A stretch of 40,916 nt of DNA from an uncultured Alphaproteobacteria bacterium (GTDB lineage Bacteria > Pseudomonadota > Alphaproteobacteria > Rhodobacterales > Rhodobacteraceae). Below the pieces are notes generated by a model. The model was not told the DNA's origin. It did not search any database and was given only the letters and a program-made list of their open reading frames with translations. This document shows, one piece after another, positions 1-40,916 of the stretch. The stretch spans positions 1-40,916 of the forward strand of contig CACBRT010000007.1 in assembly GCA_902541695.1 (NCBI GenBank), given 5' to 3'. A program made the position numbers and the translations under genes. Every line of letters starts with the position of its first letter. The stretch's first letter is position 1.

Positions 1-295
1 TTTCACAGCAAAATGAGATTCCAAAGGAAGAAGGTAAAATAGTACTTGCCATTATAAGAGGATCATCTGGATCGGTTTGCATTGAACCCTCATTTATTTC
101 CGGTCCACTGGCATTGTCAATGTCCTCGGCTTCAAGTTCTTGATTTTTTGGAAATAATATGCCGGTCAAATAACTAAGTTGCATACGCCCTTCTATAGTC
201 TCATGCTGAAAATCTCCGTTTTCATCGGGTATGCCTAGACCTGGGCCGAATAGTTTTGTTCTAAGTGTTTCAAGAATATGTTCTCTTCCCAACAC
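1..295 (-). CDS. N-terminus of a DrmA-like (DISARM-type) helicase, cut by window edge
   Basis: An open frame runs from a GTG at 295 to the window edge, giving about 98 residues. The GTG follows directly after the stop codon of the upstream NERD-helicase gene and has a GGGAGA ribosome site overlapping that gene's end, so the two are translationally coupled. Visible motifs are a start like REHILETLRTKLFGPG, then RMQLSYLTGILFPK, an acidic linker and ILPSSFGISF. As I recall it, this pattern (a GPG/GPS motif, then YLTGxLxP, then PSSxGxSF) is typical of the N-terminus of the large helicases annotated as DrmA of DISARM and its relatives. The helicase motors themselves lie outside the window, so the family is inferred from the N-terminus alone. 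Confidence 0.5.
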   Translation of the reverse strand, partial: MLGREHILETLRTKLFGPGLGIPDENGDFQHETIEGRMQLSYLTGILFPKNQELEAEDIDNASGPEINEGSMQTDPDDPLIMASTILPSSFGISFCCE

Positions 296-1924
296 CTATC
301 TCTCCCATTCTTTATCAATAAATTCAATTAATAACTCACGCTCTTCCTTTGTGCAAAGTAAAAAAATTGAATGCTTTGCTCTTGAAAAGCCTTGATAAAT
401 GTATTTACGGATTTTATGAAGATCGTTCTTGTCTCCAAAACCCAAAATGAAAACGATCGATTTTTCAAGACCTTTAAAATCCTCAACGGTAGAAATAGTT
501 ATTGAATCACGCGTAGATGAGACAGATCTATCAGAAATTTTTTCAGCAGTTAAATTTTTGCTATTCAAAAAATTGGTCAGACTTGAAGCCTTTCCCTCAT
601 CATAGGTCAGAATACATATCTCATCTCGGGACACTAAAGATGAAGCCTGCAATAATTCTCTTAACTCACCAATTAGGATTTCTTCTTCAAGATCTGTATT
701 GACAGTTAAAACTTTTACAGTCCCCCCTAATCCTATTGGGTCAGGGTCTTCCAAATTGATTTTAGTATGATATCTAATTGAATTTACAATTTGTGGCGTA
801 TTTCTAATATTTTTCTTTAATTTCCAGCTGGTAGGAGAAAATGATAAGAGATAATTAAAGGCATCTTCTTCAAAAGGAAAGCTTGGTGACACTTGATAGT
901 TTGGATCTCCAAACCACCTCCATCTTCCTTTTTCTACTCCTCCCTTTAATATACCATCCAATTTATCAATACTTTCTATTTGAGTAAGGTCTTGTCCTTC
1001 ATCAATTACTAGTACGTCAAATTTATCCTTTATCCTCATTTCATCTAATGATGAAAATGGTAAAATTGACAATTTCTCTGGAATTCTGATGCTAGATCTT
1101 AAGAAAGAGGCTAAAAATTGGCTTCTAGTAACAAATAAGACGGATTGATTCGCTAGAGCATCAGTCCTAGCTGCATACATCGCAATAAATGTTTTGCCTG
1201 TGCCAGCCCCTCCAGTAATAATAATCCTATCATTCTCCTGTATTGAATCAAAAGTGGAGTACTGTTCTTCAGTGAGTGAGAAGAATTTTTCCTCAACATC
1301 TTTAATTTGATGTCCAAGAGGAGGAACAATATCAAAATTTGGCCGTAAGAATTGTAGTATTTCACCTACAACATCTGGAGTTAGTTGGTTGTTAACCCCT
1401 AAGTTTTTGGACCAATACTCAAAAAGTCTATCAAGATAGAGGCTAAAAGAACCTGGGTTCTTACAATCCTCCAAAAATGCTGTAATTTCTAGAGGACATT
1501 CAGGTGAGCTCCTTTCTAGGAAATTTGGAATATCTGTAAAAACAACTCCAAAGCCCATTGGAATATCTTTGAGATCGCTTTTAAAGTTTTCGTTAAGATA
1601 ATTTCTTTCAAGTGAAAAAAATGCAGTCTTAGCCTGTTCCCAGGGACTTTCCCGTTTTCTATTTTTTCTTCCAAATCGATCGGTAAAAGTCCAAATTCCA
1701 TTTTCAGATTTTATTCTTCCACCTTTTACTTCAAGTAGAAAAATACCCCTTTCCCCGATTAATATAAAATCTGCCTCTGACCATCTTTTGTATACATGCT
1801 GAGCCAGATTTAGTGAATGAAGGGCTAAATCATTACTCTTAGTTTTTATTTGCTTAAGTAAAGTTAGTATTTTATTTTCTGCAGAGCTTGTATTTTGAAA
1901 AATTTCTTTTGGAATAACCTTCAT
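296..1924 (-). CDS. NERD-domain nuclease / superfamily 1 helicase
   Basis: A 542-residue protein with an N-terminal NERD nuclease-like domain (about residues 15-110; the core ADFILIGERGIFLLEVKGG at 51-69 holds the D...ExK residues) fused to a UvrD/DUF2075-type SF1 helicase. Walker A is GGAGTGKT at 238-245 and Walker B is VLVIDEGQD at 304-312. Late helicase motifs appear as STVEDFKGLE and YQGFSRAKHSIFLL near the C-terminus. NERD helicases are common in mobile islands and defence clusters, where they are thought to process DNA; the exact substrate is unknown. It sits between a small membrane-anchored zinc-ribbon gene and a DrmA-like gene on the same strand, and its stop abuts the GTG of the latter. 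Domain assignment is firm; the defence role is inferred from context. Confidence 0.85.
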   Translation of the reverse strand: MKVIPKEIFQNTSSAENKILTLLKQIKTKSNDLALHSLNLAQHVYKRWSEADFILIGERGIFLLEVKGGRIKSENGIWTFTDRFGRKNRKRESPWEQAKTAFFSLERNYLNENFKSDLKDIPMGFGVVFTDIPNFLERSSPECPLEITAFLEDCKNPGSFSLYLDRLFEYWSKNLGVNNQLTPDVVGEILQFLRPNFDIVPPLGHQIKDVEEKFFSLTEEQYSTFDSIQENDRIIITGGAGTGKTFIAMYAARTDALANQSVLFVTRSQFLASFLRSSIRIPEKLSILPFSSLDEMRIKDKFDVLVIDEGQDLTQIESIDKLDGILKGGVEKGRWRWFGDPNYQVSPSFPFEEDAFNYLLSFSPTSWKLKKNIRNTPQIVNSIRYHTKINLEDPDPIGLGGTVKVLTVNTDLEEEILIGELRELLQASSLVSRDEICILTYDEGKASSLTNFLNSKNLTAEKISDRSVSSTRDSITISTVEDFKGLEKSIVFILGFGDKNDLHKIRKYIYQGFSRAKHSIFLLCTKEERELLIEFIDKEWER

Positions 1925-2058
1925 TTTAAAAAAAACGCTTTTTATGAATTAACCCAATTATTAAAAAGAAGAGCCAATATAATGAGAAAAGTCAATGTTC
2001 TTAAAAGACTATTTAATATTTATTGCTTTATTCCAGTGATAAATAAGAAGTTTAGAAG

Positions 2059-2343
2059 TCATTCACTAAAAATTAAAACCAGTATTCCAACGACTATTGC
2101 ACCAAAAATCCAACCTCCCCAACCGGCGTTTTGCTTTGGCTCTGCTGGAGTATTCGGTGGCATAATTGTTTTTCCCCCACTATTTTGCGGTGGCATGATG
2201 GGTTTTCCCCCACTATTTTTTGGTTTCTTCCTATGTTTATGGGGTTTTTGAGTATTAATATCAAAAGCCACCCACTGCCCACCAGGCATTTCCCTTAGGC
2301 TAATTCGTTTTCCACAAGTTTCACAATTTCTTATATAAGCCAT
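2059..2343 (-). CDS. Small zinc-ribbon protein with C-terminal membrane anchor
   Basis: A 94-residue protein not assigned to a named family. The N-terminus has a CETCGKRISL half zinc ribbon (residues 7-16) followed by GGQWVAFD. The middle is basic (KPHKHRKKPK), then a near-perfect repeat, NSGGKPIMPPQ and NSGGKTIMPPN, rich in Pro and Gly. The last roughly 23 residues (WIFGAIVVGILVLIF) form one hydrophobic helix ending only two residues before the stop, as in a tail-anchored protein. It lies about 100 bp downstream of the exonuclease gene and 135 bp upstream of the NERD-helicase gene, all on the minus strand. It may be an adaptor that brings the cassette to the membrane; this is a guess from layout. 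The overlapping plus-strand frame at 1895-2251 is a shadow. Confidence 0.65.
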   Translation of the reverse strand: MAYIRNCETCGKRISLREMPGGQWVAFDINTQKPHKHRKKPKNSGGKPIMPPQNSGGKTIMPPNTPAEPKQNAGWGGWIFGAIVVGILVLIFSE

Positions 2344-2439
2344 ATTTAGATTTAAGATTTTTTATTTAAGATTTAAATAATGGAATTAAGTTTATTTCCT
2401 GTCAAATTATTAAGGTTAAAATAGATTTAGTTAAGTAAA

Positions 2440-3630
2440 TTATTTTGTAAAAAAAATAAGAGCCAGAAGTAAGAGAGCTATTATACCTATTTGATTTTTG
2501 GTCATACCCAAACCAAATATATAATGTTCAGGGCCAGAACTTTGCTTAGGTTCTTGTGTTTTTTGACTTTCTATATTTTTTTCCTGAATATTTACCCTCT
2601 CTTTCCTGATTTTTTGATTTTCTTTTTTAGACTGAAGCTTTGCTTCATTTTGTTTTTGTAATTCATAATTTTCTTCTAATGGTTTAACAAAAGCTTTTCT
2701 TGTTTCCTTTTTATTAGATTTTAAAATAGTTACACTATCTACTGAACTATGATAATTTTTTATTTCTCTTGAACTCTCATTAAATATATTGGAAAATTCC
2801 TCTGGAAATTCCTCTGGAAATTCCTTTAACAACCAAATCCAAACACTTCTACATGCCTGTGTATCTGCAAGGGCTCTGTGAGCATTTCCCACCCAGTTAT
2901 GTCCAACATATTTTGCGGCTTCAGTTAATTTGTATCTATTATTAATTTTCAAGCAACGCTTATAAGCTCTCATCGCACATATTACCTGAGATGGTTCAAA
3001 AAAGCCTTCAGGAAAAAACTGGAGGTCAAAACTTGAGTTATAAATTACCACATTCTTGTTTGTTGTAGCTACTTCAATTTTCGGTAAGATTTTTTCTAAT
3101 GTCGGGGCAGATGACACCATACTATCTGAAATACCATGAACACGTCTTGCCCCTGTTGGAATTTTCACTTCTGGATTGATTAATTCATTAATTAGAATTT
3201 TTCCCGTATCATCAATGATGGCAATTTCTACTATTTTATCACCCTTTTTGGCACTAAGCCCAGTTGTTTCAGTATCTAGATAAACAAAGTTATTTAAATT
3301 ATTTCTAGTAATCCTATCCATTTCTCCCAACTCAAAGGATACTTTCTTTTGTTTTAAATTAGCCTGAGTGTTTTTGGATCTATTTCCTTCCAAATGACGT
3401 AAAAAAAAATTTATCGCTGCTGGATTACATTGCACGCAATGACCAGATCTAGTTCTCATGGTATGATTAAATTTAGCACATGGAATAGTACCGATTGCAA
3501 GCCATTTATCTGAGGACTTCATTATCTCAGAGTAATCAGATTTTTTAAGACCTGTTGCATCAAAAACCTTTTCAACTGGTATTTTATGTTCGGTTATAAA
3601 TAATAGTTGTTCATCTGTTAAGCTAATCAT
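2440..3630 (-). CDS. DnaQ-type DEDDh 3'-5' exonuclease with N-terminal Cys/His domain and C-terminal membrane anchor
   Basis: A 396-residue, three-part protein. Residues 1-80 form a domain with C51, H56, H64, C65 and C68 (PCAKFNHTMRTRSGHCVQCN). I recall similar segments in front of GIY-YIG/T5orf172-like nuclease domains of island proteins. Residues about 115-270 are a DEDDh exonuclease: YLDTETTG (D119, E121), NSSFDLQF (D202) and HRALADT (H251, D256). A Lys/Glu/Gln-rich linker (about 290-370) leads to a final hydrophobic helix (IGIIALLLLALIFF), an apparent tail anchor. A 12-bp tandem repeat encodes FPEEFPEEF at about 271-279. It is the first gene of the leftward set that includes the NERD helicase and DrmA-like genes. 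The exonuclease fold is clear; its DNA or RNA target is unknown. Confidence 0.85.
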   Translation of the reverse strand: MISLTDEQLLFITEHKIPVEKVFDATGLKKSDYSEIMKSSDKWLAIGTIPCAKFNHTMRTRSGHCVQCNPAAINFFLRHLEGNRSKNTQANLKQKKVSFELGEMDRITRNNLNNFVYLDTETTGLSAKKGDKIVEIAIIDDTGKILINELINPEVKIPTGARRVHGISDSMVSSAPTLEKILPKIEVATTNKNVVIYNSSFDLQFFPEGFFEPSQVICAMRAYKRCLKINNRYKLTEAAKYVGHNWVGNAHRALADTQACRSVWIWLLKEFPEEFPEEFSNIFNESSREIKNYHSSVDSVTILKSNKKETRKAFVKPLEENYELQKQNEAKLQSKKENQKIRKERVNIQEKNIESQKTQEPKQSSGPEHYIFGLGMTKNQIGIIALLLLALIFFTK

Positions 3631-4041
3631 GTGTCACTCAAAAAACCTATTTTTTAAAAAATAAAAAATTATATAGATTAAATATTTGAGAACAAGTCTT
3701 AAGGTCACCTGCATCTCAAATATAAGTTATGTCTTAAATAAAATGTTATGAATATTAAAATAAGCTTGCTTTATATATTTTTTTAAGTTATCCAAGTTTT
3801 GTGCATATAGAAAGAAAAACAATCTTACCAACCTGCATTCCAAGCAAGGTGGTTTTAAAATGCGACCAAGAGGTAATAAATGGAGAATATATCAAGATGA
3901 AACTTAACTTATAAAAATTCAAAAACTTTGACTTGTAACAACTTTACAGGTTTGGTGTGTCCAAAATATGGACCTCCATGTTCTTTGAAATTTTGGCATC
4001 ACCTTGAATAATGATGTCATCCATCTTGATAAGGAGATTCT
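3631..4041. other. Divergent intergenic region with an imperfect hairpin and a possible integrase scrap
   Basis: This 411-bp gap separates the leftward defence-like genes from the rightward small-gene set and should hold both promoters. It contains an imperfect inverted repeat, 3827-3836 against 3844-3853 (8 of 10 pairs, 7-nt loop). A 15-codon frame at 3860-3907 begins MRPRGNKWRIYQ, which resembles the first residues of arm-binding domains of phage integrases but stops at once. A TTGACT occurs near 3929 without a convincing -10 box. I see no further gene here. Confidence 0.4.
3668..3695 (-). promoter_or_regulatory. Possible promoter of the exonuclease-led gene set
   Basis: On the minus strand a perfect TATAAT (3673-3668) lies about 38 bp before the exonuclease ATG. 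A weak TTGTTC (3695-3690) sits 16 bp upstream of it. Pattern match only, in a very AT-rich sequence where chance hits are common. Confidence 0.25.
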
Positions 4042-4431
4042 ATGAATATTCAGAATAATTTAACCACAGAAGATTTAATAAATGATTATGAAAATACATC
4101 CAGATATGAAGTTATTCTCACTAATAATTTTCTTGAATTCTTTCCAAATCCGGAAGAAAGAAAGTTTGCAATCGATGAAATTCTAGATTGTTTACTGAAT
4201 GATCACATGGCTGCCATAGATGAAGGTTATTTATTATTAATCGAAGGTATTATTCCATTTTATTCAGATGAAGCAGAATTAAATGGTGAAAGATTTAACT
4301 TTCATATTTATTTAAATAAAGAAAAAAATTATCTTCACCTGATTTTAGATAAGTCAAACAAAGGAGATAACTTTAAGTTTTTTAATATCAACCATGAAGA
4401 TAATATTACAATGAGTGAAATTATTCACTAA
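4042..4431 (+). CDS. Hypothetical acidic protein, first gene of small island operon
   Basis: A 129-residue protein I do not recognise. It is acidic (many Asp and Glu) and has no signal peptide or membrane helix. Hydrophobic stretches such as GYLLLIEGIIPFY alternate with charged segments, and NFHIYLNKEKNYLHLILD looks like a pair of beta strands, so a small alpha/beta globular domain is likely. The ATG has a good AAGGAG site seven bases upstream, supporting this start. It is the first gene of a rightward set of four in the island and is followed by a strong hairpin at 4443-4471. Its size and charge would also fit an immunity protein, antitoxin or DNA mimic, but nothing specific supports those. 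Confidence 0.6.
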   Translation: MNIQNNLTTEDLINDYENTSRYEVILTNNFLEFFPNPEERKFAIDEILDCLLNDHMAAIDEGYLLLIEGIIPFYSDEAELNGERFNFHIYLNKEKNYLHLILDKSNKGDNFKFFNINHEDNITMSEIIH

Positions 4432-4442
4432 ACAAAAGATTT

Positions 4443-4471
4443 CAGGCGGTTAAATCATTTCTAACCGCCTG
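4443..4471 (+). terminator. Perfect 10-bp hairpin after the 129-residue gene
   Basis: CAGGCGGTTA (4443-4452) and TAACCGCCTG (4462-4471) form a perfect GC-rich stem with a 9-nt loop, 12 bp after the stop at 4431. The downstream sequence has only a broken T run (CTTTAATTT), so it could be a terminator, an attenuator or an mRNA end-protecting stem. Confidence 0.5.
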
Positions 4472-4494
4472 TAAGGGCTCTTTAATTTCAACTT

Positions 4495-4522
4495 GTGCGC
4501 CCTGGCATCCTGCCAAAAGCAC
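4495..4522 (+). promoter_or_regulatory. Hairpin leader directly before the ribosome site of the 58-residue gene
   Basis: GTGC (4495-4498) pairs with GCAC (4519-4522), and inside it TGGCA (4503-4507) pairs with TGCCA (4511-4515) around a TCC loop. The stem ends 7 bp before the GGAG ribosome site (4529-4532), so it could tune translation. A frame opening from a GTG at 4495 would have to be translated through this leader; I prefer the ATG at 4540. Confidence 0.35.
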
Positions 4523-4539
4523 TAAAGCGGAGAAAATCG

Positions 4540-4716
4540 ATGAAAAATAACACCATTAAAAATAAATCCAAATCTATTAACTTAATGGATTATAACAAAT
4601 CCAAATACAAATCATGGCTGCAGCAGAAATATGCACAATTGCTGGGTCAGGAAATCCTTTTGAAAAGTGATGCTGAAGAATATTTATCTTTAGAAAAGGA
4701 GAAAAAGAATGGTTAA
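4540..4716 (+). CDS. Small hypothetical basic protein
   Basis: A 58-residue Lys-rich protein, not recognised. I use the ATG at 4540, which has GGAG at 4529-4532, rather than the in-frame GTG at 4495 that would run through a hairpin leader. The N-terminal half is Lys/Asn-rich (MKNNTIKNKSKSINLMDYNK). The C-terminal half, KSWLQQKYAQLLGQEILLKS followed by an acidic stretch, is predicted helical and amphipathic. Its last eight bases overlap the ATG of the next gene, so the two are probably translated together. No membrane segment or known motif is visible. Confidence 0.5.
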   Translation: MKNNTIKNKSKSINLMDYNKSKYKSWLQQKYAQLLGQEILLKSDAEEYLSLEKEKKNG

Positions 4717-4999
4717 AATTAAATCAAGAACTTGGGCAGAAAAAGATGATCCAATTTTTACAGGAAGATTTACATTTTCTTCTCATAGAAATATTCCCAT
4801 TTTTAATGAAAGAAACCAAAATGAAAAAATCTCAAAGTCAAAATTATCCAATTTCCAAAAAAATAATCCTGACAGTTATAAAATCCAAAATGACAAAGGA
4901 AGAGATTTATGTAAATCTAATAAAAAATCTAAGATTACAGGGACTAAAAATAATCAGAGATTAATAAATTCAAAGATAAAGGAGAAGAACTATGATTGA
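4709..4999 (+). CDS. Small hypothetical very basic protein
   Basis: A 96-residue protein, not recognised. It starts at an ATG overlapping the previous stop by eight bases, with an AAAGGAG site inside the upstream gene. Its end overlaps the next ATG by eight bases, making a coupled three-gene run. The N-terminal 35 residues (RTWAEKDDPIFTGRF and following) look like a folded motif. The remainder is dominated by Lys, Asn and Ser and is probably disordered or nucleic-acid binding. The competing frame at 4746-4964 has no ribosome site and is discarded. The low-complexity C-terminus makes this a weaker call than its neighbours. Confidence 0.45.
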   Translation: MVKIKSRTWAEKDDPIFTGRFTFSSHRNIPIFNERNQNEKISKSKLSNFQKNNPDSYKIQNDKGRDLCKSNKKSKITGTKNNQRLINSKIKEKNYD

Positions 5000-5591
5000 T
5001 AGACGTTCTTTTCTTATTGGTTCTGGCACATTGCTTACTACTTGTTTTGTAGATAAAGCGAACTGGTATTTAGACAATAAACAAACCGTTGTTCCATTAA
5101 TTAATCAAAATAAGTCACTGGAAAAGCTTTATTTTGTTAAAATATCCATTAGTGAATACGAAGTTAGATTGGGAACGCCTGACCTTTCTTATGAAAGCTT
5201 TCGTCGATTGACATATCGTGAAATGCTCGATCATTATAGAGGCGTATCTGAACCGAAAACATTGAGTGATTTTAGAGATATTTATCACGAATGGGGTATT
5301 ACTCCGAAGATGCTCGATCAATTTGCTGATCCCATGGAATATGTCGATGACTGGGGGAGAATTGATAGCCCGAAAGCCAAAGCTTATCATTATTTAGAAA
5401 CTTTAGACTTGTTTGGATCTAATGGGATTGGTGGATTAAGACGCGGTGATTTACAGTTTGTAGACGGAGCATTTCCTGGTAGTGATTATTTGGCAGTTGT
5501 TTCTAATGATGCTTTATCAGCTAGTCTTCTTCAAGCGAGGTTACTGGAATTAGGTGAGAAAACATACGTAGAGTTAATTCCAGAAAGTTAA
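4992..5591 (+). CDS. Hypothetical protein with twin-arginine (Tat) signal
   Basis: A 199-residue protein of unknown function. The N-terminus MIDRRSFLIGSGTLLTTC carries a twin-arginine pattern (R4-R5-S-F-L) and a short hydrophobic stretch, consistent with Tat export of a folded protein. The Cys at 18 sits where a lipobox Cys could be, but LTTC is a poor lipobox. The mature part is acidic, with YREMLDHYRGVSEP, LSDFRDIYHEWGITPKMLDQ and a Gly-rich GSNGIGGLRRGDLQFVDGAFPGSDY segment. The ATG has GGAGAAG just upstream and overlaps the previous gene by eight bases. Similar Tat-signal proteins of unknown function occur in mobile islands of other proteobacteria, as I recall. It is followed by the structured non-coding stretch. 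Confidence 0.65.
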   Translation: MIDRRSFLIGSGTLLTTCFVDKANWYLDNKQTVVPLINQNKSLEKLYFVKISISEYEVRLGTPDLSYESFRRLTYREMLDHYRGVSEPKTLSDFRDIYHEWGITPKMLDQFADPMEYVDDWGRIDSPKAKAYHYLETLDLFGSNGIGGLRRGDLQFVDGAFPGSDYLAVVSNDALSASLLQARLLELGEKTYVELIPES

Positions 5592-5610
5592 ATTTAAATA
5601 ATGGTATTAT

Positions 5611-5940
5611 GATGGGTGGGTTATTTCTTGCCCGTCAACACTAAATTGACCTTTAGTGAGTCCTGAAGGGAAATCCATCCATCAGTTACTTTTATTAAAT
5701 TGACACACTTAGCCTTCCGCAGGCTAAGGCGCTTGACCTTCAGAGTCGTCTCTTCGGTCAATCCATTCGATATAGCGACACCATTTTTTGGTCGAGGGCG
5801 GTTACGCGGTCTCCTCTTTATTCGCTGCCTATTTTATAACGCAGAACTACAAGGCGGCTATATCGACAACCGCCATTGTTATCCGCAGGTTACCGCTAGG
5901 TAGAGCCTGCTCGTAAGACCTTTTGAAATGATAAATTTCA
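5611..5940 (+). ncRNA. GC-richer hairpin-dense element, candidate structured RNA
   Basis: This non-coding stretch is clearly richer in GC than its surroundings and packed with inverted repeats. 5611-5619 pairs with 5675-5683 (9 pairs, one a G-U on the plus strand). CACTAAA 5639-5645 pairs with TTTAGTG 5652-5658. CTTAGCCT 5708-5715 pairs with AGGCTAAG 5721-5728. TTGACC 5733-5738 pairs with GGTCAA 5756-5761 around AGAG-TCGT-CTCT. CGATATAGC 5768-5776 pairs with GCTATATCG 5857-5865 as a long-range 9-bp stem. GCAGG 5885-5889 pairs with CCTGC 5906-5910 enclosing TACC/GGTA. TGAAAT 5924-5929 pairs with ATTTCA 5935-5940. GGCGGTT 5797-5803 and AACCGCC 5868-5874 could form a pseudoknot. I recognise no known RNA family (no tmRNA or RNase P signatures). 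It could instead be a single-strand DNA recombination or replication site. The frame at 5700-5903 looks incidental. Confidence 0.45.
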
Positions 5941-6045
5941 GAGCTGATCATTTAACTCAACTGAGGTCACCGCTACACCAAGCGCTAGTTTAAGAGCCCT
6001 ATTTTAGCTACCCTTTACAGTCATTTATTTATAAAATTAATCGTT
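5941..6045. other. Spacer between hairpin element and AlpA-like gene
   Basis: About 100 bp with no gene. GGTC at 5965-5968 can pair with GACC at 5917-5920, so the structured element may extend to about 5970. Nothing else is supported. Confidence 0.3.
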
Positions 6046-6339
6046 TTACGAAGCTATTTTTGCCTTAACACGTCTCTGATAGATTTGATCTAAATCCCTG
6101 GAAGTCTGGGGACATCGTACTTTAACGCGATGTTCAGATAAATCTCCTACTTGAGATCGTTTTCTATTCAACAGCCATTCATCGACTTCGTCTTTAAGAA
6201 AACCAATTCTTCTTTCACTAATCTGAATAGCCTTGGGAAAGTCTTGAATAATTCGAAGCCTATTTAAGGTAGATACAGAAAATCCACAATATTCAGCCGT
6301 TGCAGATAAACAAAGAATTTTATTGGAAGTATTAAACAT
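6046..6339 (-). CDS. AlpA-family helix-turn-helix regulator / excisionase
   Basis: A 97-residue protein with a winged-helix AlpA/MerR-like DNA-binding domain in its first 60 residues: LSATAEYCGFSVSTLNRLRI, then DFPKAIQISERRIGFLKDEVDEWLL, the usual AlpA pattern of 'FPK..(I/L)..R..GFL..EV..W'. The C-terminal 35 residues are basic and probably unstructured. AlpA-type proteins act as transcription factors or recombination directionality factors for P4-type integrases. This gene lies 67 bp downstream of the integrase on the same strand, a classic pairing. It may control integrase expression or excision; which of the two cannot be told from sequence. Confidence 0.8.
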   Translation of the reverse strand: MFNTSNKILCLSATAEYCGFSVSTLNRLRIIQDFPKAIQISERRIGFLKDEVDEWLLNRKRSQVGDLSEHRVKVRCPQTSRDLDQIYQRRVKAKIAS

Positions 6340-6406
6340 AAACTTGTTGCCTTCAGTTATTATTACAAAGAAACAATCATTCTTATTATTTTAAGAACCT
6401 TTATTT

Positions 6407-7687
6407 CTATTTATAATATACCATACTGGATATACTTAGATCTTTATTTTTTTTACTTTTTTTAATCTTTTTTTCACTGACATATAAATTGGGATGAGTT
6501 TTATCTTCATTGACTATGAAAGCACTCCAATCAGTCATTATTTTGCTTCTAAAGACTAATAAATCGTCCCTTTGATAAGCTTTTTCTACTTTATTACCAA
6601 AATTATGGCTCAAACAATATTCAAGAGATCTTACCGTATAAGATCCTGAGGTTTCTCCCCAGTCTCTAAAGGTCGAACGAAAACCATGAACAGTAATATC
6701 AAAATGAGAAAATTTTCTATATACAAGCGATAGCATGGACATATTTGAAATAGGTTTTTTCCCATTAAAGGAAAAAACATATCTATCAGAAATTGATCTT
6801 GCCTTAATTTTCTTTAATATTTCAAGTGCGAGGTTGCTCAAAGGAACTCGATGCAATCTACCTGTTTTCATTCGCTCTTTAGGGATCATCCATAAAGCCT
6901 GATCGAAGTCAAATTCATTCCATTGCGCCTTTATAACTTCAATGGTTCTAGCGGCTGTTAAGATTAAAAATTGTAATGCAAGACTAGACATTCCTTCCAA
7001 TTGAATCAAAGATTGCCAAAAATGAGGAAGATCACGTACTGCCAAGGCTTTATGGTGATTTTGATGCATAGTAGGCTGTTTCGGTAAAAGAAACTCTAAA
7101 TTCCCCTTGAGAATAGCAGGATTGTCTCCAGAGCAATACTTCATGGTTTTTGACCAATTCCATACCCTTTCAATTCTCTGGCGTACACGACGGGCTGTTT
7201 CTGCCTTATTCATCCAAATTGGCTTTAAAAGCTTTGCTAAATTGTTAGATTGAATATCTTGTATAGGTATATCTTTTATGAAGGGAAAGGCATAAGTACG
7301 AAGAGTATTGATCCATTGTTGATGATGTTTTGGATTTTTCCAGGTATCTTTTGTGGCTTCAAAACAAAGATAAGTTACCCTTTCAAAGGTCATATCATCT
7401 AATTTAAGTTTCTGAAGACGGTTTTCATCCCTCTCCTTTAAAGGATCAATACCCTCATTCACCCTTACTTTCTGAAGATCGCGGAGTTGTCGGGCTTTTT
7501 TTAACGAAATAAAGGGATATCCCCCCAAACCCATGTCTCTGCGTTTGCCCTTGAATTGGTAGCGAAAGACCCAACTCTTCGATCCCTTGTGATTGACGAT
7601 AAGATATAAACCATGACCATCGGCGTATCTTCCACGATGATAGATTGTATTAATTTTTAAAGTTGTTAGTTGCATATTTTTTCCCAC
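6407..7687 (-). CDS. P4-type tyrosine integrase
   Basis: A 426-residue site-specific recombinase. The N-terminus is the DUF4102 arm-binding type (GRYADGHGLYLIV, SWVFRYQFKGKRRDMGLGGY, about residues 18-57), followed by a core-binding SAM-like domain (about 100-185) and the catalytic domain. Catalytic residues are visible: R247 in LTAARTIEV, H334 and R337 in TVHGFRSTFRDWG, H361 in LSHN, and the nucleophile Y371 in KAYQRDD. The length is normal and all residues are present, so it should be active. It starts 137 bp from the 3' end of the tRNA-Ser gene and reads away from it, as expected for an island inserted into that tRNA. The AlpA-like gene follows. Confidence 0.93.
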   Translation of the reverse strand: MGKNMQLTTLKINTIYHRGRYADGHGLYLIVNHKGSKSWVFRYQFKGKRRDMGLGGYPFISLKKARQLRDLQKVRVNEGIDPLKERDENRLQKLKLDDMTFERVTYLCFEATKDTWKNPKHHQQWINTLRTYAFPFIKDIPIQDIQSNNLAKLLKPIWMNKAETARRVRQRIERVWNWSKTMKYCSGDNPAILKGNLEFLLPKQPTMHQNHHKALAVRDLPHFWQSLIQLEGMSSLALQFLILTAARTIEVIKAQWNEFDFDQALWMIPKERMKTGRLHRVPLSNLALEILKKIKARSISDRYVFSFNGKKPISNMSMLSLVYRKFSHFDITVHGFRSTFRDWGETSGSYTVRSLEYCLSHNFGNKVEKAYQRDDLLVFRSKIMTDWSAFIVNEDKTHPNLYVSEKKIKKSKKNKDLSISSMVYYK

Positions 7688-7723
7688 ACTTTTTCCACCC
7701 CTTTGCCTGATATGACATGAAGG

Positions 7724-7817
7724 CTTATGATTACAATTACATCATAATATCATGCTATCTAATTGATTTAACGTGAAAAACTGGGTTCTTATGATGTCTT
7801 ATGACATCTTATGAATT
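7724..7817. repeat. Phased CTTATGA repeats, candidate integrase or Xis arm sites
   Basis: CTTATGA occurs at 7788-7794, 7798-7804 and 7808-7814, exactly 10 bp apart, with a further copy at 7724-7730. The repeats fill the gap between the integrase start and the tRNA 3' end. One-helical-turn spacing next to an attachment site suggests binding of integrase arms or of the AlpA-like protein. Confidence 0.5.
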
Positions 7818-7824
7818 CAAGTGC

Positions 7825-7914
7825 TGGCGGAGGAGGTGGGATTCGAACCCACGGAAGAGTTGCCCCTTCGCCGGTTTTCAAGACCGGTACATTCAACCGC
7901 TCTGTCACTCCTCC
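7825..7914 (-). tRNA. tRNA-Ser (anticodon UGA), likely island attachment site
   Basis: A 90-nt gene read on the minus strand. The acceptor GGAGGAG pairs with CTCCTCC and is followed by an encoded GCCA end (CCA at 7827-7825). The anticodon loop CTTGAAA between CCGGT and ACCGG gives anticodon TGA. A long variable arm (GGCGAAGGGGCAACTCTTCC region) and a T-loop GGGTTCGAATCCC are present, so this is a class II serine tRNA. The gene is intact. Its 3' end faces the integrase, making the 3' half the likely attachment core; the matching repeat at the far island end would lie left of the window. Confidence 0.95.
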
Positions 7915-8083
7915 AAGTTTAATACAAGCCATTGTTTAGTTTGAGAAGGCTTGAAAAAAATAACTTATTTTAGTAATTTTTTAAAATTTATAACATTATT
8001 TTTTAAGAAAACAATTCTAAATTTTAAAACATAAACATTCAATTAAAAAAATATATTTAATTTAAGTTATTTATTAAATAATT

Positions 8084-9112
8084 TTAAAATAATGAAAATA
8101 AATTTTTAGTCTTGCTAACGGGAGCTTCATAATGAATAAGGTCTTTAGCTTTAAGTTCTTTCCAAAAATCAACTGGAATTTTAAGTTTAAACCATTTTAA
8201 AATCTGTTCAAATTCATTTTTAGATCTTGCTCCAGGAATTACAGATGTAATGATTTCATTAAATAAAGGGAATTGCAGTGCTGCTGCCGGTAAAGGAACA
8301 TTATATTTATCTGCAATCTGTTTTAAGAACTTTACCTTATCAACTACATCTTTTGGTGCATTGGCATAATTCCACATTTCTCTACCAACCAATACACCGG
8401 AATTAAAAGGCCCCCCACAAATTATGGAAGTACCAGCAATTTTACACTTTGGAAATAATGTATCTAGAGGCGTTTGTTCTAATAAAGTATAACGACCGGC
8501 TAATAAAAAAACATCCCAATTACCTATTTCTAAAGCATCTAAGCAAACTTGGTTTTCATTAACACCCAATCCTATAGCTTTAACTACTTCATTATTCCTA
8601 AGTTCATCCATAGCTTTGTAACCAGTCTCAGATAAATCTTTGAAATGTCTATGGTTTTCTTCACCATGTTGAAATTCTCCAATATCATGCACTAGAAGAA
8701 TATCAATATGCTCTAACCCAAGTCTTTGTAAACCATCCTCAAAAGATCTCATAATACCATCATATGAATAATCATAAATTGGATGAAATGGTAATGGATC
8801 TACCATTCCATAATTTGATGGATTATCTACAGCACCAGGTTTTAAAATACGTCCAACTTTACTTGATATAACAAATTGACTATTTCTAAGTTGGTCGCCA
8901 ACTACACGTTCAGATCTGCCAAAGCCATACCAAGGGGCTGTATCAAAATACTTTATACCTGAATCAAAAGCAAACTTTATTATCTTAGCAGCTTGATTAT
9001 AACTTAAATCAACAAAATTTCCTCCAAGAGGTGCACAGCCTAGTCCTAAGACATCAATTTCTACTTTTGTTTTGCCAATACTTCTTTTGGAAAGTTCAAA
9101 CAATTTTTTCAC
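8084..9112 (-). CDS. Aldo/keto reductase (aldose or pyridoxal dehydrogenase type)
   Basis: A 342-residue NAD(P)H-dependent oxidoreductase with a TIM barrel. The catalytic tetrad is present: D57 in YFDTAPWYG, Y62, K85 in ISSKVGR and H142 in LLVHDIGE. The sequence pattern, especially HDIGEFQHGEENH and KAIGLGVNENQV, matches the subgroup that includes D-threo-aldose (L-fucose) dehydrogenases and pyridoxal 4-dehydrogenases. The natural substrate cannot be fixed. It is the last gene of a leftward run after the molybdenum hydroxylase subunits and the MoaD-like gene (62 bp gap), so it may oxidise or reduce an aldehyde or lactol of the same pathway. Confidence 0.85.
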   Translation of the reverse strand: MKKLFELSKRSIGKTKVEIDVLGLGCAPLGGNFVDLSYNQAAKIIKFAFDSGIKYFDTAPWYGFGRSERVVGDQLRNSQFVISSKVGRILKPGAVDNPSNYGMVDPLPFHPIYDYSYDGIMRSFEDGLQRLGLEHIDILLVHDIGEFQHGEENHRHFKDLSETGYKAMDELRNNEVVKAIGLGVNENQVCLDALEIGNWDVFLLAGRYTLLEQTPLDTLFPKCKIAGTSIICGGPFNSGVLVGREMWNYANAPKDVVDKVKFLKQIADKYNVPLPAAALQFPLFNEIITSVIPGARSKNEFEQILKWFKLKIPVDFWKELKAKDLIHYEAPVSKTKNLFSLF

Positions 9113-9174
9113 ATTAAATTAAAATATAGTAACAGTATTTAAAAATTTGTAATTCTACAATAAAATTTGAATAA

Positions 9175-9420
9175 TTATCCACCCTGCATATAAGGCATTA
9201 ACACAACTTCACTATCTTCATTAATCGGAGTAAACCAAGATTCCTTATAAATTTTTCCATCGACAGCAAGAGAAACACCTCTTGTAATTTGAGGTTTAAG
9301 ACCTGGATATTTCAAAGAAATATTATCAATAACTTCTTTAAAGTTTGAGCCGGTAACTGATACGTAGTCACTACCATCAGCTAAATTTTTTAATGATCCC
9401 CAGATTTTTACTTTAACCAT
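9175..9420 (-). CDS. MoaD/ThiS-like ubiquitin-fold sulfur carrier
   Basis: An 81-residue protein with a beta-grasp pattern: VKVKIWGSLKNLA at the start, DNISLKYPGL in the helix region, NEDSEVVLMPYMQGG at the end. The C-terminal Gly-Gly is what MoaD, ThiS and related carriers use for adenylation and thiocarboxylate formation. It starts 4 bp after the stop of the molybdenum-binding hydroxylase subunit, so it is in that operon. This suggests a link to cofactor maturation, either as an extra MoaD or as a carrier for the terminal sulfur ligand. No E1-like activating enzyme lies nearby, so it would depend on a housekeeping MoeB or ThiF. Confidence 0.75.
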   Translation of the reverse strand: MVKVKIWGSLKNLADGSDYVSVTGSNFKEVIDNISLKYPGLKPQITRGVSLAVDGKIYKESWFTPINEDSEVVLMPYMQGG

Positions 9421-9424
9421 GAAA

Positions 9425-11674
9425 TTATTGTTTATTTAAAATTGCTTTTAATACTCTTGGCGGTGATAAAGGAAGCTCCGTAAATCTAATTCCAGTAGCT
9501 CTTGAAACCGCATTATTGATAGCTGCTAATGGAGGAACAATGGAGGTTTCTCCCACTCCTCTTACGCCATATGGATGACCTGGATTTGGGATTTCTAAAA
9601 TTACAGGATCAATCATTGGTAAGTCTGAAGCAACAGGTATTCTATAGTCTAAAAAACCAGGGTTTTGTAATTTACCATCACTACTATAAATGTATTCTTC
9701 GTTTAGTGCCCAACCAATACCTTGAACAGAACCTCCCTGCATTTGACCTTCAACATAACTTGGATGAATAGCTTTTCCAGCATCTTGAAAAACAGTGTAG
9801 CGAATAATCTTAGAGTGTCCTGTTTCCATGTCTGTTTCAATGTCTACAAGATGCACACCAAAACTTACACCGGCGCCATCTGCATTTACTTCATAATGAC
9901 CTGCAATTGGACCACCAGTTTGAGAAGAAACTTTTGCAATATCTTCTAATGATAAGGGTTCTTGATTTCCAGCATTTGCACCTGCTGGGTGAGCATATCC
10001 ATCTTTCCAAATAACTGCATCTTCATCAATTCCCCATAATTTTGAAGCCCTTTTACATAATTCTTTTTTCGCAGCTTTAGCAGCTTTAATTGTTGCTAAA
10101 CCAACTGAAAAAGTAACTCTACTTCCGTCAGTAACATCGTTATGACCCAAAGAATTAGTATCCGCAATTACTGTTTTGACTTTATCAAGGCTAATTCCTA
10201 ATTCTTCTGCTGCCATTTGGCTTATTGAAGATCTAGATCCTCCAATATCCGGGTTTCCTTCTACAACCCCAACTGTACCATCAAAATTTATGTTTAAGCT
10301 TACACAAGTATTTCCACCAAAATTAAACCAAAAACCACATGAAATTCCTCTACCCTGATTTTCTTTAAGGGGTGAAGTATAGTGAGGATGGTTTTTTGCA
10401 GCTTCTAAAGTAGCTTTCAAGCCAATATCATCAAATGTAGGACCATAAGAAGATTTTGTTCCTTTTTTAGCAGCATTTAAAATACGTACATACAAAGGAT
10501 CCTGGTTAAAAAATTGACATAATTCATCAATAACACTTTCCACTGCATATATGGACTGTGGTGCACCAGGAGCTCTATAGGCTGCTTGAGTAGGCCTATT
10601 TGTAAGTACATTAAATGCTTCTGTTTTAACTGCATCTAAATCATAAGCAGCAAAGGCGCTTTGCGCACCTAATTCATATGTTTCGTTAGGAAAAGCACCA
10701 CCTTCATATCTTATAATAGCTCTAGCTGCTGTAATCTTACCAGTTTTCTTCATTCCAACTTCAACATCAACTAATGATGAAACTGTTGGACCAGTTGCTT
10801 TAAAAACATCTTCTCTAGACATAACCATTTTTACAGGATGACCAGATTTCTGAGATAAAGCTAATGCAATTGGCTCAATAAAAACAGTAGTTTTTCCTCC
10901 AAAACCACCCCCAATTTCTGAGGCAGTCACTTTTAACTGACTATTATCCATTTTAAATATACTTGAACAAATAGACCTAACGTTAAAATGTCCTTGCGTA
11001 CAACACCATAAATCTGCTTTTCCATCATTACTCATTGAAGCTAAACAAGCGTGAGGTTCTATATAACCTTGATGAACAGAAGGTGTTTTAAAAGTTCTTT
11101 TGATTACTTTATGTGCTGCTTTGAAACCTTCTTCAAGGTTTCCATGTCCAAATGAACAATATTGTATTACGTTATCAGAATAACCGTCTGGTATATTTTC
11201 ATTTTTCTTTCCAATAGCAACAACTGGAGCTCCAATTTTCATTGCATCTTCTATAGTTATAACAAATGGTAGCTTTTTATATTTTATTTTGACAAGTTTT
11301 AATGCCTTTTTCGCTGTACTTAAATCAACTGCAGCAACAGCAGCAACTGCATGACCATCATATAAGACCTTTTCATTAGCAATACAATTTTCCAAAATTT
11401 GATTATTTTTATTATCAGGATTGATTTTTATAAAATCCTTAAAGGTAACTATCGATTTAACTCCACTTAATTGCTCTGCATTAGAAGTATCAATTGATTC
11501 AATAAAAGCATGTGGTTCATTTATTCTTAGTAAACATCCATATAACATGTTCGGAGCATATAAATCAGCTCCATACATGGCTTTACCAGTTACTTTATCA
11601 ATGCCATCAGGCCGTAATGGTCTTGTACCAACAATCTTAAATTCTTTGGTGGTTTTAGGAGTAATTTGGTCCAT
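9425..11674 (-). CDS. Xanthine dehydrogenase-family molybdenum hydroxylase, large catalytic subunit
   Basis: A 749-residue molybdopterin-binding subunit. It begins with the usual GTRPLRPDGIDKVTGKAMYGADL, has GGGFGGKT for cofactor contact, AYRAPGAPQ (the active-site Arg loop), and ends with GVRGVGETSIVPP holding the catalytic Glu at about 709. Such enzymes hydroxylate N-heterocycles or aldehydes, or dehydroxylate aryl-CoA, with water as oxygen source. The Mo subunit overlaps the 2Fe-2S subunit gene by 20 bp, and together with the FAD subunit it forms a CutLMS-type three-gene complex. The specificity is not clear: purine, nicotinate-like and 4-hydroxybenzoyl-CoA relatives are all possible. The aromatic genes to the right are only circumstantial evidence. 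Confidence 0.9.
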   Translation of the reverse strand: MDQITPKTTKEFKIVGTRPLRPDGIDKVTGKAMYGADLYAPNMLYGCLLRINEPHAFIESIDTSNAEQLSGVKSIVTFKDFIKINPDNKNNQILENCIANEKVLYDGHAVAAVAAVDLSTAKKALKLVKIKYKKLPFVITIEDAMKIGAPVVAIGKKNENIPDGYSDNVIQYCSFGHGNLEEGFKAAHKVIKRTFKTPSVHQGYIEPHACLASMSNDGKADLWCCTQGHFNVRSICSSIFKMDNSQLKVTASEIGGGFGGKTTVFIEPIALALSQKSGHPVKMVMSREDVFKATGPTVSSLVDVEVGMKKTGKITAARAIIRYEGGAFPNETYELGAQSAFAAYDLDAVKTEAFNVLTNRPTQAAYRAPGAPQSIYAVESVIDELCQFFNQDPLYVRILNAAKKGTKSSYGPTFDDIGLKATLEAAKNHPHYTSPLKENQGRGISCGFWFNFGGNTCVSLNINFDGTVGVVEGNPDIGGSRSSISQMAAEELGISLDKVKTVIADTNSLGHNDVTDGSRVTFSVGLATIKAAKAAKKELCKRASKLWGIDEDAVIWKDGYAHPAGANAGNQEPLSLEDIAKVSSQTGGPIAGHYEVNADGAGVSFGVHLVDIETDMETGHSKIIRYTVFQDAGKAIHPSYVEGQMQGGSVQGIGWALNEEYIYSSDGKLQNPGFLDYRIPVASDLPMIDPVILEIPNPGHPYGVRGVGETSIVPPLAAINNAVSRATGIRFTELPLSPPRVLKAILNKQ

Positions 11675-12149
11675 AATCTTTCCTCATCTCACGAGCTGCA
11701 TCTAGCACAGCTCTTATAATTTTATCATATCCTGTACATCTGCAAAGATTACCAGCTAACCAATATCTAACTTCTTTCTCTGTAGGGTTTTGATTTTTTT
11801 CTAAAAGAGACTTTGCAGCTATTAAAATTCCAGGAGTACAAATCCCACATTGTAAAGCAGCATGTTCTAAAAATTTTTCTTGTAAAACATGTAATTTATT
11901 TTCTTCTGCCATACCTTCAATGGTATCAATATCAGAACCATCAACTTCTGCTGCTAATACTAAACAAGAACAAACTAATTTTTTATCTAAAATAACACTA
12001 CATGCCCCACAATCACCAGTACTGCAGCCTTCTTTAGTGCCAGTTAGATTTAAATCATTTCTTAGAACATCCAAGAGAGTATCTTCTGGGTTACATAAAA
12101 ATTCTAAATCATTGTTATTAACAGAAACATTAACGTGCAATTTTTTCAA
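11655..12149 (-). CDS. Molybdenum hydroxylase 2Fe-2S subunit
   Basis: A 164-residue electron-transfer subunit with two [2Fe-2S] clusters. The plant-ferredoxin-type N-terminal cluster uses GCSTGDCGAC (C42, C47, C50) with another Cys at 60-62. The C-terminal helical cluster uses CGIC (C101, C104) and CRC (C136, C138 in NLCRCTGYDKI). The size and both motifs are standard for the family. It overlaps the FAD-subunit gene by 20 bp at its start and the Mo-subunit gene by 20 bp at its end, so the three are translationally coupled and will be made in matched amounts. The protein passes electrons from the Mo centre to FAD in the cytoplasm. Confidence 0.93.
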   Translation of the reverse strand: MKKLHVNVSVNNNDLEFLCNPEDTLLDVLRNDLNLTGTKEGCSTGDCGACSVILDKKLVCSCLVLAAEVDGSDIDTIEGMAEENKLHVLQEKFLEHAALQCGICTPGILIAAKSLLEKNQNPTEKEVRYWLAGNLCRCTGYDKIIRAVLDAAREMRKDYGPNYS

Positions 12150-13008
12150 TTTTTTCTCCTGCTCTACTGTGAGCTAGTATAATTGATCTTTTCGCTAAAA
12201 CTCCAGCTACATGAGATCTAAATTCGATAGTTCCTCTTTTGTCATCTATTGGATCACATGAACTTGAGCAAATTAATGAAATTTGTGATATTAAATTATC
12301 ATTTAAATTTTTATTCATAACTAATTCATTTATTCCTTTAATATTTACAACTAAAGGTGCTACTGCACCTAAAGAAATATTTAATTCTTTTATAAGTTTT
12401 TCTTGATTTAAAGTTATGAAGCATGCAGCAGAAACTACTGCTATATCCATCTCACTTCTTGGAGTAAAACGTATATAAGAATCAGATGAATAAAGAGGTC
12501 TTTTAGGAATAATTATTGATTTAATAAACTCACCTTTTTTTAGTGAGTTTTTTCCTGGACCAATTGGTATATTACTGACTAAATCTTCTCTTAATCCATT
12601 TGGCCCTACTATTTTTACTCTACATTTAGATACACTTAATGCCGGGGTAGTATCAGCTGCGGGAGAAGCATTACATATATTGCCTGCTAAAGTACATCTA
12701 CCTTGTATTTGGGAGGAACCAATAAGATCAAAAGCTTCTGCAATACCAGGTGTAAATTCTTTCAATCCAGGATAATTATTAAATTCTGAACCAGAAACAG
12801 CTGCTCCTATCTCATAACCACCATTTACTTTTTTTATTTCTCTAATCCCAGGAATATTTTTTATATCTACAATTAGATCAGGATCGGTTACTCCTGATTT
12901 CATTTGAACAAGAACATCAGTTCCACCTCCAAGAATTCTTGTAATGCCTTGAGTTTCTTTTAATAAAGAAACTACTTCCTGTTCTGAATTTGGTTTGGCA
13001 AAAATCAT
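12130..13008 (-). CDS. Molybdenum hydroxylase FAD-binding subunit
   Basis: A 292-residue subunit of the CoxM/CutM type. FAD contacts are visible in ILGGGTDVLVQMK (about residues 25-37) and TLAGNICNASPAADTTPAL (about 106-124). A C-terminal CO-dehydrogenase flavoprotein domain follows, containing RSEMDIAVVSAA. There is no insertion with a 4Fe-4S cluster of the 4-hydroxybenzoyl-CoA reductase beta type, as the length and lack of a Cys cluster show. It is the first gene of the three hydroxylase subunits and lies 153 bp after the TauE-like gene. The role is to accept electrons from the iron-sulfur subunit and pass them to NAD or another acceptor. Confidence 0.9.
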   Translation of the reverse strand: MIFAKPNSEQEVVSLLKETQGITRILGGGTDVLVQMKSGVTDPDLIVDIKNIPGIREIKKVNGGYEIGAAVSGSEFNNYPGLKEFTPGIAEAFDLIGSSQIQGRCTLAGNICNASPAADTTPALSVSKCRVKIVGPNGLREDLVSNIPIGPGKNSLKKGEFIKSIIIPKRPLYSSDSYIRFTPRSEMDIAVVSAACFITLNQEKLIKELNISLGAVAPLVVNIKGINELVMNKNLNDNLISQISLICSSSCDPIDDKRGTIEFRSHVAGVLAKRSIILAHSRAGEKIEKIAR

Positions 13009-13161
13009 TTTAATATTATATTTATAAAATAGTTAAAAATCAAAATAAATAATGCGATAAAATAACATTATTATTATAAAATAAAGAAAAATTAGATTTT
13101 ATAATCTAAAAAAGATTTTACAAAATAACTGCTCATAAAAAAATAAAATTATTCTGTAAAA

Positions 13162-13923
13162 TTAAGCCCAATTTGATAAAATTAAACCATCATATATTAA
13201 CTTGAACGATATTATTAATAATGCCCAAGATACTAATAAATAAAATAATTTCTCAGGGATGAGCTTTACAACTAAATAGCCAAAATAGACAGCAAATGAC
13301 GCTGGTATTAATAAAAATGATGCAATTTTAATACTTTCAAAATTGAGTTGACCTAAAAAAAAGTATGGAATTACTTTGATAGCATTAACATAACTAAAAG
13401 CTATTACAGAACTTCCAACATAGACAACTTTACTTAAACCAAGAGGAATAACAAATATTTGCCATGGCGGTCCACCGTTATGACTTATAAAACTAGTAAA
13501 TCCAGAAATTGAGCACAAAAATATACCTTTATTTTGATTAAATTTTTTTAACTTTGTTTTTTTTATGCTATTTTTAAATAACTCATTTATAGCAAAAATT
13601 ACACCCATAAGCCCAATAATAAAGGTTACTACCCATTCAATAACGATATTGGCAGTAAACCAACCTATTAATACGCCAATTGTCATACCAATAATACTTA
13701 TTTTTAAAACTCTAATGTCAAAATCTTTCCTGTAAAAAAATAATGCAAATATATCTGATACAATATAAACAGGCAGTAACAGTCCTGCAGCAGTAATTGG
13801 TGACATAAATAAAGAGAGACTAGGTACTGCAAGGGAAGCAATTACAGGTAGTCCTCCTTTACCTAATCCAACGGTTACGGCCGCAAAAACAGCAATAATC
13901 CAAAAAACCCAACTTTCATACAT
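13162..13923 (-). CDS. TauE/SafE-family membrane transporter
   Basis: A 253-residue integral membrane protein with about seven to eight hydrophobic helices. The family signature is GLGKGGLPVIASLAVPSLS in the first helix pair, repeated in weaker form as GFTSFISHNGGPPWQIFVIPLG in the second half, as expected for the inverted-repeat TauE/SafE (formerly DUF81) fold. Members export or import sulfite, sulfoacetate and small organic anions. It sits between the homocysteine methyltransferase gene (40 bp gap) and the hydroxylase subunits on the same strand, which suggests it moves a substrate or a sulfur-containing waste product of this operon. The substrate is unknown. Confidence 0.85.
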   Translation of the reverse strand: MYESWVFWIIAVFAAVTVGLGKGGLPVIASLAVPSLSLFMSPITAAGLLLPVYIVSDIFALFFYRKDFDIRVLKISIIGMTIGVLIGWFTANIVIEWVVTFIIGLMGVIFAINELFKNSIKKTKLKKFNQNKGIFLCSISGFTSFISHNGGPPWQIFVIPLGLSKVVYVGSSVIAFSYVNAIKVIPYFFLGQLNFESIKIASFLLIPASFAVYFGYLVVKLIPEKLFYLLVSWALLIISFKLIYDGLILSNWA

Positions 13924-13963
13924 TAATTAACTGTAAAAAAATTTTTAAATTTTGAGTTCAACA

Positions 13964-14863
13964 TCATACTATTTGATAACCAGAATTTTTTAATTTATTT
14001 GCAATTAATTTTATGTGTTCTGGACCAACTTCACAACAGCCTCCAACTATTGAAGCGCCTAACTTGACCCATTCCATTACAAATTCCAAATAATTTTCAG
14101 GATTTAAGTCCTTTCTTTCTTCCAAAACATCAACTGTTGGTGCATCCTTTAAAAAACCAGCTGATATTTTGGTAAAAGCGTTAGCATAAGCTCCAAATTT
14201 TTTATTAAATGAAGAAACAATTTCTATAGCATTAGTTACTACTTCAGGTCTTGAACAATTAATAAGTACTGCCTCAATAGTAAACTTTTCTAATATGGAA
14301 CCTATTTCTTTTAAATTTTCTCCAGATCTTAATTTAGAACCATCAAAATCATCAACAGAAAAACCAATCCATACAGGTTTTGAAATTTTTTCTGAAGCTC
14401 TCAAAGCACCTTCAGCCTGATCTACAGAACACATTGTTTCAATCAAAATTATGTCAGTTTTTAAAGACAAATGACTAATCATTTCATCATAAATTTTTTC
14501 AGCTTCAGCTGGTGGTGGACAAATATCTGGTCGATATGAAGCAATAAGAGGACCTATTGAAGCCGCAACTTTACCATAACCATGCTTATCTCTAGCACTT
14601 AATGCTGAATTTACTGCGATATCCCAAAGTTTAAATCTATAATCTTCTAAGCCCACCCTTTTTAATCTATCATATAGTACTGGATAAGTGTTCGTTGTAG
14701 CCACAGTTGCCCCAGATTTGAAATAACTCCTATGAACATCATCAACTATAGTTGGTTTGTCCATCATTACTTTTGTTGACCAAAGTGGAGTAGCTTTATC
14801 TCCAGATCTTTTTAAAATTTCTTGTCCAATGGATCCATCTAAGAGTATTATATCTTTATTCAT
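13964..14863 (-). CDS. Homocysteine S-methyltransferase family protein
   Basis: A 299-residue TIM-barrel enzyme. The start LLDGSIGQEILKRSG, the TNTYPVLYDRL segment and the three zinc ligands C203 (LINCSRPEVV), C276 and C277 (VGGCCEVGPEHI) are all present, so it should bind zinc and activate a thiol. Relatives move a methyl group from S-methylmethionine, betaine or dimethylated sulfur compounds to homocysteine; the donor cannot be read from the sequence. It is the first gene of the leftward run that continues with TauE/SafE and the molybdenum hydroxylase, an unusual combination. Upstream lies a 1.1-kb region of decayed DNA. Confidence 0.88.
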   Translation of the reverse strand: MNKDIILLDGSIGQEILKRSGDKATPLWSTKVMMDKPTIVDDVHRSYFKSGATVATTNTYPVLYDRLKRVGLEDYRFKLWDIAVNSALSARDKHGYGKVAASIGPLIASYRPDICPPPAEAEKIYDEMISHLSLKTDIILIETMCSVDQAEGALRASEKISKPVWIGFSVDDFDGSKLRSGENLKEIGSILEKFTIEAVLINCSRPEVVTNAIEIVSSFNKKFGAYANAFTKISAGFLKDAPTVDVLEERKDLNPENYLEFVMEWVKLGASIVGGCCEVGPEHIKLIANKLKNSGYQIV

Positions 14864-15194
14864 TTTCTACTCACTTTTTTTATATTAATATTAAAATACA
14901 AATTATTGAATATATGAACCTTCCTTTTAATATTTTTTTAAATTTATAATTTTTATTAACTCAAATTAAAACTGCCAAAGTAGTCAAATTCAAAACATAA
15001 TTTAATTAATAATGATTTTGATTTGAACAAGGCAAATTATATACCATAAAAATAAAGATAATGTTAAAGTTTATTTATTAAAAAATTTAGTAGTTTTATT
15101 TACTCTAGTTATTTTCTGAATATATCATACATCAACTTTGAAAATTTTTAGAATAAAGCTTCTACGTTTTTTATGTTATTGTTACCAACATGGC
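14864..15194. other. AT-rich gene-free stretch upstream of the methyltransferase gene
   Basis: About 330 bp of very AT-rich sequence with no supported gene. It must contain the promoter of the leftward methyltransferase operon, but I find no convincing -35/-10 pair. It merges into the decayed protease gene on its right. Confidence 0.4.
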
Positions 15195-15710
15195 CGATTT
15201 TAAAAAACTAGGCTTCGGTGCACATTAAAAAACAGCTCTCGAAGGAAAAGGTATTTTGATAACGGATTATGGCTATATTTTAACTGAATAATAATTTATT
15301 AATAGAGCGAAAAAATTAATTTGAGATATTAATGGTATTAAATTTGATGTAGATTAAATTTTAATTATAAAAATACAGATATAGTAATAATAATAGCTTT
15401 AATAAATATTGTACCTAAAAAAATCAACAAAAATACAAATAGTAATTCTTTTGGATAAGATTTAGGTATAACCTGTAGTTTCATTTCTACGATATGTAGA
15501 AAAAATACTTGTTTCAATCAAATCGAAAACATTTTTTAAACTGACATAGCAGAAAATTCAGGATCATCTGATTGTGCATTAGCAGAAGATAATGGTAAAC
15601 TCGTTTAAATGTTAAATGGTATTTTCACTATAACCATTGATACAAATTCTAGTATAAAATTTGTTGAGTCTTCAGACCTAATTATAGATAGAATATCCTC
15701 TATAATGAAT
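15195..15710 (+). pseudogene. Decayed trypsin-like (HtrA/DegP-type) serine protease
   Basis: Translated pieces on the plus strand match a trypsin-like domain but are broken by stops and frame changes. From 15241 one frame reads EGKGILITDYGYILTE, then two stops, FINRAKK, a stop and DINGIKFDVD, equivalent to the family's GxGxxIxxxGYILTNxHVI...DINGxxFDA. From 15540 another frame reads TDIAENSGSSDCALAEDNGK, equivalent to TDAAINPGNSGGALLDxNGK, then a stop and LNGIFTITIDTNSSIKF. The catalytic His position is a stop and the GNSGG serine loop is altered to GSSDC, so the gene is dead in more than one way. The piece to about 15,950 shows nothing recognisable. The family call rests on my reading of these fragments. 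Confidence 0.65.
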
Positions 15711-15920
15711 AAAAATGAAACACTTATTTTTTTGCGTATCATAAAATTACAAATTCAGATAAGATCTCAACTGCTAATAAAGTAATATTATTTGTATTAA
15801 AAAAAAAATTCTAACCAACTATAGAATTTAGTATTTTATTACAATAATATTCAAATGTTATGAAAAAAAGAAATATAAAAGAAAGGACTAATCAGAAATA
15901 TTTTTATTACACTCTTTAAG

Positions 15921-15943
15921 TTAAATTAAGTCATTTAATTTAA
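15921..15943 (-). terminator. AT-only hairpin at the end of the aromatic operon
   Basis: TTAAATTAA (15921-15929) and TTAATTTAA (15935-15943) make a perfect 9-bp stem with a 5-nt loop, 20 bp after the stop of the 502-residue hydroxylase gene. There is no T run after it on the minus strand, so it is a weak terminator candidate. Confidence 0.3.
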
Positions 15944-15962
15944 ATATCTTTTTTAGTAAAAA

Positions 15963-17471
15963 TTATTTGGTTTCTAATTTATCTCTTAAGCTATTTAACA
16001 GTTTATTTGTCTCAGAATAATCATTAGCAACGCCATATAAGTATCTATCTGGTCTAATTAATGCCACATTAGCATTAATAGTTTTCAACCAAATTTTTAT
16101 AGCTTTATTTGCAGAAATTATTTTAATTTCGAATTCTTTAAGCAATTTTTTATCCTGATATTGTAATTTTTTTTTAAGACTACAATTCTCTAATAAAATA
16201 AACTTATAAATTGCTTCCTCATCTAATAACTTCTTTTTAAAAAAAAATTGAGGAGTTATCTGACCTAACGGCGTTTGACCATATTCCCATATACCTTTAC
16301 CTAGTTGTGGCTTTGGGTAATTAAAGCTTGCTTTATTATCTTTAAGGCTACTATTGAAATATTTATTAATAAGACTTTTTTTACCAGTGTTGATTAATTC
16401 ACCACATCTTGTAGCTAATTTAATAAATTCTGTAACATGCTTTCTTCTTTCAATTGTATATGAATCAAGTAAAGAATTGTCAGCTCTACCTTTCATTATT
16501 CTAGCCAAACGCCAAGCTAATGAACTAGCATCTCTAATACCTGCACAAAGACCCTGACCTAAAAAAGGAGGGGACTGATGAGCACTATCACCAGCTAAGA
16601 CTATATTATTTTTTCTCCATTTATTTTTTATTATAGAATGAAAGGTATAAATTTGGGCTCTTTCTATTTTAGCATCATCAGGAGTTAACCATGGTGATAA
16701 AATTGACCATAAAAATTTTTTTTGAAGAATCTTTTTTAAATCATCACCAGGAAGAATCTTCATTTCCCATCTTCTTTTTGATGAATTAATACAACACCTT
16801 GTCATTGGTCTAATTGCGTTACAATGTTGTACTGTATAGTTTGGAAGTTTTTTTGCTCGAACTGAGTTTTTTTTAATAATTAAATCTATAACAAGCCACT
16901 TTTCATCAAATCCAAAGTCTGTCACTTTTTTAGAAATTTTTTTACTAACCAATGAATTTGCACCATCACACCCTATTATCCATTTTCCTAAATAGGAATT
17001 TTTTTCATTTGAAACAGAAGAATTAGTTGTAAGGATGCAATTATTTTTAAAGTCTCTAATTTTGATTAAATTTTCACCTAATCTAAAAGAAACATTTTTA
17101 AAACGATTTAATCCATTTCTTAAAATTTTTTCTAATTCGGGTTGAAAAAAATACCAATTATTATACCATCCTTGATCACCAATTTCTTTATTAGCTTTTC
17201 TAACAAGCAATGTTTTATTGTTTTTATCGACAAAATGCATTCCCTGAAATGAAGGTCTAGCAATTTTTTCTATATAACTTGAAAGTCCAATATTTTGGAA
17301 AATACGCATTACCTCACCATCAAAATGAATTGCTCGAGGTGTCGGATGTATCATTTTATTTTTTTCAATTATTAAAATTGATATATTTAATGGAGCTAGG
17401 AGATTAGCGACTACTGCACCAACAGGACCTAACCCAATAATTATTACATCAAATGATCGATTTTCATTCAT
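15963..17471 (-). CDS. MhpA-like FAD-dependent aromatic hydroxylase
   Basis: A 502-residue class A flavoprotein monooxygenase. FAD binding is shown by IIGLGPVGAVVANLLA (about residues 10-25, with Leu at one usual Gly), the DG motif in IIGCDGANSLVSK, and VLAGDSAHQSPPFLGQGLCA in the second half. TPRAIHFDGEVMRIFQNIGL is the pattern of 3-(3-hydroxyphenyl)propionate hydroxylases. It would use NAD(P)H and O2 to add a hydroxyl ortho to an existing phenol OH, making a catechol for ring opening. It is the last gene of the eight-gene leftward operon. A relative of similar design (21034-22608) is in the same operon; the two probably act on different phenolic acids. Confidence 0.85.
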   Translation of the reverse strand: MNENRSFDVIIIGLGPVGAVVANLLAPLNISILIIEKNKMIHPTPRAIHFDGEVMRIFQNIGLSSYIEKIARPSFQGMHFVDKNNKTLLVRKANKEIGDQGWYNNWYFFQPELEKILRNGLNRFKNVSFRLGENLIKIRDFKNNCILTTNSSVSNEKNSYLGKWIIGCDGANSLVSKKISKKVTDFGFDEKWLVIDLIIKKNSVRAKKLPNYTVQHCNAIRPMTRCCINSSKRRWEMKILPGDDLKKILQKKFLWSILSPWLTPDDAKIERAQIYTFHSIIKNKWRKNNIVLAGDSAHQSPPFLGQGLCAGIRDASSLAWRLARIMKGRADNSLLDSYTIERRKHVTEFIKLATRCGELINTGKKSLINKYFNSSLKDNKASFNYPKPQLGKGIWEYGQTPLGQITPQFFFKKKLLDEEAIYKFILLENCSLKKKLQYQDKKLLKEFEIKIISANKAIKIWLKTINANVALIRPDRYLYGVANDYSETNKLLNSLRDKLETK

Positions 17472-17497
17472 AAAAATTCATAAAAAAAGTTATTTTT

Positions 17498-18040
17498 TTA
17501 AATCTCTTCTGCAATCGTATTTGGAACAACCTTATTATCTGCATTAATATATTCACCCTTTTTATTAATAACCGCCATGTCACAAAATATCTCAATTCTA
17601 TGATTATCGGGATCTATTACATAAAAACTTTCATTTTCTCCCCACGTCCCATCACCATTTTTATTAAATGAACTATGTATTACTGGTCCTCTGACAATTG
17701 TTAAGTTTAATTCTCTAGCTCTTGATAAATAGAATAAAAAACTATCACGAGTTGAACATTCAAATGCAAAATGATGAATTCCAGCTGGAGAATTTTGATC
17801 ATTTTTTTTTGTATAATTTCTATTTGGATTATGCGTAAGCACAAGATCATGGTGATGTTCATTAAGCCTTAAAAATGCCATTTCAAAAGGAATAGCTTTA
17901 TGCTCTCCAGCTTTATGCCTTTCAGTAAGTTTCATATTTAAAAAATTTCTATAAAATTCTAGTGATTTATCAACATCGCTTACCTCTAAAGAAACATGCT
18001 GACATTTCAAAAAATTTGACTTTTCAATATTATTTTTCAC
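17498..18040 (-). CDS. VOC-fold protein, glyoxalase/extradiol dioxygenase type
   Basis: A 180-residue single-module VOC protein. QHVSLEVSDVDKSLEFYRNF opens the first beta-alpha-beta unit, GIHHFAFEC the second, and YVIDPDNHRIEIFCD closes it. The metal ligands expected for the superfamily (His in QHVSL, His in GIHHFAF, Glu in RIEIF) are present, so it is probably a metal enzyme rather than a bare binding protein. It is shorter than classic two-domain catechol 2,3-dioxygenases. It lies 26 bp before the MhpA-like hydroxylase gene and 27 bp after the TRAP DctM gene. A role in cleaving, or isomerising a product of, the hydroxylated ring is likely but not certain. Confidence 0.8.
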   Translation of the reverse strand: MKNNIEKSNFLKCQHVSLEVSDVDKSLEFYRNFLNMKLTERHKAGEHKAIPFEMAFLRLNEHHHDLVLTHNPNRNYTKKNDQNSPAGIHHFAFECSTRDSFLFYLSRARELNLTIVRGPVIHSSFNKNGDGTWGENESFYVIDPDNHRIEIFCDMAVINKKGEYINADNKVVPNTIAEEI

Positions 18041-18067
18041 TATAAAAAACCTTTTCTATTTAAAGTA

Positions 18068-19417
18068 TTAATAAAGCATTCTCACTAAAAATAAAGTAAC
18101 ACCTGGAAAAGTAAAAAGTAAGATGACTCTTAAAAAATCACTTATTAAAAAGGGCAAAACTCCTTTAAAGGTTTCTTTTATAGGAATATCACCTGCAATC
18201 TTATTAATAATGAATGCATTTAATCCAACGGGAGGGGTAATTAAACCAACTTCTACAACAATTAATGTCAAAATTCCAAACCAAATTGCAGTTTCTTCAT
18301 AGGTCATTCCAAAATCAAGTTGGACAATTACCGGAAAAAAAACTGGTATAGTAAGTAAAATCATTGCTAAGCTGTCCATCAAACAGCCAAGAAGAATATA
18401 AATTAATAAGATTATAGCAACAATTGTAAATGGAGAGTAGTTATAACTTAAAATAGTTTCAGATAATATGTTAGTAATCCTGCTAAGGGCAATAAAAGAG
18501 TTAAAAAACTCCGCACCTAATAAAACTAAAAAAATCATAGCCGTCGTTACTGCTGTGTCATTAATAACTTCAAAAAAATTATCTAAGGAAAAATTTTTAT
18601 TGAAAACTGCTATTAAACCAGTCCCAGCGGCACCCACTGCGGCCCCTTCAGTAGGAGTAAACCAACCTAAATAAATACCTCCTATAACAATAAAAAAAAT
18701 AACTAACACATGCCAAATATCTCTAAATAAAGATAATCTAGTCGAAAAATCTACTTTCTTTTTATTAGGACCACTAGTTGGAAAAAACCTAACATAAATT
18801 GCAATTGCAGTTATATAACCCAATGCAGCTAAAACTCCTGGGATAAATGCAGCAAGAAACATTTTGGCAATATTTTGCTCTGTAAGTATTGAATAAATAA
18901 TTAAAATTACTGAAGGAGGTATTAAAATACCTAATGTTCCTCCTGCAGCTAAAGCTCCAGTACTAAGAGCATTAGAATATCCCATTTTTCTTAATTCAGG
19001 CAAAGCAACTTTACCCATAGTAGCTGCAGTAGCTAAAGAGGAACCACATATAGCACCAAACCCAGCACAAGCACCTACTGCAGCCATAGCTACTCCACCT
19101 TTTCTATGGCCCAAACATGCCCCTGCAAAGTTGAATAAAGCAGAACTCATCCCAGCTTTTGCTGCAAAATTTCCCATAAGTAAAAATAATGGTATCACAC
19201 TTAATGAATAATTTGAAAATAAATGCCAGGCACTTGTTTTAAGCTGTGATATTATTGGAACCCAACCGGCAATTAAAGAGGTACCAAATGCACCCACAAT
19301 GAACATACATAATCCAATTGGAATTCTGAATATGAGTAAAAGAAATAATATTGGAAAAAAATAAATACCAAGACTTATTCTTTCTATGTCATAACTTTCT
19401 ATAAAAAAAGACTGCAT
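18068..19417 (-). CDS. dctM: TRAP transporter large membrane subunit (DctM)
   Basis: A 449-residue integral membrane protein with about twelve hydrophobic helices. Family motifs include FRIPIGLCMFIVGAFG near the start, SLSVIPLFLLMGNFAAKAG, GFGAICGSSLATAATMGKVA and GILIPPSVILIIYSILTEQ, and TEGAAVGAAGTG later on. It forms the sodium-driven transport channel that works with DctQ and the periplasmic binder. The gene starts on the last base of the DctQ stop (one-base overlap). It is in the middle of an aromatic catabolic operon, so the likely cargo is an aromatic or phenylpropanoid acid rather than a C4-dicarboxylate. That is inference from neighbours. Confidence 0.93.
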   Translation of the reverse strand: MQSFFIESYDIERISLGIYFFPILFLLLIFRIPIGLCMFIVGAFGTSLIAGWVPIISQLKTSAWHLFSNYSLSVIPLFLLMGNFAAKAGMSSALFNFAGACLGHRKGGVAMAAVGACAGFGAICGSSLATAATMGKVALPELRKMGYSNALSTGALAAGGTLGILIPPSVILIIYSILTEQNIAKMFLAAFIPGVLAALGYITAIAIYVRFFPTSGPNKKKVDFSTRLSLFRDIWHVLVIFFIVIGGIYLGWFTPTEGAAVGAAGTGLIAVFNKNFSLDNFFEVINDTAVTTAMIFLVLLGAEFFNSFIALSRITNILSETILSYNYSPFTIVAIILLIYILLGCLMDSLAMILLTIPVFFPVIVQLDFGMTYEETAIWFGILTLIVVEVGLITPPVGLNAFIINKIAGDIPIKETFKGVLPFLISDFLRVILLFTFPGVTLFLVRMLY

Positions 19418-19950
19418 TATATTTTCTTATATTGAAACTGTGTGATAGTTTTCAGTAGAATATAAAAACAAACTATTGTTAGTAAAAAAAAAGAAAAAAT
19501 ACCTGGAATAAACGCAATCCAAACAGGAAGTTTAAGAAGCATGGTTTGTTCGTTATATTTTATCATATCAAATACACCGTAAATCATTCTGAATGTAAAA
19601 AAACCAGAAACCATTAAAAAAATTAAATTACTAAATATGTCTAAAATTTGTTTGATATATGTAGGGAACCTAGAACTAAAAAAATCAACGATCACATTTC
19701 CATTTTTAAAATGACAAATAGGTAAAAAAGAAAAAATTGCGATTGCACAACCCATTTCAACTAGTTCAAAGTCACCAAGCAAAGGAGAAGAAAATAGAAC
19801 TCTTCCTATAATTGAAAATACGTTTATTATTACAATTAAAATTAAAACACAGCCACCTAGAATTGAAAGAAATGTTGATAAATATAATAAAATACGCCCA
19901 AACTTATCATTTGGGCGTATTTGATTTTCAATAAAGGGATTAGTTTTCAT
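19417..19950 (-). CDS. dctQ: TRAP transporter small membrane subunit (DctQ)
   Basis: A 177-residue protein with four predicted helices: LSTFLSILGGCVLILIVIIN, an ELVEMGCAIAIFSFLPICHF segment, a helix around LDIFSNLIFLMVSGFFTF and a final hydrophobic stretch FIPGIFSFFLLTIVCFYILL. The E(L/M)xE and FLPxxHxxxGxVxVD pattern (FLPICHFKNGNVIVDFF) is diagnostic for DctQ. Its start overlaps the end of the binding-protein gene by 11 bp and its stop overlaps the DctM ATG, so the three are coupled. DctQ holds the DctM channel and is needed for transport but has no catalytic role of its own. Confidence 0.9.
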   Translation of the reverse strand: MKTNPFIENQIRPNDKFGRILLYLSTFLSILGGCVLILIVIINVFSIIGRVLFSSPLLGDFELVEMGCAIAIFSFLPICHFKNGNVIVDFFSSRFPTYIKQILDIFSNLIFLMVSGFFTFRMIYGVFDMIKYNEQTMLLKLPVWIAFIPGIFSFFLLTIVCFYILLKTITQFQYKKI

Positions 19951-20971
19951 ACTTTGAAATTAATTTGCGGGCAGTATTTACTAAAATATCACCATCTAAT
20001 CCATTGCTATTGGCATCTTTAATCCACTGTGAAATCAATTTATCTCCTGCATCTTTCATTTCTTTTAATGCATCTCCAGATAATTCATGAAATTCACCTC
20101 CTGCATCAACTGCCAATTTTCTAGCAGGACCTTCAAAGCCATCCCATAGCTCTCCAGCTAATTTCGCTAGAGCCATACCTGAATTTTCATCAATTACTTT
20201 CTTTAAATCATCACTTAACGACTCGTATTTTGCTTTATTCATTAGGAATAAAAATGGAGTTGTATATAACCCCCTATCACCACTAACCTCTGTATGAGAC
20301 TTGGTTAGTTCGTGAAGTTTAAAGGAGGGCATAATTTCCCAGGGAACAACCATTCCATCAATAACCCCTTTTGACAAAGAAGGCGCAACTTTTGGTACGG
20401 GCATTCCTACAGGTGTAGCACCTAAACCCTCTAACATTTTGCTAATAACACGGGTAGGACCACGCATCTTAAGTCCATTTAAATCATCAACAGATTTGAT
20501 CAATTTGTCCTTAGTGTGAATTTTTCCAGGTGCGTGTACATGTACAGCTAAAATTTTATAATCTTTAAGATCTTCAGCACCCACAGTTTCTACAAATTCT
20601 TGTGCAGCTTGTGATGTAGCTAAAGAGGATGCTGCCATAAATGGTAAATCAAAAACTTCCAATCTTGGAAATCTTCCTGGTGTATAGCCAGCAACAGTCC
20701 AAATCAAATCTACAACGCCATCTCTAACTTGATCTACAAGCTGAGGAGGAGCACCTCCTAATTGCATTGCTGGATAAATTTCTACTTTAATTTTTCCTCC
20801 AGAATCTTTTTCTATTTTATCTCCCCAAGGCTTTACAAATTTAGCATTTGAATTTGCTGGCATTGGTGGAAATGAATGAAATTTTAAGACTACTGTTTCG
20901 GCAAATAATGAATTTGACAAAATAATAGAAAAAAAACTAATAAGAAAATAAGTTTTTATATTTTTTAACAA
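19940..20971 (-). CDS. dctP: TRAP transporter periplasmic solute-binding protein (DctP)
   Basis: A 343-residue binding protein with a clear Sec signal peptide (hydrophobic core YFLISFFSIILSNSLFA, cut expected after Ala24 before ETVVLKFHS). Family features are a mature start TVVLKFHSFPP, AMQLGGAPPQLVDQVRDGVVDL and LNGLKMRGPTR, whose Arg normally holds the carboxylate of the ligand. The ligand is therefore an organic acid. The position in an operon of ring hydroxylases and a dioxygenase suggests an aromatic acid. It is the first of the transporter genes and lies 62 bp after the MhpA-like hydroxylase gene. Confidence 0.93.
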   Translation of the reverse strand: MLKNIKTYFLISFFSIILSNSLFAETVVLKFHSFPPMPANSNAKFVKPWGDKIEKDSGGKIKVEIYPAMQLGGAPPQLVDQVRDGVVDLIWTVAGYTPGRFPRLEVFDLPFMAASSLATSQAAQEFVETVGAEDLKDYKILAVHVHAPGKIHTKDKLIKSVDDLNGLKMRGPTRVISKMLEGLGATPVGMPVPKVAPSLSKGVIDGMVVPWEIMPSFKLHELTKSHTEVSGDRGLYTTPFLFLMNKAKYESLSDDLKKVIDENSGMALAKLAGELWDGFEGPARKLAVDAGGEFHELSGDALKEMKDAGDKLISQWIKDANSNGLDGDILVNTARKLISKYEN

Positions 20972-21033
20972 TTTTACCTCCCAAAATTTAAAATATTAAT
21001 ATTTAAACTTTTTCAGGATACATTAATCAAGCT

Positions 21034-22608
21034 TTATTTTAATTCATCCATTAAATCATAAATGCTATTATAATCATCAGCCCTAGTAATAGAGGCTATA
21101 TATTTATCTGGTCGAATAAAAAAAGCCTTATTTAACTGTCGATTGTATTGATAATTACATAAGGTTTTTGATGCATCTCTTACAATATTAAAATTGGTTT
21201 GTACTGGATTGATATATTCTGGTGTGATACCAAGAATATTAATATTTTTGGTTTTAAATTTTTTTATTAAATTATTTGAAATAAATTTTTCTGGATAATC
21301 AGAATAAATAATAATAAAAAAATTATTACCCAAAATTTCATCTAACAAAAATTGGTTTCCTTTAAAATCGTCGACAGTAGGTTGTGGAAATAATTGTCCT
21401 ATCAATTCATTTTCATACTTATTATTTGTTTTCCATAAAAAACCCTCATTAAAAGACGGTTTAGGCTTGAATCTCATTTGAAAAATATAATCCTTAGCTG
21501 GTTTATAGTAGGAAATAAGATAAAAAAATAATCTTGTTAAAGTACCCAAAAACTTATTTTTAGGATTTAAAACTCTTCCCATTAATAGAGAGATTTTTAT
21601 CATCTGTGCAATATGATATTTTCTTTCTTTCTCATAAGAATTTAAAATTGTGGGGTTATTACTATTAATTGCAAAAGCCAATTTCCATGACAAATTTAGT
21701 GCATCCCGTACTCCACTATTCATACCTTGTCCTGCAAAAGGCGGTGTTTGGTGAGCAGCATCTCCAGCTAACAAAATCTTATTTTTAAACCAGCAATTGG
21801 CTATTAAAGCATTAAATGTATAAACACATTTTCTTCTTATTGAGAAATTATCATTTTCACCTTTTTGAGTTAACAATTTCTTAATAAAAATTAAATTCAA
21901 ACATTCTTTTTCATTCTCTGACTTATGTAACTTAAATTCATAACGTCTTATTCCACGAGGCCCCGGCAAAGTAATGCACGGCCTTCGAACATCACAAAAT
22001 ACTTGAGTGTGTCTAAATTTGTTTGAAGAATTGAACAAATCTAAGATTAACCACTTCTCTTTGTAAATTGAACCTAATAATTTTATATCTAAAAGCTTTC
22101 TGAGGATAGAATAAGCACCATCACAACCAACAATAAATTTTGAGTTTATTTGAAATTTAATTTTTTTACTTATTACCCTTGAACAAATAATATCTTTTTT
22201 CTGATAAAAATTTAAAAATTTAGTATCAAAAAAAACATTTAACTTATATTTAACTTGTAAATTCCTTAATAGGATATCTTCTAAATCTGGCTGATCAAAA
22301 CTATTCCTTTTAGGAAAACCGTATAGTTTTGAAGATGGATTAATTGTTGCAAAAATTCTACCATTTGGAGAAAAATAATATGAACCACAATTAAGTGAAA
22401 TTTTATTTATAAATTCATTTATTAATCCTAAAGATTGAATTACCCTTAATGACTCATCATCTATAGAAACTGCTCGAGGTTCTTTGACTGTAGATGAATT
22501 TTTTTCAATTAATATGTTTTTTATATGGTGAGATGCTAATAAATTTGATAAAAATAAACCTGTGGGCCCCGCTCCCACAATTAATACGTCAGTAGAACAG
22601 TTTTTCAT
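21034..22608 (-). CDS. MhpA-like FAD-dependent aromatic hydroxylase (second copy)
   Basis: A 524-residue class A flavoprotein monooxygenase. VLIVGAGPTGLFLSNLLAS (residues 8-26) binds the ADP part of FAD, the DG motif is FIVGCDGAYSILRK, and ILLAGDAAHQTPPFAGQGMN binds the rest. EPRAVSIDDESLRVIQSLGL is close to the (E/D)PRAVxxDxExLRxxQxxGL pattern of MhpA and resorcinol-type hydroxylases. It would hydroxylate a phenol or hydroxyphenylpropanoate to a catechol. It lies 6 bp after the FAH-family gene, between a dioxygenase/hydratase pair and the TRAP genes, an arrangement that fits a complete meta-cleavage route. It is clearly distinct from the 502-residue copy in the same operon. Confidence 0.87.
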   Translation of the reverse strand: MKNCSTDVLIVGAGPTGLFLSNLLASHHIKNILIEKNSSTVKEPRAVSIDDESLRVIQSLGLINEFINKISLNCGSYYFSPNGRIFATINPSSKLYGFPKRNSFDQPDLEDILLRNLQVKYKLNVFFDTKFLNFYQKKDIICSRVISKKIKFQINSKFIVGCDGAYSILRKLLDIKLLGSIYKEKWLILDLFNSSNKFRHTQVFCDVRRPCITLPGPRGIRRYEFKLHKSENEKECLNLIFIKKLLTQKGENDNFSIRRKCVYTFNALIANCWFKNKILLAGDAAHQTPPFAGQGMNSGVRDALNLSWKLAFAINSNNPTILNSYEKERKYHIAQMIKISLLMGRVLNPKNKFLGTLTRLFFYLISYYKPAKDYIFQMRFKPKPSFNEGFLWKTNNKYENELIGQLFPQPTVDDFKGNQFLLDEILGNNFFIIIYSDYPEKFISNNLIKKFKTKNINILGITPEYINPVQTNFNIVRDASKTLCNYQYNRQLNKAFFIRPDKYIASITRADDYNSIYDLMDELK

Positions 22609-22614
22609 TATGGA

Positions 22615-23481
22615 CTAATTTAAAATATCACTTTCATTCATAACAAAATTCTTTAGGGTTCCAACTTCTGAAATTTCAACTTCAACTTTATCACCACTCT
22701 TTAAATACAGAGGTGGATCTCTTCTGTCACCTACTCCTCCTGGGGTTCCAGTAACAATAACATCACCGGTAGATAAACAATTAAAGGAAGAACAATAAGA
22801 AATAATTCTTGGAATATCAAAAATCAGTTGATCTAAAACTGCATTTTGTACCACAGTATTATTTAATTTAGTTTGAATTTTAAAATTCTTATAATTTTCA
22901 ATTGTTTCTCTAATAACCAAAAATGGTCCGAATGCTCCTGTATATGGAAAATTTTTTCCAGGTGTAAATTGACTTGTGTGTCTCTGCCAATCTCTAATAC
23001 TTCCATCATTATAGCAAGAATACCCTGCTATATGTTCCATTGCAGAATCTTCCGATATATGTCTTCCACCTTTTCCTATAATTACTGCTAATTCACCTTC
23101 AAAATCAAATCTACTTGAAGTATTAGGTTTTACTAAAAATTGATTATGTGCAACTTGCGTATCTGGAAATCTTGTAAAAATAGTTGGATAACCTGAAACT
23201 TCTCTTTTTGTTTCAATTCTATGTTTTTCATAATTCAAACCAACACAAAGTATTTTATTAGGGCTGGGAATTACAGGCAGAAAAGTAATATCAGAATAAG
23301 AGAAATCAATAGGATGATTAACGAATTGTTCTAAAAATTCATGGTCAAAAAATGTTAAAAAGTTAATTATTGTTTTAGCTGGCAGTTTATTTTTTAATCT
23401 TTCCCCCAGATCAATTAAGCCATTTGATTTACCTATTCCAAAGCTTACTTCACCCTTTCTATAGTAACTTAAAAGTTTCAT
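22615..23481 (-). CDS. Fumarylacetoacetate hydrolase family enzyme
   Basis: A 288-residue protein with the FAH fold. Motifs are ILCVGLNYEKHRIET, then FDFEGELAVIIGKGGRHIS (metal-binding Glu residues) and SCYNDGSIRDWQRHTSQF, TPGKNFPYTGAFGP, and the end GDVIVTGTPGGVGDRRDPP. Members split or isomerise ring-fission products: 2-oxohepta-enedioate isomerases/decarboxylases, hydrolases of acylpyruvates, or hydratases of 2-hydroxypentadienoate. Placed between a two-module dioxygenase and an MhpA-like hydroxylase, it most likely handles the meta-cleavage product. Which reaction cannot be told from sequence. The start at 23481 is the first ATG after the dioxygenase stop, 22 bp away. Confidence 0.88.
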   Translation of the reverse strand: MKLLSYYRKGEVSFGIGKSNGLIDLGERLKNKLPAKTIINFLTFFDHEFLEQFVNHPIDFSYSDITFLPVIPSPNKILCVGLNYEKHRIETKREVSGYPTIFTRFPDTQVAHNQFLVKPNTSSRFDFEGELAVIIGKGGRHISEDSAMEHIAGYSCYNDGSIRDWQRHTSQFTPGKNFPYTGAFGPFLVIRETIENYKNFKIQTKLNNTVVQNAVLDQLIFDIPRIISYCSSFNCLSTGDVIVTGTPGGVGDRRDPPLYLKSGDKVEVEISEVGTLKNFVMNESDILN

Positions 23482-23503
23482 TTTATCCTCATCAAATTTT
23501 GAA

Positions 23504-24343
23504 CTATACCCTTAAATAACTTTTTCCCCATAAATTGAGCGTTCTTGCATCATGTGGCCAATCTAAAAATTTTCTATTTTTAATTAATTCTAACTCAGCT
23601 GATAATTCAATTTTATTTCCATCACAGTCTTCAAAAAACACAAAAAGATTATTACCTGGACCATGTCGACCTGGACCCCAGAATAGTGTTAATCCCCTTT
23701 TTGAGATATAATCACACCAATCTCTAATTAATTTCCACTTTCCTACTTCATAACTATGATGATCAATCCCAACATTTTTTGACTTAAAACAGGCTAGGCT
23801 ATGATGTTCTTTATTTGATCTAAAAAAACATGTTGTAATAACACCATTTTTATTAATTACTCGATCTGAAATAGCAAACCCCAATTTTTTATGATAAAAA
23901 TCAATAATTTTTTTTACATCTATAGATTGTAAAGTAAGATGTTGGAGTGGTGCATGATATTTATTTTTTTTTGACCATCGTGTTAAAGGTACTCCAAAAA
24001 CAATCTTATTATTGTCAGGGTCACAAATAGAAAAGGAACTTTTTTTTAAATATATTGAACTATACTCAGTAATTTTGATTCTTTCAGATAAAACCCTTTT
24101 TCTTATTTTATTTAATTTTCTTTCCGACTTACAACCAAATGCAGCACAAGATAGTTTATTATTTATCCCTTTTTTAAAAATTAATAGTCGATTTGGGCCA
24201 AAACAATGCCATTCACTATTTGAAACACAATTCTTTTTCATCATTAAATTTTTTGAATAGAATTCGGCTATTTTTTTTGGATTTGCACTTTCTATAGCTA
24301 TATGATCAAGAAATACTTCAGAATTTAAAATTGTGTTGTGCAT
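23504..24343 (-). CDS. Two-module extradiol ring-cleavage dioxygenase (VOC)
   Basis: A 279-residue protein with two VOC modules, as in catechol 2,3-dioxygenases. The N-terminal module (about residues 10-125) opens with FLDHIAIESANPKKIAEFYSK. The C-terminal module (about 130-265) carries the expected Fe(II) ligands: His in QHLTLQS, His in VGIDHHSYEV and Glu in GNKIELSAEL, plus GRHGPGNNLFVFF near the end, the usual GRHxxGxxxFxY signature. It is the first gene of the eight-gene operon and divergent from pobA, 63 bp away. The ring substrate should be the catechol made by one of the MhpA-like hydroxylases. Confidence 0.87.
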   Translation of the reverse strand: MHNTILNSEVFLDHIAIESANPKKIAEFYSKNLMMKKNCVSNSEWHCFGPNRLLIFKKGINNKLSCAAFGCKSERKLNKIRKRVLSERIKITEYSSIYLKKSSFSICDPDNNKIVFGVPLTRWSKKNKYHAPLQHLTLQSIDVKKIIDFYHKKLGFAISDRVINKNGVITTCFFRSNKEHHSLACFKSKNVGIDHHSYEVGKWKLIRDWCDYISKRGLTLFWGPGRHGPGNNLFVFFEDCDGNKIELSAELELIKNRKFLDWPHDARTLNLWGKSYLRV

Positions 24344-24388
24344 TAATTGTAATTTTTAAATAGATAAATATTATATAAATACTAAGAC

Positions 24389-24394
24389 TATAAT
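24389..24394 (+). promoter_or_regulatory. Candidate -10 box of pobA
   Basis: TATAAT lies 12 bp before the pobA ATG, which has only A residues and no ribosome site before it. The mRNA leader would be very short or nearly absent. No good -35 is seen. Confidence 0.3.
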
Positions 24395-24406
24395 TAAAAA
24401 AAAAAA

Positions 24407-25591
24407 ATGAAAACAAAAAATCTTAAAACACAAGTTGTAATAATTGGAGGTGGACCATCAGGTCTACTATTATCTCAAATTCTAATGAAACAAAATATTG
24501 ATACCATAATTCTTGAAGCACAATCACGGGAATATGTCTTAAAAAGAATTAGAGCAGGAGTGCTTGAGCATGGTTCAGTGGAGCTCCTTAAAAATGCAGG
24601 GGTTGGAGAAAGAATATTTTGTGATGGAAAAAAACATGATGGATTTATAATATCATCTGGGGAAGATAGTTTTAGAATTGACTTATCTACAACAACTGGA
24701 AAGTCAGTATATGTTTATGGACAAACAGAAGTAACCATAGATCTTTATAAAGCACAGGATAAACTAAATGCTCAAATATTTCATAATGTAGAACAAGTGA
24801 AAATTTCTCAACTAGACTCAAATGTATCAAAAGTTGGCTTTTATTACTTAGATCAAACTTACGAAATTAAATGTGATTTTGTTGCAGGCTGTGATGGTTC
24901 TATGGGAGTAAGCAAAAATTATATTCCAGATAAAATAAAAAAAAGTCATATTGTTAATTATCCATTTTCATGGCTCGGCATATTATCAAATACAAAACCT
25001 GTTAATCATGAACTTATTTATGCTAGTCACAAAAGAGGATTTGCATTGGCTTCAATGAGAAATGCAAATTTATCTCGCTATTATATACAAACTCCTAATA
25101 CAGATAAAATTGAAGATTGGCCAGACGAGTTATTTTGGAAAGAACTAATTAAAAGATTACCCAAACAGTACACTACAAATATTGAAATAGGAAAATCCAT
25201 CGAAAAATCAGTAACTAAACTTAGAAGTCTAATCCTAGAGCCAATGCAATGGCATAACTTATTTCTAGCTGGTGACGCAGCTCATATTATGCCTCCGACG
25301 GGTGCAAAGGGTCTGAATTTAGCATTTTCAGATATTTTTTATCTGTCGGATGGACTTATAAACTATTATTGTAAAGGTTCATTAAATAAGCTGAATAATT
25401 ATAGTCATAGAGCTTTAAAAAGAGTTTGGAAAACTGTAGAATTTAGCAAATGGATGACAAGCATATTACATAACTTGGATGATGAAAATAAATTGATAAA
25501 TAAACTTAATAAAAAAGAATTACTAAAAATAAAAAAGTCAGAAAATGCTCAAAAAATGATTGCGAACCAATATGTAGGATTACCTTACTAA
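24407..25591 (+). CDS. pobA: 4-hydroxybenzoate 3-monooxygenase
   Basis: A 394-residue flavoprotein of the p-hydroxybenzoate hydroxylase type and normal length. QVVIIGGGPSGLLLSQIL (residues 9-26) binds FAD, RIRAGVLEHGSVELLKNAGV contains the pattern diagnostic of PobA, the FAD-ribityl motif is LFLAGDAAHIMPPTGAKGLN and VYGQTEVTIDL matches the substrate-binding region. It converts 4-hydroxybenzoate to protocatechuate with NADPH and O2, feeding the pca operon to its right. It is the only plus-strand gene between 15.7 and 29.2 kb. There is no ribosome site before the ATG; the next in-frame ATG lies beyond the FAD motif. No PobR or PobC regulator gene is adjacent. Confidence 0.95.
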   Translation: MKTKNLKTQVVIIGGGPSGLLLSQILMKQNIDTIILEAQSREYVLKRIRAGVLEHGSVELLKNAGVGERIFCDGKKHDGFIISSGEDSFRIDLSTTTGKSVYVYGQTEVTIDLYKAQDKLNAQIFHNVEQVKISQLDSNVSKVGFYYLDQTYEIKCDFVAGCDGSMGVSKNYIPDKIKKSHIVNYPFSWLGILSNTKPVNHELIYASHKRGFALASMRNANLSRYYIQTPNTDKIEDWPDELFWKELIKRLPKQYTTNIEIGKSIEKSVTKLRSLILEPMQWHNLFLAGDAAHIMPPTGAKGLNLAFSDIFYLSDGLINYYCKGSLNKLNNYSHRALKRVWKTVEFSKWMTSILHNLDDENKLINKLNKKELLKIKKSENAQKMIANQYVGLPY

Positions 25592-25598
25592 CAATTAT

Positions 25599-25653
25599 AA
25601 TGTTAAAAAAATATATTTAAAATAATTTTTTCATCATAAATTTTTTTAACATT
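25599..25653. terminator. AT-rich bidirectional hairpin between pobA and BKACE genes
   Basis: AATGTTAAAAAAAT (25599-25612) and ATTTTTTTAACATT (25640-25653) form a perfect 14-bp inverted repeat with a 27-nt loop, between two convergent genes. Runs of A and T inside the arms fit a terminator working in both directions. Confidence 0.5.
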
Positions 25654-25775
25654 TTATAATTTTGGTTCCAATAATTATCAACCCACGTTTTCTTTATTTG
25701 TATTAATTATTTCTTTCAAAATAAATCGTTTTTAGTTCCATAAACTAGATATCTTTAAAAGATTATATAGAAAAT

Positions 25776-26624
25776 TTAAGTTCTCAGAGGTATATCTAAT
25801 ATTTGTCTAGCCTCTTTCCAATTAGCAACTGGTCTTTCATATTTCGAACAAATTTCTTTTGTTAAAAATACAAGTTCAGCATTTGAAGAAGCTAACTGAT
25901 GTTTACTTATCCTAATATTGTCTTCCATTCCAGTTCTAGTGTGGCCTCCAAGCTCAATCGACCATTCATTAATTATTTTTTGATATTTTCCTGTCCCTGC
26001 AGCACACCAATTAGCTGATGGCATCAATCTTTTTACAGTTTCTATATAAAACTCAAAAACTTGACGGTCAACAGGCATAGCATTTTTAACCCCCATTACA
26101 AACTGTATGTAGGGTTTACCTTTTAATTTATTATATTTAAATAATTGAGAAGCTTGAAAAATATGAGATAAATCAAAAGCTTCAATTTCAGGAACTATTT
26201 TATATCTTATCATCTCTGATGATAACCAATCAATTAATTCAGGAGAATTTTCGTATACTCTATTCGGAAAATTATTTGAACCTACTGTTAATGATGCCAT
26301 GTCTGGACAATGAGGAAGCATATAGCCTCTTTCTCTGCCAGAACCAGACCTTCCCCCAGTAGAAAACTGAATTATCATTCCTGGGCAAAATTTAGTAATT
26401 CCATCTTTCAGCTTTTTAAACTTTATTGGATCTGAAGATACACTACCATCATCATTCCTAACATGACAATGCACAATACTTGCACCAGCTTCAAAAGCCT
26501 CTTGGGTACTTTCTATTTGCTCATTTACAGAAATAGGAATATTTGGATTGTTTTCCTTAGTAGGCACAGAACCAGTAATGGCAACACAAATTATGCAAGG
26601 ATTTTTATTTATCGTTTTACTCAT
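25776..26624 (-). CDS. BKACE (DUF849) beta-keto acid cleavage enzyme
   Basis: A 282-residue TIM-barrel enzyme. IICVAITGS, HCHVRNDDGSVSSD with the zinc-binding His pair H52/H54, FSTGGRSGSGRERG, TVGSNNFPNRVYENSP and EIEAFDLSH with catalytic acidic residues mark the BKACE family. Such enzymes react a beta-keto acid with acetyl-CoA to give a CoA ester and acetoacetate. Members next to pca genes have been linked to beta-ketoadipate as substrate, giving succinyl-CoA plus acetoacetate, which would replace PcaIJ and PcaF. Here it is 3 bp after pcaG and occupies the place where pcaB often lies. No pcaIJ or pcaF gene is in the window, which agrees with this role. Confidence 0.88.
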   Translation of the reverse strand: MSKTINKNPCIICVAITGSVPTKENNPNIPISVNEQIESTQEAFEAGASIVHCHVRNDDGSVSSDPIKFKKLKDGITKFCPGMIIQFSTGGRSGSGRERGYMLPHCPDMASLTVGSNNFPNRVYENSPELIDWLSSEMIRYKIVPEIEAFDLSHIFQASQLFKYNKLKGKPYIQFVMGVKNAMPVDRQVFEFYIETVKRLMPSANWCAAGTGKYQKIINEWSIELGGHTRTGMEDNIRISKHQLASSNAELVFLTKEICSKYERPVANWKEARQILDIPLRT

Positions 26625-26627
26625 TTT

Positions 26628-27242
26628 TTAAACATCAAAAAAAATAGTTTCTTTATTTCCCTGAAGATGAATATTAAATTCATACTTATACTTTTCAACA
26701 TTAACTGCAAATAAAGATTGTAAGTTACTATTATTGAATAATTTTTTTAAATTTCTATCTAACCTATTGTGAGTATTTTCGTCACTAAAATACATACATG
26801 TATAAAGACCAAGATTTATTCCCCTTGCTACTATCCATAACCAAATGTGTGGGGCTAAAATTTCACTTTTATTTAATTGGACTATTCCTGGTTTAATCGT
26901 ATTAAATTTCCAAAGCCCAGTATTAAAATCACAACTTGTTCTACCCCAATTACTAAAATTTTTATTATATTGATTTTTTTTTGTTAATCTTGATTGATAA
27001 TTTCCATTTGAATCCACCTGCCATATTTCAACAATTGCATCTTTTAGTACTTCATTATTACCATCATATATTTTACCAGATATTTCTATACGTGTACCAT
27101 CAGTTTTTTCTGATAAAATAAGATTATTTAATTCCCTCGAGAAAGAAGAATTTATTCCAACTTTTTTAGGTAGAAAACCAATGTGCAAATATGGTCCCGC
27201 AGTTTGACTTGGGGTTTGTTTTAATTTTTTTTCTGTACTCAT
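26628..27242 (-). CDS. pcaG: Protocatechuate 3,4-dioxygenase alpha subunit
   Basis: A 204-residue subunit starting with the family signature TPSQTAGPYLHIGFLP. A beta-sandwich core follows, with DAIVEIWQVDSNGNYQSRL and FNTIKPGIVQLN, which align with the beta subunit but without the two-Tyr, two-His iron site, as is normal for PcaG. It forms a complex with PcaH and cuts protocatechuate between the two hydroxyls to 3-carboxy-cis,cis-muconate. The HxWLWIVARGINLGLYT segment matches the last strand of the fold. It starts 6 bp after pcaH and ends 3 bp before the BKACE gene. Confidence 0.93.
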   Translation of the reverse strand: MSTEKKLKQTPSQTAGPYLHIGFLPKKVGINSSFSRELNNLILSEKTDGTRIEISGKIYDGNNEVLKDAIVEIWQVDSNGNYQSRLTKKNQYNKNFSNWGRTSCDFNTGLWKFNTIKPGIVQLNKSEILAPHIWLWIVARGINLGLYTCMYFSDENTHNRLDRNLKKLFNNSNLQSLFAVNVEKYKYEFNIHLQGNKETIFFDV

Positions 27243-27248
27243 TATAAA

Positions 27249-27980
27249 TTATTCACTTTTCTCTAATGGAATAGATTTGTCTCCCCTTAAAATGATATTA
27301 AATTGATAGGCTATATAATCCATATGAATAGATTTATTTAAATCAAGTTTTGAAATTAATGATTCAAGAGCCTTTTTATCATTGATAGATTGTGCAATTG
27401 GACATTTTGCAATAAGAGGATCCCCCTCAAAATACATCTGAGTAACGAGCCTTTGTAAAAAACTTAGTCCAAAAATTGAAAAATGTATATGAGCTGGTCT
27501 CCAATTATTTCCACCATTCGGCCACGGATAAGCTCCAGGTTTTATAGTTTTAAAATAATAATTACCATTCTCATCTGTTAAACAACGGCCCCAACCTCCA
27601 AAATTTGGATCCAATGGGGCTTTATATGTATCTCCACTATGTCGATATTTACCACTTGAATTAGCTTGCCATATTTCAATAAGGGAATTAGGGATAGGCT
27701 TTGAATTTTCATCAAGTAGCTTACCGTAAACAACAATTCTTTCTCCAATTGGTTCATTATGCTTATTAAAATTTCTTGTTAAGTCATTATCCAAAAAACC
27801 TAAGTCTTTTTTATCCAACACATTACCATAAAGATCACTTATTATCGTGTCTATTGATACAAATTTTTTTTTGGGGGATCTCAAAATTGAAGACTTATAG
27901 TCAGGAAAAAAAGATTTTGGATGAATATTTTTATCAATAGGATAAAAAGAATTATGAAAATTCTTATCAAAGAAATCCAT
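27249..27980 (-). CDS. pcaH: Protocatechuate 3,4-dioxygenase beta subunit
   Basis: A 243-residue catalytic subunit. The non-haem Fe(III) ligands are visible: Y112 in GKYRHSGD, Y151 in GAYPWPN, and H164 and H166 in WRPAHIHFSI. Other family features are the N-terminal ILRSPKKKFVSI and NSLIEIWQANSSG. The enzyme performs intradiol cleavage of protocatechuate with PcaG. The gene starts 3 bp after the pcaC stop and ends 6 bp before pcaG. PobA nearby supplies its substrate. All catalytic residues are present, so activity is expected. Confidence 0.95.
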   Translation of the reverse strand: MDFFDKNFHNSFYPIDKNIHPKSFFPDYKSSILRSPKKKFVSIDTIISDLYGNVLDKKDLGFLDNDLTRNFNKHNEPIGERIVVYGKLLDENSKPIPNSLIEIWQANSSGKYRHSGDTYKAPLDPNFGGWGRCLTDENGNYYFKTIKPGAYPWPNGGNNWRPAHIHFSIFGLSFLQRLVTQMYFEGDPLIAKCPIAQSINDKKALESLISKLDLNKSIHMDYIAYQFNIILRGDKSIPLEKSE

Positions 27981-27983
27981 TAC

Positions 27984-28355
27984 TTATTTCCATTCTTTAA
28001 ATTCTTCTTTAATTAACTTAATTGCCGAATTTGCCCTTGGTATTCCTGCATATACAGCAACATGCATCATGACCTCCATTATATCTGAAGGTGATGTTTT
28101 TGTATTTTTGCAAGCTTTTAAATGTAATTTGAACTCATCTAGATTTCCTTGAGATGCCAGTATAGACAATGTAATGATCGACCTCTCTCTTTTTGTAAGA
28201 TTGTCATTAGACCAAACATTTTCCCATACATATTCTGTTAAAAATTGTTGAAATTTTTTATCATATTTTGTTATGTTTTTTTTAACACCATTTAGATAAT
28301 TGGTACCTAAAACTGCTTTTCTTGTATTCATTCCCTTTTTAAATTTCGTATTCAT
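27984..28355 (-). CDS. pcaC: 4-carboxymuconolactone decarboxylase
   Basis: A 123-residue protein of the CMD/AhpD-like alpha fold. The core WENVWSNDNLTKRERSIITLSILASQGNLDEFKLHLKAC, MEVMMHVAVYAGIPRA (short pieces quoted together, residues about 44-109) contains the expected catalytic region with a Glu/His pair. It decarboxylates 4-carboxymuconolactone to beta-ketoadipate enol-lactone. The N-terminal MNTKFKKGMNTRKAV is a little longer than in some homologues; the second Met (residue 9) could be the true start. The gene lies 15 bp after pcaD and 3 bp before pcaH in a tight operon. Confidence 0.9.
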   Translation of the reverse strand: MNTKFKKGMNTRKAVLGTNYLNGVKKNITKYDKKFQQFLTEYVWENVWSNDNLTKRERSIITLSILASQGNLDEFKLHLKACKNTKTSPSDIMEVMMHVAVYAGIPRANSAIKLIKEEFKEWK

Positions 28356-28370
28356 AAATTCTCCATAATT

Positions 28371-29150
28371 TTATAAAATGAAATTTTTAATAAGTTTAGC
28401 AAATTTATCCGGACTATCAACACAGGGTAAATGTCCAGAATCTTTGATTATATTAAATTTACTATTTTTTATTAGATCAGCAGTTGATTTAACAATAGCT
28501 GGAGGAGTTGACTTATCATCAGAACCAACAAGTACTAATGTAGGTTTTTTTATCAATTCAGTTGTGCTGGAAAGATCTTCATTTTTAATTGCCTCACAAC
28601 ATTTAATATAGCCTTCAATGCTAGTATTGGTTAACATGTTTTTATAAATTTGAATTTCCTCATAATTAGACAAAATAAATTTTTCTGAAAACCACCTTTC
28701 TATAATAGAATCTGCAATTCCAATTAAACCTTTTTTTTCCAGTAACTCAATTCTTTCATTCCAAATAGACAAATTACCAATTTTAACAGCTGTATCACAT
28801 AAGATAAGCTTATTAATTAAGTTTGGTTTAATAACAGCAAGTTTTTGAGCAACCATACCACCAATTGATATTCCAACAAAATTAACTTTAGATATTCCAA
28901 GATGATCTAAAAGATCAGAAATATCGAGGGCTAAATCTTCTATTTTAATTTTTTTATCTGGTTTATTTGATAATCCATGTCCTCTTTTATCATAGGTAAT
29001 TACTCTAAAGTTTTCTATAAAATAATCTAAAATTTTATGCCAAATTCTGTTATCTGTTCCTAAAGAATTTGAAAAACAAATCACATCATTATTATGAGAA
29101 CTATAATCTTCATAATGTATTATTGTTTTTCCGTTATTAAAAAATTTCAT
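28371..29150 (-). CDS. pcaD: 3-oxoadipate enol-lactonase
   Basis: A 259-residue alpha/beta hydrolase. The nucleophile elbow is GISIGG (Ser, residues about 95-100), the acid is in VLVGSDDKSTPP and the histidine in IKDSGHLPCVDSP. FSNSLGTDNRIWHKIL and TYDKRGHGLSNKP match the N-terminal pattern of PcaD. It hydrolyses beta-ketoadipate enol-lactone to beta-ketoadipate. It is the first gene of the pca operon, transcribed leftward, and diverges from the SixA-like gene across 74 bp that must hold both promoters. Confidence 0.9.
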   Translation of the reverse strand: MKFFNNGKTIIHYEDYSSHNNDVICFSNSLGTDNRIWHKILDYFIENFRVITYDKRGHGLSNKPDKKIKIEDLALDISDLLDHLGISKVNFVGISIGGMVAQKLAVIKPNLINKLILCDTAVKIGNLSIWNERIELLEKKGLIGIADSIIERWFSEKFILSNYEEIQIYKNMLTNTSIEGYIKCCEAIKNEDLSSTTELIKKPTLVLVGSDDKSTPPAIVKSTADLIKNSKFNIIKDSGHLPCVDSPDKFAKLIKNFIL

Positions 29151-29212
29151 TATTTAAATTAAACCTTCAAATAAAGTTATTTATAAAAGATGATTATTCT
29201 TAAAATTTAAAC

Positions 29213-29218
29213 TATAAT
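29213..29218 (+). promoter_or_regulatory. Candidate -10 box giving a leaderless SixA-like mRNA
   Basis: A perfect TATAAT ends 6 bp before the ATG at 29225, so transcription from it would begin at or next to the start codon. There is no ribosome site. The -35 region is weak. Confidence 0.35.
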
Positions 29219-29224
29219 ACTTTT

Positions 29225-29764
29225 ATGTCAAAAAAACTTATTCTTATTAGACACGCTAAATCATACTGGGGCAAAAACGGAAGATCTTTTTATACGGGAG
29301 ACGATCACGAAAGACCTTTAAATGATCGAGGATATAAAAATGCTAAATCAATGTACAATTACTTTATTAAAAATAAAATTAATGCTGACTTTATTTTTTC
29401 ATCTAGTGCAAGAAGAGCAATAGAAACCTTGTTTTATTTAAAGAATAAAAACATAACAAAATCTGGTTATAAAATTTGTAAAGATTTATATACTTTTAAT
29501 TATAATGAGTTGGCTGAATTCATAAAAAACATTGATAATAAATATAAGAATGTAATTATAATTAGTCATAATCCTGGTATACAAGATTTTTGTTTGAAAT
29601 ACACTAATAACAAATTTAATAATAAAAATTTCATTCATTTAAAGTCGAAGTTTCCAACTTGTGCTGTTGCAGTATTATTATCTAATGAAACAGAATGGAA
29701 TAGTAGTCCTAAAACAGGTTTTATTTTAAAAAAGTTTATTACCCCAAAATCAATTAGTGACTAA
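29225..29764 (+). CDS. SixA-like histidine phosphatase
   Basis: A 179-residue protein of the histidine phosphatase (phosphoglycerate mutase-like) superfamily. The catalytic RHA motif is in LILIRHAKSYWG (His at about residue 9), DDHERPLNDRGYKNA supplies the second part, SSSARRAIETL the phosphate-binding Arg and IIISHNPGI the second His. The HAKS and ERPLNxRG pattern is that of SixA, which removes phosphate from phosphohistidine proteins. The role in this organism is unknown. It lies just upstream of dacC on the same strand and diverges from pcaD. Confidence 0.8.
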   Translation: MSKKLILIRHAKSYWGKNGRSFYTGDDHERPLNDRGYKNAKSMYNYFIKNKINADFIFSSSARRAIETLFYLKNKNITKSGYKICKDLYTFNYNELAEFIKNIDNKYKNVIIISHNPGIQDFCLKYTNNKFNNKNFIHLKSKFPTCAVAVLLSNETEWNSSPKTGFILKKFITPKSISD

Positions 29765-29820
29765 ATACAACAGTTATTGTATTCTTATAAGTTGATTATT
29801 CCTATTATCAGTTAAAGATT

Positions 29821-31065
29821 ATGGTAAATTCATTTAATTTAAAAAAATACGTTATTAATAATTTTTTTAAAGTTAATATCCTTTTATACTTTATCTTTAC
29901 ATATTTTATATTGAGTTTGTTATCACTTTCTTTTTCTACAAATTTCGCTTTAAGTTTTGATACTACAGCTAAATCTGCAATAGTTTATGATGAAACAACT
30001 GATTCAGTAATTTTTGAAAAATTTCCTGACAAACCATTACCTCCTGCTTCTATGTCAAAATTGATGACATTGCTACTAACCTTTGAAGCTTTAACTGAAG
30101 AAAGAGTTTCTCTTTCAACTAAATTTAGAGTTTCTGAAAAAGCTGCTAAAAAGGGTGGATCAACTATGTTTTTAGAAAAAAATCAATTAGTATCTGTAGA
30201 AGATCTAATTCGAGGAATAAGTATAGTTTCAGGTAATGATGCCTGTATTGTTTTAGCAGAAGGACTTAATGGAACTGAAGAAAGTTTTGTTCGTAGAATG
30301 AATCTTAAAGCTAAAGATATTGGTTTAACAGCTTCTAATTTTAATAATTCAACTGGATGGCCCTCACCTGGTCATGTTATGAGTGTTAGAGATTTACTAA
30401 AAGTTGCACTGATACTAAAAAAAAATTATCCTAAATTTTATAAATACTTTTTAGAAACTGAATTTACTTGGAATGGAATCACTCAACCTAACAGAAACCC
30501 TTTACTTAATTTAAATCTTGGTGTGGATGGACTAAAAACTGGTCACACAACAGAATCTGGATACGGCCTTGTCGCATCAAGTCAGTTAGGAAACAGAAGA
30601 ATTACAATTGTAATAGCTGGTACTGAAACAAAACAAGAAAGAAAATTAGAAGGTGAAAAGTTACTTCAGTGGTCTTATAGAGATTTTAAAGTAGTAGAAA
30701 TTTTTCCTGAAAATTATGATTTAGCTGAAGTTCCAGTATGGATTGGAACAAAAGATTTCGCAGTAATAAAAACTAAGGATAAAATTAAGGAACTTTTGCC
30801 TTATGGAAAATTGCAGAAAATACGAGCAGAAATTCATATAAAAAGTCCTATTTCAGCACCAATATATACAAACCAAGAGTTAGGTACTTTAAGAATTATA
30901 ATACCTAGTTTTATAGAAGGTATGGAAGATAGAGTTGAAGAACATCCAGTTTTAAGTAAATTTGATATTGAAAAAGGTGGTTTTTTTAAAAAGTTTTCAG
31001 CAACCACAAAATTTAGTATTTTTAAGGTACTAGAATCCTTCAACTTGGATAAATTAAACAATTAA
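29821..31065 (+). CDS. dacC: D-alanyl-D-alanine carboxypeptidase (PBP5/6 type, DacC-like)
   Basis: A 414-residue peptidoglycan enzyme. An N-terminal hydrophobic segment (about residues 18-45) is a signal peptide or anchor. The three penicillin-binding motifs are SMSK (S77-K80), SGN (S137-N139) and KTG (K239-G241). After about residue 300 the PBP5-type C-terminal beta domain follows (KIKELLPYGK, IHIKSPISAPIYTNQELGTL), then a membrane-associating tail. It trims the terminal D-Ala of pentapeptides in the periplasm. The genes tmk, holB, tatD and a metallo-hydrolase follow on the same strand, the usual alphaproteobacterial order. Confidence 0.93.
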   Translation: MVNSFNLKKYVINNFFKVNILLYFIFTYFILSLLSLSFSTNFALSFDTTAKSAIVYDETTDSVIFEKFPDKPLPPASMSKLMTLLLTFEALTEERVSLSTKFRVSEKAAKKGGSTMFLEKNQLVSVEDLIRGISIVSGNDACIVLAEGLNGTEESFVRRMNLKAKDIGLTASNFNNSTGWPSPGHVMSVRDLLKVALILKKNYPKFYKYFLETEFTWNGITQPNRNPLLNLNLGVDGLKTGHTTESGYGLVASSQLGNRRITIVIAGTETKQERKLEGEKLLQWSYRDFKVVEIFPENYDLAEVPVWIGTKDFAVIKTKDKIKELLPYGKLQKIRAEIHIKSPISAPIYTNQELGTLRIIIPSFIEGMEDRVEEHPVLSKFDIEKGGFFKKFSATTKFSIFKVLESFNLDKLNN

Positions 31066-31080
31066 AATTTAGGAATTTTT

Positions 31081-31707
31081 TTGATAGGAAAATTTATAAC
31101 ATTAGAAGGTATTGATGGGTCTGGTAAAACGACACAGGGATTATTATTAGAAAAAAAACTTTTAAGTGTTGGAAGAAAGGTTTTTTTGACAAGGGAACCT
31201 GGAGGCGTAAGTGGAGCTGAAGAAATAAGAGAGCTGTTAGTAAAGGGAAAAAAGGATCGTTGGTCTAATATTACAGAGGTTTTACTTTTTTTCGCCTCAA
31301 GACGGCATCATTTAGAAAAAGTGTTATTACCAGCTATAAATTCAGGAAAAATTGTTATATGTGATAGATTTACAGATAGTACAATTATTTATCAGGGAAG
31401 AGAAGACAAAGAATTAGTGGAATTAATTAATCAGTTAAATGACACTGTAATTGGTATTATACCTGATCTAACATTCATTATTGATATAAATCCTGAAATA
31501 TCTTTAAAAAGATGTATGAAAAGAAATTCTAATGAAATTCGTTTTGAAAAATTAGGTTTAAATTTTCAAAAAAAAGCACAAAAAGGTTATATCTCATTAT
31601 CTCAGAAAGAAAAACGATATCAATTAATAGATGGAAATAATAAAGAAGAAATTGTCCATAATTTAATATGGGAAAAAGTTTGTAAATTTTTAAATATTTT
31701 AGAATAA
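31081..31707 (+). CDS. tmk: Thymidylate kinase
   Basis: A 208-residue dTMP kinase. The P-loop is FITLEGIDGSGKTTQG (residues 5-20), the substrate Arg-containing motif is TREPGG, and ICDRFTDSTIIYQG is the DRx signature. The start codon is TTG at 31081, since no ATG lies before the P-loop; an AGGA at about 31071 could be its ribosome site. The last base of its stop is the A of the holB ATG, so the two are coupled. It phosphorylates dTMP to dTDP for DNA synthesis. Confidence 0.95.
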   Translation: MIGKFITLEGIDGSGKTTQGLLLEKKLLSVGRKVFLTREPGGVSGAEEIRELLVKGKKDRWSNITEVLLFFASRRHHLEKVLLPAINSGKIVICDRFTDSTIIYQGREDKELVELINQLNDTVIGIIPDLTFIIDINPEISLKRCMKRNSNEIRFEKLGLNFQKKAQKGYISLSQKEKRYQLIDGNNKEEIVHNLIWEKVCKFLNILE

Positions 31708-32807
31708 TGAAAGAAATTGAAGCTGATAAAATTCCTAATGTACAACACCCACGTAATAACAAAAAACTATATGGGCATAAAACAGCAAAAAGTGTATTTT
31801 TAGAGTGTTATAATAAAGAAAAATTACATCATGCATGGCTAATTCATGGTCCTAAAGGAGTGGGAAAAGCTACTTTTGCTTGGAAAATTGTAAAACTATT
31901 ACAAAATAATTATAAAAATTTTGATGAACTTGAAAATCAAAAAGTTTTAACATTAACATCGCGAAGGATAGAAGCTTTGTCGGAACAAAGTATCTTATTA
32001 TGTAGAAGAAAATTTGATTATTCTAAAAATAAGTTAAATAAAGAAATTTCAATTGAAGATATAAGAAGAATTAATCATTTTTTTTCTTTATCAAATACTG
32101 AGTCTAAATATAGAATAGTTATTCTTGATAACATAAATGAATTAAGCATTTCTGGCTCAAACGCTTTGTTAAAAATTTTAGAAGAACCTCCCAAAAATAG
32201 TTTGTTTTTAATAATATGTGAAAATAAAAGATCAGTTATACCTACTATAATTTCGAGATGCAGAATTTTAGAATTAAATTATCTTAAACTTAATGAATTT
32301 GAACAAGCAATGCTATCAATCAGTAAAGATAAATTTTCAGATGAAAAATTAAATTTATTATATTTAATTTCTAGAGGTTCAATAGGTCAAGCTATGGAAT
32401 ATTATAATCTAAATGGATTGGATATTTTTAATAAATTATTAAAAATTTTGCTTGAAAATAATGAAATAAACATACAAAAAATCTTTCAATTATTAACTAT
32501 GAAACATAAATTTGAAACAATAAATGATTTTCACAAATTTTTTATTAATTTATTTTTAAAAACTATATCAACTGTAAGTGTTTGTTTGGCGTCTGAAAAA
32601 TTTAATACATTGATTGAAAATAATGAAAAATTAAATAATTTTCTATACCAAAAAACAGATGATACTTACTTCAAATATGCATTCATATATTCAATCGTAC
32701 AAAAGGATTTTAATAATGCATTAAGATTGAACTTAAATTTAGAGAATACATTAATCAGTATCATAATAAAAATAAATAAGATAAATAATATATTTAAATC
32801 AGATTAA
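31707..32807 (+). CDS. holB: DNA polymerase III delta' subunit
   Basis: A 366-residue clamp-loader subunit. HAWLIHGPKGVGKATFAW holds the P-loop (about residues 42-59), then IEDIRRINHFFSL, ALLKILEEPPKNSLFLIIC and TIISRCRILEL (SRC motif) are typical of HolB. The N-terminal PRNNKKLYGHKTA is the alphaproteobacterial form. The start overlaps the tmk stop by one base. The C-terminal 120 residues are Asn/Lys/Phe-rich, in line with the AT-rich genome. It works in the replisome to load the sliding clamp. Confidence 0.92.
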   Translation: MKEIEADKIPNVQHPRNNKKLYGHKTAKSVFLECYNKEKLHHAWLIHGPKGVGKATFAWKIVKLLQNNYKNFDELENQKVLTLTSRRIEALSEQSILLCRRKFDYSKNKLNKEISIEDIRRINHFFSLSNTESKYRIVILDNINELSISGSNALLKILEEPPKNSLFLIICENKRSVIPTIISRCRILELNYLKLNEFEQAMLSISKDKFSDEKLNLLYLISRGSIGQAMEYYNLNGLDIFNKLLKILLENNEINIQKIFQLLTMKHKFETINDFHKFFINLFLKTISTVSVCLASEKFNTLIENNEKLNNFLYQKTDDTYFKYAFIYSIVQKDFNNALRLNLNLENTLISIIIKINKINNIFKSD

Positions 32808-32831
32808 TTTTATAACAGTATTAGGTTTTAA

Positions 32832-33608
32832 TTGAAAATTATTGATAGTCATTGCCATTTAGATTATGAAAATTTTAATGATGATTTTGAAATTATAATC
32901 AGAAGAGCAAAAGAAATTGGAATTTCTAAGATTTTAACAATTTGTAGTAAAAAAGAAAATTTAAATAAAAATATACTTTTATGTGAAAAAAATAATTTTA
33001 TTTTTTTTGCATATGGATTACACCCATTAAATGTTAAAAGAGAAACAATTAGTTCATTAGAAATATTAAATGCATCTAAACATAATAAAATGATTGCAAT
33101 AGGTGAAACTGGACTTGACTACCATTATCAAAAAAATACAGCCAAAGTTCAAAAAATATCGTTCATTGAACATATTAAACTATCTCAGTTAACTGGTTTA
33201 CCTTTAATAATACATTCAAGAGATGCTGATGAAGATATGCAAAGAATACTAATTGAGGAATATACCAATACACCATTTTTTGCTGTAATGCATTGTTTTT
33301 CATCTGGACAAACTTTAGCTCAAACAGCAGTTGAATTAGGTTTTTATTTATCAATGTCAGGAGTTATCACTTTTCCAAAAAATAATGAGTTGCGTAATAT
33401 TTTTTCTAAGGTTCCTATAGATAAAATCTTAGTAGAAACAGATTCTCCTTATCTCTCTCCAGTACCATTTAGAGGAAAAAGAAATGAACCTTCATTCATT
33501 TTAAATACAGCAAAAGTAGGCGCCAGTATTTTCTCAATGAGTATAAACAGATTTAGTGAAATGACATCAAAAAACTTTGATCGTTTATTTAAGAAGGCAA
33601 ATAATTGA
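32832..33608 (+). CDS. TatD-family metal-dependent hydrolase
   Basis: A 258-residue TIM-barrel hydrolase. IDSHCHLDYENF carries the first metal-binding His pair (H7, H9), IGETGLDYHY the Glu, LPLIIHSRDADED the next His, VMHCFSSG another and ILVETDSPYLSPVPFRGKRN the catalytic Asp. Family members are 3'-5' DNA exonucleases or quality-control deoxyribonucleases. The start is TTG, since there is no ATG before the metal motif. In many alphaproteobacteria metG lies between holB and tatD; here the gap is only 24 bp, so metG is elsewhere. It overlaps the next gene by four bases. Confidence 0.92.
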   Translation: MKIIDSHCHLDYENFNDDFEIIIRRAKEIGISKILTICSKKENLNKNILLCEKNNFIFFAYGLHPLNVKRETISSLEILNASKHNKMIAIGETGLDYHYQKNTAKVQKISFIEHIKLSQLTGLPLIIHSRDADEDMQRILIEEYTNTPFFAVMHCFSSGQTLAQTAVELGFYLSMSGVITFPKNNELRNIFSKVPIDKILVETDSPYLSPVPFRGKRNEPSFILNTAKVGASIFSMSINRFSEMTSKNFDRLFKKANN

Positions 33609-34420
33609 ATAATAAAAATAAAGTCAAAAATTTATCATTTACTATTTTAGGGTGTGGATCTTCTGGAGGTGTCCCTCGATTAAGTGATGGCTGGGGTTTA
33701 TGTGATCCAAATAATATAAAAAACTTTAGATTAAGATGTTCACTATTGATAACTCATGAAACAAATTCTGGTAAGTCATGGTATTTAATTGATACGAGCC
33801 CTGACCTTAGACAACAACTTTTAAATTCAAAAATTAACTATTTAGATGGAGTAATATTTACTCATTCCCATGCTGACCATATGCACGGCATAGATGATTT
33901 GAGAATGATATTTTTCAAAAGAAGAAGTCGAATACCTATATGGGCTGATAAAACGACATTACAAAGAATTAATCAATCTTTTCAATATCTCGTAGAACAA
34001 GAGCCAGGTACTAAATACCCACCTATACTTACTTCAGAAACAATAACTGATAGCTTTAAATTGATTGGAAACAGTGGTGAAATTTTAGTAGAACCTATCA
34101 AAGTGAAGCATGGAGATATTGATGCTTTAGGATTTAAAATAGACAAAATGGCTTACATCCCAGATATCTCAGATTTTTATCAGGGTTCATTATCAAAATT
34201 ATATAATTTGGATATATTAATAATTGATGCATTAAGAAGGAATCCTCATCCTGCTCATTCTCACTTAGAAAATACGTTAAATTGGATAGCAGAATTAAAG
34301 CCCAAAAAAGCAATTCTTACAAACATGCATAACGATCTAGATTATGAAACCGTTAAAAATGAAACTCCTTCTAATGTTAGTCCTGCATATGACGGAATGG
34401 TTATCAATTTTCAAAATTGA
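33605..34420 (+). CDS. Metallo-beta-lactamase-fold hydrolase (PhnP/RNase Z-like)
   Basis: A 271-residue enzyme. FTILGCGSSGGVPRLSDGWG opens the fold and THSHADHMHGIDDLR gives the HxHxDH zinc site. VKHGDIDALGFKI holds another His, IPDISDF the Asp, and LTNMHNDLDYE the last His. This is the family found after tatD in most alphaproteobacteria and related to PhnP (cyclic phosphate phosphodiesterase). The substrate is not known. The start is a TTG that overlaps the tatD stop by four bases, so translation is coupled. It ends 3 bp before the AEC carrier gene. Confidence 0.9.
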   Translation: MNNKNKVKNLSFTILGCGSSGGVPRLSDGWGLCDPNNIKNFRLRCSLLITHETNSGKSWYLIDTSPDLRQQLLNSKINYLDGVIFTHSHADHMHGIDDLRMIFFKRRSRIPIWADKTTLQRINQSFQYLVEQEPGTKYPPILTSETITDSFKLIGNSGEILVEPIKVKHGDIDALGFKIDKMAYIPDISDFYQGSLSKLYNLDILIIDALRRNPHPAHSHLENTLNWIAELKPKKAILTNMHNDLDYETVKNETPSNVSPAYDGMVINFQN

Positions 34421-34423
34421 TAG

Positions 34424-35365
34424 ATGATACAAGCAATTTCAACTGTAATTATTCCAGTATTCATAATAATTACCTTTGGATATTTTTCTACTGCACTACA
34501 TTTTACAAAAATTAATGAAATTCAATTTTTAACAAGATTTGCACAAAATATAGCTTTACCATGCTTATTATTTATAAATATTTACGATTTAGATTTATAT
34601 ACGGTATTTAATATTAATCTCCTTCTAACCTTTTATATTTCAGCAAGTATTTGTTTTTGTTTGGGGGTGTTAGGAGGATACTATTTTTTTTTAAAAAATT
34701 TAACAAGCTCCATACCAATTGGATTTTGTTGTTTATTTTCTAATTCCCTTTTACTGGGATTACCTATTACTGAGTTAGCATTAGGCAGTGAATCATTAAA
34801 ATCCAACTATATCATTGTCGCTTTTCATGCACCTTTTTGTTATTTGCTTGGAATTTCTGTTATGGAAATATCAATTAATAATAATACAAAATTAATCCTA
34901 GCTATTATAAAAATTATTAAATCTATAATTTCTAATGCCTTAACATTAGGTATTATTTTAGGCTTTTCTTTTAATATCTTAAAAATAAATATTCCTGAAT
35001 ATTTGATTGACGCTTTAGCCCTTCTTTCAAAGGCAGGTATTCCTATAGCTCTTTTTTCGTTAGGTGGGATTTTAACACAATACAAAGAGAAAGTTATAAA
35101 ATGTATTCCACACTCACTAATGATTGCTTTAATCTCGTTAATTTTTCAACCATTAATAACAATCTATTTTGGAAGTAATATTTTTATTATTTCTGAAGAA
35201 GAACTTAAAAGTGCAGTAATTACAGCAGCAATGGCACCAGGGGTTAATGCATTTATATTTTCAAATATGTATAAAAAATCTACTGAAATAGCTGCAAGTT
35301 CTGTAATTTTATGTACTATTTTGTCAATAATTTCTAGTGCTCTTTGGATATCTTATATTAAATAG
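34424..35365 (+). CDS. AEC-family auxin-efflux-like carrier
   Basis: A 313-residue membrane protein with about ten predicted helices. IIPVFIIITFGYFSTAL at the start, ALPCLLFINIY, FSNSLLLGLPITELALG, LLSKAGIPIALFSLGGIL and MAPGVNAFIFSNMYK mark the AEC (mem_trans) family. Bacterial members are thought to move malonate, malate or other small organic acids. It is the last gene of the dacC-tmk-holB-tatD run, only 3 bp after the metallo-hydrolase, and ends inside a strong terminator. Substrate unknown. Confidence 0.88.
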   Translation: MIQAISTVIIPVFIIITFGYFSTALHFTKINEIQFLTRFAQNIALPCLLFINIYDLDLYTVFNINLLLTFYISASICFCLGVLGGYYFFLKNLTSSIPIGFCCLFSNSLLLGLPITELALGSESLKSNYIIVAFHAPFCYLLGISVMEISINNNTKLILAIIKIIKSIISNALTLGIILGFSFNILKINIPEYLIDALALLSKAGIPIALFSLGGILTQYKEKVIKCIPHSLMIALISLIFQPLITIYFGSNIFIISEEELKSAVITAAMAPGVNAFIFSNMYKKSTEIAASSVILCTILSIISSALWISYIK

Positions 35366-35402
35366 CTCCAAAAGAAATTTAATTCTTTTGAAGCTATTTT
35401 TG
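35361..35402. terminator. Bidirectional intrinsic terminator
   Basis: AATAGCTCCAAAAGAA (35361-35376) pairs with TTCTTTTGAAGCTATT (35383-35398) with one mismatch and a 6-nt loop. The plus strand continues with a T run, and the minus-strand transcript would end in AUUUAAU with few T. It overlaps the AEC stop codon and faces the small peptide gene from the other side, so it can end both transcripts. Confidence 0.75.
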
Positions 35403-35437
35403 AGATAATTAAGCTCTTTGTAAGGGCTGAATTATAA

Positions 35438-35506
35438 TTAAATTTGAACACCCTGTAATAAGGGACGAACCAATACCTTACAGATCGCATAATTAACGTT
35501 AGACAT
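35438..35506 (-). CDS. 22-residue peptide gene with a very strong ribosome site
   Basis: A 22-codon frame on the minus strand, starting at an ATG at 35506 preceded by AAAGGAGGTGGTCCA (GGAGG 7 bases from the ATG), the best ribosome site in the window. The peptide begins MSNVNYAICK, continues VLVRPLLQGVQI and ends; it is amphipathic, has net charge +2 and one Cys. An upstream in-frame ATG at 35524 has no ribosome site. The gene lies alone between a bidirectional terminator and the SDR gene, in a region otherwise without coding. No maturation enzyme is nearby. It could be a small membrane peptide, a leader or a toxin; I do not recognise it. The codons are less AT-biased than those of neighbours. 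Confidence 0.5.
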   Translation of the reverse strand: MSNVNYAICKVLVRPLLQGVQI

Positions 35507-35586
35507 TGGACCACCTCCTTTCATTGTTAAAATCAATAATAATCATAACAAAAAATTTTAAAATTTAAACAATTTTATTAAAAATA

Positions 35587-36270
35587 TTAAAAATTTTCTT
35601 GCCAAGGTCTTAATTCAATTTCCGAAGACCAACAATTTTTTTTTTGTAAAAAAACATTAAAATAATTTTTGGCAATTTCATCGGGATCTAATTGAATATC
35701 ATTAGTATTTTGTGACAATGATTTTTTCTGTATAATTCCATCAATAATAAAATGACTAACATGAATATTCCTGGGATGTAATTCTCTTGCTAATGATTGT
35801 GATAATCCTCGTAATCCAAATTTTCCCATTGCAAATGCTGAAGAGTTAGCAAAACCTTTTTTAGATGCTGAAGCACCAGTAAAAAAAATACTTCCTTTTC
35901 CAAGTTTTAGCATTCTTCTTGTTGCTTCTTGTGCAACTAAAAAACCAGCATAACAAGTTATTTCTATGGCTTCTTTAACATTAATAACATTTAAATCTTC
36001 AATCTTACCAGGAAAACGACTTGATGGATTAAAAATAACTAGGTCCAAATTTCCTAAACTTTTATCAACGTCTTTAAATAATCTAATAACATTCTCTGAT
36101 TTGGATACATCATACTGAAATAAAACAGCATTAATTTCACTTGATAAATGTTTAATTTTATTAATATTTCTTGCAACCAGACCTATTTTATATCCATTTG
36201 AATAAAAAATTTTTGCAAGTGAAGAGCTTAAACCTTTTCCTGCACCAACTATTAATACTGAATTTTTCAT
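35587..36270 (-). CDS. SDR-family protein with Phe in place of the catalytic Tyr
   Basis: A 227-residue short-chain dehydrogenase-like protein. VLIVGAGKGLSSSLAKIF (residues 5-22) is the NAD(P)-binding glycine motif, with LDLVIFNPSSR where NNAG is usual. FFTGASASKKGFANSSAFAMGKFG covers the catalytic region (short pieces, residues 129-151): Ser is kept (about 134-136) but YxxxK is FxxxK (F146, K150). A Phe at that site occurs in a subgroup of this family as I recall, so it is not a fresh mutation, but normal SDR chemistry is doubtful. It follows the ferredoxin gene with a one-base overlap, so the pair may act together. Confidence 0.8.
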   Translation of the reverse strand: MKNSVLIVGAGKGLSSSLAKIFYSNGYKIGLVARNINKIKHLSSEINAVLFQYDVSKSENVIRLFKDVDKSLGNLDLVIFNPSSRFPGKIEDLNVINVKEAIEITCYAGFLVAQEATRRMLKLGKGSIFFTGASASKKGFANSSAFAMGKFGLRGLSQSLARELHPRNIHVSHFIIDGIIQKKSLSQNTNDIQLDPDEIAKNYFNVFLQKKNCWSSEIELRPWQENF

Positions 36271-36929
36271 TAATAAACCTCATTTATAAAGTGTTTCATA
36301 TGAAATCTAGATTGCTCAATTTTTCTATATGATTGACCTATAGGGCATCCTCTTCTAACTAAACATCCATCAATACATATACTGTTTTTAGAACTTCTTA
36401 TAAATTGAATACAAGACTTAACATCATATTTATGATTATTTAAAGCATTAACAGGGCAAGCTCTCACACAAGGAGCACTACAAGTCAAACAAGGTTTATT
36501 GTTTTTCTTTTGTAAATTAAAATTATTTCTATTTTCAAATGCAATTGCACCTCTAAAAGAAACCATCAATCCTCGACGCTCATGAACTAATAATTTAACA
36601 GGGCTTTCCCAAAATTTACCAGTATTCAATGCCCACTCATAAAAGGGTATAATTGGATTATTTTGAAAAGGATAAAATGCAGTACCAGAAAATTTTTTTG
36701 CTATCCTATTAATTATTCTTTTTGACCATTTATTTAAAGGATTTTTTACTCCAGAGGTGAATTCTTTTGACTTTATAAATATATCCCAAAAAAAAGGTTC
36801 ATCCGGTCCAATAAGCATAGCAAATTCATATTTTTCAAGAAATTTATTGTTAAAAACAACAATTCCAAGATTAGTTAAACCAAATTCTTTTAATACTATT
36901 TCAATTTTTAATATGTCATTTTTAGTCAT
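36270..36929 (-). CDS. Two-cluster 4Fe-4S ferredoxin-like protein
   Basis: A 219-residue protein. The C-terminal third carries two cysteine sets: CLTCSAPCVRACPVNAL (about residues 149-165) and a later group in CIQFIR, ICIDGCLVRRGCPIG, enough for two [4Fe-4S] clusters, as in the ferredoxin part of epoxyqueuosine reductase (QueG). The N-terminal 140 residues (FGLTNLGIVVFN, VKLLVHERRGLMVSFRGAIAF) resemble a shortened QueG N-terminal region without the cobalamin domain of full-length QueG. The function is unknown. It is coupled by a one-base overlap to the SDR-like gene downstream. Confidence 0.75.
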   Translation of the reverse strand: MTKNDILKIEIVLKEFGLTNLGIVVFNNKFLEKYEFAMLIGPDEPFFWDIFIKSKEFTSGVKNPLNKWSKRIINRIAKKFSGTAFYPFQNNPIIPFYEWALNTGKFWESPVKLLVHERRGLMVSFRGAIAFENRNNFNLQKKNNKPCLTCSAPCVRACPVNALNNHKYDVKSCIQFIRSSKNSICIDGCLVRRGCPIGQSYRKIEQSRFHMKHFINEVY

Positions 36930-37028
36930 ATTAAACTCAATTTTTTTCAGTTGATAAAATTTTGTTGAGACTATAATAGTAAATCAAAAAACTATTCAAA
37001 TAAATTTAATTTTTTTTAATCAAAGCCT

Positions 37029-37034
37029 TATAAT
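37029..37034 (+). promoter_or_regulatory. Candidate -10 box of the MFS pump gene
   Basis: TATAAT 15 bp before the ATG, with TTAATT 17 bp upstream (37006-37011) as a possible -35. TCCTCC between box and ATG is the wrong strand for a ribosome site, so the leader is short. Confidence 0.35.
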
Positions 37035-37049
37035 ATCCTCCTTCTTAAA

Positions 37050-38210
37050 ATGAGTAAATTAAATATTATTCTTTTATCTGCTAGTCTTATGGCATTAGGT
37101 GCTTTTAGTATTGATACAATATTACCAAGTATAACTTATTTAAAAAATGAATTCGATGTATTACCAAAAAACTCTCATTGGATAATTACTTCAGTTTTTA
37201 TTGGAATTGCGATGGGACAATTAATATTTGGACCAATATCAGATAGTATAGGAAGAAAAAAAACTGCAATTTTAGGTCTAATTATTTTTAGCTTTAGCTG
37301 TATATTATCAATTATATCAATAAATTATGTAATGTTTTTATTAACCAGATTTTTACAGGGATTAGGCTCAGGTGCTGCTGTAGTGATATCAAGAGCGATT
37401 GCAAGAGATTTTTTTGAAGGAAGAAAACTAGCTCAAATTATGTCTATAGTTACTACCATATTTATACTGGTACCTGTATTTGCTCCAAGTATTGGACAAA
37501 TTATAATTTCATTTTCTCATTGGAAGATGATATTTATCTTTATGTTTCTATTATCTATTACATTAAAATTTTTCATATTATATAAATACTTAGAACAAAT
37601 GAAGTTAGAGATGAAACTTAATTTCAAAGCCACTTTTGAAGGCTTTAAAGAGGTATATAAGTCTAGAATAAGCAGAACTTATACTATTACTGCAGGTTTA
37701 GTTTTTGGAATTTTAGTAAGCTTTTTAAATATTGCTCAACCACTTTTTCAAGATCACCTAATGGTAGGTAACAGTTTCGCTCTATATTTTAGCTTAGGAG
37801 CTTTATCAGTTGGCATTGGCGCTATAATAAATTCAAAACTTGTTCTAATTATAGATCCTCAAAAAATAGTACTGGTTTCGCTTTATTTAACTGCACTGTA
37901 TGCCATATTTTTCTACTTTTTAATTCTATTTTATTTGAAAATAACTTCATTTACAGTAATGGCTTTTTTAATTCCTACTTTTTTTCTTTTTGGATTTTCA
38001 TTTGGAAATATGAATGCTCTTGCATTAACTCCAATGGGACACATTGCAGGTACAGCATCTGCAGTAATTGGAACAACTAGTATTATAATTGCTATACCAA
38101 TAGGATCAATTATAGCATATTACTATGAAGGACCACTAGATAATTTTGTCCAACTCATAATTGCTATTTCATTAATCAATATTTTATTATTAACTAAGGT
38201 AAAACGTTAA
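37050..38210 (+). CDS. Bcr/CflA-type MFS multidrug transporter
   Basis: A 386-residue membrane protein with about twelve hydrophobic helices. The Bcr/CflA pattern is clear: LGAFSIDTILPSITYLKNEF in helix 1, GIAMGQLIFGPISDSIGRKK (MFS motif A, about residues 54-73), RFLQGLGSGAAVVISRAIAR and FVPSIGQ-like VFAPSIGQIII. Members pump chloramphenicol, bicyclomycin or other small molecules out of the cell using the proton gradient. It diverges from the ferredoxin gene (120 bp between) and converges on gltD. Confidence 0.88.
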   Translation: MSKLNIILLSASLMALGAFSIDTILPSITYLKNEFDVLPKNSHWIITSVFIGIAMGQLIFGPISDSIGRKKTAILGLIIFSFSCILSIISINYVMFLLTRFLQGLGSGAAVVISRAIARDFFEGRKLAQIMSIVTTIFILVPVFAPSIGQIIISFSHWKMIFIFMFLLSITLKFFILYKYLEQMKLEMKLNFKATFEGFKEVYKSRISRTYTITAGLVFGILVSFLNIAQPLFQDHLMVGNSFALYFSLGALSVGIGAIINSKLVLIIDPQKIVLVSLYLTALYAIFFYFLILFYLKITSFTVMAFLIPTFFLFGFSFGNMNALALTPMGHIAGTASAVIGTTSIIIAIPIGSIIAYYYEGPLDNFVQLIIAISLINILLLTKVKR

Positions 38211-38337
38211 ATAATTTAGATTTGGATAAAAAGAGATATAAAGACTAACACTTTAAAATGAAATTTTATGGCCAAAGAAAAATTATTCCGTTAGTAGAAC
38301 AGGTTTATACAGGAACAACCGAAAACGATGCATTAAT

Positions 38338-39774
38338 TTATCTTGGTAATAGACTATTTCCCATTAAAAATTCATCGACAGCTCTAGCACATTGTCTACC
38401 TTCTCGAATAGCCCAAACAACTAATGATTGTCCTCTACGCATATCTCCAGCAGTCCAAACTTTATCAAGATTTGTCTTAAAGTCAGTTGTATTTGCTAAT
38501 ACATTTTTTCTAGTATCAAGATTTACCTGGGAATCCTTCAATAAGCCATCGAATTTTGGAGAAACAAATCCCATAGCTAGAAGAACTAAATCAGCTTTAA
38601 TATGAAATTCGGAACCTTCAACAGGTTTAAAATCTTTATCAACTTTTATGCAATGAAGTTTTTTTACATTCCCATTAGCATCCCCTTCAAAGCTTTGTGT
38701 CATAACGGAAAATTCTCTATTAGCTCCCTCTTCTTGACTAGAAGATGTTCTCAGTTTTAGAGGCCAATTTGGCCATGTTGATAATTTATCTTCTTTTTCA
38801 GGAGGTTCTGGCATTATCTCTAATTGAGTCACTGATATTGCACCTTGTCTAATTGAGGTTCCTATACAATCAGATCCGGTATCACCGCCACCTATTACTA
38901 CAACATTTTTTGAAGTTGCTAATATTTCTTCAGGATTTACATAGCTTTCATTACTTACTCTTCTGTTTTGCTGAGGAAGAAAATCCATGGCGTAATGAAT
39001 ACCTTTAAAATTTCTTCCTTGAATGGGAAGGTCTCTAGGCATTTCAGCTCCTCCAGCCAATATGATTGCATCATGTGAACTAATTATTTCATTAGACGAA
39101 ATATCAATTCCAACATTTACGTTAGTATGGAAAATAATACCTTCCTCTGATAATTGATTAATCCTTCTATCAATATGCGATTTATCAAGTTTAAAATCAG
39201 GTATTCCATATCGAAGCAACCCTCCCAATTTACTATTTTTTTCGTATAAGTGAACCTCATGACCAGCTCTTGCTAATTGCTGAGATGCAGCCAACCCAGC
39301 AGGACCAGAACCAATTACTGCAACCTTTTTTCCAGTTTTTTGTTCAGCGATTTGGGGTTTAATCCAACCATTTTTCCACGCTTTATCAACAATTGCACAT
39401 TCTATTGATTTGATCGTTACTGGATTATCAATTATGTTAAGAGTGCATGATGCTTCGCAAGGTGCTGGGCAGATTCTGCCAGTAAATTCTGGGAAATTAT
39501 TGGTTGAATGTAAATCAGCGATTGCGTTTTCCCATTCACCTTTATAAACTAAATCATTCCAGTCTGGAATTTGATTATTAACTGGACAGCCTTTTAAACC
39601 CTTTACATCATGACAGAATGGAATACCACAATCCATACACCTACTGGCTTGCGCCTGTAGTGTTTGTTCCGGTAATTCGATAAAAAACTCTTTGAAATTT
39701 CTTACCCGATCAGCAGCTGGTCTGTATTTCCTATCTTGTCTATCTAACTCTAAAAATCCTGTTACTTTTCCCAT
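38338..39774 (-). CDS. gltD: Glutamate synthase small (beta) subunit
   Basis: A 478-residue NADPH-dependent flavoprotein subunit. The N-terminal ferredoxin-like domain holds cysteines in [20 protein letters not shown] (about residues 42-61) and CPAPCEASC (about 102-110). FAD binding is in [20 protein letters not shown], the NADPH site in [20 protein letters not shown] and the second FAD contact in [18 protein letters not shown]. It passes electrons to GltB to make glutamate from glutamine and 2-oxoglutarate. It follows gltB by 27 bp. The frame at 38258-38605 on the other strand overlaps this gene and is not counted. Confidence 0.95.
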
Positions 39775-39801
39775 TCTTCTTCCTAAAAATTTAAAAATTA
39801 A

Positions 39802-40916
39802 TTACTCAGCAGCAACAATATTTGCATTTTGTTCAGCTTTTATTTCTTCAAGAGCCCTTCTATACTCAGTTGGCATAACTTTTATAAATTTTGGACGATA
39901 ATTTTCCCAATCATCAAGTATCAGCTTTGCCTTTTCAGATTTCGTATATTCATAGTGCTTATCTACTAAAAATCTTAACCTCTCATCATCATATTTGGTC
40001 ATATCACTAGATAAATGCACTCTTCCATGATGCTCAATGTCACCAGACTGGTGTCCTTCAGATTCCATTAGGTCATCTTCCTCAGGAATGGGTTCTAATT
40101 CAACCATCGATAAATTACACCTGCTTGAGAAAGTACCGTCCTCGTCTAATACATAAGCAATCCCTCCTGACATGCCTGCAGCAAAATTTCTACCAGTTGG
40201 TCCTAAAACTACAACTATTCCGCCAGTCATGTATTCACACCCATGATCTCCTACACCTTCAACTACAGCTACTGCACCAGAATTCCTTACCGCAAATCTT
40301 TCACCTGCGAAACCTCTAAAAAAGCATTTCCCTGCAATAGCACCATATAAAACTGTATTACCAACTATAATTGAATTATTTTTATCAAGCAAAGTAGCTT
40401 TCTCCGAAGGATAAACAACGATGTTACCACCTGACAAACCTTTACCTACATAATCATTAGCTTCACCTTCTACCTCAAACAAAACTCCGTTACAAAGCCA
40501 AGCACCAAATGCTTGACCAGTAGTACCTTTAAATTTGATATGGATTGAATTTTCTTTTAAACCATCAAAACCAAATTTTTTTTGAAATATATCCAGAAAG
40601 CATTGCTCCAGTTGAGCGGTTAAAATTTGATATTGGGAGATTAATTCTTACCATACTACGCTTATCAATTGATTCTTTAGTCAAATTAATCAGTTTTTTA
40701 TCTAGAACTTTTTCAAGATAGTGGTTTTGATCTTCACAACAAAATTTTGAATGTGAATTGCAAGGGTCTGGATCAAAAAACAATTTACTAAAATCTAAAC
40801 CTTTTGCTTTCCAATGGTTTATAACTTCTTTTTGATCTAAAAATTCAATCTTACCAATCATATCATTAAATTTTGCAAACCCAAGATTAGCCATTAATTC
40901 CCTAACTTCTTCAGCT
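39802..40916 (-). CDS. gltB: Glutamate synthase large subunit, 3' part, with one-base frameshift
   Basis: The C-terminal portion of GltB in two frames. From the window edge, one frame gives AEEVRELMANLGFAKFNDMI up to GAMLSGYISKKIWF and a stop at 40565. The second frame continues as KFGFDGLKENSIHIKFKGTT, GQAFGAWLCNGVLFEVEG, DYVGKGLSGGNIVVYP and ends at 39802 with the usual glutamate synthase alpha (GXGXG) repeats. The frames meet at a run of eight T on the plus strand (40576-40583). Seven would restore the family pattern ISKKFGFDGL. No other damage is seen, so the change is either a sequencing error, a slippage site or a fresh mutation. Confidence 0.85.

Follow-up and report, generated by a model that had tools for sequence, protein, structure and literature searches.

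The window spans contig C7 in full (40,916 bases, with base 1 at a contig end) and represents the proximal end of an integrative island at a tRNA-Ser gene. The island cargo probably includes a DISARM-related cassette composed of a NERD nuclease-helicase, DrmA and, by inference, a DrmB encoded in the assembly gap. The genes at the contig edge are the front part of a widespread, apparently unnamed relative of DISARM, for which a function in phage defence is predicted. A NERD nuclease-helicase is associated with DrmA and DrmB repeatedly across several phyla, and no description of this association as a system was found in the literature searched.

The tRNA-Ser island and its counterpart in a congener

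The integrase-linked island of the preliminary description is confirmed by three neighbouring features on the minus strand: a P4-type tyrosine integrase (6407..7687; PF22022, PF13356, PF00589), an AlpA-type excisionase/regulator (6046..6339; PF05930, E 2e-7) and a tRNA-Ser(tga) gene, the integration site (7825..7914; tRNA call, RF00005). The attachment-site core is the 3' end of this tRNA-Ser (7825..7844; GAATCCCACCTCCTCCGCCA on the minus strand), and an exact copy of the 20 bp lies on contig C10 at 23301-23320, outside any tRNA. The window thus fits a P4-type integrative island by its tyrosine integrase at a tRNA, AlpA and direct repeats, with its own far end placed by homology on C10. Contig C10 is assigned as the far half of the source genome's own island; its positions 2909-15411 share 92–95% identity with the far half of the island of a congener. 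The start of C10, again a contig edge, falls within the island and encodes a UvrD-like helicase and a 156-aa protein where closer relatives have an SF1 ATPase. Their similarity is weak, and neither is claimed as a member of the cassette.

Cargo and island backbone meet at a SAM-I/IV riboswitch aptamer (3798..3890, plus strand; RF01725, 56.4 bits against a cut-off of 41.1). Downstream of it, three backbone genes with no assigned function were delimited as open reading frames on the plus strand. They encode proteins of 129 aa (4042..4431), 96 aa (4709..4999) and 199 aa (4992..5591).

The congener, one species of the same genus, has the same island backbone with 82–90% DNA identity. The two integrases align with 679 bits, the riboswitch is also present (56.2 bits), and the backbone gene at 4042..4431 is strongly conserved (a 745-bp block of 89.5% identity). 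The attachment core flanks the congener island at both ends as 20-bp direct repeats. Its cassette is different, inverted and complete: it comprises Dcm, a 1062-residue protein, the NERD helicase, DrmA and DrmB, together with Vsr, and no DrmC was found in the examined stretch of the island. At the sequence level, two different and oppositely oriented NERD-DrmA cassettes on the same backbone show an exchange of cargo at a defined point. The complete cassette of the congener is directly testable.

NERD helicase and DrmA at the contig edge

The four leftward genes noted previously at the left end of the contig are real. The list of open reading frames gives them as co-directional minus-strand genes in the order DnaQ-like exonuclease (2440..3630), 94-aa protein (2059..2343), NERD helicase (296..1924) and DrmA (2..295). 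A promoter and terminator scan gave a signal no higher than in shuffled sequence.

The NERD helicase is a protein of 542 amino acid residues. It consists of a NERD nuclease domain of the PD-(D/E)xK type (PF08378, E 1e-9) and an SF1 helicase, above the Pfam cut-offs, and its best PADLOC profile is RTasNERD-Hel (161 bits). The motifs LEVKGG, GAGTGKT and DEGQD are intact. Its stop codon at 298-296 directly abuts the GTG start of the DrmA frame at 295, as described before. In this order, with the NERD-SF1 helicase first and drmA second, the two genes agree with the NERD-DrmA-DrmB cassette.

The leftmost frame is identified as the N-terminal part (98 residues) of an SF2 helicase of the DrmA type (YprA family) that is cut by the contig end, in agreement with the preliminary description. 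The PADLOC DrmA profile matched weakly, but collinearly (E 1e-3, residues 4–97 on 3–97); the DISARM_DrmAS profile gave 0.0036 and a pairwise comparison with the DrmA of Deinococcus 4e-7. The frame also aligns with ten DrmA N-termini across their conserved blocks GP, YLxGxLFP and PSSxGxSF. A PDB search with the 98-residue piece gave no match. Neither a convincing remainder of DrmA or DrmB/DUF1998 nor a cytosine methylase (PF00145) was found elsewhere in the source genome's own assembly, which is 70% complete. With only 98 residues of DrmA at hand, a complete cassette in this genome is therefore putative; the remaining DrmA and DrmB, if present, lie within the unassembled gap.

Judged from gene neighbourhoods, the NERD/SF1 helicase and DrmA are a genuine conserved pair. 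A homologous NERD helicase lies a few genes from DrmA, and nearly always from DrmB too, in 24 loci from several phyla as well as in the congener. These loci comprise 17 of the 35 genome-contig relatives of the NERD helicase, four plasmid loci and three genomes of the same class; among the 17, the first-listed relatives (L015-L025) all have NERD, DrmA and DrmB adjacent (11/11). Among the more distant NERD helicases, some lack a neighbouring DrmA. The window protein shares only about 33% identity with its relatives and is placed inside a fully supported clade (100/98) with the DrmA-linked helicases (21/21); the NERD proteins of L041 and L072/L073 fall outside this main clade in the same tree. 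The DrmA proteins of the relatives match the solved DISARM DrmA (7s9v) with E 1e-132 and the DrmA/DrmB profiles, and two DrmB proteins scored, drawn from relatives and congener, both exceeded the DrmB_fam cut-off. The neighbours in the 24 loci include Dcm (17 loci) and Vsr (11 loci), and NaeI and HNH restriction nucleases are also common. DrmC was absent from all 24 loci when the flanks were searched with two DrmC references. The gene upstream of NERD differs among relatives, encoding a DUF1232-containing protein, a SACS-helicase, a UvrD-like protein or a product with no assigned identity. A phage origin of the NERD helicase was rejected, since no match was found in phages and viral contigs contained only fragments of the helicase core.

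Two alternative readings of the cassette are less likely. If it were canonical DISARM, drmB, drmC and a methylase would lie in the assembly gap. This reading would agree with the DrmA N-terminus, with a DrmAB core that is common to DISARM and with the variability of DISARM operons, which often lack drmC (PMC9142583). It is nonetheless very unlikely: the NERD clade of the window is without DrmC in all loci examined, and an unrooted tree, which includes only three class-1 rows, sets the DrmA proteins of three DISARM loci apart as a group. Further, the DrmA scores of relatives (820–875 bits) and congener (907 bits) all remain below the NCBI curated DISARM cut-off of 950 bits, compared with 1234 bits for a DISARM control (the window copy is partial, 98 residues). 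With relatives mostly below this cut-off, the cassette is considered a relative of DISARM and not canonical DISARM. We give equally little credence to a decayed remnant, in which the truncation of DrmA would be genuine and the island would have lost its defensive function. The lack of any trace of the remaining DrmA or of DrmB would suit it, but the DrmA frame is open up to the last contig base, which places the break at the assembly edge, the NERD motifs are preserved, C10 likewise begins at a contig edge within the island and the assembly is incomplete.

DnaQ-like exonuclease and zinc-ribbon-like protein

The DEDDh (DnaQ-like) exonuclease (396 aa) matches RNase_T (PF00929, E 9e-20, above the Pfam cut-off) and, in PADLOC, DEDDh and PDC-S48; its N-terminal zinc module has the pattern CxnH...GHCVQC. 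The 94-aa zinc-ribbon-like protein affiliates with no Pfam or PADLOC family, and its N-terminal module also occurs on a Bradyrhizobium plasmid. In both proteins the final 20–25 residues are hydrophobic (19-residue Kyte-Doolittle means of 2.2 for the 94-aa and 1.9 for the 396-aa protein), and the exonuclease itself may well be membrane-anchored. The earlier identification of the NERD/SF1 helicase and the exonuclease, and of hydrophobic C-termini in two of the four proteins, was accordingly borne out.

Homologues of both proteins were absent from the 24 DrmA-linked NERD loci and from the congener's copy of the island. As candidate partners of NERD helicases, a search suggested in the preliminary description, they gave only modular, unlinked matches in plasmids, phages, viral contigs and genomes of the class (289) and phylum (398), and so did the exonuclease alone in 157 close relatives. 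Both are most likely independent island cargo. Of the four-gene, non-DISARM module envisaged earlier, only one half is thus supported: the leftmost frame stays DrmA-type and the NERD-DrmA unit is conserved and distinct from standard DISARM, but the four genes were not found together elsewhere. Since membership of the tailed proteins in the module is not supported, a location at the membrane is unsupported as a shared property.

A single module of all four genes, in which the DEDDh exonuclease would be the membrane-tethered effector, the zinc/tail protein its partner and the NERD helicase plus DrmA the sensor and motor, is consequently regarded as unlikely. It would be favoured by the co-directional gene order, by the variable position upstream of NERD, where local replacement is possible, and by genome G515, in which a zinc-module nuclease again has a hydrophobic C-terminal segment. 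Against it stand, besides the absences listed above, gaps of 96 bases (exonuclease/94-aa) and 134 bases (94-aa/NERD) that indicate no coupling, and the N-terminal zinc module of the exonuclease, which travels separately: other islands, plasmids and viral contigs carry it as a fusion with GIY-YIG/T5orf172 nucleases. There is a slim chance that NERD-DrmAB recruited here the membrane-tethered exonuclease and the tail-anchored zinc protein in exchange for another upstream module, so that the processed DNA of an invader would be broken down at the membrane. The layout of the exonuclease under such a recruitment is zinc module, nuclease, linker and tail anchor. The YprA family also includes the repair helicase MrfA, which in B. 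subtilis has a 3'-5' exonuclease as its partner (PMC12458937); this pairing would suit a four-gene module as well as an MrfAB-like cassette for DNA repair instead of defence. The latter is highly improbable, given that DrmB as a gene of its own, the variable cargo of a mobile island and the presence of Dcm, Vsr, NaeI and HNH near the relatives' cassettes fit restriction or defence, and that the exonuclease matches RNase_T far more strongly than RNase_H_2.

Comparison with known systems

The DISARM system (drmA-drmB-drmC plus a methyltransferase) shares with the present cassette the DrmA-type helicase, a separate DrmB/DUF1998 gene in relatives whose locus extends far enough, a cytosine methylase often near the relatives' cassettes and the location in mobile defence islands. 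In contrast, the operon described here contains a NERD-SF1 nuclease-helicase, the PLD nuclease DrmC is absent from the examined flanks, the scored NERD-linked DrmA proteins remain below the curated cut-off, and Vsr and type II restriction nucleases are common alongside. As the combination is not described as a system in the literature searched and its DrmA falls just short of the cut-off, such cassettes are easily missed. DrmAB of DISARM has been solved as a helicase heterodimer whose loading substrate is single-stranded or 5'-overhang DNA (PMC9142583). By analogy, DrmA and DrmB would form such a heterodimer and load on invader DNA of these kinds, the NERD-SF1 protein would replace DrmC by contributing nuclease and translocase activity, and host DNA would be spared through its structure and, in cassettes with a methylase, through cytosine methylation. 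The cassette is a candidate answer to the question of which nuclease works with DrmAB where DrmC is absent.

TALON (Bell et al. 2025, PMC12458937) likewise combines a YprA-family helicase with a NERD-type nuclease. Its helicase is ARMADA-like, carries an inactivated RNase H fold domain at the C-terminus and is accompanied by TPR-CSD and TBP genes, whereas the window helicase has a DrmA-like N-terminus, DrmB is separate in the relatives and NERD forms one protein with an SF1 helicase. A further comparison set consists of known restriction-modification operons that contain Vsr, Dcm, GHKL (paraMORC) and helicases (Iyer et al. 2008, PMC2292703; PMC8011034). By text search, neither article mentions NERD or DUF1998, and PMC8011034 does not mention DrmB either. 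The cassette of the relative G160 resembles these operons, being located beside Dcm, Vsr and HATPase/HEF_HK and Response_reg_2 proteins; the window itself differs in having no GHKL or Dcm gene. Lastly, Nhi, the DRT-associated RTasNERD-Hel and Mokosh type I also join a NERD domain to a helicase. These systems act alone or with other partners (a reverse transcriptase for DRT), and, unlike them, the NERD protein of the window groups with DrmA-linked helicases.

Genes at the left end of the window

Four open reading frames lie on the minus strand at the left end of the window, as the preliminary description had stated. The second encodes a NERD and SF1 helicase protein (296-1924, minus strand, assigned by family match) with intact motifs in both parts (NERD LEVKGG, Walker A GAGTGKT and Walker B DEGQD). 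The fourth encodes a DEDDh exonuclease of the DnaQ type (2440-3630, minus strand, 396 aa, family match), in which DTETTGL, SFDLQ and HRALADT are likewise intact and whose N-terminus bears a zinc module (CxnH...GHCVQC). The 94-aa protein encoded between them yielded no family match. Both the 94-aa and the 396-aa proteins end in a C-terminal hydrophobic stretch, as reported before. Genes for AlpA and a P4-type integrase (family matches) lie to the right of the exonuclease gene.

The GTG start codon of the leftmost frame directly follows the stop codon of the NERD gene, with no gap. The window comprises an entire contig (C7) of an assembly of 1.55 Mb in 95 contigs, estimated to be 70% complete; hence the window's first base lies at an assembly edge, leaving the 3' end of the leftmost frame open. 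Because just 98 residues of this frame exist, its scores against DrmA profiles were weak (PADLOC, E 1e-3; NCBIfam, 0.0036); the profile match was collinear with the DrmA N-terminus. Its proposed identity as a DrmA-type protein was settled by full-length DrmA sequences taken from loci located via the adjoining NERD gene. The frame matched the protein of Deinococcus gobiensis at 4e-7, which in turn matched the solved DISARM DrmA (7s9v) with an E value of 1e-132, and an alignment of ten N-termini, one of them from DISARM, revealed the common blocks GP, YLxGxLFP and PSSxGxSF.

The NERD-DrmA-DrmB cassette in other genomes

Among plasmids, the NERD helicase has its best relatives in D. gobiensis and Rhodococcus opacus, where a DrmA-like helicase and then a DUF1998 protein directly follow. 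A three-sequence alignment scanned against the genomes of 84,980 species recovered 35 relatives; in 17 of these, among them all eleven of loci L015-L025, DrmA is no more than a few genes away. With a further four loci on plasmids and three in genomes of the same class, the total comes to 24 DrmA-linked loci, drawn from Proteobacteria, Actinomycetota, Deinococcota, Planctomycetota, Sumerlaeota and a Clostridium. Most share the order NERD-DrmA-DrmB, and a subset has DrmA-DrmB-(SF1 ATPase, protein of about 530 aa)-NERD. DrmB is present at every locus save L025, whose contig ends at DrmA; the contig of L015 ends inside DrmB. By reference search, 17 of these loci have Dcm nearby and 11 have Vsr, and NaeI and HNH nucleases occur near several. 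DrmC was not found at these loci with two DrmC references, both of which recovered their own loci. The gene upstream of NERD varies (DUF1232-containing protein, SACS-domain helicase, UvrD-like helicases and unknowns). In a maximum-likelihood tree, the window NERD helicase fell into a group whose 21 other members are all linked to DrmA (support 100/98); its best-supported neighbour was that of Xenophilus aerolatus (95/88), whose cassette includes Vsr and Dcm. The cassette is a real, conserved unit related to DISARM.

At three Pseudarthrobacter/Arthrobacter loci (L033, L036 and L037) and on a Burkholderia plasmid (L080), an immediate neighbour of the NERD helicase is a large protein that carries sigma-70 regions 2-4 or is related to one that does; on a Streptomyces plasmid (L075), such a protein directly adjoins DrmA-DrmB-SF1 helicase.

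The DnaQ exonuclease and the 94-aa protein, previously counted as members of the module, are both absent from all 24 loci, and a four-gene, membrane-located module found no support beyond the window's own locus. Fusions of a DnaQ zinc module homolog to GIY-YIG/T5orf172 nucleases occur on a Bradyrhizobium plasmid and in genome G515 (by annotation or Pfam match), and in genome G358 and viral contig L063 (read by eye). The N-terminus of the 94-aa protein is also found on a Bradyrhizobium plasmid, as part of a longer protein that has several hydrophobic segments and is encoded close to genes for AbiE, SIR2 and DUF2130. The zinc module and the 94-aa N-terminus look like mobile cargo modules. The G515 protein (L061:9168-10103) consists of zinc module, T5orf172 nuclease, linker and C-terminal hydrophobic segment, the layout of the window DnaQ protein with a different nuclease; an integrase and an AlpA-like gene adjoin it.

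The island and its counterpart in a congener

The window carries tRNA-Ser(tga), integrase and AlpA in standard order, and the exact 20-bp tRNA 3' end has one further copy in the assembly, outside any tRNA (contig C10, 23301-23320). A congener, G665, shares the tRNA, integrase, AlpA and backbone genes; its island of 33.3 kb (C1:109641-142935) has the 20-bp repeat at both ends (C1:109641-109660 and 142916-142935), and window 3802-7959 is 82-90% identical to it. Its cargo is complete and inverted relative to the window, encoding Dcm, a 1062-aa protein, NERD helicase, DrmA and DrmB, with Vsr divergent. Since C10:2909-15411 matches the far half of the G665 island at 92-95% identity, C7 and C10 are two halves of one island, joined here by homology and not by reads. 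The first genes on C10 encode a UvrD-like helicase and a 156-aa protein and continue in the same direction. The rest of drmA, and drmB if present, is in the gap between both contigs. The cassettes on the island differ between the two congeneric species.

The cargo starts just beyond a SAM-I/IV riboswitch common to both islands (window 3798-3890, plus strand, 56.4 bits with a cut-off of 41.1; congener island L091:3029-3121, minus strand). It is conserved in two islands of one genus and lies about 150 bases upstream of a gene for a 129-aa protein without assigned function; a riboswitch of the methionine type is unexpected on an island of this integrative defence kind.

Also on C10, the far half (L095, L087 and L096) encodes a VWA protein, a 1147-aa RNase_H_2/AAA helicase, a MORN-repeat protein, a second integrase and several unknowns. 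The 156-aa protein near its start (L095:2273-2743) has an N-terminal CxxC...C zinc-like motif and appears GIY-YIG-like by eye, with no Pfam match. Two copies of the attachment-region flank (C10:18219-18311 and C10:23216-23476) suggest nested or tandem insertions at the far end.

Proposed mechanism and relation to DISARM and TALON

In DISARM, a trigger loop keeps DrmAB inactive until single-stranded or 5'-overhang DNA activates it, and the system can do without its nuclease, DrmC (PMC9142583). If the cassette works in an analogous way, DNA of these kinds would be recognised by DrmA together with DrmB, and cutting and translocation would fall to the NERD-SF1 protein in place of the missing DrmC. 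Where a Dcm gene exists, methylation by the neighbouring enzyme would mark self, and Vsr would repair T:G mismatches arising from deaminated 5-methylcytosine.

On the NCBI DISARM DrmA model (cut-off 950 bits), a Calothrix DISARM DrmA used as control scored 1234 bits. The DrmA of five NERD-linked relatives and of L077, a locus without NERD, reached 820-875 bits and that of G665 907 bits, all below the cut-off; the L041 protein reached only 387 bits. Both DrmB proteins scored passed the cut-off of the broader DrmB_fam. In an unrooted DrmA tree with class 1 as the sampled DISARM class, three class-1 DrmA formed one group (100/100) apart from NERD-linked DrmA; those of L072 and L073 were adjacent to DISARM DrmA.

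NERD-DrmA-DrmB is neither named nor described as a system in the literature searched, and we claim novelty relative to those papers only, because the DISARM founding paper was not among them. A survey of YprA helicases named the systems ARMADA, BRIGADE and TALON, the last composed of a NERD nuclease and an ARMADA-like helicase (Bell et al. 2025, PMC12458937). The present cassette resembles TALON in combining a NERD nuclease with a helicase; in contrast, TALON has an ARMADA-like helicase and not a DrmA/DrmB pair.
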